Source of the DNA: Prorocentrum cordatum
Lineage: Eukaryota > Sar > Dinophyceae > Prorocentrales > Prorocentraceae
Reading direction: 5' to 3'
NCBI GenBank assembly: GCA_963575745.1
Contig: CAUYUJ010019279.1
Coordinates: 37,501-101,500, forward strand
DNA: 64,000 nt
The notes beneath the pieces are model-generated. The model ran no database searches, was not told where the DNA came from, and was given only the letters and a program-made list of their open reading frames with translations. Numbering within the stretch: position 1 is the first letter of the stretch; the number at the start of each line of letters is the position of its first letter. This document shows, one piece after another, positions 1 to 64,000 of this stretch. The position numbers were made by a program, and so were the translations under genes.

Positions 1-1078
1 GTAATGGTGATGGTAACGGTAATGGTAATGGTTATGGCAACGGTAACGGGGTAGCGATTGGCAATGGCAATGACAATGGCGATGGCAACGGTAATGGTAT
101 TGGTAATGGTAGTGGCGAATGGCAATGGTAATGGTAGTGGCGAATGGCAATGGCAATGGCAATGGTAATAGTAATGGCAATGCCAGTGCTAATGGTAATG
201 GTACTGGGAATGGTAATGGTGACGGTAACGGTAATGGTAATGGTAATGGTTATGGCAACGGTAACGGGGTAGCGATTGGCAATGGTAATGACAATGGCGA
301 TGGCAACGGTAATGGTAATGGCAATGGGAATGGCAACGGAAATGGCAATGGCAATGGCAATGGCCATGGCAATGGCAATGGTAATGGTCATGGTCATGGT
401 CATGGTCATAGTAATGGTAATGGTAAATGGTAATGGGGATGGGAATGGGAATGGGAATTGTAGTGGTAATTGGGACGGGAATGGAAATGGGAGTGGTAGT
501 GGTAATCATAATGGCAATGGTAATGGTAATGGAAATGGTACAGGTAACGGTAATGGTAATGGCAATGGCAATGATGATGGGAGTGGGAATTGTAATGGTA
601 ATGGCAGCGGCAATGGTAATGGTAATGGTAATGGCACTGGCAATGGCAATGGCAATGGCAATGGCAATGGTGCTGGTAATGCTAATGGTAATGGCAATGG
701 TAATGGTAGTGGCTAATGGTAATGGGAATGGCAATGGCAATGGTAATGACAGTGGTAATGGTAATGTTAATGGTAATGGTACTAGTAATGGTAATGGTAA
801 TGGTAATGGTAATGGTAACGGGGTGGCGACTGGCAATGGCAATGCAATGGCAATGGCAACGGCACTGGTAATGGCAATGGCAATGACAATGGGAATGACA
901 ACGGCAATGACAATGGCAATTGTAATGGCCATGGTAATGGTAATGGTAAAGGTAAAGGTAAAGATAAAGGTAAAGGTAATGGTACTGGTAATGGTAATGT
1001 GAATGGGAATGGGAATGGGGATGGGAATGGTAATGGTAATGGTATTGGGAATGGGAATGGGAATGGGAGTGGGAGAGA
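1..1078. repeat. GGTAAT/GGCAAT microsatellite
   Basis: The sequence is an almost uninterrupted run of degenerate hexamers GGTAAT, GGCAAT and GGGAAT, with a few AAAGGT units near 950-980. It is open in several frames and would encode Asn-Gly or Met-Ala/Met-Val alternation, but the codons simply follow the repeat. I see no gene in it. It continues past the left window edge. Confidence 0.95.
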
Positions 1079-1189
1079 TTGAGAGAGAGAGAGAAAGCGA
1101 GAGAGGAAATATCATAATAATGATGAGGAGCAACGTGCAATATCGTAAAAAATCGTCTGAAACCCACAGGTACTCCACAATCCCCCGGC
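1079..1189. other. GA-rich linker, no gene
   Basis: A short GAGAGA run at 1,076-1,110 is followed by unremarkable sequence leading into the first copy of a dispersed repeat. Confidence 0.6.
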
Positions 1190-1318
1190 CTCATATTCTC
1201 CCATATGTTCTGGGCTTTTGTCTTCCCCCCCCACCTCCCATATTTTCCCATATGTTCTGGGGAATCGAGGATGAATTGTGTCTGTGTGTTTCTTTTCCTC
1301 CTGAAAAGCATAATAACA
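1190..1318 (+). repeat. dispersed CATATTTTCCCATAT repeat, copy 1
   Basis: Two nearby CCCATAT(T/G)TTCTGG cores separated by a C-rich stretch are followed by a segment reading AATTGTGTCTGTGTGTTTC and then CCTCCTGA. The same arrangement occurs at 3,160-3,318 and 9,530-9,684, and in degraded form at 21,361-21,540. It marks a dispersed, probably transposon-derived, non-coding family. This copy has TATGTT in place of TATTTT at two sites. Confidence 0.8.
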
Positions 1319-1930
1319 GGGGATGCGTCGACCCCTATCCCAGGCTCCGTGAGGTTTTCGAGAGGATCAACAATTTGGGGCCCAACCCTGGGATATACGA
1401 GGGGGGGGCGTCCATCCTCGACAGGGGTGCGTCCGAATAGCCCCCTCGGGATGTATCCCAAGATTCCTCCCCTTTTCTGAGCGACCAAACTTTTCTGGCG
1501 GAAGTCGGGGATTGGGGGAGAGAAATCGCCTGCGACATAACCCTCGGCGACGAGTGCGCGACTGAGTATCGTTTAAACAATCCCCATCCCCACCAGCGTG
1601 GGCTGGGCCCCACTGGCCGATTTACCCCCCTGGATGGGGATATAGGCCGTTCCCTTCGGGTCTCGAGGGGTGTATCCCCAACTGGGGTGGTAATTTGGTG
1701 GGGGTCTCGAAGGGGCTGGAGATGGGGATGGGGATCGGTTAAACGATACCGAGCGACTGCGGGTCGACGACCCGCCCCCCCCGACCCAAATCACCTCCCC
1801 GAACAGTGCCCCGTGTCCTCGGGCCAGCGCTCGGCTGCCCGGCGGCCCCTCGGGGCGCCCCGGGGCACCCCGCTGGAACGCCCCCGGCGAGGCGCGGCCG
1901 CCGCAAGGCACCCCGAAGGGCAAGGAACAC
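1319..1930. other. no recognisable gene; GC-rich
   Basis: GC-rich DNA with several imperfect GGGTGTATCCC-type short palindromic words (1,445-1,460, 1,660-1,680). Open frames exist on both strands but show arginine/proline/glycine bias from base composition only. Confidence 0.5.
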
Positions 1931-2010
1931 GAAGAAGAAGAAGAAGAAGAAGAAGAAGAAGAAGAAGAATAGGAATCAGAAGAATAATAAGAATAATAAG
2001 AAGGATAACA
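1931..2010. repeat. (GAA)n then (AATAAG)n microsatellite
   Basis: A pure AGAAGA run is followed by AATAAGAATAATAAG repeats. Confidence 0.9.
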
Positions 2011-2030
2011 CCACATGAACATGAACTTGA

Positions 2031-2138
2031 GGCGCTCCGCGCGGATGTCTTGGATTCGCGCGTGCTCGCCAGGGGCGGCGCAGGAGGCGCCGCCGGGGGG
2101 GCACAGGCGCGAATCCAAGCAATCCGCGTGGAGCGCCC
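2031..2138. repeat. GC-rich fold-back element, copy 1
   Basis: Outer arms 2,031-2,061 and 2,107-2,137 are inverted copies matching at 28 of 31 positions (ends GGCGCTCC and GGAGCGCC). The loop holds a second palindromic GGCGCCGCC stretch. A second member with related arms and loop lies at 22,491-22,633, so this is a mobile, MITE-like family and not a lone hairpin. There is no coding capacity. Confidence 0.75.
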
Positions 2139-3159
2139 AAAAAGAACTGTTTATGCTTTTGCGCGCTTCTTCGACTAGCGAAAGCCGAAGAAAACACAAC
2201 CGAAAACTTCCGGGAGCCTCCGCAGCCCGGACAGAACCTCCAGGAACCGACGCAGCCGACACCGCCGACACGGAAACGTCCGAGAGACGCGGCCAAGAGC
2301 CGAGCTGGCGGGGGTTCGACGTCGGGTGCTCGTGCGGGGGACCTTCCCGAAGCCACCCGCCCCACTCCTGGCGTCGATGCTGCTCAGAGTGCCCGTCGAC
2401 GTCGGTCGAGCTGCAGTCGAACCTGAATCGAACTCGAATCGGGCTCGAGTCTCGGGGGCGCGCAAGCATGGATTAGCGATCCATGGATTCGGCGCGCGGT
2501 CGCCAAATCCATGGATCGGGGGAGGCGCCCTCCCCACAGTGCGGCCGGTGCCGCTTCGCTCGGCGGCGGAAGCCTGCGATTTCCCGAAGAAGCGGGACCC
2601 GTCGCTCATCCACGCCCTCTTGATCCATGTTTGCGATCGCCTGAGAGTCGGCCTAATGAAGAGTCGGAGCGGGAGCAAACGAGATGCGACCTGGAGCCGA
2701 GCAGCTCCGCGAAGGTGGGCCCCGGGCAGGCCCCCAAGACGAGGGGTTCGCCGACGGGGGCGAGGAGCTGCGCGAGCGGCCTGGCCGACCCCCGTGGCGA
2801 GCACCTCCATGGACGTCCCCCGCGCCAACCACATTTCTCCCCTGCCGCATACGTACGTCTTGGGTTATGTTGTTCCCATCGTACTTAAGGACCACATCCC
2901 ACAACTAATTTCGAGCACCCACAAAAGTATCGAAACAGTGTCGAACGGGTATCGCCTCCAACGGCCCGACACGTGAGACCCCCAAGTTTGGGGGCTCGAC
3001 ACTATTTCTCGTGACCGAGGCCAGAGAGGGCTGGAACAACAGAAAGACAAGGAACGGTCTGCGACGTGTCGGCTATGACTCACCAGAGCAGGGGCCCCAG
3101 ATCCTCTTTTGGGAGGGGACCTGAGCCAGGAGGGCCAAGGGCACTGGGGATACTGAAGG
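2139..3159. other. no recognisable gene
   Basis: GC-rich DNA (about 2,140-2,830) then mixed sequence. Open frames overlap on both strands without domain-like composition. I see nothing that can be named. Confidence 0.5.
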
Positions 3160-3318
3160 GGAACTGGAACACACAAATAAATACACACAAATAAAAATAT
3201 CCCCCATATTTTCCCATATTTTCTGGGTTCCTGTCTTCCCCCCCACTTCCCATATTTTCCCATATTTTCTGGGAATCGCCGATTAATTGTGTCTGTGTGT
3301 CTTTTCCCCTCCTGAGAT
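3160..3318 (+). repeat. dispersed CATATTTTCCCATAT repeat, copy 2
   Basis: It begins with an A/C-rich leader (ACACAAATAAATACACAC), then two CATATTTTCCCATATTTTCTGG-like cores about 45 bp apart, then a GTGTCTGTGTG segment. The leader is shared with the copy at 9,530, which sets the left limit of the family unit. Confidence 0.85.
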
Positions 3319-3394
3319 ACGGGGGGGTCTTTCACCGCGGGCGCATCCGGCCACACCGCCCAGATCTAGTACCCCCATAGCAAGGGCGAGACCC

Positions 3395-3700
3395 CCACTG
3401 ACGCCACCCACGTCTTCACTGCACTATTGGGCTCAGCCCGATAAGGTGAAGCCGCTCGGAAGGTCGCGAGAGTTTAAATAGGCCGATGAGGCGTTTCTTT
3501 TCTCGACGAGGGTAAGCCGCCCCGGGTGGAGGTCTGAGAGGTCCGCCGACTCAGTGGAGGGCCATGCCAAGAAACACCGTGCTTGCATCCAGGGTGCCCT
3601 GGGTTTCTTGGGTTTCGATAGTTTTTGCGACGGAAGGCGTGACGCTCCCACAAGCTCCCGCACCAGGTGTTGATTGTCAATGGACGTCCTGGGATCTCGG
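3395..3700 (+). repeat. dispersed repeat, forward copy (pair with 9,760-10,240)
   Basis: Sequence from GCCACCCACGTCTTCACTGC through GGTGCCCTGGGTTTCTTGGG matches the reverse complement of 10,005-10,240 along its length, with scattered substitutions and small indels. Both copies share the GCCATGCCAAGAAACACC word. No protein family is recognisable, so it is probably an old transposon fragment. Confidence 0.8.
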
Positions 3701-4297
3701 GGTTTGCGTTTCTTGTGGAAGGTCTCTTAAAGTCGGGCCTCAACTGCCTGATTTTTCAACCCGCGGCCCCAGGAGGTCCCGACCCCGTCCCCGAGGCTGG
3801 TCCCGCGCCCCAGCCCCGCCGCTCAGGGCCCCCAGGCCTGGTAATAACGGGCCCCGGAGGCCGAAGTCCAGGAGAAGCTGCCGGGAGGAACGATCCCCGG
3901 AAGGAGGCGAGAGGCCGCGCGTCCAGAGCTTCAGCTCGGCGAGGTGCCCCTGAATAAGGCACTTGAAATCCCAGGGCGAGGAGAAAGCCAGGGCGAAAGT
4001 AAGACAAAGCCAGGGCGAAGATACATTCAGATAGAGAAGAATCGAGGATCTCTGACATCCCGCGACTCTGGACGATGTCTCGGGCGCACCGGCCTTCTCA
4101 CGGCGTTCGGGAACGCTCTGACAGCGCTCCGAAACGCACCGCAACGGATCCATCCTCGTCCTAACCACGTCCAGAGGTAGGCCGCCCCGGAAGGAAGGAC
4201 CCAGACCCCCGACGTCGTGTTATTTTTTCTCCACAACGTCGACCCCCAGAGGTCTGGACCCATTCCCTGGGTCTGGCTTTGCACCCCGAGTCGCAAG
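3701..4297. other. no recognisable gene; short duplicated word
   Basis: The segment 3,909-3,951 (GAGGCCGCGCGTCCAGAGCT and what follows) recurs almost exactly at 5,540-5,577. The rest holds no gene I can support. Confidence 0.5.
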
Positions 4298-4449
4298 TCG
4301 GGCGTGTCCCCCTACAGGCGGATTTTGGACGAAAAATGAAACGTGCTCAACACATATGCAAAACATGCTCAAAATTAATGAAAAAAACGTCCCTGTACTA
4401 TTGTCTTGATTCTTTTTGCATATTATTCATGTAGGGTGACCTGCCCGAC
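4298..4449. mobile_element. MITE-like element with ~20-bp TIRs, copy 1
   Basis: The ends are inverted: GTCGGGCGTGTCCCCCTACA on the left and TGTAGGGTGACCTGCCCGAC on the right. The interior is A/T-rich against a GC-rich surround (CATGCTCAAA words) and has no ORF. A longer relative with the same ends and the same GGCGG(A/G)TTTTGGACGA subterminal word is at 17,818-18,046, and a lone right-end-like piece is near 7,330. No target duplication is clear. Confidence 0.7.
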
Positions 4450-4605
4450 TGAACCCGATTCCTTTTTGTCACGGCCCCCGCGAGGCCGGGAAGGGCCCCC
4501 CGAGGCCACAAATCGCGAAGCACTTCCCGTCGTGACTTCTTCACGGCGCGAAGGGGGTCTGGGGGAGGGTTGAGCAGGGACCGACCGCCCCGGCAATCCT
4601 ATAGG

Positions 4606-4775
4606 CCTACCACGACCCGCTCTTGTCCGCATCCAACCCCAAGGCTGGCCTACATCCCGGAGGCCACGAGCGCGGGAATGGGATCGTCGGCGTCGACGGC
4701 GTAGTCGGCGTCGGCGTCGTGGTCGGCGTCGTCGTGGTCCAGAGCTCCGCCATTGAGGCAGCCCCAGAACGCGCC
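4606..4775 (+). repeat. direct repeat with 7,171-7,316, contains GTCGGC tract
   Basis: It shares CATCCCGGAGGCCACGAGCG, GCGGGAATGGGATCGTCGGC and GTGGTCCAGAGCTCC with 7,171-7,316. The middle is a GTCGGCGTC run. Confidence 0.8.
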
Positions 4776-5699
4776 CACATGCTCCGAGTTGAGCAGGGAC
4801 CGACCGTCCCAGCACTCTTGTAGGCCTGCCACGAAACGCTCTCACAACCCACCGACGTGCTAAGAACGTAATCGCTGTTCTTATACCAAACGCCCGATGC
4901 TTTAAAAACAAGACAGTCTCCGCCAGAAATGTTCTAAGAATAGTTCGTGCAGACCACACAAGGTTCTTAGAACATTCTTGTGTCGGCCTATACTGGCGGA
5001 GGACAAACCTCCCTTTAGCAAACCTCAACTTCGAGGTCACGGCCCAGGACCGAAACCGACGGACCCGGACTCACAAAGATGACGGCCGCGACGCCCTCTC
5101 GCGAACCGAACAAGGCGAACTCGTTGATCGACGTGTCAGGGTAGGATGTCTCTCAACCTCCGACTATACAGGTGAGCCAGGACGCTTCCCAGACATGTGA
5201 GCGAGCAACGACATGTGTACATGTACGCCCTCCGCGGTCTTGCGTGCACGAACCTCCGCGTTCAAACGCAATTCGGCGGAAACAAACCGCGTACATGTAC
5301 ATATGCTGTTGCCCTCTGAACATGTGACGTCCGTGGAAGCCCCGACCCTTTTTCCCAGGACCGGCTTCTCGTCTGGAGTCGTTTTCTGACGGCCCCGGGG
5401 CCCGGCGAGGGCCCCCGAGGGCCGACAGCAGTTCTACCTCTTTTTGTCTTTTCTTGTAGTTTGCTGTCCGGACTGTCTTTTTGTCCTCTGTCTTGCCGAC
5501 GCGAGCATGTCTGGGCTCGCCGCTGCTCGAGCGCGAGGCCGCGCGTCCAGAGCTTCAGGTCGGCGAGGTGCCCCTCGAAGAGGCCATCCTCTGCGGGCGC
5601 GGGCGCGGGCGGGCGGCCGCACCGACGCCGCCCCTCCGCGGGGGGCGGGCGGGTGCCCCGGGGCCACGGCCGCGGCCACGGCCCGCTCGGCCCGCCAAA
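4776..5699. other. no recognisable gene
   Basis: It contains the second copy of the 3,909 word (5,540-5,577) and several TTCTTAGAACATT-like inverted words near 4,930-4,980. No supported coding sequence. Confidence 0.45.
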
Positions 5700-5960
5700 G
5701 GCGCGGCGCCCACGGGCGGAGGCGAGACGGACAACGCCGACGACGCCGCCGACGACGCCGACGACGACGCCGACGACGCCGACGACGACGCCGACGGCGA
5801 CGACGCCGACGACGACGCCGACGCCGACGACGACGCCGACGACGACGAGGACGACGACGACGTCGTTGCCGTCGGCGTCGTCGTCGGCGTGATCGTTGGC
5901 TGCGTCGGCGTCGGCGTCGTCGTCGCGGGCGTCGTCGTGGTCGGCGTCGTCATCGGGGCA
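5700..5960. repeat. inverted (GACGCC)n / (GTCGGC)n arrays
   Basis: A (GACGCCGACGAC)n tract at about 5,728-5,860 is followed at once by its reverse-complement type (GTCGTCGGC)n at 5,867-5,955. The whole region can fold back on itself. All frames are open and give acidic or Thr/Pro runs, which reflects the repeat. Confidence 0.85.
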
Positions 5961-6379
5961 GACTCGGCTCGCGGTAGCTCGAGGATCTCTGGGATGCGAG
6001 TCGAACGCGGTCCACCCCAAACACCCTCGCGTCGCGCAACAAAAATTACGACGGAAGGTTTTGTTCCCTATGTTCGGCCTCCGGTGGCGCATACCAAGCC
6101 CCGGGACCGTGAACAAAAACAAGATGCAAAATCGGTCCCGAGGACGAGTTACGAAAAAAACGGAGTCGGTAGTCTGGGGCAGCTCCGTTTTGACAAATAT
6201 GTAATACACACATACACATACATGTACATACCGATTCAAGCAAACACGCATCTATATACATCTACACACGCATGCTTATGCATATCCCCCGATCCCACGT
6301 AAGAGTTTCTGAAAGCGCGGACTTGATTGAGCTCGCTCAAGCTCCGCTCTGCACGGGGGGTCGCCATTCCCGACGCAGT
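5961..6379. other. no recognisable gene
   Basis: Mixed sequence with an ACACATACACATACATGTAC-type microsatellite at 6,205-6,280. Nothing further recognised. Confidence 0.45.
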
Positions 6380-6800
6380 TCGTGTTCGGAGGCGGGGGGG
6401 CCCACAGGCCCCCAAGAAGCCCCCAGGAGGCTTTGGAAGGGGGGGGCGCAATTCGACGCATTTACTGCTCGGGGGCGGGCGGCCCACAGGCCCCCAAGAA
6501 GCTCCCGGGAGTCCCGGAAGGCCCCCAAGAGGCTCGAAAGGGGCCCCCAAACGACCCCCAAGAGGCTTCCCCAGGCTCCTTACTCAATCCCCTGAGCCTC
6601 AGTCCTCAATCCTGAGGATTTCAAAGGCCCAGGGCCCCAAGCTCTCAAATCTCTTGAGGCTCCCCGCGCGCCCCTTGGGGCCCCCAGAATGTTGCATGAT
6701 TTGTTCGAGCTCACCAGGGGCCCAAGACGGGCCAACAGGCTCCCAAGAAGCCCTCAAAATGGCCCAAGAAAACCCGAATCACGAACGATCGGTCCAAGAC
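6380..6800 (+). repeat. CCAAGAGGCC-family degenerate block
   Basis: Runs of (A)GGCCCCCAAGAAG(C/G)CCCCAGGAGG units about 12-15 bp long with substitutions. The same family recurs on one strand or the other at 11.9-12.2, 12.6-12.9, 13.6-13.8, 15.9-17.0, 27.0-28.7, 31.6-32.1, 32.7-32.8 and 33.35-33.48 kb. Confidence 0.75.
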
Positions 6801-6824
6801 GCCCACATTGGCCCCATGGCCATC

Positions 6825-6888
6825 ACCATGATAAACATCAGCATGCCCATCATCATCACCACCATCATAATCGTCATCAGCATCATCG

Positions 6889-6955
<67 letters not shown>

Positions 6956-7017
6956 CATCCTCATCCTCATCCTCATCCTCATCCTCATCCTCATCCTCAT
7001 CCTCATCCTCATCATCC
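6825..7017. repeat. (CAT)n then (CATCCT)n microsatellite
   Basis: A CATCATCATC run changes abruptly into CATCCTCATCCT hexamers and ends at CATCCGGAGC. Confidence 0.95.
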
Positions 7018-7170
7018 GGAGCGCCCAGAATCGGCGACACTGGCCGGAGGCCGACACCATATGTATTTATAGATATACACATATACATCTATACCAACAT
7101 TTCACTAAAAACACCGCGCGCTAGGCCCGCGCTCAAGTCCTAGTCTATTCCGACGACCTCATCCTCATCG

Positions 7171-7316
7171 TTCTTGTCCACATCCACTCCCAAGGCAGGC
7201 CTACATCCCAGAGGCCACGAGCGCGGGAATGGGATCGTCGGCGTCGACGGCGTAGTCGGCGTTCGCGTCGTGGGCGGCGTCGTCGTGGTCCAGAGCTCCC
7301 CCTCTGTGGCAGCCCA
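7171..7316 (+). repeat. direct repeat, second copy (with 4,606-4,775)
   Basis: Near-identical to 4,606-4,775 through CTACATCCCAGAGGCCACGA, the GTCGGC tract and the GTGGTCCAGAGCTCC end. It is followed at about 7,330 by a fragment resembling the right TIR of the 4,298 MITE, so the same pair of elements may once have been adjacent in both places. Confidence 0.75.
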
Positions 7317-8099
7317 TGAATGTGCCTCATGTAGAAGGACAGGCCCGACTTAAGGCTATGCCCGACTCGGAGTCGCTGGGGAAGGCCGCCTGCAAGCAAC
7401 CACACGGTGGGCGCCACACAGCATGGACTGAGCGGGCGAGTCAGGCGGGGGGCACCAGACAGCAGGGCCGAAGCCTGCAACCGCGCTGCCTCCAGGGCCT
7501 GCAGGGGCCACGTTCCAGCACTTCGTAGCCTTCCGCCGTCATCACTCCCGCCCTCCCTGCCTGCTCTCCTTCCCCTCCTCGTCATCTGGAGCTTCTTCCC
7601 TATAGCTCCTCTCCTCCTCCCCTGCTTTGGGTGACCCCCAAAAAGGGGGTCCAGCTGAAAGTGGGTGGTGCAATAGAGTTGGGGCACTTGTATTGCAAAC
7701 GTATTGTGCCAGAGAATTGTTTTGCATTGTATTGCAATCAAGGTGTGGCACGCGAAAATCCAGCAACACATTGGCAGAATGTGTTGCACGCCCCAAATAT
7801 ATTGCAACCCCACAAATCTATGGCACCAGATCTATTGCACCCCCCCCTTGTCGCTGGACCCCCTTTTCGGTCCACCCGACTCCTGGCCCTCCACTCTCCT
7901 TCCAATATTCCCTCCTCCCCCCGGGCTCGTCAATCCGACCCCTTGACCCTTCGCTCCCTGCCTCCCTCCCTCCAGCCCTTCTGGTATCCGTCCCCCCCCG
8001 CGTCTTGCTTGGGGTCTTTCTGGTATCCGTCCCCCTCGGAGCCTCCGGGTGGCCTCTCCCGACCAGGGCCCTTCCTCCGCACTGCCTCCTTCCGCATCC
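7317..8099. other. no recognisable gene
   Basis: Mixed composition, then C-rich sequence from 7,840. No supported coding sequence. Confidence 0.45.
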
Positions 8100-8310
8100 T
8101 GCCGCCCGCCTCCTCCTCCTCCTCCACCACCTCCTCCGCCTCATCGTCATCATCCTCCTCCGCCTCCCTCGCCTCCCCCGCCTCCGCCTCAGCTGCCAGT
8201 TCCAACGCCTCCTCCTCCTCCTCCCCTCCTCCTCCTCCTCCTCCTCATCCTCCTCCTCCTCCTCCTCCTCCTCCTCCTCCTCCTCCTCCTCCTGCGTCGG
8301 CCACCGCCGC
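8100..8310. repeat. (TCC)n microsatellite
   Basis: Pyrimidine-strand TCC trinucleotides with CGC and CAT interruptions, purest at 8,210-8,292. Confidence 0.9.
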
Positions 8311-8559
8311 CCTCTCCCGTGTCGGTGGCCCTGACGAGGTCGTGGGAGAGGCTGCCGAAACGCGCCTGGAGCGCTGCAAGGCCCGAGGGTGCAAACCCGA
8401 ACAGTTTGGCAATGGTTCCCTGGGGGGCCGTGCTCAAGGGAGGCTGCGGCATCGCTCCACGATGTGCCGTTAACCGATCCTGCAGGGTGGGCCCTTTCTC
8501 GTTGTCGGTGCCTCGTGCACCGAGACGCTAGAGTCGCTTGTGGCTCTTGTGCGGTTCTT

Positions 8560-8812
8560 GCCTTGCTTTGCCTTGCCGTGCCGTGCCGTGCCTTGCCTTG
8601 CCTTGCCTTGCCTCCTCCTCCGCCTCCTGCTCCTCCACCTCCTCCTCCTCCGGCGTCCTCCTTCTCCTCCTCCTCCTCCTCCTCCTCCTCCTCCTCCTCC
8701 TCCTCCTCCTCCTCCTCCCTCCTCCTCCTCCTCCTCCTCCTCCACATCCTCCTTCTCCTCCTCCTCCTCCTCCTCCTCCTCCTCCTCCTCCTCCTCCTCC
8801 TCCGCCCCCCCC
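8560..8812. repeat. (CCTTG)n then (TCC)n microsatellite
   Basis: Pentamers CCTTG/CCGTG at 8,562-8,612 grade into TCC trinucleotides to 8,805. Long open frames on both strands (poly-Glu/Arg/Gly or poly-Ser/Pro/Leu) are produced by the repeat. Confidence 0.9.
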
Positions 8813-9529
8813 TTCCCGAGAGCGCCACGGCAGCAGGCTGAGAGCGCCCCCCCACCCCTCCCAATAAGCGCCCGCCTTCATGTCGCTCCTCCCACCCCCT
8901 CCGCTCATCCTCCCTCCCTCCCCTGGGGAAACCAAGAGGTACAGACACCGCTAACCCCTGGACCTTTCTCCGGGGCGAGTTCTGACCAGAACTTCGAGGC
9001 GAATCCAGCAATGTTGACGAGGGCCTCCCAGGAGGCCCAACAAGGGGAGAACGAAGGAACCGTGGCTGCCGCTTCCTCATCTGACGACCCCCTCCCGCCC
9101 ATCCCCCCTCCCCCCCTATCACGCCACCTCGCCACCCGCCCCGCGCACTCCATCCCCGCCCTTTTAGCCTTGGCCACCCTCCGCTGCCCAAGCTCCACAC
9201 GCGCGCCGCCTCGCTCCCCCCCCCGTCCGCCGCCCCCCCCCTGCCAACCTCCTTCCCCCCCCCCCCCTTCCGGCCGGGGGGGGGGTCCTGGGAGGGGAGC
9301 CCCCCCAAAGCCCCAACCCCGCCGCCCCCCTATCAGAGAGGGGGTGGGTTGGGGGAAAGGGAACCCGACCCGCCCCCCCCCCCTGGCTAGCCCCCACCCC
9401 CCCCCTGAGGGGGGGGGACGCCACCCCCGCCGCCCCGAGCTCCCCACGATTCGGCTCCACGCAAGGGCGACCCTGGGCAAGACCGACCTTTGGCGCGCGG
9501 CTTGGGAAGGCCAGATCTGAAGGGGCCCC
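8813..9529. other. no recognisable gene; C/G homopolymer-rich
   Basis: Contains many C and G runs of 7-10 bases (9,230-9,420). The word TCTGACCAGAACTTCGAGGC near 8,981 recurs in similar form at 23,618-23,640 with its CCTGGACCTTTCTCC context, so a dispersed repeat fragment lies at 8,945-9,035. Confidence 0.5.
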
Positions 9530-9684
9530 AGGACACACAAATAAATACACACACGTAAAAATATTCCCCATATTTTCCCATATTTTCTGGATTTCTGTCT
9601 TCCCCCCCACTTCCCATATTTTCCCATGTTTTCTGGGGAATCGACGATTCATTGTGTCTGTGTGTTTCTTTCCCTCCTGAAGAT
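9530..9684 (+). repeat. dispersed CATATTTTCCCATAT repeat, copy 3
   Basis: Same order as the copy at 3,160: ACACAAATAAATACACAC leader, two CATATTTTCCCAT cores, GTGTCTGTGTGTTTC, CCTCCTGA. It lies just upstream of the inverted copy of the 3,395 repeat, so two dispersed families are neighbours at both loci. Confidence 0.85.
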
Positions 9685-9759
9685 CCAGTGGCGCATGCCG
9701 ATACTGCGGGGGGGGAGGGGGCCCGGGGGCCCACACCAACCAACACGCCTGCGAAAGGC

Positions 9760-10240
9760 CAGCCTGACGCAGACCTCCGGCGTCTCGGGCCCCAGACATC
9801 TCGACCCCGGGACCAGTTTTCATCGCGAGTCGTTTGTTGACGGTCCCAGTCGGCCCTGAGACCCCAGGAGTCTCGGGCCCCCGACCTCTCGACACAGGGA
9901 CTGGTTTTCATCGCGAGGCGTTCGTTGACGGTCCCAATCGGCGCTGAGAAACCACGACTCTCATTGATTTCTGGTTTGGGAGCGCCACACTCTCCATAGC
10001 CAAACCCTCGAAACCCAAGAAGCCCAGGGCACCCTGGAGGCGAGCAGGGTGTTTCTTGGCATGGGCCTCCACTGCATCTGCGGATCTCTCGGACCTCCAC
10101 CGGGGCGGCCTAAACTCGTCAAGAATAGAAACACCCAGGGCGGCTGAGATAAACTCTCGCGGCCTTCCGGGCGGCTTCACCTCATCGGGCCGACCCCAAG
10201 AGCGCAGTGAAGACGTGGGTGGCATCAGTGAGGTCCCCGT
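9760..10240 (-). repeat. dispersed repeat, inverted copy (pair with 3,395-3,700)
   Basis: The reverse complement of 10,005-10,240 aligns with 3,400-3,640. Within it, an ~87-bp unit containing TCATCGCGAG(T/G)CGTT(T/C)GTTGACGG is tandemly duplicated (9,785-9,872 and 9,873-9,945). A related single unit occurs near 5,355-5,395. Confidence 0.75.
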
Positions 10241-10279
10241 GTTTCTTGGCATGGGCCTCATACTGAAGCCGTCGGGGAT

Positions 10280-10465
10280 CTTCTGACCTGGGTCAATCTA
10301 GACCTGGGCCAGTCAGGCCTTGCAGAATCCTGCAAGATCCTGCGCCCCAACCCGGGTCAATGTGAAGGACCCTGCAAGATCCTGCAGGGTCCTGCGCCCA
10401 AACCCGGGTCAGTGCGCCCCTGGCCCTGCAGGATCCTGCAAGATCCAGCGCTCTGGCCGACCCCG
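10280..10465. repeat. CCTGCAAGATCCTGC palindromic cluster
   Basis: The words CCTGCAAGATCCTGC, CCCGGGTCA and TGCAGGATCCTGCA alternate about every 60 bp. Several are self-complementary around GGATCC or CCCGGG. No coding content. Confidence 0.7.
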
Positions 10466-10609
10466 TTTGCATTGACCCCCGTCTCAAGGCACCCGAAGCC
10501 GAAGGATCCCCCCCACCCCGGCGGGGGCCTCGTCGTAGGGGCAGCCCCCGGCGCACATGTGCGGCCTCGGCACCTCGCCAGCGGGAATCAGGGGGGCGCG
10601 AGGCGCGCT

Positions 10610-10930
10610 CGCGAGCCGCGGGGGGAGAGGGGCGGGGAGGCGGGGAGCGGGGAGGCGAGCGGGAGGAGGGGACGGGAGGGGGGAGGGCGGGAGGGGGGAG
10701 GGAGGAAGGACGTTCTGTTCTGTCCTGCGTCCGCGCGTGGCTACTGGCCGCAAGGCGGGGCGGAGGGAGGGGAGGGGAGGGGAGGGGAGGGAGGAGCCAG
10801 GGAAGGAGGGGGAAGCAGGGGGGAATGGAGGGGGAGGATGGGGAGGAGGCAGGAGGGTGGGGATGAGGGGGGAGGAGGGCGGGCAAGAGAGGAGTGGGCG
10901 GAGAAGGCGCGGGGGAAAAGGCGGGGGGGT
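10610..10930 (+). repeat. G-run-rich tract (possible G-quadruplexes)
   Basis: The plus strand carries dozens of G3-G6 runs spaced by 1-3 bases (GGGGAGGGGAGGGG patterns), enough for many overlapping G4 motifs. Open frames here are Gly/Arg/Glu or Pro/Ser biased and not credible genes. Confidence 0.75.
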
Positions 10931-11278
10931 GGCATTGTCGCGATGACGCGCTCATTTCAGAAAGCTCGGAAGTCCCCAGCCTCAGAAGGCTTCTGAAAAA
11001 AGATGAAATGCCTTCTCAAAAAGGCTCGAGGTCCCCCGGCCTTCTGAGAAGTTTCCGAAGTTCCCGAAGACGCAGAAAACTCGTCAGAGGCACGGAGGGC
11101 TCCTGAGAAGCCCCGCCAGCATCTGAGAAAACAACCTCCTTTTCGCTTTCCCCCCGCGCTCGCCGCCGAATGGCGGATGATGGCATCGCCGCGATGGCGC
11201 GCTCAAAACGTGTGTGTGTGTGTGTGTGTACAATGTGCTGGCAAGTAGCGACGCGCATTGAGCGACAACGGCGACCAC
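10931..11278. other. no gene; contains (GT)n 11,210-11,228
   Basis: Contains three near-identical AGAAGGCTTCTGA-type words at 10,980-11,110 and a short GT dinucleotide run. Nothing else recognised. Confidence 0.5.
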
Positions 11279-11535
11279 GGCTACACCTAGTTACACCTAG
11301 TTACACGCAGTTACATCCAGCTACACCTTGTTACACCTAGTTACACCTAGTTACGCGCAGTTGCACCTAGTCACGCCTAGTTACACGCAGTAACAGCCAG
11401 CTACACCTAATTACACCTACTTGCACAGAGTTACACCTAATTGCACGCACTTACACCTAATTGTACCTAGTTGCACCTAGCTACACGCAGTTACACGCAG
11501 AAACACGTACTTACAAATAGTTACACGCAGTTACT
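11279..11535. repeat. TTACACCTAG decamer minisatellite
   Basis: About 25 degenerate 10-bp units of the type (C/T)TACAC(C/G)(T/C)AG run head to tail. Variation is concentrated at positions 6-8 (CCT, GCA, TCC). Confidence 0.9.
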
Positions 11536-13750
11536 ATCTGAGGGCGGGCCCCCATGCGGCAAAGCGCCGCTAGAAAATTACATGTAGATCCACATGCAGA
11601 GGTGCGGGATGGAAATTACATACGATACGAACATTTATACGGAATGTCCCCCGTCTTCTCTGGCGCGGCCGACGGCAATGACGACGGCGACGAAGACGAT
11701 CAAGCCGCCGCTGCCGACGCCGACGAAGACGACGACGACAACGACGACGACGACCCTGACGACCCTGACGACCAAGACGACGATGACGACGAAAACGACG
11801 ACGACGACGACCAAGACGACCAAGACGACGACGACGACGACGACGCTCGAGTTTCGGCCTTCAGACGCTCCAAGACAGCCAAAGAGGTCGCCCAAAAAGG
11901 CCCCCCAAAAGGCCCCATGACGGCCCAAGATGGCCCCGGAGGCCTCCAGGACGGCCCAGAAGGCCCCAAGAGCGGAAATGTCGCGTCCTCCGATCCACGA
12001 CGCAGCCAGACCGCCCCATGGTCCCCAAGAGGTCCCCAAGGCGCCCCAAACAGGCACCCAGAGGCCCCAAAAGGCTCCCAAATGGCTTCAAACCTGCTTC
12101 GAAGAGGCCTTCCTGAGACCTACCACGAGGTCCCAACGAACACTCCAAAAGCCTGCGATTCACAACCCAAGCGTGGTGGCGGGATGGGCCGAAGGCCATG
12201 AGATAGGTTCCCGTTGTTCTCCATTGACCTCCTCCTCCTCCTCTTTTTCCTCCTCCTCCACCTCCTCCTCCTCCTCCTCCTCCTCCTCGTTGCCCTCTCA
12301 TTTCCTCCTCCATTTCCATATCATCCTCACCATTCCTCCTCCTCCTCCTTTGCCTTCTCTTCCTCCTCGTCCTTCTTCCCTTCCCCTTCCTCCTCCCCCT
12401 CCGCCTTCCTATCTCCCCCTCTTCATCCTCCTCCTCCTCCTCCTCATCATCATCAGAATCATCATCATACCCATCATCATCACCATCCTCATCATCAGCA
12501 TCATCATCGTCATCGTCGTCACCATCACCTTCACCATCACCACCATCATCACCAGCATCACCAGCATCAGTAGTCAAGTCAGCCAAAGAGGTCGCCCCGA
12601 CAGGCCCCCCAAAAGGCCCCATGACGGCGCAAGAGGGCCCCAAGACGGCCCCAGAGGCCTCCAAGACTGTCGAAAAAGGCCCCCAAGACAGCTGCACAAG
12701 AGGGAGTGGACGGGCCCTCGGATCCAAGACGCATCCAGGACGCCCAAAGAGGTCCCCAAGAGATCCCCAAGACGCCCCAAACAGGCACCCAGAGGCCCCA
12801 AAAGGCTCCCAAATTGCTTCAAACCTGCTTCGAAGAGGCCTTCCTGAGGCCTACCACGAGGTCCCAACGAACACTCCAGAAGCCTCGGATTTACAACCCA
12901 GGCGCGGTGGCGGGATGGGCCGCAGGCCATGAGATAGGTTCCCTGTTGCCCCTCCTCTTCCACCTCCTCCTCCTCCTCCTCCTCCTCCTCCTCCCGCGCC
13001 TCCTCCTCCTCCTCTTCCTCCTCCTCCTCCTCCTCCTCCTCCTCTTCCTCCTCCTCTTCCCCTCCTCCTCCTCGTCCTCCCCTTCCTCCTCCCCCTCCTC
13101 CTCCTCGTACTCGTTGCCCCCCCATCCCCTTCTCTTCCTCCTCCTCCTCTCCCTCCTTTGCCTTTTCCTCCTCCTCGTCATTGTTTCCCCTCCCCGTCCT
13201 CCTCCTCCTCCCCCCCTCTCAAATATTTCTCCTCCTCCTCCTACTCGTCCTCCTGTTCCTTCTCCTCCTCGTCCCCATAATCATCATCATCACCAGCATC
13301 GTCATCGTCATCATCATCATCATGATCATCATCATCATCATCAGCAGCATCATCATCATGATCACCATCATCATCATCACCATCATCATCAGCATCATCA
13401 TCATCAACATCGTCGTCATCATCATCGGCATCATCATCATCACCGTCACCACCATCATCGTCATCATCATCGTCATCAGCATCACCGTCATCGTCATCAC
13501 CATCACCACCACCATCATATCCATCATCTGCATCATCACCAGCATCATAATCAATACAGCCAAAGAGGTCGCCCCGAAAGGCCCCCCAAAAGGCCCCATG
13601 ACGACCCAAGAAAATCCCCAAAAGGCCCGAGCGGCCTCCAAGACGGCCTAAAGGCCCCCACAACGGCTGCAAAAGAGGGCCCGGACGGGGGACCCGAACT
13701 GAAATTTCGCCCCCCGGACCCAAGACGCATCTAAGACGCCCCAAGAGGTC
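11536..13750 (+). repeat. compound tandem block: microsatellite plus CCAAGAGG module, three copies
   Basis: The module starting CAGCCAAAGAGGTCGCCC occurs at about 11,876, 12,580 and 13,558, each time directly after a trinucleotide tract (GAC at 11,670-11,850, ATC at 12,440-12,575, ATC at 13,275-13,555). The first two modules share the same ~170-bp 3' part (12,046-12,214 and 12,776-12,945), ending GATAGGTTCCC and followed by a TCC tract. The third module diverges after about 100 bp. The unit is therefore [module - TCC tract - ATC tract] of roughly 0.7-1 kb. Long open frames across it are repeat products. Confidence 0.8.
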
Positions 13751-13809
13751 CCCGAAAGGTCCCCAGGGAACCCGAAACATACACCCGGAGGCCCCCAAAG
13801 GCTCCCAAG

Positions 13810-14345
<536 letters not shown>

Positions 14346-14764
14346 TCATCTTGTTTCTCCCCTCGCACTCCCCAGCCCTCCCTCCTTTCCCTATCACCCT
14401 CTTCCCCCCCCATCGGCATCCTCCGCACAATCCCTCTCCTCCCCCCTTTTTTCCCCCTCGCCCCTCTCCTCGTCACCCCCCGTCCCTTTCCTACCCCGCA
14501 TATTCCAAGCCCTTCTCGGATGTCATCCAATCGGTCTCGAACCGCGCGTGGCCGCGGCCGCGAGGATTCCCCGCGAGTCCAACGAGAAACGTCCGTGCAG
14601 CTACGAGGCGGCGCGGACCTCCCACGCGCCCTGGGGCGGCTGGCCCGTCGCCTATGGGAGGACGACGACGACGAGAGAGACGGCGTGGCCAGCGGCACCG
14701 CTGATCGGCGGGGCGGCCGCGGACCGTCGACCCGACCCCAAGAGGGACGGACAGGGGACCGACC
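14346..14764. other. no recognisable gene
   Basis: C/T-rich then GC-rich sequence. No supported coding sequence. Confidence 0.45.
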
Positions 14765-14850
14765 ACGACGACGACGACGACGACGACGACGAGGACGACG
14801 ACGACGACGACGACGACGACGTCGAAGACGACGACGACGACGACGGCGAC
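14765..14850. repeat. (GAC)n microsatellite
   Basis: GACGACGAC run interrupted once by GTCGAAGAC. Confidence 0.95.
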
Positions 14851-14884
14851 GACGAGCGAAAGCGAGAGCGAGAGAGAACGACAG

Positions 14885-15125
14885 CAGGGCCACGAAGGGC
14901 ACGAAGTAGGCCACGAAGGGCGACAGCGGGGTCACGAAGGGAATGCATATGGGGCCACGAAGAACGCGAACGAGCGGGGGCCCCGGGGCCCCGAGTGCAG
15001 ATAATGCGGGGCCACAGAAGGCAACTATGGGGCCACTGAGGGTAGCAACTGGGCCACGTAGGACAGTGAGGGGGACACAACTGGCGCCAGCGGGGCCACG
15101 AAGGGCATGCACATGGGGCCACAAC
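14885..15125 (+). repeat. GGGGCCACGAAGGGC minisatellite
   Basis: Degenerate units of about 15-27 bp centred on GGGGCCACGAAGG recur roughly ten times. Confidence 0.7.
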
Positions 15126-15189
15126 GGGCGCGACTCCTGGGTGCCTGGGTGTCGGGAGCGCGGCGCTTGGGCAACTTGCAGGGAATTCC

Positions 15190-15400
15190 AACGCAAGGCT
15201 ATTCTTCAGTAAAATGCAAGCAAGTCCCCAGCGAGAGCGCGACTCCAGAGCGCCGGGAAAGCGATTCCGCGATTCCTGAATAAGTTGTAAGGAAGTCCCA
15301 AGCGAGAGCGCGATTCCTGAATAAAATGCGAGGAAGTCTCGGCGGGAGCGGAGGTCCTGGCTAAATTGTAAGGAAGAAATCTCAGGCGGGAGCCGTTGTT
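15190..15400 (+). repeat. ~55-bp tandem repeat (GCGAGAGCGCGATTCC unit)
   Basis: About four imperfect copies of a unit containing TGAATAAAATGC(G/A)AGGAAGTC and GCGAGAGCGCGA(T/C)TCC. Confidence 0.75.
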
Positions 15401-15657
15401 GTTGTAACCCAGGGGCCAGGGGCCCAGTTTGAGCAGGAAGATTTTCCCTGTCAAAAACAGGGTGCGAGCGTCGAGGGGTACACTTTGATTGAGAAAAAAC
15501 AGTATGCACCGGTGGGGGGATCAACGATAATTATTCTTCAGCAATGAGATTCAACAACGCAACAAACATAATTCTGACCACGAATACCTTACTCAGCAAC
15601 GCACGCAGGGACAATGAATGACCGTTCGGCCCCCTCACTCTGAGATTATGTATATAT

Positions 15658-15694
<37 letters not shown>

Positions 15695-15899
15695 CGCCAC
15701 GGTGCCTTCAGCACGCAGTGGAGTGCAACAAGGCCCCTGCAGCCCTGAGACTTGAGAGGCGAGCTTTCTGAGACCTGAGAAGCATAGGGTTGTACTGTTT
15801 CTACGGGCCCGGATCCCCACTTTCCCAGCCGCTCCTGGCAGCTCCCCGGAAATCACCAGCCGCCACTTCACCAGCCGCTCCTGAGAGTTCCCGGGGGAG
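15401..15899. other. no gene; contains (GA)n 15,659-15,694
   Basis: Moderate-GC sequence with a pure GA dinucleotide run. Nothing else recognised. Confidence 0.5.
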
Positions 15900-16990
15900 C
15901 TCTAACTCGAGGGGGATCCAAGAGGGCCCGCATGCGCCGAATTATCGCCCCAAGACGCCCAAGATCGCCTCCAGAAGGCCCCAGACGCCTCCAGGACGCC
16001 CCCAGAGGCCTCAGGCCGGCCCGAGGGGCCCAGGAGAGAGAACACGAACTGGAAATCCGAGCCTTCCGCCCCAAGAGGCCCCCAGGAGGCCCCAAGTGGC
16101 GCCCAAGAGGCCCCAGGAGGCCCCCCAAAGAGGCCCCCAAGAGGCCCCCAAACGGCCCCCAAGAAACCTGAACACTGACTCCAAGAGGCCACCGAGAGGC
16201 CTCCCACGAGATCCCAACGACCGTCCAATACGCTTCATGCCCACCACCCAGGCGCAATGTCGGGAATTGCCGTAGGCATCTGTGTGTATATATATATATA
16301 GATAGATATGTGTGTGTGTGTCCATATATATATATATATATATACACAGAGATGTTGTTGACCGTCGCCGTACTAATGCAGCGTCCCGAGTGGGCCTTCT
16401 TCGGGGTCTCTTGAAGCTGCGTTCAGGCTGTCATGGGGGCCTACTGGGCCTTCTTGGGGCCATCCGGGGCCGTCTTGGTCCCTCAGGGCAGTCTTGGGGG
16501 CCTCTCGGGGAGGTTTGGGGGCGGTCTGGGGGTACTGTTGGGCTGTGCTGGTGTCGTCTTGGGCCGTCTGGAGCCCCTCCGGGTACCCTCTTGGAAAGTC
16601 TTGGGGCCGTCCAGTGCCCCTGTTGGGCCGTCCTGGGCTCGTCTTGGGGCCCTCCTGGGCACCTTCTGGGCCATCTTGGGGCGATCTCTGGGGTCTCCTC
16701 GGTCGTCTCGGGCACTCTGGAGACAGAGAAACCGAGTATGCGAAAATGGCACCGCAACCTCAGGAAAGCCTGAAATTTGTGCCTCTCGGGGGCCTCTTGG
16801 GAGTCCTCTTCGGGCCCCCTTGGGCCATCTGGGGAGCCCGCTGGGCCGTCGAGTACCAATATTGGGCCCATCGTGGCCGTCTTGGGGCGCTCATCGAGCC
16901 CTCAAAAGGCCTCTTGTGCCGTCCGGGGCCGTCTTAGGGACATATTGGGTCGTCTTGAGCCCCCAGGCGCTCGCCGCTCAGGCTCCCCAG
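15900..16990. repeat. large imperfect palindrome of the CCAAGAGGCC family around a TA/GT core
   Basis: 15,940-16,230 carries CCCCAAGAGGCC-type units. From 16,385 to 16,960 the complementary form GGCCTCTTGGGG fills the same strand. The centre (16,283-16,347) is TATATA/GATAGATA/GTGTGT simple sequence. The arms are degenerate. Arginine/proline/glycine-rich open frames are compositional. Confidence 0.7.
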
Positions 16991-17063
16991 ACGCACCCAG
17001 AACTGTGTAAGGTCAGTCTTCTATTGATAAGGGGGCAGCTTGAATGAGTCCAGCTACATGTAA

Positions 17064-17415
17064 ATGTATGCATGCATGCATGCATGCATCCATCCATCCA
17101 TCCATCCATCCATCCATCCATCCATCAATTTATCCATCCATCTATCCATCCATCCATCCACCCATACACACTTACATGAATACATACATGAACACATACC
17201 TACCTACCTACCTACCTACCTACCTACCTACCCACGTACGTACATACGTACATGCATACATGCATGTCTGCATGCATACATACATTCATACATACATGCA
17301 TGCATGCAAACATGCATGCATACGCGCATACATAGTTACATACATACACACACATACATACACACATATATACATACATGCCTGTGCATCTGTGTAACTA
17401 TGTATAGATATAGAT
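17064..17415. repeat. tetranucleotide array (ATGC, CATC, TACC, ATAC)
   Basis: Successive blocks of ATGC, CATC, TACC/CTAC and ATAC tetramers change one base at a time, as expected of a microsatellite that mutated and re-expanded. Confidence 0.95.
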
Positions 17416-17817
17416 AGGTACACTAAACTGTTACCCAACTTTACCCCCATACAGTGCGCTGCTGCACTGTGACGGTGAACTCTATGCGCTGTAAGGGAAA
17501 GTGGTAAACGCCACGCCGTGCAAGCTGTGCGGTGTGAGCAGTGGTGGGGTGGGGGGGGGGCGACACCCGTGCGAGGAGGGCGATGCGTGCTGCAGGCTGC
17601 ATCGTGTGAGGGCTGTGTGGTGTGCGCTGGAGGAGGCAGCTGCGGCGCGCAAGCAGTGTGAGGCAGGCCGTGATGTGCAGGCCGTGCGGTGTGGGCTGTG
17701 TGGGGCACCCCGCGAGGCGCCCGCCCGCAGCGCAACCCGAGCGCGGGGCGCCCGCGAGGCGGCACGGGGCCGCAGCGTGGCGGGAGCCCAGAAATTGCCC
17801 AGTCGACGACTGAGCGT
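17416..17817. other. no recognisable gene
   Basis: GC-rich; contains a run of nine G at about 17,550-17,560. The GTGCGG/CTGTGTGG words give open frames without family resemblance. Confidence 0.45.
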
Positions 17818-18046
17818 TCGGTCGGACATGTCCTCCTGCAGGCGGGTTTTGGACGAGGAATAACACATACCCAAACATGTTCAAAACATGCTCGAAGATA
17901 TTCAAACATACTCAAACGACAACACTGTCCAACAAAATGCTCAAACACAGTCTCAAAACATCAGAATGTCAACAAACAGAGCCCCAAAAACGGATTCGAC
18001 TATTTTTGAAGATTCCCCCTGTAGGGGGACATGCCCGACTTAAACT
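17818..18046. mobile_element. MITE-like element with TIRs, copy 2
   Basis: Left end GTCGGACATGTCCTCCTGCA, right end TGTAGGGGGACATGCCCGAC, and subterminal GGCGGGTTTTGGACGA as in the element at 4,298. The A/C-rich interior repeats (T)CAAACA(T/C)(G/A)(C/T)TCAAA words and is about 75 bp longer than copy 1. It contains no transposase and would need one supplied in trans. Confidence 0.75.
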
Positions 18047-18410
18047 TGGCGACGCAACATAAGAACCCCAAGTGCAAGCACTGCCCAATACTCACCGCAA
18101 TACTTTTCGGGACGCCCGCAAGTACGGAACAAATGGGTGCGATGTCCAACAGAAAACGTTGTCCAGTATCGACAGCAGCCGATGTTGAGCAGGCGGCCTT
18201 CTGTCTCAAATGGACAACGTCCGCGGCGGCGCAGACAGCGAATATTGTTCAACATGAACAGGGACTGCTGTTGGGCGTCGTGTCCATTTTGGAGGCGGCG
18301 AACATCTGAACTGGTTGGGACCCCAGACATCCGGTTCACGCACTCGCTCACTCCGCGTCCCCCCCTTCCTGCCTAAAGCGCCAGCAATCTCCCGACCTGG
18401 GCCCTTCCTC
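18047..18410. other. no recognisable gene
   Basis: Mixed-composition sequence with overlapping open frames on both strands and no domain signature. Confidence 0.4.
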
Positions 18411-20960
18411 CGCACTCCAGCTTTCTGCCTCCCACTGCTCCCTCCTCCGCCTTCTCCTCCTCCGCCTCCCTCCTCCTCTTCCCCCTCCTCCTCAAACTCC
18501 TCATGCTCCTCCACCGCTTCCTGCTCCTCCTCCTCCTGCTGTCCTTCCTCCTCCTCCTCCTCCTCCTCCTCCTCCTCCTCTTCCTCCTCCTCCTCCACCT
18601 TCCTCCTTCCCTAACGCCCTCCTCGTCCTCCTCCCAGGCCCCTTCGTGTGCACGAGGCACGCCGCACGAGGCAGGCCGCGTTCCTTCTAAGCCCCCTCCT
18701 CCTCCCCCGCCTCCCCCCCCCCTTCCCCCTCCCCCTCTCCCTCCTCCTCCCCTTCCTCCTCTTCCTCCTCCTTTCTCTCCTCCTCCTTCTCCTCCTCCTC
18801 CTCCTCCTCCTCATCTCCTCCTCCTCCTCCTCCTCCTCCTCCCCTTCCCCTTCCCCCTCCGACTCCCCTCTTCCTCCCCCGCCCCCTCCGCGTCCTCCCC
18901 CTCCTCCTCCCCCCTCCCCCTGCTTGACATCCGACTGTGCAAGTAGGGAGGGGAGCTGCCCCATGGTAAGGGATGGGATGGAGGGGTAGGATCAGATGTG
19001 ACGCGAGCGCACCTAGCTTGCCCATCCCCCTCCCCGTCCCCCCTCTCCCCTCTCCCCTCTCCCTCCCCCTCCCCCTCCTCCTCCTCCTCCTCCTCCTCCT
19101 CCTCCTCAATCTCCTCCTCCTCTTCCTCCTCCTCCTCCCCCTTCCTCCTTCCCTAACGCCCTCCTCGTCCTCCTCCCAGGCCCCTTCGTGTGCACGAGGC
19201 CCCGCCCTCCTCGTCCTCCTCCCAGGGCCCTTCCTCTCATTCTCCCCATTCTCCTCATTCCCCTGATTCTCCTCATTCTCATCATTCTCCTCATTCGCCT
19301 CATTCTCCTCATTCTCCTCATTCTCCTCATTCTCCTCAATCTCCTCATTCTCCTCAGTCTCCTGAGTCTTCTCATCCTCCTCATTCTCCTCATTCTCTTC
19401 ATTCTCCTCATTCTCCTCATTCTCCTCATTATCCCCCCTCCCCTTTCTCCCTCCCCCGCCCATCCCCCTCCCGCCCCCTCCTCCCCCCCCCCCCCTCCCA
19501 CTCCCCTCCCCCCTCCCCCCCTCTCCTCTTCCCCCTCCCTCCCACTCCCCCTCCTCTCCTCCTCCTGCTCCTCCTCCTCCTCCTATCCTCTCCTCCTCCT
19601 TCATTCGCCTCATTTCTCCTCACTCTCATCCTCATTTCCTCATTCTCCTCATTTCCTCATCTCATTCTCCTCAATTCTCCTCATTATCCTCAATCCTCCT
19701 CATTCCTCCATTTCTTCTCCTCATTCTCTCCTCCTCCTCATTAAACCTCCTCCTCCTCCTCCTCCTCCTCCTCCTCATTCTCCTCATTCTCCTCAGTACC
19801 TTCATCCTCCTCCTCCTCCTTCTCCTTTTCCTCCCCCCCCCCTCCCCTTCCCCCTCCCCCTCTGCCCTCTCCCTCCCCCGCCCCCTCCTCCTCCCCCCCC
19901 CTTCCCCTCTCCCTCCCCCTCTCCCCTCCCTCCCCCTCCTTCTCCCCCTCCTTCTCCTCCTCCTTTTTCCTCCTCCTCCTCCTCCTCCTCCTCTCTTCCT
20001 CCTTCCACTCCTCCTCATTCTCCTCATTCTCCTCATTCTCCGAATTCTCATCATGTTCCTCATTATCCTCATTCTCCTCATCCTCCTCACTCTCTCACTC
20101 CCCTCATTCTCCTCATTCTTCTCATTCTCCTCATTATTTTCATGATCCTCAGTCTCTCCGTTCCTTCTGATTATCCTCCCCCTCCTTCTCCTCCTCTCCT
20201 TCTCACTTCCTCCTCTCCTCCTCCTCACTCCTCTCGCCTCCTCCCCCTTCCCCATTCCCCCTCCCTCCCCCTTCCCCGCCCCTCCTCACTCCTCCTCCTC
20301 TCCTTCTCATCCTCCTCTTCGACCTCCTCATCTCCTCCTCTCCTCCTCCTCCCCTCCTCTCCTCCTACCTCTCCTCCTCCTCCTCTCCTCCTCCTCCTCC
20401 TCCTCCTCCTCCTCCTCCCCCTCCACCCTCCCCCCCTCTCCTCTCCCTCTCCCTCCCCGTCACTCCTCCCTCCTCCTCCTCCTCCTCCTCCCTCATTCGC
20501 CTCATATCCTCATTCTCCTCACCCTCCTCATTCTCCTCATTCTCCTAATTTTCCTCATTCTCCTCATTCTCCTCATTCTCCTCATTCTCCTCATTCTCCT
20601 CTCCTCCACTCCTCATTCCTCTCCTCATTCTCCTCATTCTCCTCATTCTCTCCTCCTCCTTCATTCTCCTCATTCTGCTCATTTCCTCTCCTCCTGCATC
20701 CTCCACATCCTCACCTCCTCCTCTCCTCCTTCCATTCCCCCTCCCTCCCCCTCCTCCGCCCTCTGATCCTCCCCCTCCTCGTTTTCCTCATGTTCCTCAT
20801 TCTCCTCATCATTCTCCTCACTCTCCTCAATCTCCTCATTTTCCTCATTCTCCACATTCTCCTCATTTTCCTCATTCGCCTCATTCTCCTCATTCTCCTC
20901 ATTACCTTTATTTTTCTCATTCTCCTCTTCCTCCTCCACCTCCTCCTCCTCCTTCCACCT
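18411..20960 (+). repeat. long pyrimidine tract: (TCC)n and (TTCTCCTCA)n
   Basis: About 2.5 kb of TCC, CCCCTC and the nonamer TTCTCCTCA on the plus strand. A duplicated ~60-bp segment (CCTCCTCGTCCTCCTCCCAG and following) occurs near 18,620 and 19,160. A 609-aa open frame runs through it, but its Ser/Pro/Leu/His composition follows the repeat exactly. A short break at 18,930-19,020 holds nothing recognisable. Confidence 0.9.
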
Positions 20961-21154
20961 CCTCCTTCTCCTCCGCCCCCCTCTTGTGGCAGCCGCGGCG
21001 CCTCCTTCGGGACGTAGCCGCCCGCCAGTTCGCCTGCGGCGGGGGGGCCCCGCGGGACACGGGCTGCGGTCGGGCCGGCGTCGGGGGCCGGCGCCGGCGC
21101 CGAGGACCGGCGCCAGGTGCACGGTGTCCCCCGGGGCCGTAGGCGAGCGACCAG
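20961..21154. other. GC-rich spacer, no gene
   Basis: Separates a TCC tract from its complementary GGA tract. It can form the loop of a long pyrimidine/purine fold-back. Confidence 0.5.
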
Positions 21155-21325
21155 AGGAGGAGGAGGAGGAGGAGGAGGAGGAGGAGGAGGAGGAGGAGGA
21201 GGAGGAGGAGGAGGGAGGAGGAGGAGGACGAGGAGGGGGAGGATGGGGAGGAGGATACAAAGGAGGAGGAGGAGGAGGAGGAGGAGGAGGAGGAGGAGGA
21301 GGAGGAGGAGGAGGAGGAGGAGGGG
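21155..21325 (+). repeat. (GGA)n microsatellite
   Basis: GAGGAGGAG units, the complement of the TCC tract upstream, with a CAAAGGAGG break at 21,256. Confidence 0.95.
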
Positions 21326-21360
21326 TCGCCCAAACCCTTCGGACAAACCCTCCAGGCCCA

Positions 21361-21540
21361 GGGACACACAAAGAAACAAACGTAAATCCAGGGATCCCCC
21401 CCATACGCTCGTGTAAGTGTTGTATTTGATATCGTCTTTCCGGACCCCCCCGCCCCCCCATATTCCCCATTGTTTCCCATATTTGGTCCTGGGGGCCGAC
21501 GATAACGTGCGTCGGTGTGCTTATTCCATCCTGAATACCG
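21361..21540 (+). repeat. dispersed CATATTTTCCCATAT repeat, diverged copy 4
   Basis: GGGACACACAAAGAAACAAACG, then CCCCCATATTCCCCATTGTT and TCCCATATTTGGTCCTGG, then GCGTCGGTGTGCTTATTCC. This keeps the order and spacing of copies 2 and 3 with many substitutions. Confidence 0.55.
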
Positions 21541-22329
21541 ACCGCAAGGGCACCAGGCCAATCAAGGCCGACGCCGGAACGCAAAGCTGCCACCCCCAGC
21601 GCGAGGGCCACGCACAGCGGCGCGGGGACCAGCTCCAGGGGGCGTGCTCGGGTCGGGGGCCAGGCCAAGGAGGCACGCTTTGCGGGTTCGCGCCCACGCA
21701 CGGACGATGCGAGGGCGGCGAGGACGCGATGACCACGATGGGACGGTTTCCACCACCACCATCAACATGAGCTGGAGGGGGAAAGAGGTGGAGGCTGAAG
21801 TCGAGGATGACGAAAAGGAGGAGGAGGAGGAGGAGGAGGAGGAGGAGGAGGAGGAGGAGGAGGAGGAGGAGGAGAAGAAGGAGGAACCCCTCCCCCTCCA
21901 ACTTATGGTGGTGGTGGTAGAAAACAAGCCCATCATACCACTTGAATGACGAAAAGGGAACGGGTCGTACGCGAGAGTGCATTATCGGCGGCCCTGCGCC
22001 GCGGCTTGCGCGGGCCGCCACCGTGGCACACCGCGTGGAGCCGAGAGCGTTCACGCATTACGCGCGAAACTTACGCGCGAACGTCCGCACAATCGTCCCC
22101 GTCGCTTCCGTCTCTCACCCGGCGTCCGCGCGGGGCCAGCAACTCCAAAGCGCGATGGCCAAGGGTCGGGCGGCCAGGGAGGCACACTGCGGCCCAGGTC
22201 CACAGCAAGAAGAGAAATAACTGCCTGCAAACACATGAGCGGCCAGAATCGCATCAAGGTATCGGATGCTCGTCGTCAGGGTACCTTGGGTCTCATCCCT
22301 GGAAAGAGGTGCACATTGCCTCACTAGAA
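21541..22329. other. no gene; (GGA)n at 21,814-21,880
   Basis: GC-rich. The pair CACAGCGGCGCGGGGACCAG / AGGCACGCTTTGCGGG near 21,610-21,690 has a looser relative near 22,130-22,200. No supported coding sequence. Confidence 0.4.
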
Positions 22330-22450
22330 GAAGATCAATAATAAGAGGAGTAATACTGATAAGAAGAATAATAATCATAATAAGGAAAAATAGGAAGCAT
22401 AAGAATAATAATACTGAAAAGAATAAGCGTAAGTAAACGAGTCAGAAGGA
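22330..22450. repeat. AATAATAAGA-type A-rich simple sequence
   Basis: AATAAT, AAGAAG and ATAATC words give a local A-rich island in GC-rich surroundings, directly left of a fold-back element. The same arrangement (A-rich tract then fold-back) is seen at 1,931-2,138. Confidence 0.8.
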
Positions 22451-22490
22451 AGAGAAGAAGTAAACACATAAACAAACACACATCAACGTA

Positions 22491-22633
22491 CATTGTTGGC
22501 GCTCCACGCGAATTTCTTGGATCCGCGCTGGACCCCCCTCCCTGGAGCGCGGAGCGCGCCAGGGGCGCCGCCAGGAGCGCCGCCGGGGGGGCCCAGCGCG
22601 GACCCAAAAAACCCGCGCGGAACACCAACAATC
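22491..22633. repeat. GC-rich fold-back element, copy 2
   Basis: The left arm CATTGTTGGCGCTCCACGCG and right arm CGCGCGGAACACCAACAAT are inverted. The loop again contains GCCAGGGGCGCCGCCAGGAG, as in 2,031-2,138. The terminal ATTGTTGG/CCAACAAT is a clean 8-bp inverted end. Confidence 0.75.
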
Positions 22634-22746
22634 TATGTTTATGTGTTTCTTTTATTCCCCCCCCCCGTCCCACGCGTCGTCCCCCCATGGCGCAACGCCC
22701 GCTCCCTGACCTCGACCGCCCGCTTTCTGGGCCGGGCCAAGGGGGG

Positions 22747-22900
22747 TTGGGCGTGGCTTCATGGGGGGGTCACAAATGGGGGGGTCAGAAACGGTCCCCT
22801 TTCGTGCCCCTTGGGGGCTCGTTTAGGTACCGTCTGGGTACCTTTTCGGACCACCCTCGCCACCCCCCCATTTATGACCCCTCCATTACGCAACGCCCAA
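22747..22900. repeat. fold-back element with ~39-bp arms
   Basis: Arms 22,747-22,785 and 22,862-22,900 are inverted copies with about five mismatches (TTGGGCG at the outside, ACAAATGGGGGGG / CCCCCCCATTTAT at the inside). The 76-bp loop is unique sequence containing two GGTACC words. Confidence 0.75.
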
Positions 22901-23866
22901 GGGGGGCGGGGGCCAGAGGCGCCGGGCGCAGCGGGCGCCGCCGACCACAGGCGCGCGCCCCTGGCCAACGCGCCCCGCCGCCCCTCCCGCCGCAACCTCG
23001 CGGGCAGCCTTTTTTTGGCGACGCGCGCGCCCAACGAGCGGTCAAGCGCCTCAGCGGCGCCGTGCCCAGCTCGGACGCATGCAGCTCTGCTCCTTGGGCG
23101 CCCGGGCGGCCTCGCAGCACAGAGCACGCAGGGCGGCACCGAGCCAGCAGAGCTGCACGGCACCGTCGTGTACACCCGTCGGGCACGCACGGGAGGGAGC
23201 GAAGCGGCGGTTCTGGCCAAGGCGGGCCTCATTAGGCCACGAGCATTTTAATACCGCGCGCGCAGAGCCGGCGGTCAAGCGCCTCGGCGGCGCCGTGCCC
23301 AGCACAGGCGCAATTAGGCCACGAGCAAGTTCCACGACCGAGATCCAAGGAACCGCCCGAAGGCCCGAGCACCTCCTGAGCCCAGAGCGGCCCACAGTTC
23401 AACGTTTGGGCTGCGCAAGATGGAGGCTCCAGGCAGCCTGGATGCTGAGGCCACGGGGGCCGGCGGGTGGCTGCAGCGGCGGGCCCCAGCCTGGGGAATC
23501 CTGAGGAGAGGAATCCTAGGGAATCCTTCGGGATCCTCTCGAGTCCTGTGCCTCCACTGTGTCCGGGAAAACCGAAAGGGTCCGATTCCGCTACTCCCTG
23601 GACCTCTCCCGGGGTGCGTCCTGACCAGAATTTCAAGGCGAATCCAGCGGTGGCGACGAAGGCCTCCGAGGAGGCCGAAAAGGTACCCGTACTGCTACCC
23701 TGAAGGGTAGCAGTATGGGTACCTTCTTCTCCTCCAAATGTCCAGGCGGCGAAGAGCATTGTCTGCGTCCCCCGTCCACGTGAACCCGGCAGAACTGGCC
23801 ATTCCCGAAGCCGTCGCCACCAGATCCTCCAACCCTCCCCATCTGAAGTATGGGATCTCCTCCGCC
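22901..23866. other. no gene; direct repeat at 23,036 and 23,270
   Basis: The word GCGGTCAAGCGCCTC(A/G)GCGG and following bases occur twice 235 bp apart. A segment at 23,600-23,720 resembles 8,945-9,035 and ends in an inverted GTACCCGTACTGCTACCC / GGGTAGCAGTATGGGTAC hairpin (23,684-23,722). No supported gene. Confidence 0.5.
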
Positions 23867-24234
23867 TCCCCCTCCTCATCCATCCGCCTCTTCCTTCACC
23901 TCCTCCTCCTCCTCCTCCTCCTCCTGCTCCTGCTCCTGCTCCTCCCTCCTCCTCCTCCTCCTCCTCCTCCTCCTCCTCCTCCTCTTCCTCCTCCCTCCTC
24001 CCACCTCCTCCCTCCTCCTCCTCCTCCTCCTCCTCCTCCTCCTCCTCCTCCTCCTCCTCCTCCTCCCTCCTCCTCCCTCCTCCTCCTCCTCCTCCTCCTC
24101 CACCTCCTCCTCCTCCTCCTCCTCCCCTCCTCCCTCCTCCTCCTCCTCCTCCTCCTCCTCCTCCTCCTCCGCCTCCTCCTCCTCTCCTCCTCCTCCCCCC
24201 CTCCTCCCCTCCTTCCTATTGTTTTTCCTCCGCC

Positions 24235-24269
<35 letters not shown>

Positions 24270-24350
24270 CCCAACGCCCTCCTCCTTCACTAACGCCCTC
24301 CTCCTCCTCCTCCTCCTTCTCCTTCTCCTCTTCCTCCTGGGAAAAATGCG
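23867..24350. repeat. (TCC)n microsatellite
   Basis: Nearly 480 bp of TCC trinucleotides with occasional CTCC slips. Confidence 0.95.
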
Positions 24351-24905
24351 ACAGAATTGTCCCGTCACCTTGAGGTCTGCTGCTCGGGAAAGTCTCGCAC
24401 GGGATCGTAGAGTCTAGCTAGGATCACTCAGAATGTATATCCGCTGATTGAAGGCCCGCCAAAGTCGGTCTTCGAAGCGCGATGCATGCGCGTGTCTGTG
24501 CTAAAGAAGTAGCATGAGCCAAGACAGCGGAGAACCCTGGACCCAAGGACCTGTTCCGTCAGCCGTGGCCGCGACGTGAGACCAGGGAGAAGTGCTCTCG
24601 GAGGCTCCTGGCGTGTCCTCTGATCCCCTGGTGAGCCCATTGACCAAGAGGAAGAGGCGGTAGAGTGGCTCTTGGGAGGCGCGGACCTGGGTCGCCCTGC
24701 CGGACTCCAGCCAACTGACGGTCAGCTCCCCTTGGAGAGAGGTGAGCCGATTCCGCGACCTCCAGAGTTGGCGCAAGATGCGCCTGATAATTGACAGCGC
24801 TCTCTGCGCCCAGTGTTTCTGTGTTGGTTTCGACTTTGAGGATGATGTCGGGTGCGCGAGTGGGGTATGCCGCAAGGACGGCATCGATGCGAATCCTTCC
24901 CAGCG
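24351..24905. other. no recognisable gene
   Basis: Normal-complexity sequence with overlapping open frames on both strands of 140-145 aa. None shows a family signature. Could hide a small exon, but I cannot support one. Confidence 0.4.
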
Positions 24906-25370
24906 AATCCTCCTCCTCCTCATCCGCCTCGCCTCCGCCTCCTCCTCTGCCTCCAGCTCCTCCCTCCTCCTCCGCCTCCCTCCTGCTCAACCTCAACCTC
25001 CACCTCCGCCTCCTCCACCTCCTCCACCTTCTCCTGCTCCTCCTCCTCCTCCTCCTACCTCATCCTCGTCGTCCTCCTCCTCCTTCTCCTCCGCCTCCTC
25101 CTCGTCCTCGTCCTCTTCCTCCACCTCTTCCTCCTCCTCCTCCTCCGCCGCCGCCTCCGCCTCCTCCGCCTCCGCCTCCGCCTCCTCCTCCTCCTCCTTG
25201 TCCTCCTCCTCCTCCTCCTTGTCCTCCTTCTCCTCCTCCTCCTCCTCCTCTCCTCCTTGTCCTCCTCCTCCTCCTCCTCCTTGTCCTCCTCCTCCTTTTC
25301 CTCCTTCTCCTCATCCTCCTCCTCCTCCTCCTCCTCCTCCTCCTCCTCCTCCTCCTCTCCCTCCCCTTCG
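24906..25370. repeat. (TCC)n microsatellite
   Basis: TCC/GCC trinucleotides with several CCTTGTCC interruptions. Confidence 0.95.
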
Positions 25371-25669
25371 TGCGCATCTCCTCTTCCCCACTCACGACGT
25401 TCCTGGCCCGTGCCGGTGGCAATCCAAAGAGGGCGCGAACCAGTCTGCTCCCGAGCCAAAGAGAAGACGCACGCCTAGCAAGCGGCCATCTCTCAGCATC
25501 CTGGCGAGGCGCTTAAACATGCGAAGCCAGGCAAAAGTGCGACGGGAATATGAATTGAATCATCCGTTCAACACGTTCAATAAAATAACCCGTCGATCTC
25601 TATGTCTGTTCCCAACCATGCTGTGGTGGTGGGTCCTCGTTTTGAAGGGGCAGCGCCCCGCGTTCACTC
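25371..25669. other. unique spacer, no gene
   Basis: About 300 bp of normal-complexity DNA between two microsatellites. No coding sequence supported. Confidence 0.45.
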
Positions 25670-25759
25670 CTTCCTCCTCCTCCTCCTCCTCCTTCTCCCT
25701 CCTCCCTCATCCCACCATCATCATCATCATCGTCATCATCAGCATGATAGTGATGATGC

Positions 25760-25799
<40 letters not shown>

Positions 25800-26111
25800 C
25801 ATCCTCATCCTCATCCTCATCCTCATCATCATCACCATCATCAGCATCAGCATCAGCATCAGCATCAGCATCAGCATCAGCATCATCAGCATCATCATCA
25901 TCATCATCAGTTGCATCATGTGCATCAGCATCAGCATCAGCATCAACATCATCATTAACAACATCCTCATCATCGTCATCGTCATCATCATCAGCATCGT
26001 CATCATCAGCAGCTGCAGAACATCATCAGCATCATCATCATCATCAGCATCAGCATCATCATCAGCAGCAGCATCAGCATCAGCATCAATCAGCAGCAGC
26101 AGCATCAGCAG

Positions 26112-26148
<37 letters not shown>

Positions 26149-26205
26149 TTCATCATCATCATCAGCATCATCATCATCATCACCACCGCCACCACCACCA
26201 CCACT

Positions 26206-26303
<98 letters not shown>

Positions 26304-26316
26304 TATCATTATCACA
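25670..26316. repeat. (ATC)n microsatellite with AGC variants
   Basis: A short TCC run, then about 600 bp of ATC/AGC/ACC trinucleotides, almost pure ATC at 26,205-26,300. Confidence 0.95.
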
Positions 26317-26323
26317 TCGTCAC

Positions 26324-26720
26324 CCATTCCGGAACACGCCTCACACGCTTCGTGGTCCCACAGGGAGCTCCTCCGAAGGCCTCAGTGGCGGTGCCCACAT
26401 GCGTCCCCGCCACCCATTCCCGCACACCCCTCACACGCTTCGTGGCCCCATAGGGAGCTCCACCGAAGGCCCCATTGGTGGTGCCCCCAATGCTTGCCCG
26501 CGACCAATTCCGGCACATCCCTCACACGCTTGCGTGGCCCGATAGGGAGCTCCACCGAAGGCCCCAGTGGCGGTGCCCACATGCTTGCCCGCGACCAATT
26601 TCGGCACATCCATCACACGCTCCGTGGCCCCATAGGGAGCTCCACCGAAGGCCCCCGTGGCGGTGCCCACATGCGTCCGCGCCACAATTTTTGCGCACCC
26701 CTCGCACGTTTCGTGATCTC
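26324..26720 (+). repeat. ~77-bp tandem repeat, about five copies
   Basis: The unit contains CACACGCTTCGTGGCCCCAT, AGGGAGCTCCACCGAAGGCC and GGCGGTGCCCACATGC. The last copy breaks up near 26,700. A lone diverged relative is at 31,025-31,075 (CTCGCACGCTTGGCAGTCCC). The array has no stop in several frames, so ORFs through it are not evidence of a gene. Confidence 0.85.
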
Positions 26721-26811
26721 ACACGTTTCGTGATCTCACGTTTTGTGAAGTCGATCCTCACAGCTGCGGCACCCACAACTTCATATGATTGGGCCTTTCG
26801 CAAGGCTAATG

Positions 26812-26905
26812 TGGTCTCTCTCTCTTTCCCTCTCTCTTTGTTTCTCTCTCTCTCTCTTTCCCTCCCTCTCTCTCTCTCTCTCTCCCTCTCTCACTCTCTC
26901 TCGAT
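26812..26905. repeat. (TC)n microsatellite
   Basis: CTCTCTCTC with TTTCCC interruptions. Confidence 0.95.
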
Positions 26906-28715
26906 ATCAACATGTGCAGGCAGATATCTGCATACACACACATACTAGAACCACGTCCGCGCCTCGCGCGTGCTCAGGTTCTAGCACGCCCCAGCCCTGA
27001 ACAAGCTGACGCGCACACGTCGTCGGGGGCCTCTGGGGCGTCCTGGGACCTTCTCGGGACCCCATTACGGCCTCTTCAGGGTCTACATGGGACCTATTGG
27101 GGTCTCTTGGAGAGCCGCTCGGGGGCCTCTTGGAGACTCCTGGGGACCTCTAGGGGTGGAGAGCTTAAAATGCCCGTGCGGGGACCCCCCCTGGGGCCCT
27201 CTTCGGTCATCTTGGGGCCCTCTCGGCCGGCGTGGCGCCTTCTTAGGAGCCTCTTGGGGCGGCTTGAGACGATCTTGGGGGCCTCTCGGGCCGGCGTGGA
27301 CGCCGCCGTGAAATCCCGAGAGGCGACTTTGGTAAACATATACGCTTTCTGGAAGGAATGGGGCCATGGTTGCCTCTTGGGGCTTTCTTGGGAGACCCTT
27401 TAGGAGGCCTCTTCAGGCGTCTTGGGGGCTCCTTGGCGGTGTTGGAGGCATCACTGAAGCTACCTTGAGCCATGCTGGCCGGTTTGGAGGGCATCCAAAT
27501 CATCTTGCAGCGGGAAAGGGGGCTCCTTGAGACTGGGGATTGCCATGGGGAATGAAACAGAGGCAACTGGTGGACAGGGAGAACAACGTGAGGAGCAAGA
27601 CCAGCTGCAATCATATGCGCACCAGCACGCGATCCACGACCGAGAGCAAGCGAGCACGGGAACAAGTCAATCACTCTTGCCTCGTGGGCTTCCCCATCTT
27701 CGTCTCCTCATAGCCTTCCTGAGTCCGTCATCCACCTGGGGAGCCTCGGCGACGTCGTATATGAGGGTCTCTCGGGATGGCAACTCGGGGGCTTCTGGGA
27801 AGATCGTGGGGCCTCTTCAAGGACTTGTGGGGGCTTTTGGACGCCTCTCGGTTGCCTCGTGGGGCCTCTTGGGGGAGCCTTGGATGCCTCTAGGGCGCTC
27901 AGGGGGCCATCTTGGTTGGGTCCGTCCCCTGGTAATTTGCTTCTGGAGGTTCTCTTGGGAACCCCAGGGAGGCTCTCTTCGGGCGCGTCTGGGACCTGTT
28001 GGGTCATGATGGGGGCACCTTGAGCTCGAAGACGGCGCAAAATCGCGTTAAGACGGCCGTTCATCGCCTTTCCTCCCTGAAGCTCCGGGATCGCCATGAG
28101 TGCCTCAGGGCGTCTGGGGAGGATGCTCTCGGTGGCCTTTTGGAGGCCTCTTGGGGCTTCCTGGGGGCCTATTCGAGGCCTCTTGGGGCCGCTTGGGGGC
28201 TTTGGGGGGCTTCCTGGGGCATCCTGGGACTCAGGGCCGAAGGCTTGAAATATCCGTTCGGGTGCACCCTCCGGGCCCCCTCTTGGGGCCTTAATGGGCT
28301 GTCTTGGGGCCTCTCGGGCCGGGGCTGTCTTGGGCCGTCTTGGAGCCCTGCAAGGAGCCTCCTGGGAGGTCTTGGGGCGATCTTGGAGGCCTCGCGGGCC
28401 GTCTTGATGGTCTGGAAGCTCCAGAGACGAATATGATAACTAAAGATGCGTCTTCCGGAAGGAATGGGGCCATTCGTGCTTCTTCAGGCTCTCTAGAGTC
28501 CTCCTGGGGGCCTCTTGGGGCGTCTTGGGGGCCTCCTGGGCCATCTTGATTCCACCTCGGGCGTATTGGAAGGATATTTCGGCGACCTCGGGCCGCCTGG
28601 GAGCAATTTGGAAGCCTGCCGCACGTCCCCGGGAGTGCCAAGAGTCGCCCAGGGAAGGGGCCAGAGGTTGGGTACTCAAATCAGGGCTCCCCGGGGTCCC
28701 TGGCCCCCATCTATC
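26906..28715 (-). repeat. CTTGGGGCC-family degenerate blocks
   Basis: 27,010-27,450, 27,770-28,000 and 28,100-28,700 consist of GGCCTCTTGGGGG/TCTTGGGG(C)C units, the complement of the 6.4-kb and 15.9-kb blocks. Between them 27,500-27,760 is ordinary sequence with no supported gene. Two stretches (27,300-27,370 and 28,425-28,470) share GAAGGAATGGGGCCAT, so the block itself has a longer-period duplication of about 1.1 kb. Confidence 0.7.
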
Positions 28716-28734
28716 AATGTTTTTCACATAATTA

Positions 28735-28811
28735 GATGCATGTATGTGTGTGTGTGCGTGCATGTGTATTTATATGTATGCACATACACCGCGAACATAA
28801 CTATACATACA

Positions 28812-28869
<58 letters not shown>

Positions 28870-28985
28870 TGCAACTGTGCATGTATATGTGTGGGTATAT
28901 ATACATACAACTACGATTCATATACTGTACTTCAATACGAAACATTTTAGAATGATGGTTATATATATGTATCCACCTGCACACA
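28735..28985. repeat. (GT)n, (CATA)n, (TA)n simple sequence
   Basis: TGTGTGTGTGCGTG, then nine CATA tetramers, then a 30-bp TA run, then GTATATATAC words. Confidence 0.95.
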
Positions 28986-29253
28986 ATATAACAGTGTAGT
29001 GACGTACTGCAAAGAAGGTGTGATGCTTCACTGCGGTATCTTGGATCGAACTAGGCGGTGCAAATTGCATCTCGCATGGGTGTGCACGTCTCGAGGGACA
29101 CGCGTGACTGCAACCAGGCCAAAGAAACCCACCGAACGGTTCTACAATAGTTCATGAGGTTCTGATCACCTGGTGAACTCCAAGGAAACAAAGCGAATAC
29201 ACAAGGCTCCAAACTAAGATGTCAACCACTTCGATAGATGACCCCCCTGCTGA

Positions 29254-29580
29254 TTAATCCGCAGAAAAACAATTCAGAACCCCCCCAGGGTGATCTTTAG
29301 CACAGAAATATTCCGCGAGGCGGGGGGCGGCGGAAGGATCTTTGTAGCACCGCACCAAGCCGCAACGCATAAATGAAATTTGCCAACCACTTCGACCGAA
29401 AGTACTGCCGCGAAAATACTGGAGCCCTCTCCTAGACGCGCTGAGATAGGCTGCGGTCGTCTTCCCGTTCAAAACTGATTTTAAAACCGCTTGAATGTCC
29501 CCGTCCTCTCCTTGTGCGAGTCCCATTGCAATCCTCAGTGCGGAATTGATGTCCGCCGGCCGTCCTGGGGGGTGGTCCAT
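29254..29580 (-). CDS. hypothetical ORF, possibly a frame-broken gene
   Basis: The 108-codon frame has balanced amino-acid composition, unlike its repeat neighbours (it includes DINSALRIAMGLAQGEDGD and SGWQISFMRCGLVRCYK). I do not recognise the family. Upstream, a different frame at 29,580-29,680 reads a similarly natural stretch (GDIFGLEMPSAKITVAARGR). The two frames meet at a run of six C (29,565-29,575), so one base gained or lost there could have split a longer gene. It is surrounded by ~250 bp of unique sequence on the 3' side and by a GTA microsatellite upstream. It could be a transposon remnant. Confidence 0.35.
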   Translation of the reverse strand: MDHPPGRPADINSALRIAMGLAQGEDGDIQAVLKSVLNGKTTAAYLSASRRGLQYFRGSTFGRSGWQISFMRCGLVRCYKDPSAAPRLAEYFCAKDHPGGVLNCFSAD

Positions 29581-29689
29581 CCTGGGGTATTGCTCTGCCC
29601 CGAGCAGCGACCGTTATCTTAGCACTGGGCATCTCCAAACCAAAAATATCCCCTTTCCGCGGCTCAAACGTAGACATACGCACTGGTGG

Positions 29690-29809
29690 AAGTAGTAATA
29701 ATGATCATGCTCGTGGGAGCGGTCGTGTTAGTACTACTACAGGTAGCATCAGCAAAAGCAGTAGCAGCAAAAGGAACACACACCTAGTAGTAGCACTAGT
29801 AGTAGCAGC

Positions 29810-29854
<45 letters not shown>

Positions 29855-29907
29855 CGTAGTAGTAGTAGTAGTAGTAGTAGGAGTAGTATTAGTAGTAGTA
29901 GTAGTGC

Positions 29908-29954
<47 letters not shown>

Positions 29955-29974
29955 AAAGTAGTAGTAGCAGTAGC

Positions 29975-30048
<74 letters not shown>

Positions 30049-30110
30049 ATAACTCAGTATGTCTAGGCAGTAGTAGAAGTAGTAGTGGTAGTAGTAGTAC
30101 AAGTAGTGGC

Positions 30111-30146
<36 letters not shown>

Positions 30147-30541
30147 CGTAGTAGTAGTCGTAGTAATAGTAGTGCTAGTAGTAGTAGTAGTAGTAGTAGT
30201 AGCAGTGGTGGTAGTAGTAGTAGTAGTAGTAGTGCCAGTCGTAGTGGTAGTAGTCGTAGAGGTAGTAAAGAGTAGCAGTACACTAAGAGTAGTCGTAGTA
30301 GTCGTAGTCGTAGTAGTAGTCGTCGTCGTAGTAGTAGAAGTAGTTGTAGTAGTACTAGTAGTAGTACTAGTAGTAGTACTAGTTAGTAGTAGTAGTGGTA
30401 GTAGTAGTAGTAGTAGTAGTAGTGATAGTAATAGTTGTTGGAAACGTTGTAGAAAAGGTAGTAGTAGTAGTACTAGTCGTAGTAGTAGTTGTGGAGGGAC
30501 CGGGCGTGGTAGTAGTAGTGATAGTTGTAGTAGTAGTAGAG

Positions 30542-30575
<34 letters not shown>

Positions 30576-30741
30576 GAGGAGGAGTAGAAATAATAGTAAT
30601 AGTAGTAGTGGTAACAAATCGTTATTACAATAGAAGTCGTAGTAGTACTAGTCGTAGTCGTAGTAGTCGTCGTAGTGGTAGTAGTCGTACATCTCGTAGT
30701 CGTAGTAGTAGTACCATTAGTAGTGTAGTAGTAGTCGTCGC

Positions 30742-30777
<36 letters not shown>

Positions 30778-30818
30778 CGTAGTATTAAAGGTACTAGTAG
30801 TCGTAGTAGTAGTAGTAA

Positions 30819-30854
<36 letters not shown>

Positions 30855-30990
30855 CAATGCTAGTGCGAGTGCGAGTAATAGTAGTAGTAGTCGTACTTTC
30901 AGTAGTAGTAGTTGTAGTAGTAGAAGTAGTAGTGGTAGTAGTAGTAATAGTAGTAGGCACTTGCAGCAGTAGTAGAAATAGTAAGCAGCA
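29690..30990. repeat. (GTA)n microsatellite, 1.3 kb
   Basis: AGT/GTA/TCG trinucleotides with short breaks at 30,050-30,080, 30,265-30,290 and 30,440-30,510. Open in most frames (poly-Val, poly-Ser, poly-Thr, poly-Leu), all caused by the repeat. Confidence 0.95.
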
Positions 30991-31019
30991 ATACTAATAT
31001 ACAATAAAACTCGTAAACA

Positions 31020-31599
31020 CAACACTCGCACGCTTGGCAGTCCCATTGGGAAGTCTCGTCAAGGCCCCAGTGGCTCCGCTATTATGGCGCCGCTCCGGCC
31101 CACTTGGGCCAGTGGGCTCCAAGTGCAAGGCTAACGCTTCAGGGTGCTGGCTGCGTTATCGCTTCACCCGAAGGGGGAGGGCCTTAATTGCCTCACACTG
31201 TTACGAATCACTCCGCCTACCTCCTCCTCTTTACCGAGGGAGACACGCCGTCAGAAGCGATTGGTTCTACTCCCGCTTCGCCGTTTGGGATTGGAGGGGA
31301 CAGGGTACGAAATTCGCGTCGCACCCCTCTCACATGGCTGTGCGTGGCCGTTGGTGTCCACGATTTCGAGCCACCCGAAGGAATTCGCTGGCCCACCCGG
31401 CCAGAGCGTTTCAGGAACTTGCCGGAGAGGGCTCATGGCAGCGTTCGCTCTTGGGAACCTTGGCGTTAAGAGCTTCCGCACGTCACCGTTCGCTGTTGGG
31501 AGCCTTGGTATGCAGAGCTGCCTCAAGTCATCGTTTGCTCTTGGGAGAGGTGGCGTTAGGATCTTTTTACGTCACCGACTCGCCTAGATATGCACGTTC
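31020..31599 (+). repeat. Direct-repeat region A: GAACTTGCCGGAG ... CGTCACCGACTCGCCTA
   Basis: The stretch 31,418-31,590 starts GAACTTGCCGGAG(A)GGGCTCA and ends CGTCACCGACTCGCCTA. Inside, ~65-bp units repeat the words GTTCGCTCTTGGGA and CTTGGCGTT. The same start, inner units and end recur at 32,224-32,530. 31,025-31,400 is otherwise unremarkable and has no gene I can support. Confidence 0.65.
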
Positions 31600-32090
31600 T
31601 GCCACCTGGACCTCTTGGTTGGCGTCAAACTGTCAATCACTTGGGTTTTGGTCTCTTTGGGCCTTCTTGGAAGATCTCTCCTGTCCCGGTTGGGCCGTTT
31701 GAGGCCCTTTGGGGCTGTCTCGGGGCATCTTGGGGGGCCTTAGCCATCTTGGGTCCCTCTTGGGGGCCACTTGGGGCTCTCTGGGGGCATCCCGGGGCCC
31801 TCTTGGGGATCTCTTGGGCGCCTCTTGGACCGTCCTGGGGATCTCTTTGGCCGTCGTGGGGCTCTCTTGGGCCAGCTTGGGGCCCTCCTTGACCATCTTG
31901 AAACCATCTTCGGCCACCTTGGAACGCTCGTGGGCGGTCTTGGGCTCTCTGGGAGCGCTCTTCGGCCGTCTCGGAGCCGTCTTGGACCATCTTGAGACCA
32001 TCCTGGGGATAACCTAGGCCGTCGTGCGCGCTTCTTGAGCCGTCTTGGCGGCCTCTTCGGCCGTCTTGAGGGGGCTGGGGGCGCTGTGTG
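31600..32090 (-). repeat. CTTGGGGCC-family block
   Basis: GGGCCGTCTTGGGG-type units fill the space between the two direct-repeat regions, as if inserted between them. Confidence 0.65.
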
Positions 32091-32223
32091 GAACCATCCC
32101 AAGCGCGCTGCTTCCTCTCCTGGAACCCGTCGCAAGAGGGCTTCGCCCCACCAAAACGTCGGCACGCGTACCTCGCTCGCTCCGTCACCAGGGCCGGCGC
32201 CGACACGAAAAGAGCGACGCACG

Positions 32224-32530
32224 AACTTGCCGGAGGGGGCTCATGGCACCTTGCGCTTTTGGGATCCTCGGTGCGGAGAGCCTCGCAAGCCATGGCTCGT
32301 ACCGCGAGCCTAGGCGTTCAGAGATTTTGATGTCATCGTCCGCTCTTGAGAACCTTAGCGTTCACAACGTAATACGTCACCATCCACTATTCGGAGCCTT
32401 GGCGCTCACAGCCAGTTACGTCACTGTTCGCTCTTGGACACCTCGGTGATACGTGCTCTGGACGTGAATGGGAGCTCTTTGGAGCCTTGGCGTTCCACGC
32501 CATCCACGTCACCGACTCGCCTAAAGAGGG
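32224..32530 (+). repeat. Direct-repeat region B
   Basis: Same boundaries and internal words as 31,418-31,590, with about six inner units instead of three. Confidence 0.65.
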
Positions 32531-32668
32531 TTGTACGTCCCCTGGAGATCGCTGGAGCTGTGGCCGTCGCTCGCTGCGTCCAGGCAGTCCAAGCTGTGCC
32601 CGTCGCTGGGTCGTCCGTGGATTGAGGCCTCCGCCTCAGATCTGTGTCCGTCACTGGGCCGTGATTGA

Positions 32669-33991
32669 ACCCCCCTGGAGGCTCTCGACGGGCTAGTGGG
32701 CAAAACTTGAGGGCCTCTTTGGGGTGTTTGGGGCCGTCTGGGCGGCCTCTTTGGGATCTCTGGGACCATTTCAGGGCCGTCGCGAGCCGTCTTGGGGCCC
32801 TCCTGGGCCGTCCTGGGGGCTTCATGCGGTCGAGTGCCACAGCGGCCAGTCGTGGAAACACGACTTCGGAGATCTGGGGTTATCCCACTCTTCGCCATGA
32901 CACCAACGTACATAGTTGGTCGATGCGCACGCCTCCTGAACAAGGAATCGCCCAGCAGACTGAGTTCAGTCGACAGGGCGTTGAGAGATAAGAGATGGTC
33001 GGAAGGGAAGATGAAGAGGGACCAGGACGAAAGTGAATGACGTCTGCACGCGCACTGCACCGCGGCAACGGCCGCTTGGAAAATAACCGGCGAGCAGAAC
33101 TGAAGCTGAAGGTAGGGTGGCCACGCCTGCCCGCCACAGGAATGACGCACGTGCAACTTGACCATCACCGGCCCCACAAAAATCCAGGCCTTCTGCGATG
33201 CTGTGACACATGAGGAAGCTCTCCATACAGACACAAACATAAAAGAACATGTCACCTGCGAACCAAGTGCGATCCTGACCCGGAAAGCACATGTCCACAA
33301 TTACTTGCAACTGAATTATGTACGACATGACCCCCCTGGAGGCTCTCGACGGGCTAGTGGGCAAAACTTGAGGGCGTCTTTGGGGTGTTTGGGGCCGTCT
33401 GGGCGGCCTCTTTGGGATCTCTGGGACCATCTCAGGGCCGTCGCGAGCCGTCTTGGGGCCCTCCTGGGCCGTCCTGAGGGCTTCATGCGGTCGAGTGCCA
33501 CAGCGGCCAGTCGTGGAAACACGACTTCGGAGATCTGGGGTTATCCCACTCTTCGCCATGACACCAACGTGCATAATGGGTCGATGCGCACGCCTCCTTA
33601 ACAAGGATTTGCCCGGCAGACTGAGTTCAGTCGACAGGGCGTTGAGAGATAAGAGATGGTCGGAAGGGAAGATGAAGAGGGACCAGGACGCAGGTGAATG
33701 ACGTCTGCACGCGCACTGCACCGCGGCAGAGGCCGCTTGGAAAATAACCGGCGAGCAGAACTGAAGCTGAAGGTAGGGTGGCCACGCCTGCCCGCCACAG
33801 GAATGACGCACGTGCAACTTGACCATCACCGGCCCCACAAAAATCCAGGCCTTTTGCGATGCTGTGACACATGAGGAAGCTCCCCATACAGACACAAACA
33901 TAAAAGAACATGTCACCTGCGAACCAAGTGCGATCCTGACCCGGAAAGCACATGTCCACAACAACTTGCAACTGAATGATGTACGACATGA
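32669..33991 (+). repeat. 661-bp tandem duplication
   Basis: Copies 32,669-33,330 and 33,331-33,991 differ at only about a dozen positions. Each begins CCCCCCTGGAGGCTCTCGAC with a short CTTGGGGCC-family segment and ends GAAT(T/G)ATGTACGACATGACC. Open frames of 120-350 aa on the minus strand cross both copies but resemble no protein I know. The high identity implies a recent duplication. Confidence 0.85.
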
Positions 33992-34229
33992 CCCAAAATG
34001 GCCCACGCACTAGCCGGCTTCCGTGACAGATCCGGGTCGCGCCATTGAGCACCGCGTGGTCTCATCGAGCTCGACGCGTCCGGCAGCCAAAAATGATTGC
34101 GACGGAAGTGGCCGATACTATCAGCCAGAAGTGATTGCGACGCAAGTGCCCAGACGTTCCTACACTCACCTCTAGAAGCCGCCGCGTTCGGGTGCCCTCT
34201 ACCTGTGTAGAATGGAGACGATGGCTGGT

Positions 34230-34234
34230 GAGTT
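34230..34234. other. candidate target-site duplication, left (GAGTT)
   Basis: GAGTT directly abuts the TG end of the left LTR copy. The same five bases abut the right LTR at 52,138-52,142. Five-base duplications are usual for Ty1/copia integration. Confidence 0.5.
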
Positions 34235-34489
34235 TGAAGGGGGCTGGAAAGCCCAGCCAACAGCTTCGCCTCAGGCGAAGCCAAGCTCCCACTCTGTTGT
34301 ACCGTAGTAGCGATAGTCCCAGTATGAGAGGAAATGCCATCTCAAGCAATAGGAAGATCCTTTTGGTCTCGATAGCGAATGTGTGCCTCGCGGTGAGGCA
34401 CAATCAAATCTAGGCGGCCGGCCGCTTGAGCCGACGCGGCCGCGGGCGCACGCTCGCTTCCACTCCTTGCGTCCCTCAGCTCGCTTTTA
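34235..34489 (-). repeat. 3' LTR of the copia-like element
   Basis: 255 bp, aligned over its whole length with 51,881-52,137 at roughly 93% identity (about 16 substitutions and three small indels). On the minus strand it ends in CA. It contains a perfect CTTCGCC-TCA-GGCGAAG hairpin and a GGCGGCCGGCCGC palindrome, both kept in the other LTR. The divergence between the LTRs implies an old insertion. The purine-rich tract expected just before a 3' LTR is not convincing. Confidence 0.85.
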
Positions 34490-34554
34490 GAGTCGGAGGG
34501 GAGGGAGACGAAGCGTGAAACCGACGCCCCTATACAGCAGGCACAGCAGCTAAC

Positions 34555-35261
34555 CTACACAAGGACAAGGAAAGAAACGGGCCCAAAGGAAGGTGGACCC
34601 GCCAGCATGTTGCCTCGCATATGTACGACATACTTATCACGCGGCGTCAGATCTTGATGTCCGGCCCGGTATGGAATATGTCTCTTCAGGTCATGTTTGA
34701 AGGTCTGTATACCTCCCATGACTTGTAGGAACATTCCTCTGTCGATGCTCCCCTTGGTGTGGCAATCCGCAGTCATATCGCGGGTATCACACCACTGAAT
34801 GCTGTGCGCGGTTCCACGCTGCATCATCTGTCGTATACAACTGATGTGTCCTAAGAGGTTACACGCAGTCGGCTTCTTCAAGTCTTTGCTTGACAAGGAC
34901 TTCAAAACAGACTCAGCATCGATGGCCAAAGTGACCTTGATGCTCAGGCCACCCAATTCAACTGAGTGGGCGTGAGCGGCCCCGCGTGGAGCTCGTGCAG
35001 AGTCACAATCGTGGGATAACAGTCCTCCAAATTATGGGCTGCTGCTAGTGTCTCTGCCGAATAGCTCGAGCGGACCTGCCAGCAGTCTGACTTGCAGTGC
35101 GCATCAATCAGGTGAACGACAGGCTTACCAGATGACGTGGTTCCACGTCGTAGCAGGCTTGCCCTGCGAATACCATAGCCTTCGACGTCGTCGTCGGCGT
35201 CTCCACTCGAGCGTCGATATCCTGAATCGCCATGTAAGTCGACCTCGCCGGGTGGGTTCAT
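34555..35261 (-). pseudogene. copia RNase H domain, two frames
   Basis: This completes the reverse transcriptase by removing the RNA strand of the cDNA hybrid. The four acidic positions expected of a copia RNase H can be picked out: Asp in LHGDSGYRR, Glu in SSYSAETLAA, Asp in LAIDAESVLKSL and Asp in the terminal DMTADCHTKG, which is the form of the copia ADxLTKG motif. The first two lie in the frame 34,944-35,261 and the last two in 34,555-34,956, so one frame change falls at about 34,950. Another separates the domain from the RT frame at about 35,265. The frame starts shown are only open-frame limits. The domain ends some 65 bp before the 3' LTR, as expected. Confidence 0.8.
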
Positions 35262-35264
35262 CGC

Positions 35265-36861
35265 CTGGTAGACGATCTTCTTCGGGCAGGCCTGTAACTC
35301 TGGCGATCGCGCTCAGTCGTCGCACTTGAATGTTGGTCGGTGCTTGGACACGCTGCAGAGATACAACCTGCCCCATTGCACACACCTGGGTGACCAGAGC
35401 GTTTGCCAGCGCACCCCTGAAACTAACGAACGTGTCTGTCACCATCTCGGTTGCTTGAGCGTCAGCGCCAGCGCCGGTTAGTTCGGGATATCGTATAGGA
35501 CGGAGCTGTTTGATATATTCATCTTGGTCCAAGGAAACATTGCCGTCCTTAGTGTATCTCACAGCACAATAAGTATATGTGTGCCTGTTGAGTTTACACA
35601 CACCGAAAGTATCTTCAACGGATTTGACATATTTGTCAATGGTGTCCTCAGTACGGGCCATATTAATGTCATCAACATACTTGGCCGTGAGCAAGGCATT
35701 GCTCGTCTCGAACTCCTCGTCGTAAGACGTGGGTCGGATGCCAAATCCTCTGGTGGTTCTTCTGAGCTTCAACGAGAAAGCCCGTGGGGCGCCCTTAGTG
35801 CCGGTTCCCGGTTTCAAGCACTGCAGGCAGTGCTTTGGCTCGTCGTAGTTCTCGAACCCTGGAATGGCACGGGGCGCAGTGGCCGATCCAGGCGGCAAAG
35901 TCAGGCACACCACACATTCCTTTTCACCTGTAGCCTCATCAAGTTCCTGATCGGTCAATCCCTTCAGGAAGGCCATGTTGATGTCGACGGAAGCAATGAT
36001 CCACTGCTTCTTGCGCGATGCCGTGCTAGCGAGTACCCCCTGGCTCGACCTTCTGACTGTTCCCGTGAATGTTTCTACGTCGAAAGCTTCAGGGCCCATG
36101 AAACCTCGGAGTACCAAGCGTAGTCGGATGGTACGTTCCATCTCGCCCTTCTCGTTCTTCACGAATTTCCATGTGCACACGTATCTCGAAGTCATAATGT
36201 TCGACGCTTGGGCTATCACCTGCACCTTAAAGCATTTGTTGTCGAACCATGTCTTGAGCTCAGTGAAGAGCGACTTCGATACTTGATCGGGATTCGCCTG
36301 AATGTCAGCTTTAGCGATAAGGTCGTCTTCCTTGACGACCGCGGCTCGCTTTGCAGCGGCGGTAACGTACACTCGCACAGTGGTCACCCGGTGGGCATCC
36401 AATATCATGCGTTGCTGCTCGGACAAGACTACCTTCGACATTTCTGTCGTAAAGCACAGTTCAACGCATCGACCATTGTCGTCTGAGTCGAGCCCGTAGC
36501 TGTCGTCTTCGACCATGGTGCACAGGGGGGCGTAGAACGTCTCCTCGGTATCGGAGTAGCGAGTGCGTCCACACTTCGGCAGGTAGCCCCGCTGTTCATC
36601 CGCTACAGTGATCAGCACGCTCTGATCCGGAACCATCTGTGTGGGCATGGTAAAGAGGTCCTCTAGTGGAGTTGCCTCCAACAGTTCTCTTTCATCTTGC
36701 AGTTCTGCGTACCACCTCCGTAACATGCGACTCAAGATCAGCTTCTGATTCCTCGTAAATCGTAAAGAGCCGTCTGTCATCATGTGCTGGTTCGGCTTCT
36801 GAAGCTTCTCCTGTGCTTCCTTCGGTGTTGGCGCATCAGCCAAGTCCTCAATGTTTGACAT
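35265..36861 (-). CDS. copia-type reverse transcriptase domain
   Basis: RNA-dependent DNA polymerase that copies the element's RNA. The open frame of about 530 aa begins with a leader containing LSRMLRRWYAELQDERELLE. Then comes the RVT_2 signature W-K-F-V-K-N-E-K-G with RLVLRGF, motif A SVDINMAFLKG (catalytic Asp near residue 294) and the active site KYVDDI (Asp-Asp near residue 394). The thumb/connection follows to about residue 530, after which the frame leaves homology and RNase H continues in another frame. This is the only long uninterrupted domain of the element. The Met near 36,861 is simply the first in the frame; the protein would be cut from a polyprotein. Confidence 0.92.
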
Positions 36862-37785
36862 GTCCTGATCAAAACCTGCCTGAGGGTTAGTGGGCTTCAG
36901 GCATTGGATGATTCGTGAATGTGCTGATCCAGTTATATCATATATATATATATATATATATTCAAGACAGTACCTTCTGCTTCGTAGTCCGCTGGCCCCC
37001 TTGTGGGGCCACCGGGCTGCGAGGCACGGGTTCGCAGTTTCCAGTGCCAGTTGTAGCTTGTTGTTGCCAGTGTTGCAGTTCTGCTTCTTGCTGGCTACTG
37101 TAACTAATTGACTTTTTGCTGGTTACTGTAACTAGTTGATTGACCGCGCGAGGGGGGGGGGAGGCCCAAACGGGATTTTTAGCACCCCCTGGGCGCGTTG
37201 TCTGAATTGCTGGGGGGGCTCGAAATCGACACCTCACGCAGATCCGCGGGGCCAGGGTCCAAAAACACATGGGATTTGCCGCATGTCTGAAATTCGGCGC
37301 CACCCCTCACGCAGATCCGCGGGGTCAGGGTCCAAAAACACAAGGGATTTGTTACATTTCAGAAATCCGGTGCCACCCCTCACGCAGATCCGCGGGGCCA
37401 GGGTACAAAAACACAAGGGATGTGCCACATTTCTGAAATTCGGTGGCACCCCTCGCGAAGATCCGCGGGGTCAGGGCCCAAACGCGCAGGATTTGCCACA
37501 TTTCTGAAATTCGGTGCCACCCCTCACGCAGATCCGCGGGGTCAGGGTCCAAAAACAAAGGGGATGTGCCACATTCCTGAAATTCGGTGCCACCCTTCAC
37601 GCACATCCATCGCAAGGCGTGGTAACCCAAACTGCGAGAACTCCCTCGGCCCTTTAGTCGCAAGGTGTGGCAACCAAGCCCGTGAACCATACACGTCTTA
37701 CCAATCGCCAGGTGTGGTAACCCCTCTTGTGATCAGTTGGTTTTGCTGATTGCGAATCGGCTTCGCATGAAGTTTCGATACTGCT
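36862..37785. repeat. repeat insertion between integrase and RT: (TA)n and 73-bp tandem array
   Basis: An ATATAT run lies at 36,939-36,961. From 37,230 to 37,612 a unit of 72-76 bp (containing CACGCAGATCCGCGGGG and GTGCCACATTTCTGAAATTC) repeats about 5.2 times, followed by three shorter units with TCGCAAGG(C/T)GTGG(T/C)AACC (37,610-37,725). The array is flanked by TAACTAATTGACT / TAACTAGTTGATTG (37,100-37,145). It interrupts the polyprotein and has no coding role I can see. Confidence 0.8.
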
Positions 37786-38292
37786 TCACGACAGCGCCAA
37801 GGCCCCATGACTTAGCTCTTCCACGGCCCATTCTCCAAGAGAGGGGGCCGGCGGCAGGGGGCGAAGCCCTTGCGGATAATGAAATCCTGGATTGACGTCG
37901 TTGTCGTAATGGACCAATTTGCAGCTGTCGGCATAAGTAACCGGAGGTAGCTTATGGGAACTCGTGGCTGCTCTGACCGAAACTACAGTCTCAATGCGAA
38001 AGAAGTTGGTGATCAAATATTGTAGGACAAAACGTACCTTACGGGATAAACTACTTGCAGTCGTCATCTGAAGCGTACCTTTCTTGGTCGGCATATAGCC
38101 AAATGTCAAGGCAGGTCTCCCCGCTGATAGGCTGGCGACGAATGTCAACACTGTGCGTAGTGCAGTGTTGTCGGGGCCAGTCTCTCGGGTTATGAGTGCT
38201 TCAATGTATGGCGAATGTCTTGCATCGCCGCGTTGTACTTGAACATCTCGATTGCCTACTCGGATGACGACCTGACCCCTTTCCGGGATCAT
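37786..38292 (-). CDS. polyprotein segment between integrase and RT
   Basis: An open frame of 168 aa with natural composition, starting PERGQVVIRVGNRDVQVQ, which resembles the basic C-terminal tail of the integrase in this element type. It includes ALTFGYMPTKKGTLQ. No known catalytic motif. From memory the segment is conserved among related dinoflagellate elements. The C-terminal 20 residues look unrelated and run into the repeat insertion. GCAGGTCTCCCCGC at 38,111-38,124 fits the hairpin consensus but may be native coding sequence (SAGRPAL). Confidence 0.6.
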   Translation of the reverse strand: MIPERGQVVIRVGNRDVQVQRGDARHSPYIEALITRETGPDNTALRTVLTFVASLSAGRPALTFGYMPTKKGTLQMTTASSLSRKVRFVLQYLITNFFRIETVVSVRAATSSHKLPPVTYADSCKLVHYDNDVNPGFHYPQGLRPLPPAPSLGEWAVEELSHGALALS

Positions 38293-38326
38293 TCCTTACG
38301 ACTGGGAACGGGCCGTTCCAGCCTCC

Positions 38327-39212
38327 TCAGTCATCCTTCGTGGTCGTAGGGCGATGGTAGTCGACCAAGTCTCCTTCCTCATGATAATGCTGACCGGTAA
38401 TTGTCGTCTTAGTGCGTAAGGCACGATTGGTCGTAGCTACTGCCGTGGCCTGTGTGATAGCTTCAATGCATACCCTGCGTATCGTCTGTTCACGAGAATG
38501 ATCGGATGTTTCCGTCTGCTGCTCGTGGTCCAGAACAGGGAGGTCAGGGAGCATTGCTGGTTGCCGTCCAAATAGATCGTTGTATGGAGACGCTTCGTTA
38601 TAGAAGGCGAATGCGTTGGCGGCGAACGAGGCTTCGTGCAGTTGTCTGGTGAACACAAGAGGTATGTCTAACCAATTGAGTTCGGCCTCCAGGACGTGAA
38701 GTAAATGACGTAGGATGCCATTTCTGGCGTCGATCTTTGTAGCGTGCTGTCCACGCGCACGTCTTATGAGTGCCGTGCCTTTTTGCCTTGAGGACTGCTT
38801 CGCAGTGTCCAAACTGCATCCAGCACTGATGATATGCATCCAGGATAGTGGTAATAGTTTTGTCTGGTATTCCAATCCCAGTAGCATACCGTATACAACA
38901 AACGACACTGTGAAATATATGGTGCCCTTGCTTGTAGAACATACAATTACATTCCACATCCTCATTGAATTTACCGGGTAATGCAGCGGAGGGCATAACA
39001 GTGTGTCCAGGTTTGTCCCAAGCTCTGCATTCCCGGCATGTGTCGCAGACACCCTTGATGAGGTTGAGTCTGACACTGTCCAGACCTATGTTGCTTAAGA
39101 TGAGTCTCGTCTTAAGCTCATTCGCATGGAACCAGCGTAAGTGTAGCTTTCGCAACTCGCGTGTTACCACGCTGGGGTCGAGGCTTCGCAAGTTTTGTAG
39201 ACTGATTTGCAC
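38327..39212 (-). pseudogene. GAG-pre-integrase and integrase, frameshifted
   Basis: Integrase joins the cDNA to the host chromosome. The first frame (38,598-39,212) has LRKLHLRWFHANELKTR followed by CDTCRECRAWDKPG, the zinc-binding pre-integrase region (HxxxH/CxxC type), then KFNEDVECNCMFYKQ, where the first catalytic Asp is expected, and TTILDAYHQCWMQFG. Homology resumes in a second frame (38,327-39,076) with ARGQHATKIDARNG, which holds the region of the third catalytic residue, and FYNEASPYNDLFGRQP. The shift is at a run of five T (38,780-38,784, A5 on the coding strand). The stretch that should carry the second catalytic Asp between QFG and the shift is absent, so the enzyme should be inactive even if the frame were continuous. 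Confidence 0.8.
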
Positions 39213-39242
39213 AACGAACCGTGACCAGTCTGGTAGTCGTGG

Positions 39243-39818
39243 TCATGCAGCAGGGTTCCCCGCTGGTGGTGGAGGTGCTTCTCCACCTTGTTGTCGACCA
39301 CGTCTGACTCTAACCTGTGGTAGTCGGAGATGGCCATCCGAACTACCAGCTCCACTCGAGGCAGGTTGCCCTGCAGCAGGCTCAGCAGCATGTCTTCCAA
39401 CAGTAATGTCTTGACTGCTTGCGCCCGCGGTGGGTCCAGCTCGCGAGCCGGGTCTCGGTGCTCTCAGTCGCGTCAGTGGTGGTGTTGCTGGCGCCTCGGG
39501 TGGTGATGCTGCTACTTCAGCAGGACCCGGCAGTGCAGGTCCTGCTGCCGGCTCGGCGGGAAACGGCGGAATCTGTCCATGATTGTCGGGCAACTTCCAA
39601 GGCTTGGCAAATTTGCATTCGCCTGGTGTTAGCACATGTCCAGGTTTGCTCTTCCCGTTGATCTTCTTACAACTCGGACACTCCCAATGGTAGTCGTCCT
39701 TGTCGTGCCATCTGCAGTGTCTCGGATCTCTATCATGAGAGAGAATGCGTGTTGAAATTATCCGCGCAAGCAGGACACCCGAGCCCTCCCGATGGTGGTC
39801 TCGTAATCGAGCCATCAA
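39243..39818 (-). CDS. polyprotein segment with Cys/His cluster and Pro/Ala linker
   Basis: An open frame of 191 aa. Residues about 30-70 contain HCRWHD, WECPSCKKING and a final GECKFA, a pattern suggesting a small zinc-binding knuckle or ribbon (CxxC plus Cys/His). The rest is a low-complexity Pro/Ala/Gly linker leading to the pre-integrase region. Two hairpin motifs lie in the linker and are read as A-G-Q-P-A (39,361) and A-G-N-P-A (39,250). Confidence 0.55.
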   Translation of the reverse strand: MMARLRDHHREGSGVLLARIISTRILSHDRDPRHCRWHDKDDYHWECPSCKKINGKSKPGHVLTPGECKFAKPWKLPDNHGQIPPFPAEPAAGPALPGPAEVAASPPEAPATPPLTRLRAPRPGSRAGPTAGASSQDITVGRHAAEPAAGQPASSGAGSSDGHLRLPQVRVRRGRQQGGEAPPPPAGNPAA

Positions 39819-40096
39819 CTTGTCGGGGAAGACTCGGGTCGCCCAAATCGTAAACCCTTACGTTGGTGGCCAACGCGGTGGACGAATACGGGTAGCCATG
39901 GAAAGGATCACGAGCTGTCTGAAAGAGATCGCGTGCGATCTGAACAGATTCGATACAGAGCGACTGCATCTTTGATGTATATTGCGCAGCCGTGGACAGT
40001 TCCTTATTGCATACCGACGAGTGTTGACGATGGCCACTGCATCGTTTCCGTTCAAAAGGGGTGAAATAGACGATGGTCGGCCATGATGTCGGTCAG
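39819..40096. other. no clear domain
   Basis: Between the Cys/His segment and the methyltransferase-like segment I see only short broken frames. It probably belongs to the decayed polyprotein. Confidence 0.4.
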
Positions 40097-40571
40097 TTAT
40101 CCCATCAGTTCTCGTATCAGTACCCCATGCGAATCACGTAAGCCAGTAGTGCATTGATCCATGTTCACCTTGCAGGTGCCCTTGCTTTTAACCAACGTAG
40201 TCCATGGTGGTATCTGATCAAACACAGTCCCAACTGGTTGTTCTCTTAAGGAAAGTCGTCGAATATCATTTTGACGTACAGCCACCTTCCCACAGCACTT
40301 GATACAATGGAAGATCTTCTTTATGCGGTTCATGCCAGGTGTCGTAGTTAACCTTCGCATTGAAGTAGGAAGGCAAGCCAGTGGTTCTGCAGCTGAGCTG
40401 TAGTATGACAGCCTTGACGAAGCAAACGTTTGAATAGTGCAGCACTGCATCTTGGAACTCCCTGCTGCCACGATCCACAAAAGTACGTTTGCCGAGGTTT
40501 CCCCCTGAAGACAGTTCCCGGCTGAATGCTTGCTGGGAGATGCCTCCAATCCCCCCACATAGTTTTAACAT
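40097..40571 (-). pseudogene. methyltransferase-like (Rossmann) polyprotein segment, two frames
   Basis: The first frame (40,266-40,571) begins LKLCGGIGGISQQAFSREL, a glycine-rich loop like the SAM-binding start of DNA cytosine methyltransferases, and reaches LSCRTTGLPSYFNAKVN, where related elements have a Cys-containing motif. Homology continues in the second frame (40,097-40,558) with REQPVGT and VNMDQCTTGLRD. From memory this pair of blocks is common in dinoflagellate copia polyproteins. Whether it ever methylates DNA is not known to me, and calling it methyltransferase-like is inference from the loop pattern. A frame change occurs at about 40,300. Confidence 0.6.
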
Positions 40572-40636
40572 GTCTACCTTATTGCGTCGTCCGTATCACA
40601 AGGTGGGGGATAATGGAGAATGCATCTGCGCAAGAT

Positions 40637-41071
40637 TCAGCAGGTTGCCCCGCAGGTAGGGTGATGAAGGTCCTCTCCGTCGTCACTACCCGTGTCGGAG
40701 TCCAGAGGTACGTCGGTGCAGTACGCACTACACCCGAGTCCTTCCAGGTCTTCTCCACAGTCGTCGTTGCCTTCTTCGGCTTTTTGGGGTGTCTTGCGTG
40801 GTATGATGCCAGCTTCTTTGACTGCTTTATGTTTTTCTTTTTGTTTAATTCTGGCATATGTTGGTAAAGCTGTCTGTTGTTCTGTCCCAGGTGAGTTAAG
40901 TGTGGGAAATTCGGGAATATAGCACGCTGCCGCGCTCAATCGAAGGGGGAGGGAGACGATCGTCACCGATGATCGCCGCTCGCCTTGAGCGTGGTCGTGA
41001 TCTGCCATCTCCCAACAGAGTCGGTTCTGGCTGCTCCCAGTACAGTGAAATACGGATGTTGGTAACACCAT
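40637..41071 (-). CDS. acidic polyprotein linker
   Basis: An open frame of 145 aa, basic in the middle (YARIKQKEKHKAVKEAG) and acidic at the end (DDCGEDLEGLG, SDTGSDDGEDL). It leads into the glycine-loop segment downstream. One hairpin motif (40,640-40,653) ends it, read here as C-G-A-T-C. No domain is recognised. A second frame over 40,896-41,171 reads naturally too (NMIVQDIKIQDQPTRYNY), so the true frame of the upstream part is unsure. Confidence 0.45.
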   Translation of the reverse strand: MVLPTSVFHCTGSSQNRLCWEMADHDHAQGERRSSVTIVSLPLRLSAAACYIPEFPTLNSPGTEQQTALPTYARIKQKEKHKAVKEAGIIPRKTPQKAEEGNDDCGEDLEGLGCSAYCTDVPLDSDTGSDDGEDLHHPTCGATC

Positions 41072-41418
41072 AGGGCAATGGTGCGTTGTAGTTGTACCTG
41101 GTCGGCTGGTCCTGGATCTTGATGTCCTGGACGATCATGTTGACGCCCAGGTTCATCGTCACCCGTCTCACAACATGGCCCCACTCGGGGCCATTCTTAG
41201 GAGACTGAACGTAAGTTCGGCTCCTTTATCAACGCGAGTATGGATACTCAGGTGTATAGAACTTGTGTGATTCCTTTGTTTTGTGTAAAACCCATGTGAT
41301 AAATCAACCTTGCGGCCATTATCACTATTGTCGTGTTCCGCCATTCGGCCTCCTAAGCACCTTGTTCATGCCAGTCTAGAATGTGCTCAGTAGGTTCTGC
41401 AGGTTCCCCTGCTACATT
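41072..41418. other. no clear domain; one hairpin motif
   Basis: Broken short frames. Contains the hairpin at 41,399-41,412 (minus-strand loop GGAA). Confidence 0.4.
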
Positions 41419-42135
41419 TCATGCGCATCGCCGTAGATTGGTGGGGAGGCGCGTGCACGTAGTCGCCGCTTGCAGATGCGATCCGCTGGGCAACGTGTCA
41501 GCGCGGTCGCACTTGAGACCGAAGTGGCAGAAACGCATGCGCATGACTTGCAAGGGGAGATCTTGAATAGCATCTCGTGTGAGACCTTGTTTCCAGAAGT
41601 GCCCTGGTGGCCCCACAAACACAATGGTCATGCGTAGAGCCCGAGCCTTGGACATCAGATTTTGGATGCGCTGGTCGTGCGGCCCTGCCCTCTTGCCAGA
41701 CAGCCTCACATACTTGTCAGCAGGTGTTGCTACCCACAACATTTTGTAATCACCCGAGAGTAGCGCACCCAAAAACTGTGTACCAGTGGAGGTGAACACC
41801 TCCGCATGTGTCATACGATCGCACATGTATCCACGGGCTCGGAGTTCAGCGCAAGCTGTCCGTATATCCTCAATGACAAATTCACAGGAATGATAATGAT
41901 GCGACAATCCATCCTTTTTGTGCAGCGGCCACACGGCCGGGTGCACTGCTGGTCGTGGCAGCCGCACCGCCCGGCTTGCCGCGGTCCCTGGCACGCACAG
42001 CCGGTGCCTGGGAACAGAACGCAGGTTTCCCCGCAACTGCTGACAGCACCTGAATGTTCGGCCTGCCCGAGCAAGCGCGAGTGGCCGTGGCGCGCGCCTG
42101 CCCCCGTCACTCGTTTGGCGATGGGGGGCGTCCAA
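41419..42135 (-). CDS. polyprotein segment, conserved block of unknown function
   Basis: An open frame of 238 aa. The C-terminal 110 residues include LWVATPADKYVRLSGKR, a hydrophobic strand ending VFVGPPGHFWK and MRFCHFGLK, followed by SGSHLQAATTC. I remember this block as conserved upstream of the CGG-loop block in related elements; it may be the first half of the same enzyme-like fold. The GPPG turn after a strand could bind a nucleotide, but that is speculation. The N-terminal third is Arg/Pro-rich and carries one hairpin (42,021-42,034, read RGNL). A diverged hairpin-like word is at 41,720-41,733. Confidence 0.5.
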   Translation of the reverse strand: MDAPHRQTSDGGRRAPRPLALARAGRTFRCCQQLRGNLRSVPRHRLCVPGTAASRAVRLPRPAVHPAVWPLHKKDGLSHHYHSCEFVIEDIRTACAELRARGYMCDRMTHAEVFTSTGTQFLGALLSGDYKMLWVATPADKYVRLSGKRAGPHDQRIQNLMSKARALRMTIVFVGPPGHFWKQGLTRDAIQDLPLQVMRMRFCHFGLKCDRADTLPSGSHLQAATTCTRLPTNLRRCA

Positions 42136-42280
42136 ATGCCAGTGCCGTGCTGCGCTGCAGAACCGCTGCAGGAAGTTAAAAAATCAAAAACTTCTCAGCG
42201 GAATCATCTACTTCCGCAGGTGTCCCTGCCTGTGCATCGGGGGGCGTCCACTTCGTACCCTCCTCGTAGACGGCCTGATC

Positions 42281-42323
<43 letters not shown>

Positions 42324-42393
42324 TTTCGCCTGCAAATTGCGGAGGGCGAGGTCCTTGTCGGCCGAGGTAGGGGTAGTCCCAAAGGGCATATTT
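42136..42393. repeat. (TA)n microsatellite in the element
   Basis: TATATA at 42,285-42,315 and a hairpin motif at 42,216-42,229. Otherwise short broken frames. Confidence 0.7.
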
Positions 42394-43347
42394 CTACGAT
42401 GCCATGTCTTCAAGGTAGTATTCACCTAAAGTCTGGATCGTGAAAGCGAACGTCAACTCATTAATCGAGAAACGGATGCCCTTCGCATCCTGTGACATCA
42501 TGTATGCGTGGGCATCATGCACAGCAGGTGCCCCTGCGATTGGCTCTGGATCGGATACTTCCTTGACGGGTAATGGAGCTTCTTCGCACCGAGGATTGGC
42601 CGTGATAGTAAACGATATCGGCACTTGATCCTCAGTAGCCATCTCGTACTCGTCAGCTTTGGGTGCCAGATGCCCGGAGGGCGTCTTCATCAGGCCGAGT
42701 GCCCTGGCACCTTGTCCGAGTAGAACCTTGTACATCCCCACGCCAGGAATGATCATCTTCTCGTGCCCCTGCTCAAGGATCAGGATGGCCCCCATGTTGG
42801 ACATGCCCCTGATGTCCAAGATGGCAGGGAGATTCCCCCCAGAGTCCTCAGCCACATTTGCTGAGTACGTATCAAGTCTCGGCGCAACAGGTTGCCCCGC
42901 GGGATCTCCCCATTTTCCTTGCATGCAATCTTGCAATGCAGGGGTGCGTCGCTAATCGCGGCGCCATGTCCCACTCCTTACTCGTAAAGCCTCTTCGTGA
43001 GGTTCAGCCTTTTTAGCAGCGTGTCCGCTGGAACGTGATACCTGCTCAAAGGTCATTGCCGTCTTTAATCCAAAAGTATGAATATTACTGCCAATTTTGA
43101 AAAGAATAATCAACATACCATTGATCATACTTCCACTGATAGCTGCCAAGGCTAGCTCATGTCGTTCACCAAATATTCCAGGAACTTCAGATACTGCCGT
43201 ACCATGCAAGCCTTTTGTGGCGCCTCTGCTCCAACACCCAAACATTTCTTGACATATGCGTGCACACATCCATCCACCCACGAGCCTCTTCTTCTGGAAT
43301 AAGTTTTTTTTTTGTTTCAAAGGTCCAAGCTGCATGACATTCGTCAT
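42394..43347 (-). pseudogene. retroviral-type aspartic protease, broken and lacking the catalytic Asp
   Basis: The protease cuts the Gag-Pol polyprotein. The N-terminal half is in the frame 42,952-43,347: LIILFKIGSNIHTFG aligns with the active-site loop of this family, where Asp-(I/V)-Gly-Ser-Asn is expected, but Lys replaces the Asp. A middle piece (HGAAISDAPLHCKIACKENG) lies in a second frame (42,780-42,974). The C-terminal half returns to the first frame (42,394-42,936): YSANVAEDSGGNLPAILDI, EKMIIPGVGMYKVLL and APKADEYEM. The second frame change coincides with the hairpin motif at 42,887-42,900. Both the lost Asp and the shifts argue for a dead enzyme. Confidence 0.65.
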
Positions 43348-44562
43348 GCATATATGGTTGCGCTGTGGGGGTAGTGGGTAGGTTTAGAAACATGTCCTCT
43401 TCCGCGCGCGTGCTCATCTGACCATCCGTGCTTAGCATAAGTACCGTGTGCAGCATGTCGCGTTCGGATACCCCGCTGTTGCCACTGCGCATGCTTACAA
43501 GGCTCTCCGCCCTGCGCTGACTGCGTGGGCGGAGATCTCGCCCATATGGCATATCTGAGTGCGAAGACTGAAGCCATTGAGCGCTCCTGCTGGTAGCCCT
43601 TTCCATGCGCCTCAAACACGTAACGTTCTCTGGCACCGAAGGTGGAGCCGATCTAGCAGGTGCCCCTGCGTCATTGTCGGTCTCTGCCACCAATGGCAGA
43701 GGCGCGTCTATAGCAGGTGCCCCTGCGAGTGCGGTTGTCTCCGTTACTAGCCCCGCGTTGGCCTGCGACGCAGGTGGCCCCGCTGGTGTCGTCGTCGAGG
43801 CGGCCGCGGTGCCTGTCATCATGGCCGTAACGCGGTTGAGCTCTTCACGGAGACCCCTGAGCTCGTTCGCCCCTCGAAGTATGTATTCATGACGATTGAG
43901 TGACTCTTGATCTCCAACAAGGGCGCAGTGGAACTCGGCAGCAATGAAGCCAACGCCCCTGCATATAGCGCAGGGAGCCTCACATGCGGAACCTTGTTCT
44001 GTTCCCAGCCAACTGTCTATCCCCATGGGCGCGTGTGCACTCGATCCCAGCATTGTGCGCGGAATATGTGGCCGCACTGGAGGCGCCGGACCTTGTCGTG
44101 ATTCATGAACAGGTCCAGGCATATGGCACACTTACTGAAGTCGCCGTCAATGAAGATGGGCGGTGTTGCCGATGGCCTGATACGCATCTGGCGCTCCAGG
44201 GTGGATTCACCGGCCTCGAACCGAATAGTTGATGATACCGTCGGTGGCTGCATTGATGCAACCATGGCTGGGCTGCTCGCAGGTGTCCCTGCTATATTGT
44301 GATTAGCAGGTTGCCCCGCGCGGCTCGGCACTCCGTTGGCCTGGCGATCCTGAAGTCGGCGCTGGCGTGCAGCGGGCACAGCCAAATTGGCTTCCTGCGC
44401 CTCGTGCGCGGCCAAGATTTCCAGGCGCAGCGCCCCCATGGTCGGCGGCAGCACTAGGCTTGGAGCCCGTTGCTGCACATCTTGATCCATGGGGGAAGCC
44501 AGACAACCATAGTGAGGTATCTGTCCTGGCACACCTGATGCATGCACTGAGCCACGTGTCAA
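43187..44562 (-). pseudogene. RING-finger-like segment and AGxPA linker, one frame change
   Basis: The frame 44,017-44,562 ends with FSKCAICLDLFMNHDKVRR and LQCGHIFRAQCWDR, the first half of a RING-type zinc finger (CxxC, then CxH and xxxC). It then stops at 44,017. The other frame (43,187-44,131) supplies CEAPCAICRG about 20 residues on, which gives the last Cys pair. One extra or missing base near 44,035-44,050 would separate the halves. RING domains normally recruit E2 ubiquitin enzymes. Downstream is a low-complexity linker in which three hairpins spaced 57 nt apart are read AGxPA. The N-terminal part (MGALRLEILAAHEAQEANL) looks like a helix or coiled coil. Confidence 0.55.
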
Positions 44563-45546
44563 CTGCGGCTGGTAGAAGTCGCCGGCCGTCGCCCGAACGT
44601 ATGGATTCTCGGGCTATATTCCCACCCGAGGAATACCACTCACCTGGGCATGATAGTCAGGAAAGAGGGGATGATCCATTGGCGCTGCTGTAGGACGATC
44701 AGCAGACGTTGTATCGCAAGCCGGATGACTGAAGAATGCTGGCACATAGCCGAACCGATTGGGAGTGTCCGGTGATGGATTTGGATCCGGAACATACTCC
44801 CACGGCGGCGTCCAGTTGGCATTAGGGAGGTCATTACCAACCCTCCGCATGCTCTGAGCGGCCTCACGCATCTGCCGATACATCAACTCTTGCTGACCAA
44901 CTGAGCTTCACTGTTTGGCGTATTGGTCAGGAACAGCAGGTTGCCCCGCGCGGCTCGGCACTCCGTTGGCCTGACGATCCTGAAATCGGCGCTGGCGTGT
45001 AGCGGGCATAGCCAAATTGGCTTCCTGCGCCTCGTGCGCGGCCAGGATTTCAAGGCGCAGCGCCCCCATGGTCGGCGGCAGCACTAGGCTTGGAGCCCGT
45101 TGCTGCACGCCAGACAACCATAGTGAGGCATCTGTCCTGGCACACCTGATGCATGCACTGAGCCACGTGTCAACTGCGGCTGGTAGAAGTCGCCGGCCGT
45201 CGCCCGAACGTATGGATTCTCGGGCTATATTCCCACCCGAGGAATACCACTCACCTGGGCATGATAGTCAGGAAAGAGGGGATGATCCATTGGCGCTGCT
45301 GTAGGACGATCAGCAGACGTTGTATCGCAAGCCGGATGACTGAAGAATGCTGGCACATGGCCGAACCGATTGGGAGTGTCCGGTGATGGATTTGGATCCG
45401 GAACATACTCCCACGGCGGCGTCCAGTTGGCATTAGGGAGGTCATTACCAACCCTCCGCATGCTCTGAGCGGCCTCACGCATCTGCCGATACATCCACTC
45501 TTGCTGACCAACTGAGCTTCACTGTTTGGCGTATTGGTCAGGAACA
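44306..45546 (-). repeat. 630/611-bp tandem duplication bounded by hairpin motifs
   Basis: Copies 44,306-44,935 and 44,936-45,546 are nearly identical except for 19 bp present only in the first (44,489-44,507). Each copy starts exactly at a GCAGGTTGCCCCGC motif, and a third motif follows at 45,547. The base context on the left changes from GTGATTA (first motif) to GGTCAGGAACA (second and third), and on the right from GCGGCTCGG (first and second) to ACGTGG (third). This is what unequal exchange between two motifs would leave. Coding pieces in the unit include YRQMREAAQSMRR and NWTPPWEYVPDP. Confidence 0.85.
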
Positions 45547-46022
45547 GCAGGTTGCCCCGCACGTGGACGTGGCGATGCAAATGGCGATGTCGCCTGTAGA
45601 GCCTGGTAGAGCTCCGGATCCATCCGGATGCATTGGAGCCTCGCCTGCAGGCTGTTGTTGCTCCCAGCACTCTGTGGAGTACCGCATGATGCAGTAGCTC
45701 TGCTCCTAGGAGCAAATGAGGCAGGTTGCCCTGCAGGTACTGGCAGTTGTTGAACATGAGCACGCCACGGATCGTTGACGTACAAAGCGTCGGAGGGCGT
45801 GATACCACTTGGTGTAATGCCTGTCGCATCGGCGCTCTGAGCCTGCATCCATGACCCATCAGATCCCCCTGCAGGAGCCCCCGCATGATACGCATCCAGC
45901 ATGAGCACACGTGAGAACACGCCCTCCTGAACCGGAAGTGGATCGGGACACTTCAGGTTGTAGGGGGTATCTAGAAAATACGAATTCATCAAAAATGATA
46001 CATCATTGCGGATATCGTACAT
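45519..46022 (-). CDS. Gag-side polyprotein segment
   Basis: An open frame of 167 aa with YFLDTPYNLKCPDPLPVQEG and ALYVNDPWRAHVQQL. No known domain; the composition suggests a flexible structural segment. Three hairpins are read in frame as A-G-A-P-A, A-G-Q-P-A and A-G-Q-P-A (45,871; 45,721; 45,547). Confidence 0.5.
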   Translation of the reverse strand: MYDIRNDVSFLMNSYFLDTPYNLKCPDPLPVQEGVFSRVLMLDAYHAGAPAGGSDGSWMQAQSADATGITPSGITPSDALYVNDPWRAHVQQLPVPAGQPASFAPRSRATASCGTPQSAGSNNSLQARLQCIRMDPELYQALQATSPFASPRPRAGQPAVPDQYAKQ

Positions 46023-46026
46023 ATCA

Positions 46027-46681
46027 TCATTTTAACTTTGGGAACGGCTGATTGTCGCCCCGCAAACATACAAGATTTACCCATAGCTGTCCCTCACGAT
46101 TATACTGACAAGTATGGCTGGGCAGGATCCCGATCAACTGGGCGATGTGGGTAGGAGGAATCCTGCCATTCCGGCCCGCTGTCATGACGATGTCATTAGC
46201 CGAGCGCCAGATCGGAATGCTGTCCCAAACCAGGTTCTGCAGACTGACCATGATCAGGACCCCCGAATCGACGCGTAGGCCGGACTGAACGGGTGTCACC
46301 AGGAAGGTATGGGCAGCCATGTACAAACTGTCTGCCCCTCTTCTTGATGGCGTCGTCGGCACGGCATGATAATCCAGTACTAAGAATACTCGATATATTC
46401 TCACATTGAGTTCCATGAATGAAATAACAGAGTGCCCCAGGAGCCGACAGGTCCGTAATTCTCATATCTTATGACTCAGGGCACTTAATACCAGGGCTGC
46501 TGTGTCCGTTAGTTGGGCGGATGAAGTATGTCACGTAATTCATGTCGGGGTACTTCATCTTCTTGACATGCAGCCTTTTCTGCTTCATGCCAGACTCATC
46601 TATCATGCCAATAAGTTCCAAGACAACATATGCCTGGCACGCCCAGTGCTGGTCCTTGAGCATGGGGCGTACTGTGTCCAA
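46027..46681 (-). pseudogene. Tpt1/KptA-like RNA 2'-phosphotransferase fragment
   Basis: Tpt1/KptA enzymes use NAD+ to remove an internal 2'-phosphate from RNA. In the frame 46,196-46,465 there is LCYFIHGTQCENISSILSTG, which has the HGT-(x)n-I-(x)n-GL start of the family, and AIKKRGRQ. Homology then moves to the frame 46,027-46,416: MAAHTFLVTPVQSGLR, a strand VLIMVSLQNLV, and WRSANDIVMTAGRNGRIPP, matching the S-x-N-x-(V/I)-x-(L/M)-T ... (I/L)-P-P end of the fold. Upstream in the first frame (46,469-46,681) is a natural stretch (MNYVTYFIRPTNGH) separated by one stop. Assignment is by pattern only; the key Arg/His residues need an alignment. Confidence 0.45.
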
Positions 46682-46840
46682 GTGTTTAGAGTGATATGTC
46701 TCGTATCCTTATGCAGGCAACGCGTTGAGTAGCTGTGATAGTTCTGCCCACCCGTCGTACGCATCATACGTCGTCACTGCGCGAATTAACCTGTCCGACA
46801 AATGGTCATTAATGAAGCGGCTTGTGACGGAAGGCAATTG

Positions 46841-47690
46841 TCAACCACTCAGAAACTTGACGTTGAACTGAACAGCCGTGCCTGCACTTCGGCCTGCGAA
46901 CATTCTCTGACCTGAGGATGTTCTCCAAATAGTCCCTTCCAGAGTCAAACGTGAGAGCTGGGCGTTTCCGCAAGATGTTGCGCACTGTTTAGCGCGCGTG
47001 TGCACCTGGATCAGCAAGGGCAGCAGCGCCCATGACTTGGTACTACACCACCATGCATCGTTCAGATCCATCGTCAATCCGCAGATGATACGCTGGATTG
47101 ATCTTCGCGTGGTTGGAAGTGCGCATCCTATCTCAGAACCCTTTGCATTCCGGCGGCGCCTCCAGCGCAGGGGCAGGTTGCCCCGCTGAGCTGCGAGCAG
47201 GTTGCCCCGCATATCTCTGAGCAGGTTGCCCCGCAGAACGTGGGGCAGCCTTTGGCGCTGCAGGCGCTGCTGCGCTCGCTGCCGACGCGGCAGCGCCAAC
47301 AGATCCTCTGGGCGTCCTTGGAGTTCCTTGCGGGGTACCTATGTCGAAGTCACGGTGGGTCTTCTCCTTGGTGTTCTAGGACTCGGCAGCCTTATCCATG
47401 GGCGTTGCTCCTGGCACATTTGCTGCGGTTTCAAGGAGCTTCCCAGTGCGTTGCGTGGAAGAAGCATCCCTTGTCCTTCCTTCCAAATGAGGCACCCATC
47501 CTGTCCTGTGCGTCCGACCTAATGTAGGGCCGCGACGAGGCACAGGTCTCTTTTGGAGTAGGCGCGCTGGTGCCCTGAAATTTGGCTGCTGCGGCGGCCA
47601 CTGCTGGTCCTCTGGAATGTCGTCGATCAGCGGGTTACCCCGCATGTCGCTGCTGCTTACTGTCCCCAGGGTTACGATCATCTGGGCCAC
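46841..47690 (-). CDS. Gag-side segment with three evenly spaced hairpins
   Basis: The frame 46,841-47,299 ends with natural sequence (CGLTMDLNDAWWCSTKSWAL and QVHTRAKQCATSCGNAQLSR). Its N-terminal part reads three hairpins as RGNL, RGNL and RGNL at exact 24-nt intervals (47,173; 47,197; 47,221). Upstream 47,376-47,690 is another frame with DMRGNPLIDDIPEDQQW, which reads the hairpin at 47,630. No family recognised. Confidence 0.45.
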
Positions 47691-48189
47691 TCCTCTTCTT
47701 TTTTCCTGAGCTTAAGATGGTCAAGACAAGATTTGCTAGATGAATCACTACCCCAGTGCGCCCCCACCTAGAAGTCGGAGCCCCTAGCAAAGCAGCAGTC
47801 GTTGCTATGCTATGCTAAGCTATGCTATGCAATGATATGCTACGCTATGATATGCTATGCTATGCTACGCTATGCTATGCTAGGATATGCTGTGCTAAGC
47901 TATGCTATGCTATGTGATTGCTGCGCTATGCTATGAGCTGCTATGACTAGCTATGCTATGCTGAGCTGTGCTATGCTGAGCTGTGCTGTGCTGTGCTGTG
48001 CTGCGCTATGCGATGCTACGCTATGCTTTGCTATGCGGGGCTATACTATGATATGCTGTGCTGCGCTATGCTTTGCTACGCGATGCTATGCAGTGGTCTG
48101 CGATGCTAAAGCTCAGCGAAGCTAAGATGAAGTTAAGCTAAGCTAGGATAAGACTAAGCCAAGGCCAAGCTAAAATGAGATAGGCCACG
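47691..48189. repeat. (TGCTA)n pentanucleotide satellite inside the element
   Basis: From about 47,797 to 48,115 degenerate TGCTATGCTA pentamers run without break, then grade into AAGCTAAGCTA words to 48,200. It separates two coding parts of the Gag side and is likely a later expansion. Confidence 0.9.
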
Positions 48190-49022
48190 CTAAGCTAAGG
48201 GGACGTAGCTGGGGGAACCGCGGGGCGGATCCTGGGGGAACCGCCCGGGGCGAGGCCCACTGCCGGGTCCCTTTAACACAAAGAGTAAGTGCCCTTCTAG
48301 GCAGAGACTAGGTAGGGAAAAAGACGAGGGAAGATCGATCATCTCTGTCTTCGGCTTGGGAGTCGCCTTTGCCGTAGCTCCTGCCGGCGCCCCAGATACA
48401 TATCGTTTAGGACTTCGGTCAGGATTCAGATCGATACCACCTGGCTTCCTGAGGGCCATATTATCAATGGGTACCTTGTGTCCATGTGTACTATGTGCAA
48501 CGACGTACTTATCGGAGTGCCGTCTTCCGACGATGCGTGTCTTTATCCAGCCAATAGACTGAGCGCGATAAACAATCCGCCTCCCAGGAGATCGGTCCAT
48601 ATCTCTTGTGGCAGCGTCCTCGGGGTCGACCGGAGTATCCGTATCACACGTAATGTCTGTGATGCCCGAGTCGCTTGGCCCACCGCCGCCAGGGGCAGCG
48701 CACGTAGGATCAACTTCTTCAGCCATTCATCATCTTCATATTCACCAGTTTCTCGTTGGCTTCCTTCTTCTGGTCTATGATCAGCAGGCTTCCCCGCGTG
48801 CCACTCGCGATCGAACTGCGCCAGATAGTGAATAGGTATCAAGTTATGCCAAATGGCTTTTGTCTGAGCAATATCTTCACGAGTGACGGGGTCGTAATCC
48901 TTTTGCGTCAGCTGCTCGCGATATGGCGTTTTGTTGGGGTCAGTGCAGCGACCCTGGCCATCTCCATGAGACCAAACCCGCGGCGTTATTTCGAAATTCG
49001 GGCATCTGGATGGGCGTCTCAT
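48190..49022 (-). CDS. Gag-side segments, unknown function
   Basis: Two overlapping frames with natural composition. 48,543-49,022 includes PNKTPYREQLTQKDYDPVTR and IWHNLIPIHYLAQFDREWHA. 48,190-48,726 begins MAEEVDPTCAAPGGGG and contains RIVYRAQSIGWIKTRIVGRR and HSDKYVVAHSTHGHKVPI. The second could follow the first after a frame change near 48,725. One hairpin is read A-G-K-P-A (48,784-48,797). The second frame runs into a GGGGAACCG repeat near 48,210. Confidence 0.45.
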
Positions 49023-49664
49023 GTGACTGGGGCATGTGCAGCGAACGCCTCTGTCGAGCTTTCGATCCTCGATGATGGCCCTTTTGAGATCGCGCTTGAC
49101 AGTCTGTTCCTGCGAGTTGGTCTCTGTCTCCCCATTGAACGAATGATATTGCCCTCATCATCGTTTGCATTGACGAAGAGGATGCCAGTGCCGGATTTGA
49201 TGCTCGCTCCATGCCATTCCCAGCCAGTATTCCATCTGGTCTGCGGGTATGTACTGACGAGCCAATCCAGCTTCAGTGTAGCCTTTCAAACGCTGTACTT
49301 CACCTTCTGGCATTCTCCTCCTCGATGCCGGTCATCTTGAGGCGGGTGTCCCCGCAGACGGCCCTTCCCTAGGGGAGTATGCGCGCTTGTCGCCTTCCAC
49401 GGCGGGCCCCATCGGGGCCCCCGCATCAAGAGGATGAGGGCGCTGACCACCGCTCGAACGAGCACCGCTAGAGCGGGCTCGCACACGATCTGGTGAGGGA
49501 CTGGGAGATGGACCGCGACGCATCATGCGGTCATCGTCTCACTTTTCGTCCACCTCGTCCATTGGGGAGCGACTTGGATCGTCATGACATCTCTTCCATA
49601 TCAAGGGTAGGCGGCTTGGCGATCGTCTAGGGCTGCTGGAGGACCGAACTGGCGCAACAGAAAC
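49023..49664 (-). other. Gag-side region with broken frames
   Basis: Ser/Arg/Gly-rich short frames (49,332-49,526) carry one hairpin (49,342-49,355, loop GACA). I cannot assign a domain. Confidence 0.4.
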
Positions 49665-50366
49665 TTACTGAAATTCTTCATTGTGCCCAAGCTCATATTG
49701 AATACGCTCCGATAGATCACCAGTGTCGCGCGGGTTTCCCCGCAATGGATCATCATCGATTAATTCTGTGTTTGTCGGATTTCCAATCACCCGAGGATAG
49801 AGCATGGCATGTATTTCCCCTTCTGCGGCAGGAATGGTAAAATCTGAGTCCGCGGGTGTCCCCGCCGTGCCGGAGTCACCTTCGACGGGCATGTGGAAGT
49901 TCTCGACGAACTCAGTATCTGCAGGTTGCCCCGCGATGGGTGCACCCAGCAGCTCTGCCAAGTCGATATCGCTGTGGCCAGTGAACACCTCCTCGAAGAG
50001 CTCATCGGCGTAATTATCGAGGGTCCTGCTGGCACTTTGATACCTGGCAAACATGAAATGAACAATCGTGGCTGAGCCGTCGGCAGGGTCGGCCACCAGC
50101 GACTCCCAATCAACATACTGTATGTCGGAGTCCGTTTGAGCCGGATGTATTGACGGACCCCTGCCTCTTCCATCACCTCGGGGGCATTCGCGTCGGAAGT
50201 GTTGCGAACTGTGACATATGTCGCACTCCATGGTTTTACCGTTGGCATCCTTTGGGTTTCCTCGTCGTCCTTTGCGTTTACCTGATGTATCCCTACGGTT
50301 TCTGCCAGTGCCTCGAAACATTTCCCCATGCTGAGGTCCAGTGAGAGACGCTCGGAATGCTAGCAT
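49665..50366 (-). CDS. Gag CCHC zinc knuckle segment
   Basis: An open frame of 233 aa. Residues about 47-61 are C-DI-C-HSSQ-H-FRRE-C, a perfect Cx2Cx4Hx4C retroviral zinc knuckle, preceded by a basic stretch (GKRKGRRGNPKDANGK). Such knuckles bind genomic RNA for packaging. The remainder is acidic (DNYADELFEEVFTGHSDIDL). Three hairpins are read as A-G-Q-P-A (49,921), A-G-T-P-A (49,852) and R-G-N-P-R (49,730). One of the few parts of the element that stays open, which supports the Gag assignment of the right-hand end. Confidence 0.8.
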   Translation of the reverse strand: MLAFRASLTGPQHGEMFRGTGRNRRDTSGKRKGRRGNPKDANGKTMECDICHSSQHFRRECPRGDGRGRGPSIHPAQTDSDIQYVDWESLVADPADGSATIVHFMFARYQSASRTLDNYADELFEEVFTGHSDIDLAELLGAPIAGQPADTEFVENFHMPVEGDSGTAGTPADSDFTIPAAEGEIHAMLYPRVIGNPTNTELIDDDPLRGNPRDTGDLSERIQYELGHNEEFQ

Positions 50367-50837
50367 GCCTCTGCCATGTAGTCGCCGACGTTGACCTCTC
50401 TGCCTTTACTTCGACCCCGTTGTACAATACGTCTTGCCCTTCTGACTGGTTTCTTCATAAGCCTCCGCCAACGACGCCTTTAATTCTCTGATAGCCCAAA
50501 AATAACCTTTGAGCTTGCTGCTCTTCCGCTAGGCATATCAGAGTAATCCAAGGCGGTAGCTGCATCATCGGAAGACGTATCCGTATCAGTACCGGAGTCG
50601 AAGTCGGACCCGGCGGGTTGCCCCGCTGAGCCGATTAGGGCCGTAGCTTGCATAGGGGGAGCCGCGTCGGGCGGTCCCCCAGATCTTGCCCAGGGGCCTT
50701 GCGACCCCGAAGCCGTTCCACCACTCTGAGCCCACAGTGTAGTGGTCTCAATTGGCGGTATATCGTCGTTTCAGACGTTGTTAGCAGGTTGCCCTGCGTT
50801 GGTCTCTGCGCGGAAAGTCTCGTTTCGATGGCCGTGG
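50367..50837 (-). other. Gag region, broken frames, two hairpins
   Basis: Natural peptide pieces appear in different frames (FWAIRELKASLAEAYEETSQ near 50,440-50,510; SDFDSGTDTDTSSDDAATAL near 50,560-50,610; DSLATAIETRLSAQRP near 50,810-50,850). Hairpins lie at 50,613 and 50,784, 171 nt apart. Confidence 0.45.
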
Positions 50838-51609
50838 CTAAAGAATCCACAACTTGCCAGGGGTCCTCTCAGATATGTGAGCATGTGACCTCACACGTTC
50901 AAGTAGAGCGTCAAACTGCGGTTGGTGCATCGGCACGCTGTGGTTCAGAGGCTGCAGGAATTGTCGTGCAAGCGACGTCCCCACTCCAAGAACTCTGAAT
51001 ATACTTACGGCTAATATTTGGAAGTTGGGGATGTTGAAGCCGGAGGTTTCAGCTTCGTAGCGGGCTATTTCGAAGCGTGCGAACGTCTGGTCGATACGTT
51101 CTCCCGCATGGACTCGAAAGTCAATGAGAGCCGTGCCAGAGTTGAGTTGGCGTTCCTCTTCTAGGATCTCGAACTTCGTACTTAAGCGGAGCATAATGTA
51201 GGTGACGCCGTCAGTGTGGTGACCGCCTATATTGACGCCCAAATTGATGACTGCTGGGGGGGGCTCTCATGGCGATGGTCCGTGCGAGCCCTCCCAGACC
51301 GCGCTGCAGTGCGGCGGCCTGCTGGGAGGGCCGCATGTTGCCTGTGGTCATTGGTCCAGGCATGTACTTCAAAATCACGACATGGTACTTGACCAGCAGG
51401 ATCCACCTGGGGGCCGGTCGTTCTAGCGTCGTCTCCGCCCCGCAGACGTCCCGCCCCACACCCGAGAGCGACCCATATGGGCCCAAAGATAGTAAGCCCA
51501 ATCCAATGGCCTCGTAGGTCGTAGTCGGATGTAGTGAGGACTTATGTTTTGTCGTCGTAAGTCTGCGTGGGGGTCGGAGGCGGCAGCATATCGTGTCGCT
51601 CGTTTCCAT
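50838..51609 (-). pseudogene. Gag capsid-like segment with homopolymer frameshift
   Basis: Structural protein of the virus-like particle. The frame 50,838-51,242 (VTYIMLRLSTKFEILEEERQ, DFRVHAGERIDQTFARFEIA, FQILAVSIFRVLGV, LERVRSHAHISERTPG) is helical in pattern and matches the Gag type of dinoflagellate copia elements as I remember it. The preceding part is in 51,211-51,609 (MTTGNMRPSQQAAALQRGLG). The two are joined if one base is skipped in the G8 run at 51,256-51,263 (C8 on the coding strand). Another shift occurs after the TPG at about 50,855. Confidence 0.65.
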
Positions 51610-51950
51610 GCATTGTCTTCCAAGAAACTTCCCATTGGAGTAGGTGGGTGAACTTCAGGAATGTAACAGCGCAGGGATGTAGGATGTGAGTAAGAGACCT
51701 CCGCTTGAACAGGGGTATCGCTGCAAGTTTCCTTGCGGTACTGCGTAGTTGTATACGCTACTCCGCGCAATCCCACTGCACCCTGCTGTTCCGCCATGTT
51801 CGTAGTCCACCAGATAGTGCCCTGGATGGTGAGGAGTAGAGCCAGAGCTGACCACCATCGGCCAGCTCCGCTACCAAATTTGAAAAGGGGGCTGGAAGGC
51901 CCAGCCAACAGCTTCGCCTCAGGCGAAGCCAAGCTCCCACTCTGTTGCAC
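51423..51950 (-). CDS. N-terminal Gag ORF starting inside the 5' LTR
   Basis: The open frame starts in the LTR and runs through the primer site, so only its later part can be protein in the element's own mRNA. Natural stretches are MAEQQGAVGLRGVAYTTTQY and SYSHPTSLRCYIPEVHPPTP. The first Met after the primer site (MAEQQGAV, near 51,797) is the more likely start. It overlaps the next Gag frame by nearly 190 bases, with no clear junction. Confidence 0.4.
   Translation of the reverse strand: MQQSGSLASPEAKLLAGPSSPLFKFGSGAGRWWSALALLLTIQGTIWWTTNMAEQQGAVGLRGVAYTTTQYRKETCSDTPVQAEVSYSHPTSLRCYIPEVHPPTPMGSFLEDNAWKRATRYAAASDPHADLRRQNISPHYIRLRPTRPLDWAYYLWAHMGRSRVWGGTSAGRRRR
51865..51876 (-). promoter_or_regulatory. 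primer-binding site (initiator tRNA-Met type)
   Basis: Four bases (AATT) after the CA end of the 5' LTR the minus strand reads TGGTAGCGGAGC. TGGTA at this spot is the complement of a tRNA 3' UACCA, and TGGTAGC...GAG fits eukaryotic initiator tRNA-Met, with one difference from the animal form. It confirms the orientation and the left limit of the 5' LTR. Confidence 0.75.
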
Positions 51951-52137
51951 CGTAGTAACGATAGTCCCAGTACGAGATGAGATGCCATCTCAAGCAATAG
52001 GAAGATCCTCTTGGTCTCGATAGCGATTGCGTGCCTCGCGGTGAGGCGCAGTCAAAATCTAGGAGGCCGGCCGCTTGAGCCGACGCGGCCGCGGGCGCGC
52101 GCCCGCTTCCACTCCTGGCGCCCCTCAGCTCGCTTTA
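51881..52137 (-). repeat. 5' LTR of the copia-like element
   Basis: 257 bp, matching 34,235-34,489. It reads TG...TA on the plus strand (TA...CA on the coding strand), so one terminal dinucleotide is not canonical. Transcription of the element should start here on the minus strand; no core promoter motif can be named. Confidence 0.85.
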
Positions 52138-52142
52138 GAGTT
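52138..52142. other. candidate target-site duplication, right (GAGTT)
   Basis: Matches the five bases left of the other LTR. Because both LTRs also continue with GAG on this side, one or two bases of the boundary are uncertain. Confidence 0.5.
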
Positions 52143-52319
52143 GGTGCGCGCATCTCTTCGGCAAAGCAGAACGCATTCTTGCAGGGGCTCGAGGATGCGC
52201 CCGCGTATCCATCCATCCCAGAACGGACGTCACCGCGGCGCGCGAGTTTCCGCCAATGAAGCCCAAGAGGTTGAGACATCCCGCTCCGCCACCGCCGTGG
52301 GGCTGATCTTCAAACCAAC
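52143..52319. other. no recognisable gene
   Basis: Short flank right of the retrotransposon. Confidence 0.5.
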
Positions 52320-52401
52320 AAAAAAACGCCCCTGAGGAAGGTGTTCGGGGGGTTTTAGGAACGCGTCGGGAAAGGTTATTATTATTATTATTATTATTTT
52401 C

Positions 52402-52438
<37 letters not shown>

Positions 52439-54420
52439 TATATATATGTAAAATACTGGAAGAAGGTTACTGTAAGGTTTTAGGAAGGCTCTTCCAATGG
52501 GCCCTCCTGGGTGAGGATTCTGGCAAGTGTTATGGAGGTTGCCCCAAAAACCTTCCTGGGGAAGGTTGTTGGAAGGCGCCGGGCATGTTCTTCAAAAACA
52601 CCCCCCCCCCGAGGAAAGTGTCTGAATGGTGCTAAGGAGGTCATTTCCCGCGCAAGGCCTTCTGAGAAGGTCTTTGAACAAGAAAGCTTCCTGGAAGGCT
52701 CTTCCACGGAAGCCCTCCGGGCGAAGGTTTTGGACAAGCGTTAAAAAAGACAGTTCTTCAAAAAAACGCCTCCTGAAGTAGACTGTGAGAAAGGTCCGCC
52801 CAATAAAAACCGCCCCGGGGAAGGTGTCGGGAAGGTTGTAGACGAGTTCTTCAAGCAGAAAATCTTTATATAGGATTCAAAAAGTTGCACGAGACCCCCC
52901 CCCCCCCCCCCCCCCCCCCCGCGCACCCACACGCGCGCGCGCACGCGCGCGCCCCCCCCCCCCCCTCCCCGCGCAGGAAAGAGGAGGAGGAAGAAGAAGA
53001 AGAAGAGGACACAACAAAAATGAGAGAACAAAAAAAAGATAAAAAGGGGGGGGGAGGAAAACAAAACAATGATAAAAAAAGAGAGGAAAAACAAAGGAAC
53101 ACAAAAGAAGAAACAAAAAGAAGAAAAACAAAAAAACGCCCGGGGGACGGGCCCGGAAGGTGTTAGGAAGGTTCTCCCCCCAGGGAGAAAAAAGCCGCGA
53201 GTTGCCCAGGAATGTTCTGCCCAGCCAGAACATTACGAGGACACGTTCTGCGGGGTTTAAATCAGAACGGCTCTTCAAACCAAAAAAGAAAGAAGGTGTT
53301 AAAGAAGGTTCCAGGAAGGTTCTTCCACAAAGCCTTCGCGAGGAAGGTCTTCGGATGGCTTTTTTTGCCCAGCAGCCATAACTCCGAGACATGCGGTGTT
53401 ATTGACGGTTCTTTGCGCAAACGACTTCCTGAGGAGGGTGTTTGAAAGGTTGTAGGACGGTTCTTCCAACGCAGACCTCTTGGGGAAGGTTGTTTGGAAG
53501 AGAAAGGCCCCCTCGAGGCTTTAGGAAAGGGTTCTGGAGGAGGAAGGTGTTTGGAAAGGTTTCAGGAAGGTTCTTCCCAAAAAACACCCCTGAGGAAGGT
53601 CCCGGGGAAGTTTTAGGAAGGTGATTAGTATGCTTCTTCAAAAAAACATGTTGGACTAAGGTTTCTGCAGTGGTTTAGGAAGTTTGTCCCGGCAGAATTC
53701 CCGGAGGAAGGTCTCTGGAAGGTTCAAGGAAGTTTTCTTTTTACAAGAAGCCCCCCCCGGGAAACGATGAGGAATATTTACACAAGTTCTTCCAGCACAA
53801 ACCATCCCGAGAAAGGTTGCTGGAAGGTTTTAGGAAGGGTCTTCAAAGCGCAGCTTCCTGAGGCAGGTCGTTGGCAGGTAGTGGGGAGTTCTTGAGAACA
53901 ACAAAATTTCAAGAAAGTTCTTCCACGCAAAAACCTCCGGGGGAAGGTGTTCGAAAAATGTTACGACAACTCTCAAAAAAAACATCCGGATAACAATTGC
54001 TGTAAGGTTTTAACGGGCAATTTCGCGCGCACACACAAAACGGAATGCGGAAGGTGCTTGGGCAGTTTTAAGAAGGTTTATTATTTTGACCCTCCGGAGG
54101 GGGATGTATGAATTAGCTGGGCAATTCCAACATAGCCCTTGGCTTCGCGCAGATTCCTGCAACCATCCTCCCGAGGAAGGTGCTTGGATGGTTTTAGGGC
54201 GGCGTTTCCAAAACAACACCCCCGCGAGGAAGGCTTTTGGGAGGTACGGGGAAGCTTCTTCCAACAGAGCCCTCCAAAGGAAGGTTTTTGAGAGGCTAGA
54301 AAATACACGTCCAAAAAAAAGCCTCCGGAAGAAGGCTTTTGGACGGATTGAGGAAGGCTTCTCCACCACAAAAAATCTTGAGGCAACCTTTAGAACGGTT
54401 TTAGGACAGCTCGTTCACGA
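52320..54420 (+). repeat. ~75-bp degenerate tandem repeat (GAAGGTTTTAGGAAGGTTCTTCC unit)
   Basis: About 25 imperfect units, each with GGAAGGTT, TTAGGAAGG, TTCTTCC(A) and a C-rich CCC(C)TGAGG(G)AAGG junction. An (ATT)n/(AT)n tract (52,377-52,450) and an A-rich stretch (52,975-53,140) interrupt it. There is no conserved reading frame. Related but reversed sequence lies at 56,461-56,935. Confidence 0.75.
52896..52975. repeat. poly(C) run and (CG)n tract
   Basis: About 24 consecutive C are followed by a CACGCGCGCGCGCACGCGCG segment and a second C run of about 15. Such homopolymers are prone to length error in assembly. Confidence 0.9.
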
Positions 54421-54424
54421 AAAC

Positions 54425-56460
54425 CTAGCCGACTGTCCGACTGGCTGGCTCCCCGACTGGCCAACTGGCCGACACCCGACTGGCCGATTGGCCGACTGGC
54501 CGACTCCCCGGCTGGCCGACTGTCCGACTGGCCGACTGGCCGACTGGCCGACTGGCCGGCTCGCTGGCTCCCCGGCTGGCCGACTGGCCGACTGGCCGAC
54601 TGGCCGACTGGCTGACTGGCCGACTGGCCGACTCCCTGACTGGCCGACTCCACGACTGGCCGACTGGCCGACTCCCCAACTCCCCGACTGGCCGACTCCC
54701 CAACTTCCCGACTGGCCGATTGGCCGACTGGCCGATTGGCCCATTGGCTGATTGGCCGACTGGCCGACTGGCCAACTTCCCGACTGGCCGACTGGCCGAC
54801 TGGCCGACGGGCCGTCTGGCCGACTGGCCGACTCCCAGACTCGCCGACTGGCCGACTGGCCGACTCCCCGACTGGCCGACTGGCCGACTCGCCGACTGGC
54901 CGACTGGCCGACTGGCCGACTCCCCAACTCCCCGACTGGCCGACTGGCCGAATCCCCGACTGGCCGACTGGCGGACTGGCCAACTCCCCGATTGGCCGAC
55001 TTCCCGACTGGCCGATTGGCCGACTGGCCGACTGGCCGGCTCCCCGACTGGCCAACTGGCCGGCAGGCCGACTCCCCGACTCTCCGACCAGCCAACTGGC
55101 CGACTGGCCGGCTGGCCGACAGGCCAAATCCCCGACAAGCCAACTGGCCGAATGGCCGACTCCACGAATATCCCCGACTGGCCAATTGGCCCACTGGCCG
55201 ACTGGCCGACTGGCCGACTGGCCGACTGGCTGACTGGCCGACTGGCCGACTGGCCGACTGGCCGACTGGCCGACTGGCCGACTGGCCGACTGGCCGACTG
55301 ACCGACTGGCCGACTGGCCGACTGGCCGACTGGCCGACTGGCTGACTGGCCGACTGGCCGACTGGCCGACTGGCCCACTGGCCGACTGGCCGACTGGCCG
55401 ACTGGCCGACCCCCGACTGGCCGACTGGCCGACTGGCCGACTGGCTGACTGGCCGACTGGCCGACTCCCTGACTGGCCGACTCCACGACTGGCCGACTGG
55501 CCGACTCCCCAACTCCCCGACTGGCCGACTCCCCGACTGGCCGACTCCCCAACTCCCCGACTGGCCGACCCCCCGACTGGCCGACTCCAAAACTGGCCGA
55601 CTGGCCGACTGTCCGACCGGCCGACTCTCCGACTGGCCAACTGGCCGACTGGCTGACTGGCCGACTGGCCGACTCCTTCCCAATCGACTGGTCGACTGGC
55701 CGACGCCCCGACTTGCCGACTGACCGACTGGCCGACTCCCCGACTGGCCGACTGGTCGACTCCACGACTGTGGCCGACTCACCGATTCCGCGACTGGCCA
55801 AATCCTCGACTGGCCGACTGGCCGACTGGCCGACTCCCCGACTGGCCGACTGGCCAACAAGCCGACTCTCCGACTGGCCAACTGGCCGACTGACCGACTG
55901 GCCGACTCCCCGACTGGCCGAGTGGCCGACTTCCCGACTGGCCGATTGGCCGACTGCCCGAATCCCCGACTGGCCCGCTGGCCGGATTGCCGACTGGCCG
56001 ACTCCCCGGCTGGCCGACTTCCTTACTCACCCACTCCCCCACTCCCAGACCTCCCGACTCCCCGACTGGCCGAGTGGCCGAGTGGCCGACGGGCCGACTG
56101 GCCGACTGGCCGACTGACCGACTGGCCGACTCCCCGGCTGGCCGACTGGCCGTTACCCGGGCTCCCCGACTCCCCGACTGGCCGACTGGCCGAATGGCCG
56201 ACCTGCCGAATCCCCGATTGGCCGACTGGCCGACTGGCCGACTGGCTGACTGGCCGGCTGGCCAACTGGCCGGCTGGCCGACTCCTCGACTGGCCGACTG
56301 GCCGACTGGCTGACTGGCCGACGTACTGGCCGACTGGCCGACTGGCCGACTGGCCGACTCGCCGACTGGCCGACTGGCCGACTGGCCGACTCCCCGACTG
56401 GCCGACCCCAAGTGGCCAACTCCCCGACTGGCCTATTGGCCGACTGGCCGACTCCCTGAG
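54425..56460. repeat. GGCCGACT 8-bp minisatellite, ~2 kb
   Basis: The unit GGCCGACT, with CCCCGACT and GGCTGACT variants, repeats about 250 times. Because 8 is not a multiple of 3, every frame reads the same 8-residue period (SRPVGQSA on the minus strand, DWPTGRLA on the plus strand). Open frames over 400 aa therefore exist in all three minus frames. No codon bias or terminal domains suggest a real protein. Confidence 0.95.
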
Positions 56461-56935
56461 GAGGAATCGGAAAGTTCATTTCGACACCTCACAAATTCTC
56501 CTACTCCCCAGGGATGGTTTTCGTTCGAAGAACCTCCCAACAACCTCCCTCAGAAGGGTTCTCTGGTTTCTAAATCACCCCAGCAACCTCCTTCCGGGGG
56601 GTTCTCCGGAAGAGCCTTCCAAAATGCTCCCGGAGACCCTCCTCGGGCGGGTTCTCCCTGGAAGAACCCCAGAACCTTCATCGGGAAAAGGTGCTTGAAA
56701 GAACCTTCCCAGAACCTTTCAACTACCTTCCTGAGGCGGGCTTTGTGGAAGAAGCCCCCCGATACCTCGCCCCCGCATTGTTGGGGGCGTTTAAAAACCT
56801 TCGAACACCCTCCAACAACCTTCATTGTATGTTTTGGGCTGGGAGAACTTTCCTAAAACCTCCCACATCCCCCCAATCGGGATGTTTTCTGTTGTTTTGG
56901 AGGAACCCCCCTGAAACTTCCCACCCAGAGGGTCG
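56461..56935 (-). repeat. reversed copy of the ~75-bp repeat field
   Basis: AACCTTCC(C)AGAACCTTC, GGGGGGTTCTCC and CCTCCCTCAGAAGGG words are the complement of the units at 52,320-54,420. The 8-bp minisatellite thus lies between oppositely oriented arrays. Confidence 0.6.
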
Positions 56936-56939
56936 TCCA

Positions 56940-57235
56940 GCGAATCGTTTGCGCTGACCAGCATATGTTTTTGTTGTGCATTGTCAGCGCAAATTTACTA
57001 GCGCAACTTTCAATATGGAACCACCGCAAATTTGCGCTGGTGACTTGCACGCATAACACAAACGACCAGCGCAAATTTGCGCTGGTGCCCAGGAGCCTGC
57101 CAGCGAAAATTTGCGCTGGAATGTTTCGGAAACTTGCGCTGGAATGGGCAAGCAACACGCGCTGACATAAGCATATGCCAGCGCATGTTGCAGGCGTTTG
57201 CCAGCGCATGTCCGCCCGTCGTTTGAGCGCAAGTT
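56940..57235. repeat. GCGCAAATTTGCGC palindrome cluster
   Basis: 57,066-57,085 is a perfect 20-bp palindrome CCAGCGCAAATTTGCGCTGG. Half or near-full copies occur around 56,995, 57,025, 57,105, 57,135 and 57,180-57,210 (CCAGCGCATG). About eight related words lie in 300 bp. Confidence 0.85.
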
Positions 57236-58309
57236 AGGGCAGGGCTCGCGCGGCCCAAAACTATAGCCCAAGCTCAATCCAGTCCAAATCCAGCTGCTCT
57301 GGCCCAAGCACTCCACCGAACTCAAGCACTGTCAACCCGAAGAACAAGGATGGGCAGACGTCCCACTTATACGTGTACCGTTGCATCCTTGCCCCTCGGT
57401 CAATCCACTTTCGTCGGCCGCGCCCCGCTCGAAGAGCATCAACATGGCCCTCCAAGGCCTTTGCATCCTGATCGCGCGTCCTTATGATACGGACCAGCTG
57501 CGCCCGACCGCCACCGAACGCCATGGGCGATCTCATGAGCGATCCTGTGGTGGCGCTGGGGGTGGCGCTCTCCTCTGCCCTCCAGGCAGCGGCGCCGCTG
57601 GCATAGCCGCGCTCACACGCGCCCGCGGGCACGGGGAGCTCGCGCCGCACCTGGAGGTTCGGGGCGGAAGGGGGCACGAACCACGAGCCAGCTGCATTGT
57701 TCGAGGATGGCGTCTTGAGGAACTGTCGCGCGCGGGCAGAGTCGCCCAGTCAACAGTGGCTCGGAAATGCAGCTGGTTCGGGGCCCCGCCCGCCTTCCCC
57801 CCCCGTACCCCAGGTGCGTCGGGCGGCGTGGCTGGAGGAGGCGGCGTTGTGGGAGCAGGGTTTGCGGCGTGCGTTCCCAATGCATGGGGGGAACGGGAGC
57901 GGAGGCGGGGGCAGAGGCGGGGGCGGAGGCGGGGGCGGAAGCGGAGGCGACACGGGCGGCCAGGAAGGCGGCGTGGCGGACGGTGAGGGCGGAAACCCAG
58001 CGCTAGCAGACGGCGACCAGGTGAGACGACAACACACCGACACCGTGTCAGGCCAAGGCCTAGGATCGGTGCATGTGCCCCCCCTGGCCAAGCCAGGAGG
58101 GCACAGGTGCCGCTTCTGGGTCTAAGATGAGCCTACTCAGGGTGGCGTCGGTGCGCTGGCGTCCACGAAGGGCGATGCAGGGGCAGCGTGAGGGGGCCGC
58201 CGCCCAGCCCGACGCGCAGCCCCGACGTTAGGCCCACGCGCGGCCGCGAGCGAACGACCTCCTCTCCTCCTCCTCTCTACAGGCCTCCTGTAGATGGGCC
58301 CGATGGGGT
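57236..58309. other. no supported gene; weak minus-strand ORF 57,261-57,677
   Basis: The 139-aa frame has a natural-looking end (KWDVCPSLFFGLTVLEFGGV) but no family resemblance. The opposite strand has equally long frames. 57,895-57,960 is a GGCGGGGGC simple repeat. I leave it as uncertain. Confidence 0.3.
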
Positions 58310-58465
58310 CGGAGAATCTCGCCGCATCGCCGATACATCGCCGATGCATCGGCCATGGACTGGCGACGTCGGCGGTCCATCCGCGAGGTCGGCGTAGAGA
58401 AAATAGGCCCCACATCGAGACGCATCGCCGATGCATTCGCCGATGCATCGGCGATGCGGCGCGAT
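58310..58465. repeat. CGCCGATGCATCGGCG palindrome cluster
   Basis: The words GCCGATACATCGCCGATGCA, CATCGGC and CGCCGATGCATTCGCCGATG fold on each other around ATGCAT centres. At least five GATGCAT/CGATGCG words occur within 150 bp. Confidence 0.75.
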
Positions 58466-58668
58466 CCTCCGATTCCATTCCGACCCCTTGTAGGAGGCCT
58501 AGATTCGCCTCCTCCCTCGATGAGGGAGGGGGTCCCCGGGGAACGCCTCGCCCAACTGCCACGGCGATCGCAGCCTTTCGGCTACACTGCCGCCGGAGCA
58601 GTGCACCGACCGCGACGCGGTCTCCGCCGTGCTGGCCAGGCATGCCACGCGGCCAGGATGGACCGAGG

Positions 58669-58775
58669 CCACGAATGTGTTGAACCCTCTCTCCCGACTG
58701 GCCGACTGGCCGACTGGCCGACTGGCCGACTGGCCGACTGGCCGACTGGCCACGAATGTGTTGAGCCCTCTCTCC
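58669..58775 (+). repeat. short GGCCGACT array between 26-bp direct repeats
   Basis: Seven 8-bp units (58,694-58,749) identical to the 54.4-56.5 kb minisatellite lie between CCACGAATGTGTTGAACCCT (58,669) and CCACGAATGTGTTGAGCCCT (58,750), each followed by CTCTCC. The flanks differ at one base. Confidence 0.9.
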
Positions 58776-58805
58776 TCCGCTCCGCCTCGCCCTCGCCCTC
58801 ACCAC

Positions 58806-58976
58806 AAGGGCTCCCAACTTCGCGCTTCGCGCTGCGCGAAGCGCGAAGTGCGAATAACTTCGCGCTCTCGCGCCACCCCCCCAAAGGGAGAAAAGGAGGA
58901 CGAGGAGGAGGGGGAGAAGGAACGAGGACCGCGAAGCGCGAAGCGCGAATAACTTCGCGCCCTCATGGGAGCCCTT
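58806..58976. mobile_element. 171-bp inverted-repeat element with CTTCGCGC palindromes
   Basis: The ends AAGGGCTCCCA and TGGGAGCCCTT are a perfect 11-bp inverted repeat. Inside, 58,817-58,849 is a palindrome with 16-bp arms around one base, and GCGCGAA-taac-TTCGCGC-like words occur next to it and at the right end. A G/A-rich stretch fills the middle. No ORF. Called MITE-like from the ends; no target duplication is evident. Confidence 0.6.
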
Positions 58977-58984
58977 GCACCATC

Positions 58985-59218
58985 CCGCCCCCCCCCTGAG
59001 GTCCCTAGCTCGAGGGTCGACGGGGGGAGCGGCGAGGGGGGAGGGATGGGGGGATGCTCGAGGACCGATGCAGGGAGGAGCGTCTGCTCGAGGTCCGAGG
59101 ATCGAGGGGAGGAAGGAGGGGTCCCACAGAGGGTCGAGGATCGAGTCTCGATCAAGGATATCCTCGAGGAGACCGCCGATCGAGCCTCGATCCTCGGCCC
59201 TCCCTCCACCGCATGCAG
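58985..59218. other. CTCGAGG/GATCGAGG-rich sequence upstream of the putative gene
   Basis: Words such as TCGAGGTCCGAGGATCGAGG and CTCGATCAAGGATATCC repeat loosely. The sequence ends in a plausible splice acceptor (CACCGCATGCAG) at 59,218, so it may be intron. Confidence 0.45.
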
Positions 59219-62200
59219 GCGTACAAGAAGGACGACAAGCTGGAGTCCAAGGCCCAACTGCTGAGCCACGCAGACATGCTACGAGATCTCATGCAGGTCA
59301 GGCGGGGGGGCAGGGGGAGAGGGATCGAGAGGAGGAGGAGGAGGAGGAGGAGGAGGAGGAGGGGAGGAGGAGGAGGAGGAGGAGGAGGAGGAGGAGGAAG
59401 GAGGAGGAGGAGGAGGAGGAGGAGGAGGAGAAGGGAGGAGGACGAGGAGGAGGAGGAGGAGGAGGAGAGGAGGAGGAGGAGGAGGAGAGGGAGGAGGAGG
59501 AGGAGGAGGAGGAGGAGGAGGAGGGAGGAGGAGGAGGAGGAGGAGGAGGAGGAGGAGGAAGAGATTGATGAGGGAGGGGGGTCGGGAGGGCTGCCAGCCC
59601 GTCCAGAGGTGACTGGTGGCACACACCTCACATTCAATAAGCAGATGATCAAGGACACCTTCACAGATCTCGTGAAGAAGAAGGGGTGGGTGGTGACGGG
59701 GATGAAGAAAAGCGGATCCAGGAGGAGAAGAATCGGAATAGGAGGAGGAGAAGGAGGAGGAGGAAGAGAAGGAGGAGGAGGAAGAGAAGGATCGAGAAGG
59801 ATGCAGGGAGCGGGCAGCGCTTCCCCCCCGCCCAGTTGCACAAGAGCGACTCCGCGGAGTATCCCGTCCAGATGCCCATTCGCCTCCAGGACAGGCTTAA
59901 GGACCCCTGCCCTCGGACAGTCGCCCCGAGGTCACGCGATCTCGAGCTCGGGCGGGCCCCGGGAGCCTCTCCTAGGGGGTCCTCTATCTCGGGGCGGCCC
60001 CCAGGTGGCCTCCTCGAGGTCGAGGCCGAGCTCGAGCTCGAGGGTCCTTGATCCTCCTCCCCACCCCCCACAGCCCCAGGACTGCACGAAGAAGCTGAGC
60101 AACAAAGTCATGCGGGTAAACCAGATGTGTCTGGTGGCCGCCACGTCGTCGTCGTCCTCCTCATCCTCCTTCTCCTCCTCCTCCTGCTCCTCCTCATCCT
60201 CCTCCTCCTCCGCACCCTCACTCCAGCTCTCCTCGAGCCCGTCCCCATTTGGGGTCGTGGACGGGCTCGAGGAGAGCTGGGAGCGGCGTCAAGCCTTCGC
60301 CGGACGGGCGCGGGCGAGAACCTAGGAGATGACGAGGCACCAGCGGCCGCTGGCGGTGAAGACGGGGGTAACGACCGACAAGAAGAGGAAGGAGAGGAGG
60401 AGAAGGAGGAGGAGCAGGAGGAGGAGGACGCCGCGGCCAAAGAGGACGACGAAGCGAACTCGAGCAAGTTCGACAACGGTGCCGAGGGCGAGAACGGAGA
60501 GGAGGAGGAGGAGGAGGAGGAGATCGAGGTCGACGAAATAGAGGATGAGGCCGAGGATGATACGCACGTGCTGAAGCGCCCAGCTGCCATGAAACGCCCA
60601 GCAACGAACCACGACGAGGTCAAGTACACGCACGGATATGACGAGGAGCTCAAGCAAGCATGGAGGATTCGAGCAGGCCACTCGGTGACGTGAAAAACGG
60701 GGTGAGTCTCGATTGGAGGTCTCAACATCGGGGTTCGGGGCCCCGGATCCTCATGCAGAGACCTCCCATCAAGACAAGCCGAAGCTCCACCAACAAAGAA
60801 TACAACACGTCCGTGCACGCGAAGCCCAACGCGGAGGACACCGAGCAAGACAGGGAGCAGGGCAAACGAGACGGCGATACCCTCACTCCACTTGCCTCCT
60901 CGAGGAGGCAGGTGGAGTGAAGATATCGTCGCTCTCATTCCTCTTGCCTCCTGGCCTCCTGGACCTCGCTTTCACTCTTCCAGGCCTCCTGGGACTCCGG
61001 GTCCTCCTGGCCGCCTGGACCCCCTGTCCTCCAGGATCCTGACCTCCTCGACCTCGCTTGCACTCCTCCTGCCTCCTCCTGGCCTCCTGGACCTCCCCCT
61101 GGACATCTGACCCCCTGGACTCCTTGGCTCCTCCTGGCATCCTGGACCTCGATCACCTTGGATACATCGCCGCCAGATCAACAGACAAGCCCAGAAATAA
61201 GAAAAGCAAACACTGCTTGGGGAAATATCCGACATTGGACGTCTGTCAAGATCCCGAGAATATGCATATACCCTTCGCCCCAGATTGCAGGGGAGCTGAA
61301 CAGGAAGCCCTCGAGGATAGGGAACACCTCTGAGCAGGAAGCCTCAAGTATGGGGAACACCTCTCAGCAGGAAGCCCTCGCTTCTGAGCAGGAAGCCCCA
61401 AGTTTGGGGAACACATCTCAGCTGAGCAGGAAGCCCGAAGTATGGGGAACACCTCTCAGCAAGAAGCCCTCGAGGGTATTGGGAACACCTCTGAGCAGGA
61501 GGCCCCAAGTATCGGGAACACCTCTCAGCAGGACGCCCTCGCTTCTGAGCAGGAAGCCCCAAATATGGGGAACACCTCTCAGCTGAGCTCAGCAAGCAAC
61601 ACCTCTCAACCCTCCCCTGAGATGCAGACTGGAGGAACATGTGATGTGGCCTCGGAGGTCCTCTGGAATCCCCCGGGGGCCTCATCTTGCATGGCCTCGC
61701 GTCGCCCCTAGCTCGGCTACCCCACATCAGCGGGCCTGACGGCCACACGTGGGACATCCCCCAGGTCATGACGACAGATCTGGATGAGGACGGGAAGGTG
61801 AAGGAGAGCGATGTCGGGACGAAGTGGTCGCAAGACAACGTGAGGGTCGTGAAGGTGGCCGACCGCGGCGCTGTCCTCTACCAGGTCAGAGACAGGGACG
61901 CACAGCTGCGGCAAGTGAGAACATGTAAGGTCAAGAATCTCGGGTCAAGGAGTCGACAATACGCGATCGAGAGATCACTCGATCGCAAAACGTCGATCCC
62001 TTGACTCGGTAGGGGGGGATCAACATGCCTAGAGGTGGTGCAAGCCGCCACCCACTTCTTCCCCGACGAGAACGCCTGCTTAAAGTTCATCCAGGACCTC
62101 GCCATCAACTACATCGGAGGTTGGGACGCTGTGCAATGCGAGGCGGCAAAACTGGCACACATCAAAACAGCAAGGTTGTCCAGGGTAAACCGTTCCATCA

Positions 62201-62722
62201 CTTTTCCTGCACGCCTTAATCATGCTCCTAGCCTCTTCCTCCGGGTCCCAGCTCTCTCCCACCCCATCGCAGGGCCGAGGGCTACAAGAGGGGGAACAAA
62301 GTCGTCAGGCGTCCTGCTGCACACACGGAGGTCCCGCCGATCAAACGACCCGCAGCAATGACCCCGCCCACGACCCCGCCCAAGAAGTTCAAGTTTGATG
62401 AGCAGGCTGGGGGCTGGGTAAATCAAGCATCCCATAGCGCTAGACCCAGAGAAACTTGAGGATAGAGATCTCTGTCGCCCCAGTCTCTCGTAATCTGGAG
62501 CGGGGAGAGATGAGAGAGGAGGGGGGCTAGAGATAGAGAGAGGGAGAGAGAGAGAGAGAGAGAGATACAGAGAGAGAGAGAGAGAGTCTCGGGAATGATA
62601 CCGTGGCAGGCGTAGGCTATGACCCCGACAGCGAGCTGGCGTGGAAGGTACCCCTGGACGACGGTACCCAGGAGTACATTTACAGCGAAACGTTCGTTAT
62701 CAATGGCGACACTGGTGGCAAG
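59219..62722 (+). CDS. putative multi-exon gene, dinoflagellate-type hypothetical protein
   Basis: Patches of natural coding sequence bounded by splice-like sites recur on one strand: 59,219-59,296 (AYKKDDKLESKAQLLSHADM, donor CAG|GTCAGG); ~59,609-59,700 (GGTHLTFNKQMIKDTFTDLV); ~59,800-59,912 (GQRFPPAQLHKSDSAEYPVQ); 60,080-60,115 (DCTKKLSNKVMR, donor GG|GTAAAC); ~60,340-60,684 (acidic, then LKRPAAMKRPATNHDEVKYT and GYDEELKQAWR); ~60,759-60,880; 61,711-~61,900 (ISGPDGHTWDIPQVMTTDLD); 62,030-62,172 (AATHFFPDENACLKFIQDLA); 62,273-62,417 (KRPAAMTPPTTPPKKFKF); 62,610-62,722 (VGYDPDSELAWKVPLDDGTQ). The GYD-x-(E/S)EL-x-x-AW block occurs twice, so a repeated domain is likely. KRPAAM linkers are a dinoflagellate trait as I remember. 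Function unknown; 5' end, 3' end and some intron phases are unresolved. Confidence 0.5.
59309..59570 (+). repeat. (GGA)n microsatellite in a probable intron
   Basis: GGAGGAGGA run directly after the donor site at 59,297. Both strands are open through it because of the repeat. Confidence 0.95.
60888..61150 (+). repeat. CCTCCTGGACCTC minisatellite in a probable intron
   Basis: Degenerate 9-18-bp units of CCTCCTGG(A/C)CTC. The segment starts with an inverted GCCTCCTCGAGGAGGC (60,894-60,909). Confidence 0.75.
61290..61615 (+). repeat. ~36-54-bp repeat GCAGGAAGCC..GGGGAACACCTCTCA
   Basis: About eight imperfect copies of GAGCAGGAAGCCCCAAGTAT followed by GGGGAACACCTCTCAGCA. The array is open in two frames (reading MGNTSQQEALASEQEAP), so it could be a coding repeat or an intron repeat. 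Confidence 0.8.
62515..62590. repeat. (GA)n microsatellite in a probable intron
   Basis: GAGAGAGA run between the exon ending at 62,417 and the one starting at 62,610. Confidence 0.95.
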
Positions 62723-62805
62723 GTGCCCCCCTCCTCCAAGCCTCATCCACCCTCGTTCTCGCGATTATATCGCTCGTGCTTCCGCGGCGCACAGTGTCCA
62801 GTTGA

Positions 62806-64000
62806 TCATTGTACAGCATTGTGAGTTGATAAGAAGAGCGCCCTTGCAGCGCAGGCACTGTCCTCGGTCGCATTAGGAAGCGACCTCCTTATAATGGGAA
62901 GCTTCTTCTGTATGTTGTAGGTACGAAAAGCAATGATCGTGCGCTCAAGCGTAACGCGCTGTGAGAATTCGTCTTGGTCTCCGCTGTAGAGGCCCAGACG
63001 GGTTAGAATCGATTGCGGGTTGCAGGGTTGCGTATGCCACACAGCGCGCACTGCCTGCCAAAGAAGTGGGCAGCGGGTGTAGTGAGCCATGGCGTCTGAG
63101 GCGCCAGCGTCCCCGGACTGGCGGCAGCCGAAAATACAGGGGCTGCAGACGTCACTCGAGTGAAGGCGACGGCTCGTGGTCCATCCCCCCACCCAGGTCT
63201 TGAGAAGTGCCGAGCGAGCAGCGGGCGAAAAGCCCGTCACAAGGAGCTCTTTGAGCGGCTCCCATTCGATCTGCGAGAGCGAAAAAGGTCCGTCTGGTTT
63301 CGCCCAGGAGTTGAGGCGAGAGAGAAAGGTCACAGGCAGGCAGTCAGGGAGGAGCGAGGAGACGAAATGGGAGTGGACAAACTTCTGCATGCGCAAGCGA
63401 GCAGTAGAACATTCGGCCGAAAGGCTGGCCTTCTCCTCCTTCCACTCACTCAGCGCAGCGGCGCAGGCCACGGCCAGCGGTCGGTCCTTGTCGTTGGGGA
63501 ATCCCTGCGCCGCTTCCCCGAGCGCGTGAGCGATCGGTTTCGACTTTCAGTGGAGGGGGGCAAACAGGCCGTGTCAGCGGGCGTGGAACGAGAGGCCGAT
63601 CGCCGCTGCGTCGCGCAGACGTCGGGCCCAAAACTGCCAGTTCATAACAGAGTCAGTGGCACTGCACATCAGTGCCGATCGGCTGCTGAGCTCGAAGGAG
63701 ACCGCCTTCAGCGATGTCCATCGTCCCAATGCCAGTAGATCATCTCGCGGTAGAGCTTGTGGGGGGAGGTGCCAGACGCGACGCAGTGCCCAGCGCTCGT
63801 TATTCTTCATCTTCTGCGGCCACGCGAAGAGCTGGCTGAATTAGGAGGCCTTGCTTACCGCCCGTTGGCTGTAGAGCATCAGTGAGGTGCTGGTCGGGGC
63901 CCCGACGTCGGCGATCATGACAGTAGAGCGCTGCCAGCCGAGAATTACCTTCTCCCACCTGTGTCCATCATCAACACTGGGTCCCAGTAGCACCCCGAGG
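62806..64000 (-). pseudogene. LINE-type retrotransposon ORF, C-terminal part (edge-truncated)
   Basis: The coding strand enters from the right window edge. Natural sequence (STVMIADVGAPTSTSLMLYS, KNNERWALRRVWHLPPQALP) is typical of the region after the RT in dinoflagellate LINE proteins. It continues to 63,571, has two in-frame TGA stops 33 nt apart (about 63,537-63,572), and goes on in the same frame to 62,806. The C-terminus has CSPCIFGC ... MAHYTRCPLLW, the usual C-x-x-C ... H-x-x-x-x-C zinc-binding end of such proteins, then TLERTIIAFRTYNIQKKLPI. The RT core itself lies beyond the window. Two stops mark it as inactive unless TGA is read through. It begins right after the putative gene on the other strand. 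Confidence 0.7.

Follow-up and report, generated by a model that had tools for sequence, protein, structure and literature searches.

Introduction

The genomic RNA of RNA viruses can carry packaging signals in dispersed form, as numerous short stem-loops that share a recognition motif (PMC6281560). Such dispersed packaging signals, for which we also draw on an HBV abstract, are among the closest described counterparts of the sites reported here, which are likewise many, short and dispersed, with a shared motif. The RNA-virus signals vary in sequence around the motif (PMC6281560), whereas in our case the stem is invariant, the host is an LTR retrotransposon and protein binding is putative. Ty1 is, like the element described below, of the copia type, and its Gag must select its own RNA; the available text of PMC8396678 describes a 5' packaging signal and a pseudoknot for Ty1, without a repeated 14-nt hairpin. 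Nematomorpha mitochondrial genes also keep inverted repeats in coding sequence alongside protein function, but there the palindromes belong to mitochondrial genomes and are long, reaching 284 bp (PMC6649704).

We analysed a window of 64 kb, meaning the whole stretch of DNA under study, in which a 14-nt hairpin recurs on one strand of one retrotransposon. In the literature, no mention of a 14-nt hairpin scattered through a retrotransposon was found among the titles and starts of abstracts listed. Small hairpin units within genes are known as Rickettsia palindromic elements and as mitochondrial GC clusters or byp hairpins; these are longer than 14 nt and spread genome-wide, whereas the hairpin described here is 14 nt and, within the window, confined to one element.

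Results

The host element

The hairpins lie in a copia-type LTR retrotransposon (Pseudoviridae), in which terminal direct repeats and an RVT_2 domain are both present (Table 1). The repeats are identical at 242 of 261 positions and are separated by 17.6 kb, start to start. The sequence TGGTAGCGGAGC, next to the 5' repeat, is a putative primer-binding site that may resemble the initiator-Met site of plant copia elements. The zinc-knuckle-like stretch gave no Pfam match to zf-CCHC, and the ORFs upstream of the reverse transcriptase (38604-39242 and 38333-39085) gave no Pfam match to integrase, their likeness to it being by eye only. We observed no dinoflagellate spliced-leader relics at up to 3 mismatches, the 12-base leader end being no commoner than chance, which gives the label 'dinoflagellate' no confirmation, and no DNA relatives in the viral contig collection when it was queried with the Gag ORF and part of the reverse transcriptase ORF.

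Table 1. Features of the retrotransposon and positions of the hairpin sites in the window
Feature	Position	Strand	Basis or remark
LTR retrotransposon, copia type, 17.9 kb	34237..52144	(-), sense	terminal direct repeats + RVT_2
5' terminal repeat (LTR)	51885..52144	(-)	direct-repeat comparison
Primer-binding-site-like TGGTAGCGGAGC	51865..51876	(-)	immediately internal to 5' LTR; from sequence
Hairpin GCAGGGCAACCTGC	50784..50797	(-)	pattern match
Hairpin GCGGGGCAACCCGC	50613..50626	(-)	AGQPA in homologues' frame (P0014-P0017 GSAGQPAESDFDSG)
CCHC zinc-knuckle-like stretch CDICHSSQHFRREC, Gag part	50184..50225	(-)	by eye from sequence
Hairpin GCGGGGCAACCTGC	49921..49934	(-)	AGQPA in homologues' frame
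Hairpin GCGGGGACACCCGC	49852..49865	(-)	AGTPA in homologues' frame
Hairpin GCGGGGAAACCCGC	49730..49743	(-)	other phase, encodes RGNPR; homologues DDDPLRGNPRDAGDLSE-like
Hairpin GCGGGGACACCCGC	49342..49355	(-)	pattern match
Hairpin GCGGGGAAGCCTGC	48784..48797	(-)	pattern match
Hairpin GCGGGGTAACCCGC	47630..47643	(-)	stop in AGxPA phase; phase +1 reads RGNPL
Hairpin GCGGGGCAACCTGC	47221..47234	(-)	first of three at 24-nt steps
Hairpin GCGGGGCAACCTGC	47197..47210	(-)	second of 24-nt-step triplet
Hairpin GCGGGGCAACCTGC	47173..47186	(-)	third of 24-nt-step triplet
Tpt1/KptA-like end of RNA 2'-phosphotransferase domain	46174..46296	(-)	PF01885 E=4.7e-4, below Pfam's cut-off
Hairpin GCGGGGGCTCCTGC	45871..45884	(-)	pattern match
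Hairpin GCAGGGCAACCTGC	45721..45734	(-)	pattern match
Tandem duplication, 611 and 630 bp	44320..45560	(-)	9 substitutions + one 19-nt gap; junctions at hairpin
Hairpin GCGGGGCAACCTGC	45547..45560	(-)	tandem duplication start
Hairpin GCGGGGCAACCTGC	44936..44949	(-)	tandem duplication middle junction
Hairpin GCGGGGCAACCTGC	44306..44319	(-)	tandem duplication end junction; AGQPA in homologues' frame
Hairpin GCAGGGACACCTGC	44279..44292	(-)	AGTPA in homologues' frame
RING-H2 finger	44038..44133	(-)	Pfam PF13639 E=5.3e-7
Hairpin GCGGGGCCACCTGC	43770..43783	(-)	AGPPA in homologues' frame
Hairpin GCAGGGGCACCTGC	43713..43726	(-)	AGAPA in homologues' frame
Hairpin GCAGGGGCACCTGC	43656..43669	(-)	AGAPA in homologues' frame
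One-mismatch copy GCGGGGCAACCTGT	42887..42900	(-)	mismatch search
Hairpin GCAGGGGCACCTGC	42524..42537	(-)	pattern match
Hairpin GCAGGGACACCTGC	42216..42229	(-)	pattern match
Hairpin GCGGGGAAACCTGC	42021..42034	(-)	pattern match
Hairpin GCAGGGGAACCTGC	41399..41412	(-)	pattern match
Hairpin GCGGGGCAACCTGC	40640..40653	(-)	pattern match
One-mismatch copy GCAAGGGCACCTGC	40172..40185	(-)	mismatch search
Hairpin GCAGGGCAACCTGC	39361..39374	(-)	pattern match
Hairpin GCGGGGAACCCTGC	39250..39263	(-)	pattern match; self-complementary
Hairpin GCGGGGAGACCTGC	38111..38124	(-)	beyond span of original prediction
Hairpin GCGGGGCTACCTGC	36579..36592	(-)	other phase (RGYLP), reverse-transcriptase ORF
Copia-type reverse transcriptase (RVT_2)	35473..36174	(-)	Pfam PF07727 E=1.5e-8, above cut-off
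3' terminal repeat (LTR)	34237..34496	(-)	direct-repeat comparison

A 14-nt hairpin on the sense strand

We searched both strands of the whole window with the pattern GCRGGGNNNCCYGC and obtained 30 matches at 29 distinct sites, the self-complementary site at 39250 matching both strands. All 29 are on the minus strand, which is the sense strand of the element, and exact sites elsewhere in the window were absent, in line with the original prediction of a single orientation and a single host. The claim that the hairpin is too frequent for chance was likewise upheld: the element has 29 sense sites and 1 antisense match (the self-complementary one), as against a mean of 0.043 and a maximum of 2 in 1000 dinucleotide shuffles of the element, and shuffles of the window gave a mean of 0.59 and a maximum of 3. 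The 28 copies originally counted between 39250 and 50797 would be obtained from the 27 exact sites in that span plus the one-mismatch copy at 42887; a second one-mismatch copy (40172) also lies there, and two further exact sites (38111 and 36579) fall just beyond it, within the element. By contrast, the proposed spacing of about 410 bp was not borne out, since the distance between sites is irregular, from 24 to 1532 bases. The two one-mismatch copies are the only ones on the sense strand of the element, whereas about 10 would be expected from the divergence of the LTRs (Poisson P 0.003).

Each hairpin consists of a 5-bp stem, GCRGG/CCYGC, and a four-base G-N-N-A loop. Positions 1, 2, 4, 5, 6, 10, 11, 13 and 14 are invariant in 29/29 sites, these positions also being fixed by the search pattern. 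The pair at positions 3 and 12 is G-T at 15 sites, A-T at 9 and G-C at 5; A-C is absent, which is not significant given an expectation of about 1.6. We observed no compensating pair swaps in the stem among the 29 sites, only transitions at R3-Y12. The flanks look random and the boundaries of the unit are exactly 14 nt, in support of the strand-specific 14-nt hairpin unit that had been described; with Rfam covariance models only two weak hits reached E<=1, and both lay away from the motif sites. In isolation the unit is predicted to fold, giving a repeated sense-strand stem-loop with a common loop motif. With 60 nt of context on each side, folding was no better than with mononucleotide-shuffled flanks (mean 0.53 vs 0.57).

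Coding phase and codon use

We scored the phase of 30 sites against the local coding frame. The phase reading Ala-Gly-x-Pro-Ala (AGxPA) scored best, and is thus the likeliest reading, at 23 of the 30, with phase +1 best at 5 and phase +2 at 2, several of the scores being close to each other. Two or three sites give other peptides (RGNPR, RGYLP and probably RGNPL). The absolute frames of the sites vary because this copy of the element contains frameshifts and stops. The earlier argument, that the motif occurs in all three frames and so does not reflect peptide sequence, is therefore right in that more than one phase is used; peptide sequence is nonetheless involved, since AGxPA is the best reading of most sites. 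In the literature on AGQPA, most of the matches listed dealt with Plasmodium vivax or a protein of it, and a retrotransposon was the subject of none.

Every sense-frame AGxPA peptide of the element (28/28) is written GCR-GGG-NNN-CCY-GC, whereas GGG makes up 24/141 of the other Gly codons in the ORFs used. The codon for x ends in A in 25/28 copies (background 23%) and in another base in the remaining 3/28. By contrast, the final Ala codon is free at its third base, which is the first one past the hairpin (T12 C7 G6 A3). Nine other orders of the AGxPA residues occurred 0 to 3 times each. Because silent bases are fixed inside the hairpin and the base just outside is free, we conclude that constraint acts on the nucleotides themselves and that the peptide comes in addition. 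The shuffles and the codon counts together rule out chance or codon bias as the sole cause.

Homologous proteins

Homologous proteins (48/49 labelled Pyramimonas sp., and one from ENA) could be compared with this copy at nine sites, eight reading AGxPA and one RGNPR. They carry AGxPA in the same place at all eight, and RGNPR-like sequence at site 49730. Because the motif stands at matching places, the compared sites were not born within this copy, and by this protein comparison the eight AGxPA sites are older than it. The proposal that the hairpin multiplied within the element is thus unsupported, as worded, for these nine sites, although one site was added in this copy by the 611/630-bp tandem duplication, and an RNA or reverse-transcription step may conceivably have had a part in spreading the unit. 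The junctions of that duplication lie at the motif, which can therefore act as a point of recombination or template switching.

Conservation of the peptide was uneven. At three sites A, G, P and A are the commonest residue in 195/203 cells, compared with 366/466 for the residues between, and x matches the commonest residue in 29/52. Exact AGxPA is retained in 49/72 comparable cases (seven sites), with poor retention at 49921 (2/7) and 44306 (1/5). In a second alignment, covering two sites, the motif is worse conserved than the sequence around it: 24/30 motif residues match the consensus, compared with 86-93% for the rest of the rows. The x residue in 55 homologous AGxPA peptides is A, Q, T, G, L, R, P or V, all of which can be written as NNA; an exception is a truncated homologue with AGMP, Met having no NNA codon.

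Discussion

Retention of the hairpin letter for letter, where the code allows change, suggests a working RNA signal. We tentatively propose that the element bears a repeated, dual-coded, cis-acting RNA stem-loop, possibly, and in our view most plausibly, a multi-copy Gag-binding (packaging) site. The stem-loop is set about 30 times in the long Gag-Pol region, outside recognisable domains, where it is read mostly as a linker-like peptide. Through these hairpins the element RNA would be recognised and packed, most likely by the Gag/nucleocapsid that the element itself encodes or by an RNA-binding protein of the host. Strand specificity, uniformity of silent bases, the use of more than one codon phase and positions common to the family (nine sites compared) are consistent with an RNA signal. 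Against it, stem pair swaps, expected of signals selected for shape alone, are absent, folding in context did not exceed the control, and homologues do lose the motif; at the DNA level the evidence comes from one copy of the element.

A selfish 14-nt unit that inserts anew within the element, for example by copying or slipping of the reverse transcriptase, and survives where its translation is tolerated, would account for the exact boundaries, random-looking flanks, lack of pair swaps, scarcity of degenerate copies and occupation of more than one phase. We consider such a unit somewhat unlikely, since the eight compared AGxPA sites stand at matching places in homologous proteins, 14 nt by itself would shift the frame, and the flanks of the 29 sites show no evident target duplication. 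Moreover, of the homologue length changes that touch a motif, four are losses (3, 4, 4 and 55 residues) and one is a gain (1 residue), whereas inserting the unit cleanly and in frame would add 5. At the protein level, clean empty sites were absent among the homologues. Events touching a motif make up 5/40 indels, with about 3 expected, which also led us to reject the motif as an indel hotspot. A further reading is an extremely small self-spreading unit, propagated by hairpin-driven template switching in the retroelement RNA, kept exact by folding or recognition, and passing through coding sequence as harmless AGxPA; we regard this as improbable.

It is also unlikely that the sites represent a peptide repeat (an AGxPA linker, protease or binding motif) expanded by duplication, with uniform codons inherited from a founder copy. 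The predominance of the AGxPA phase and the well-kept residues at three sites agree with a peptide repeat, as do the 611/630-bp duplication and the triplets of sites at 24- and 57-nt steps. However, third bases are fixed inside the hairpin yet free for the last Ala, the peptide is a different one at two or three sites, and the triplet spacers are identical at only 5/10 and 15/43 positions, little above the element background (mean 10.9/43). With spacers so dissimilar, neither descent of the triplets from one repeat nor drift of the spacers around a retained motif is supported. The near-perfect palindrome and its clustering in one element would fit a double-stranded DNA site for a dimeric DNA-binding protein, but the half-sites are unequal (GCGGG on the left at 20/29 sites and on the right at 5/29; Fisher P 1.5e-4) and the GNNA loop runs in one direction at 26/29, making a DNA site very improbable.

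About 30 exact hairpins fixed at silent positions would be a clear case of RNA signal and peptide in one stretch, and a warning that behind a short peptide repeat there may stand an RNA element. If the hairpins are indeed Gag-binding sites, distributed packaging signals, as used by some RNA viruses, are at work in an LTR retrotransposon too. In the viral and prokaryote contig collections, pairs of hairpins 8-38 nt apart occur in 1 and 94 stretches, respectively; most of the 14 richest in the motif among these 95 loci resemble local arrays with a fixed, short step, and the loci named are at most about 11 kb long.

Within the window, the hairpin is confined to the sense strand of one retrotransposon

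A pattern search of the window for GCRGGGNNNCCYGC identified 29 distinct sites, with starts from 36579 to 50784. All sites lie inside one minus-strand LTR retrotransposon, confinement to the element family being judged within this 64-kb window and from one DNA copy of the element. The original prediction of 28 hairpins in a single orientation was borne out: 27 exact sites in 39250–50797 plus a one-mismatch hairpin at 42887 would give the 28, and 29/29 exact sites are on the minus strand. By chance, the element alone would contain a mean of 0.043 matches (maximum 2 in 1000 dinucleotide shuffles), and the other five-base stems among its twelve commonest, AT repeats aside, occur once or twice each.

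Nine positions are invariant in 29/29 hairpins; the same positions are set by the search pattern, yet near-misses are almost absent, with one-mismatch hairpins on the element's sense strand only at 40172 and 42887. Only purines (A or G) stand at position 3 and only pyrimidines (T or C) at position 12, and position 9 is A in 26 of the 29 although the pattern left it free. The flanking columns look random, giving the hairpin sharp edges. Folded alone as RNA, six variants each formed a 5-bp stem with a four-base loop (-7.1 to -9.3 kcal/mol).

RVT_2, the copia-type reverse transcriptase, is encoded in the element together with a RING-H2 finger; a match to Tpt1/KptA is weak, and inspection by eye picked out a CCHC stretch as well as a sequence resembling a primer-binding site. 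Many stops and shifts disrupt the reading frame of this copy. Coordinate comparison placed no hairpin within the RVT_2 (35473–36174), RING, Tpt1 or CCHC stretches.

Features of the host element
Feature	Position	Strand	Remark
Terminal repeats of LTR retrotransposon	51885-52144 and 34237-34496	minus	242/261 identical
RING-H2 finger in polyprotein region of copia-type element	44038-44133	minus	several homologues have one too
Weak RNA 2'-phosphotransferase Tpt1/KptA family match inside element	46174-46296	minus	below Pfam cut-off

Silent positions are fixed within the hairpin and free beside it

Translated from its first base, the hairpin encodes Ala-Gly-x-Pro-Ala (AGxPA). Translation of the element in its three sense frames yields 28 AGxPA peptides, at least two of them off-phase readings, and 28/28 are written with GCR, GGG and CCY. 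In the non-motif parts of the eight ORFs used, GGG makes up 24/141 Gly codons, GCR 47% of Ala codons and CCY 43% of Pro codons. The x codon ends in A in 25/28, compared with 23% of codons. By contrast, the third base of the final Ala codon, just beyond the hairpin, can be any of the four (T12, C7, G6, A3). Thus, silent positions inside the hairpin are fixed and the silent position one base beyond it is free. Nine other orders of the AGxPA residues occur 0 to 3 times each.

The AGxPA frame is seen in homologous proteins at eight sites (50613, 49921, 49852, 44306, 44279, 43770, 43713 and 43656). A codon-usage score, correct in 107/114 windows of its own training set, favoured the AGxPA phase at 23 of 30 sites (the 29 exact hairpins and 42887), phase +1 at 5 and phase +2 at 2, with several scores close. 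The peptide alone is not the cause of the repetition, because site 49730 reads RGNPR in the homologues' frame, 36579, within the RT ORF, reads RGYLP, and 47630, which has a stop in the AGxPA phase, scores better in phase +1 (RGNPL). The original prediction was therefore right on this point, but its reason, occurrence in all three frames, was incomplete.

Homologous proteins share AGxPA at the eight sites compared

Three protein searches with parts of the element (34237–52144) returned 17, 8 and 25 matches, one in common, giving 49 homologous proteins, 48 of them labelled Pyramimonas sp., a green alga. The original prediction took the host for a dinoflagellate; a mislabelled sample, a transfer or a mistaken assignment may lie behind the labels. 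A dinoflagellate spliced-leader relic was looked for and not found. Homologues carry AGxPA at the same positions as all eight window sites compared, indicating that those sites are older than the split of the copies. Conservation is not strict: across seven sites, 49/72 comparable cases retain AGxPA exactly (2/7 at 49921, 1/5 at 44306, and 6/7, 2/5, 13/16, 10/14 and 15/18 at the others), as do 4/4 proteins reaching 50613 (P0014–P0017).

Scored against a leave-one-out consensus, omitting columns with fewer than three other sequences or lacking a 60% majority, 51/56 homologue motif cells match in the first alignment, compared with 68–87% for the remainder of those same rows; in the second, motif residues match in 24/30, lower than the remainder of their rows (86–93%). 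In the third, the commonest residue is matched in 195/203 cells for A, G, P and A, 366/466 for residues between and 29/52 for x; these counts come from related sequences, include the window row and omit columns with fewer than five letters. Among 55 homologous AGxPA, x is A, Q, T, G, L, R, P or V, and never N, D, H, C, F, Y, W or M (23% of residues). One truncated homologous copy has AGMP.

Decay and duplication

The two LTRs differ by 17 substitutions over 259 ungapped positions, which implies ~3.3% change per copy since insertion if they were identical at the start. At this rate, ~10 one-mismatch hairpins are expected alongside 29 perfect ones, and two are observed (Poisson P = 0.003); at 2% decay the shortage has P = 0.06, and the estimate is rough, as the LTRs were possibly not identical at the start.

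Hairpins mark every junction of a tandem duplication (611 and 630 bp), indicating that one hairpin of this copy was gained by duplication. The two units differ by 9 substitutions and one 19-nt gap, and share the same two stops. Hairpin triplets occur at 24-nt and 57-nt steps, with spacers identical at 5/10 and 15/43 positions; since 10.9 identities is the mean when 43-base stretches are compared at that offset, an origin by duplication of motif plus spacer is not established.

Possible recognition as RNA

Pair 3–12 is G-T in 15/29 hairpins; A-C is found in 0/29, ~1.6 being expected, so its absence is not significant. The two half-sites differ (Fisher P = 1.5e-4). The single strand, constant loop orientation and frequent G-T without A-C at 3–12 fit RNA better than double-stranded DNA. 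Two results count against a simple structure signal: there are no stem pair swaps among the hairpins, and predicted stem formation is no higher in context than with shuffled flanks (0.53 vs 0.57). Stem invariance points either to sequence-specific recognition or to a common unit of recent date.

Distributed binding sites are described for RNA viruses (PMC6281560). By analogy, an RNA stem-loop repeated in a Gag-encoding element suggests distributed Gag-binding sites, with the stem-loops as putative targets of the element's own Gag. The excerpted description of Ty1 (PMC8396678) places a packaging signal with a pseudoknot at the 5' end and includes no repeated hairpin.

Other repeats

TAGCATAGC-like units of 10/15 nt are arrayed between coding pieces at 47768–48117, interrupting the element, and a direct repeat of five copies at ~73-nt steps (37190–37608) lies immediately upstream of the RT ORF. 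Outside the element, 33000–33960 contains a direct repeat with a 661-bp offset (98% identity over 300 nt compared). In a prokaryote collection scanned for two hairpins 8–38 nt apart, five loci (L059, L082, L029, L084 and L093) have 5 to 10 copies of the pattern each, mostly at short regular steps, and are perhaps coding tandem repeats.
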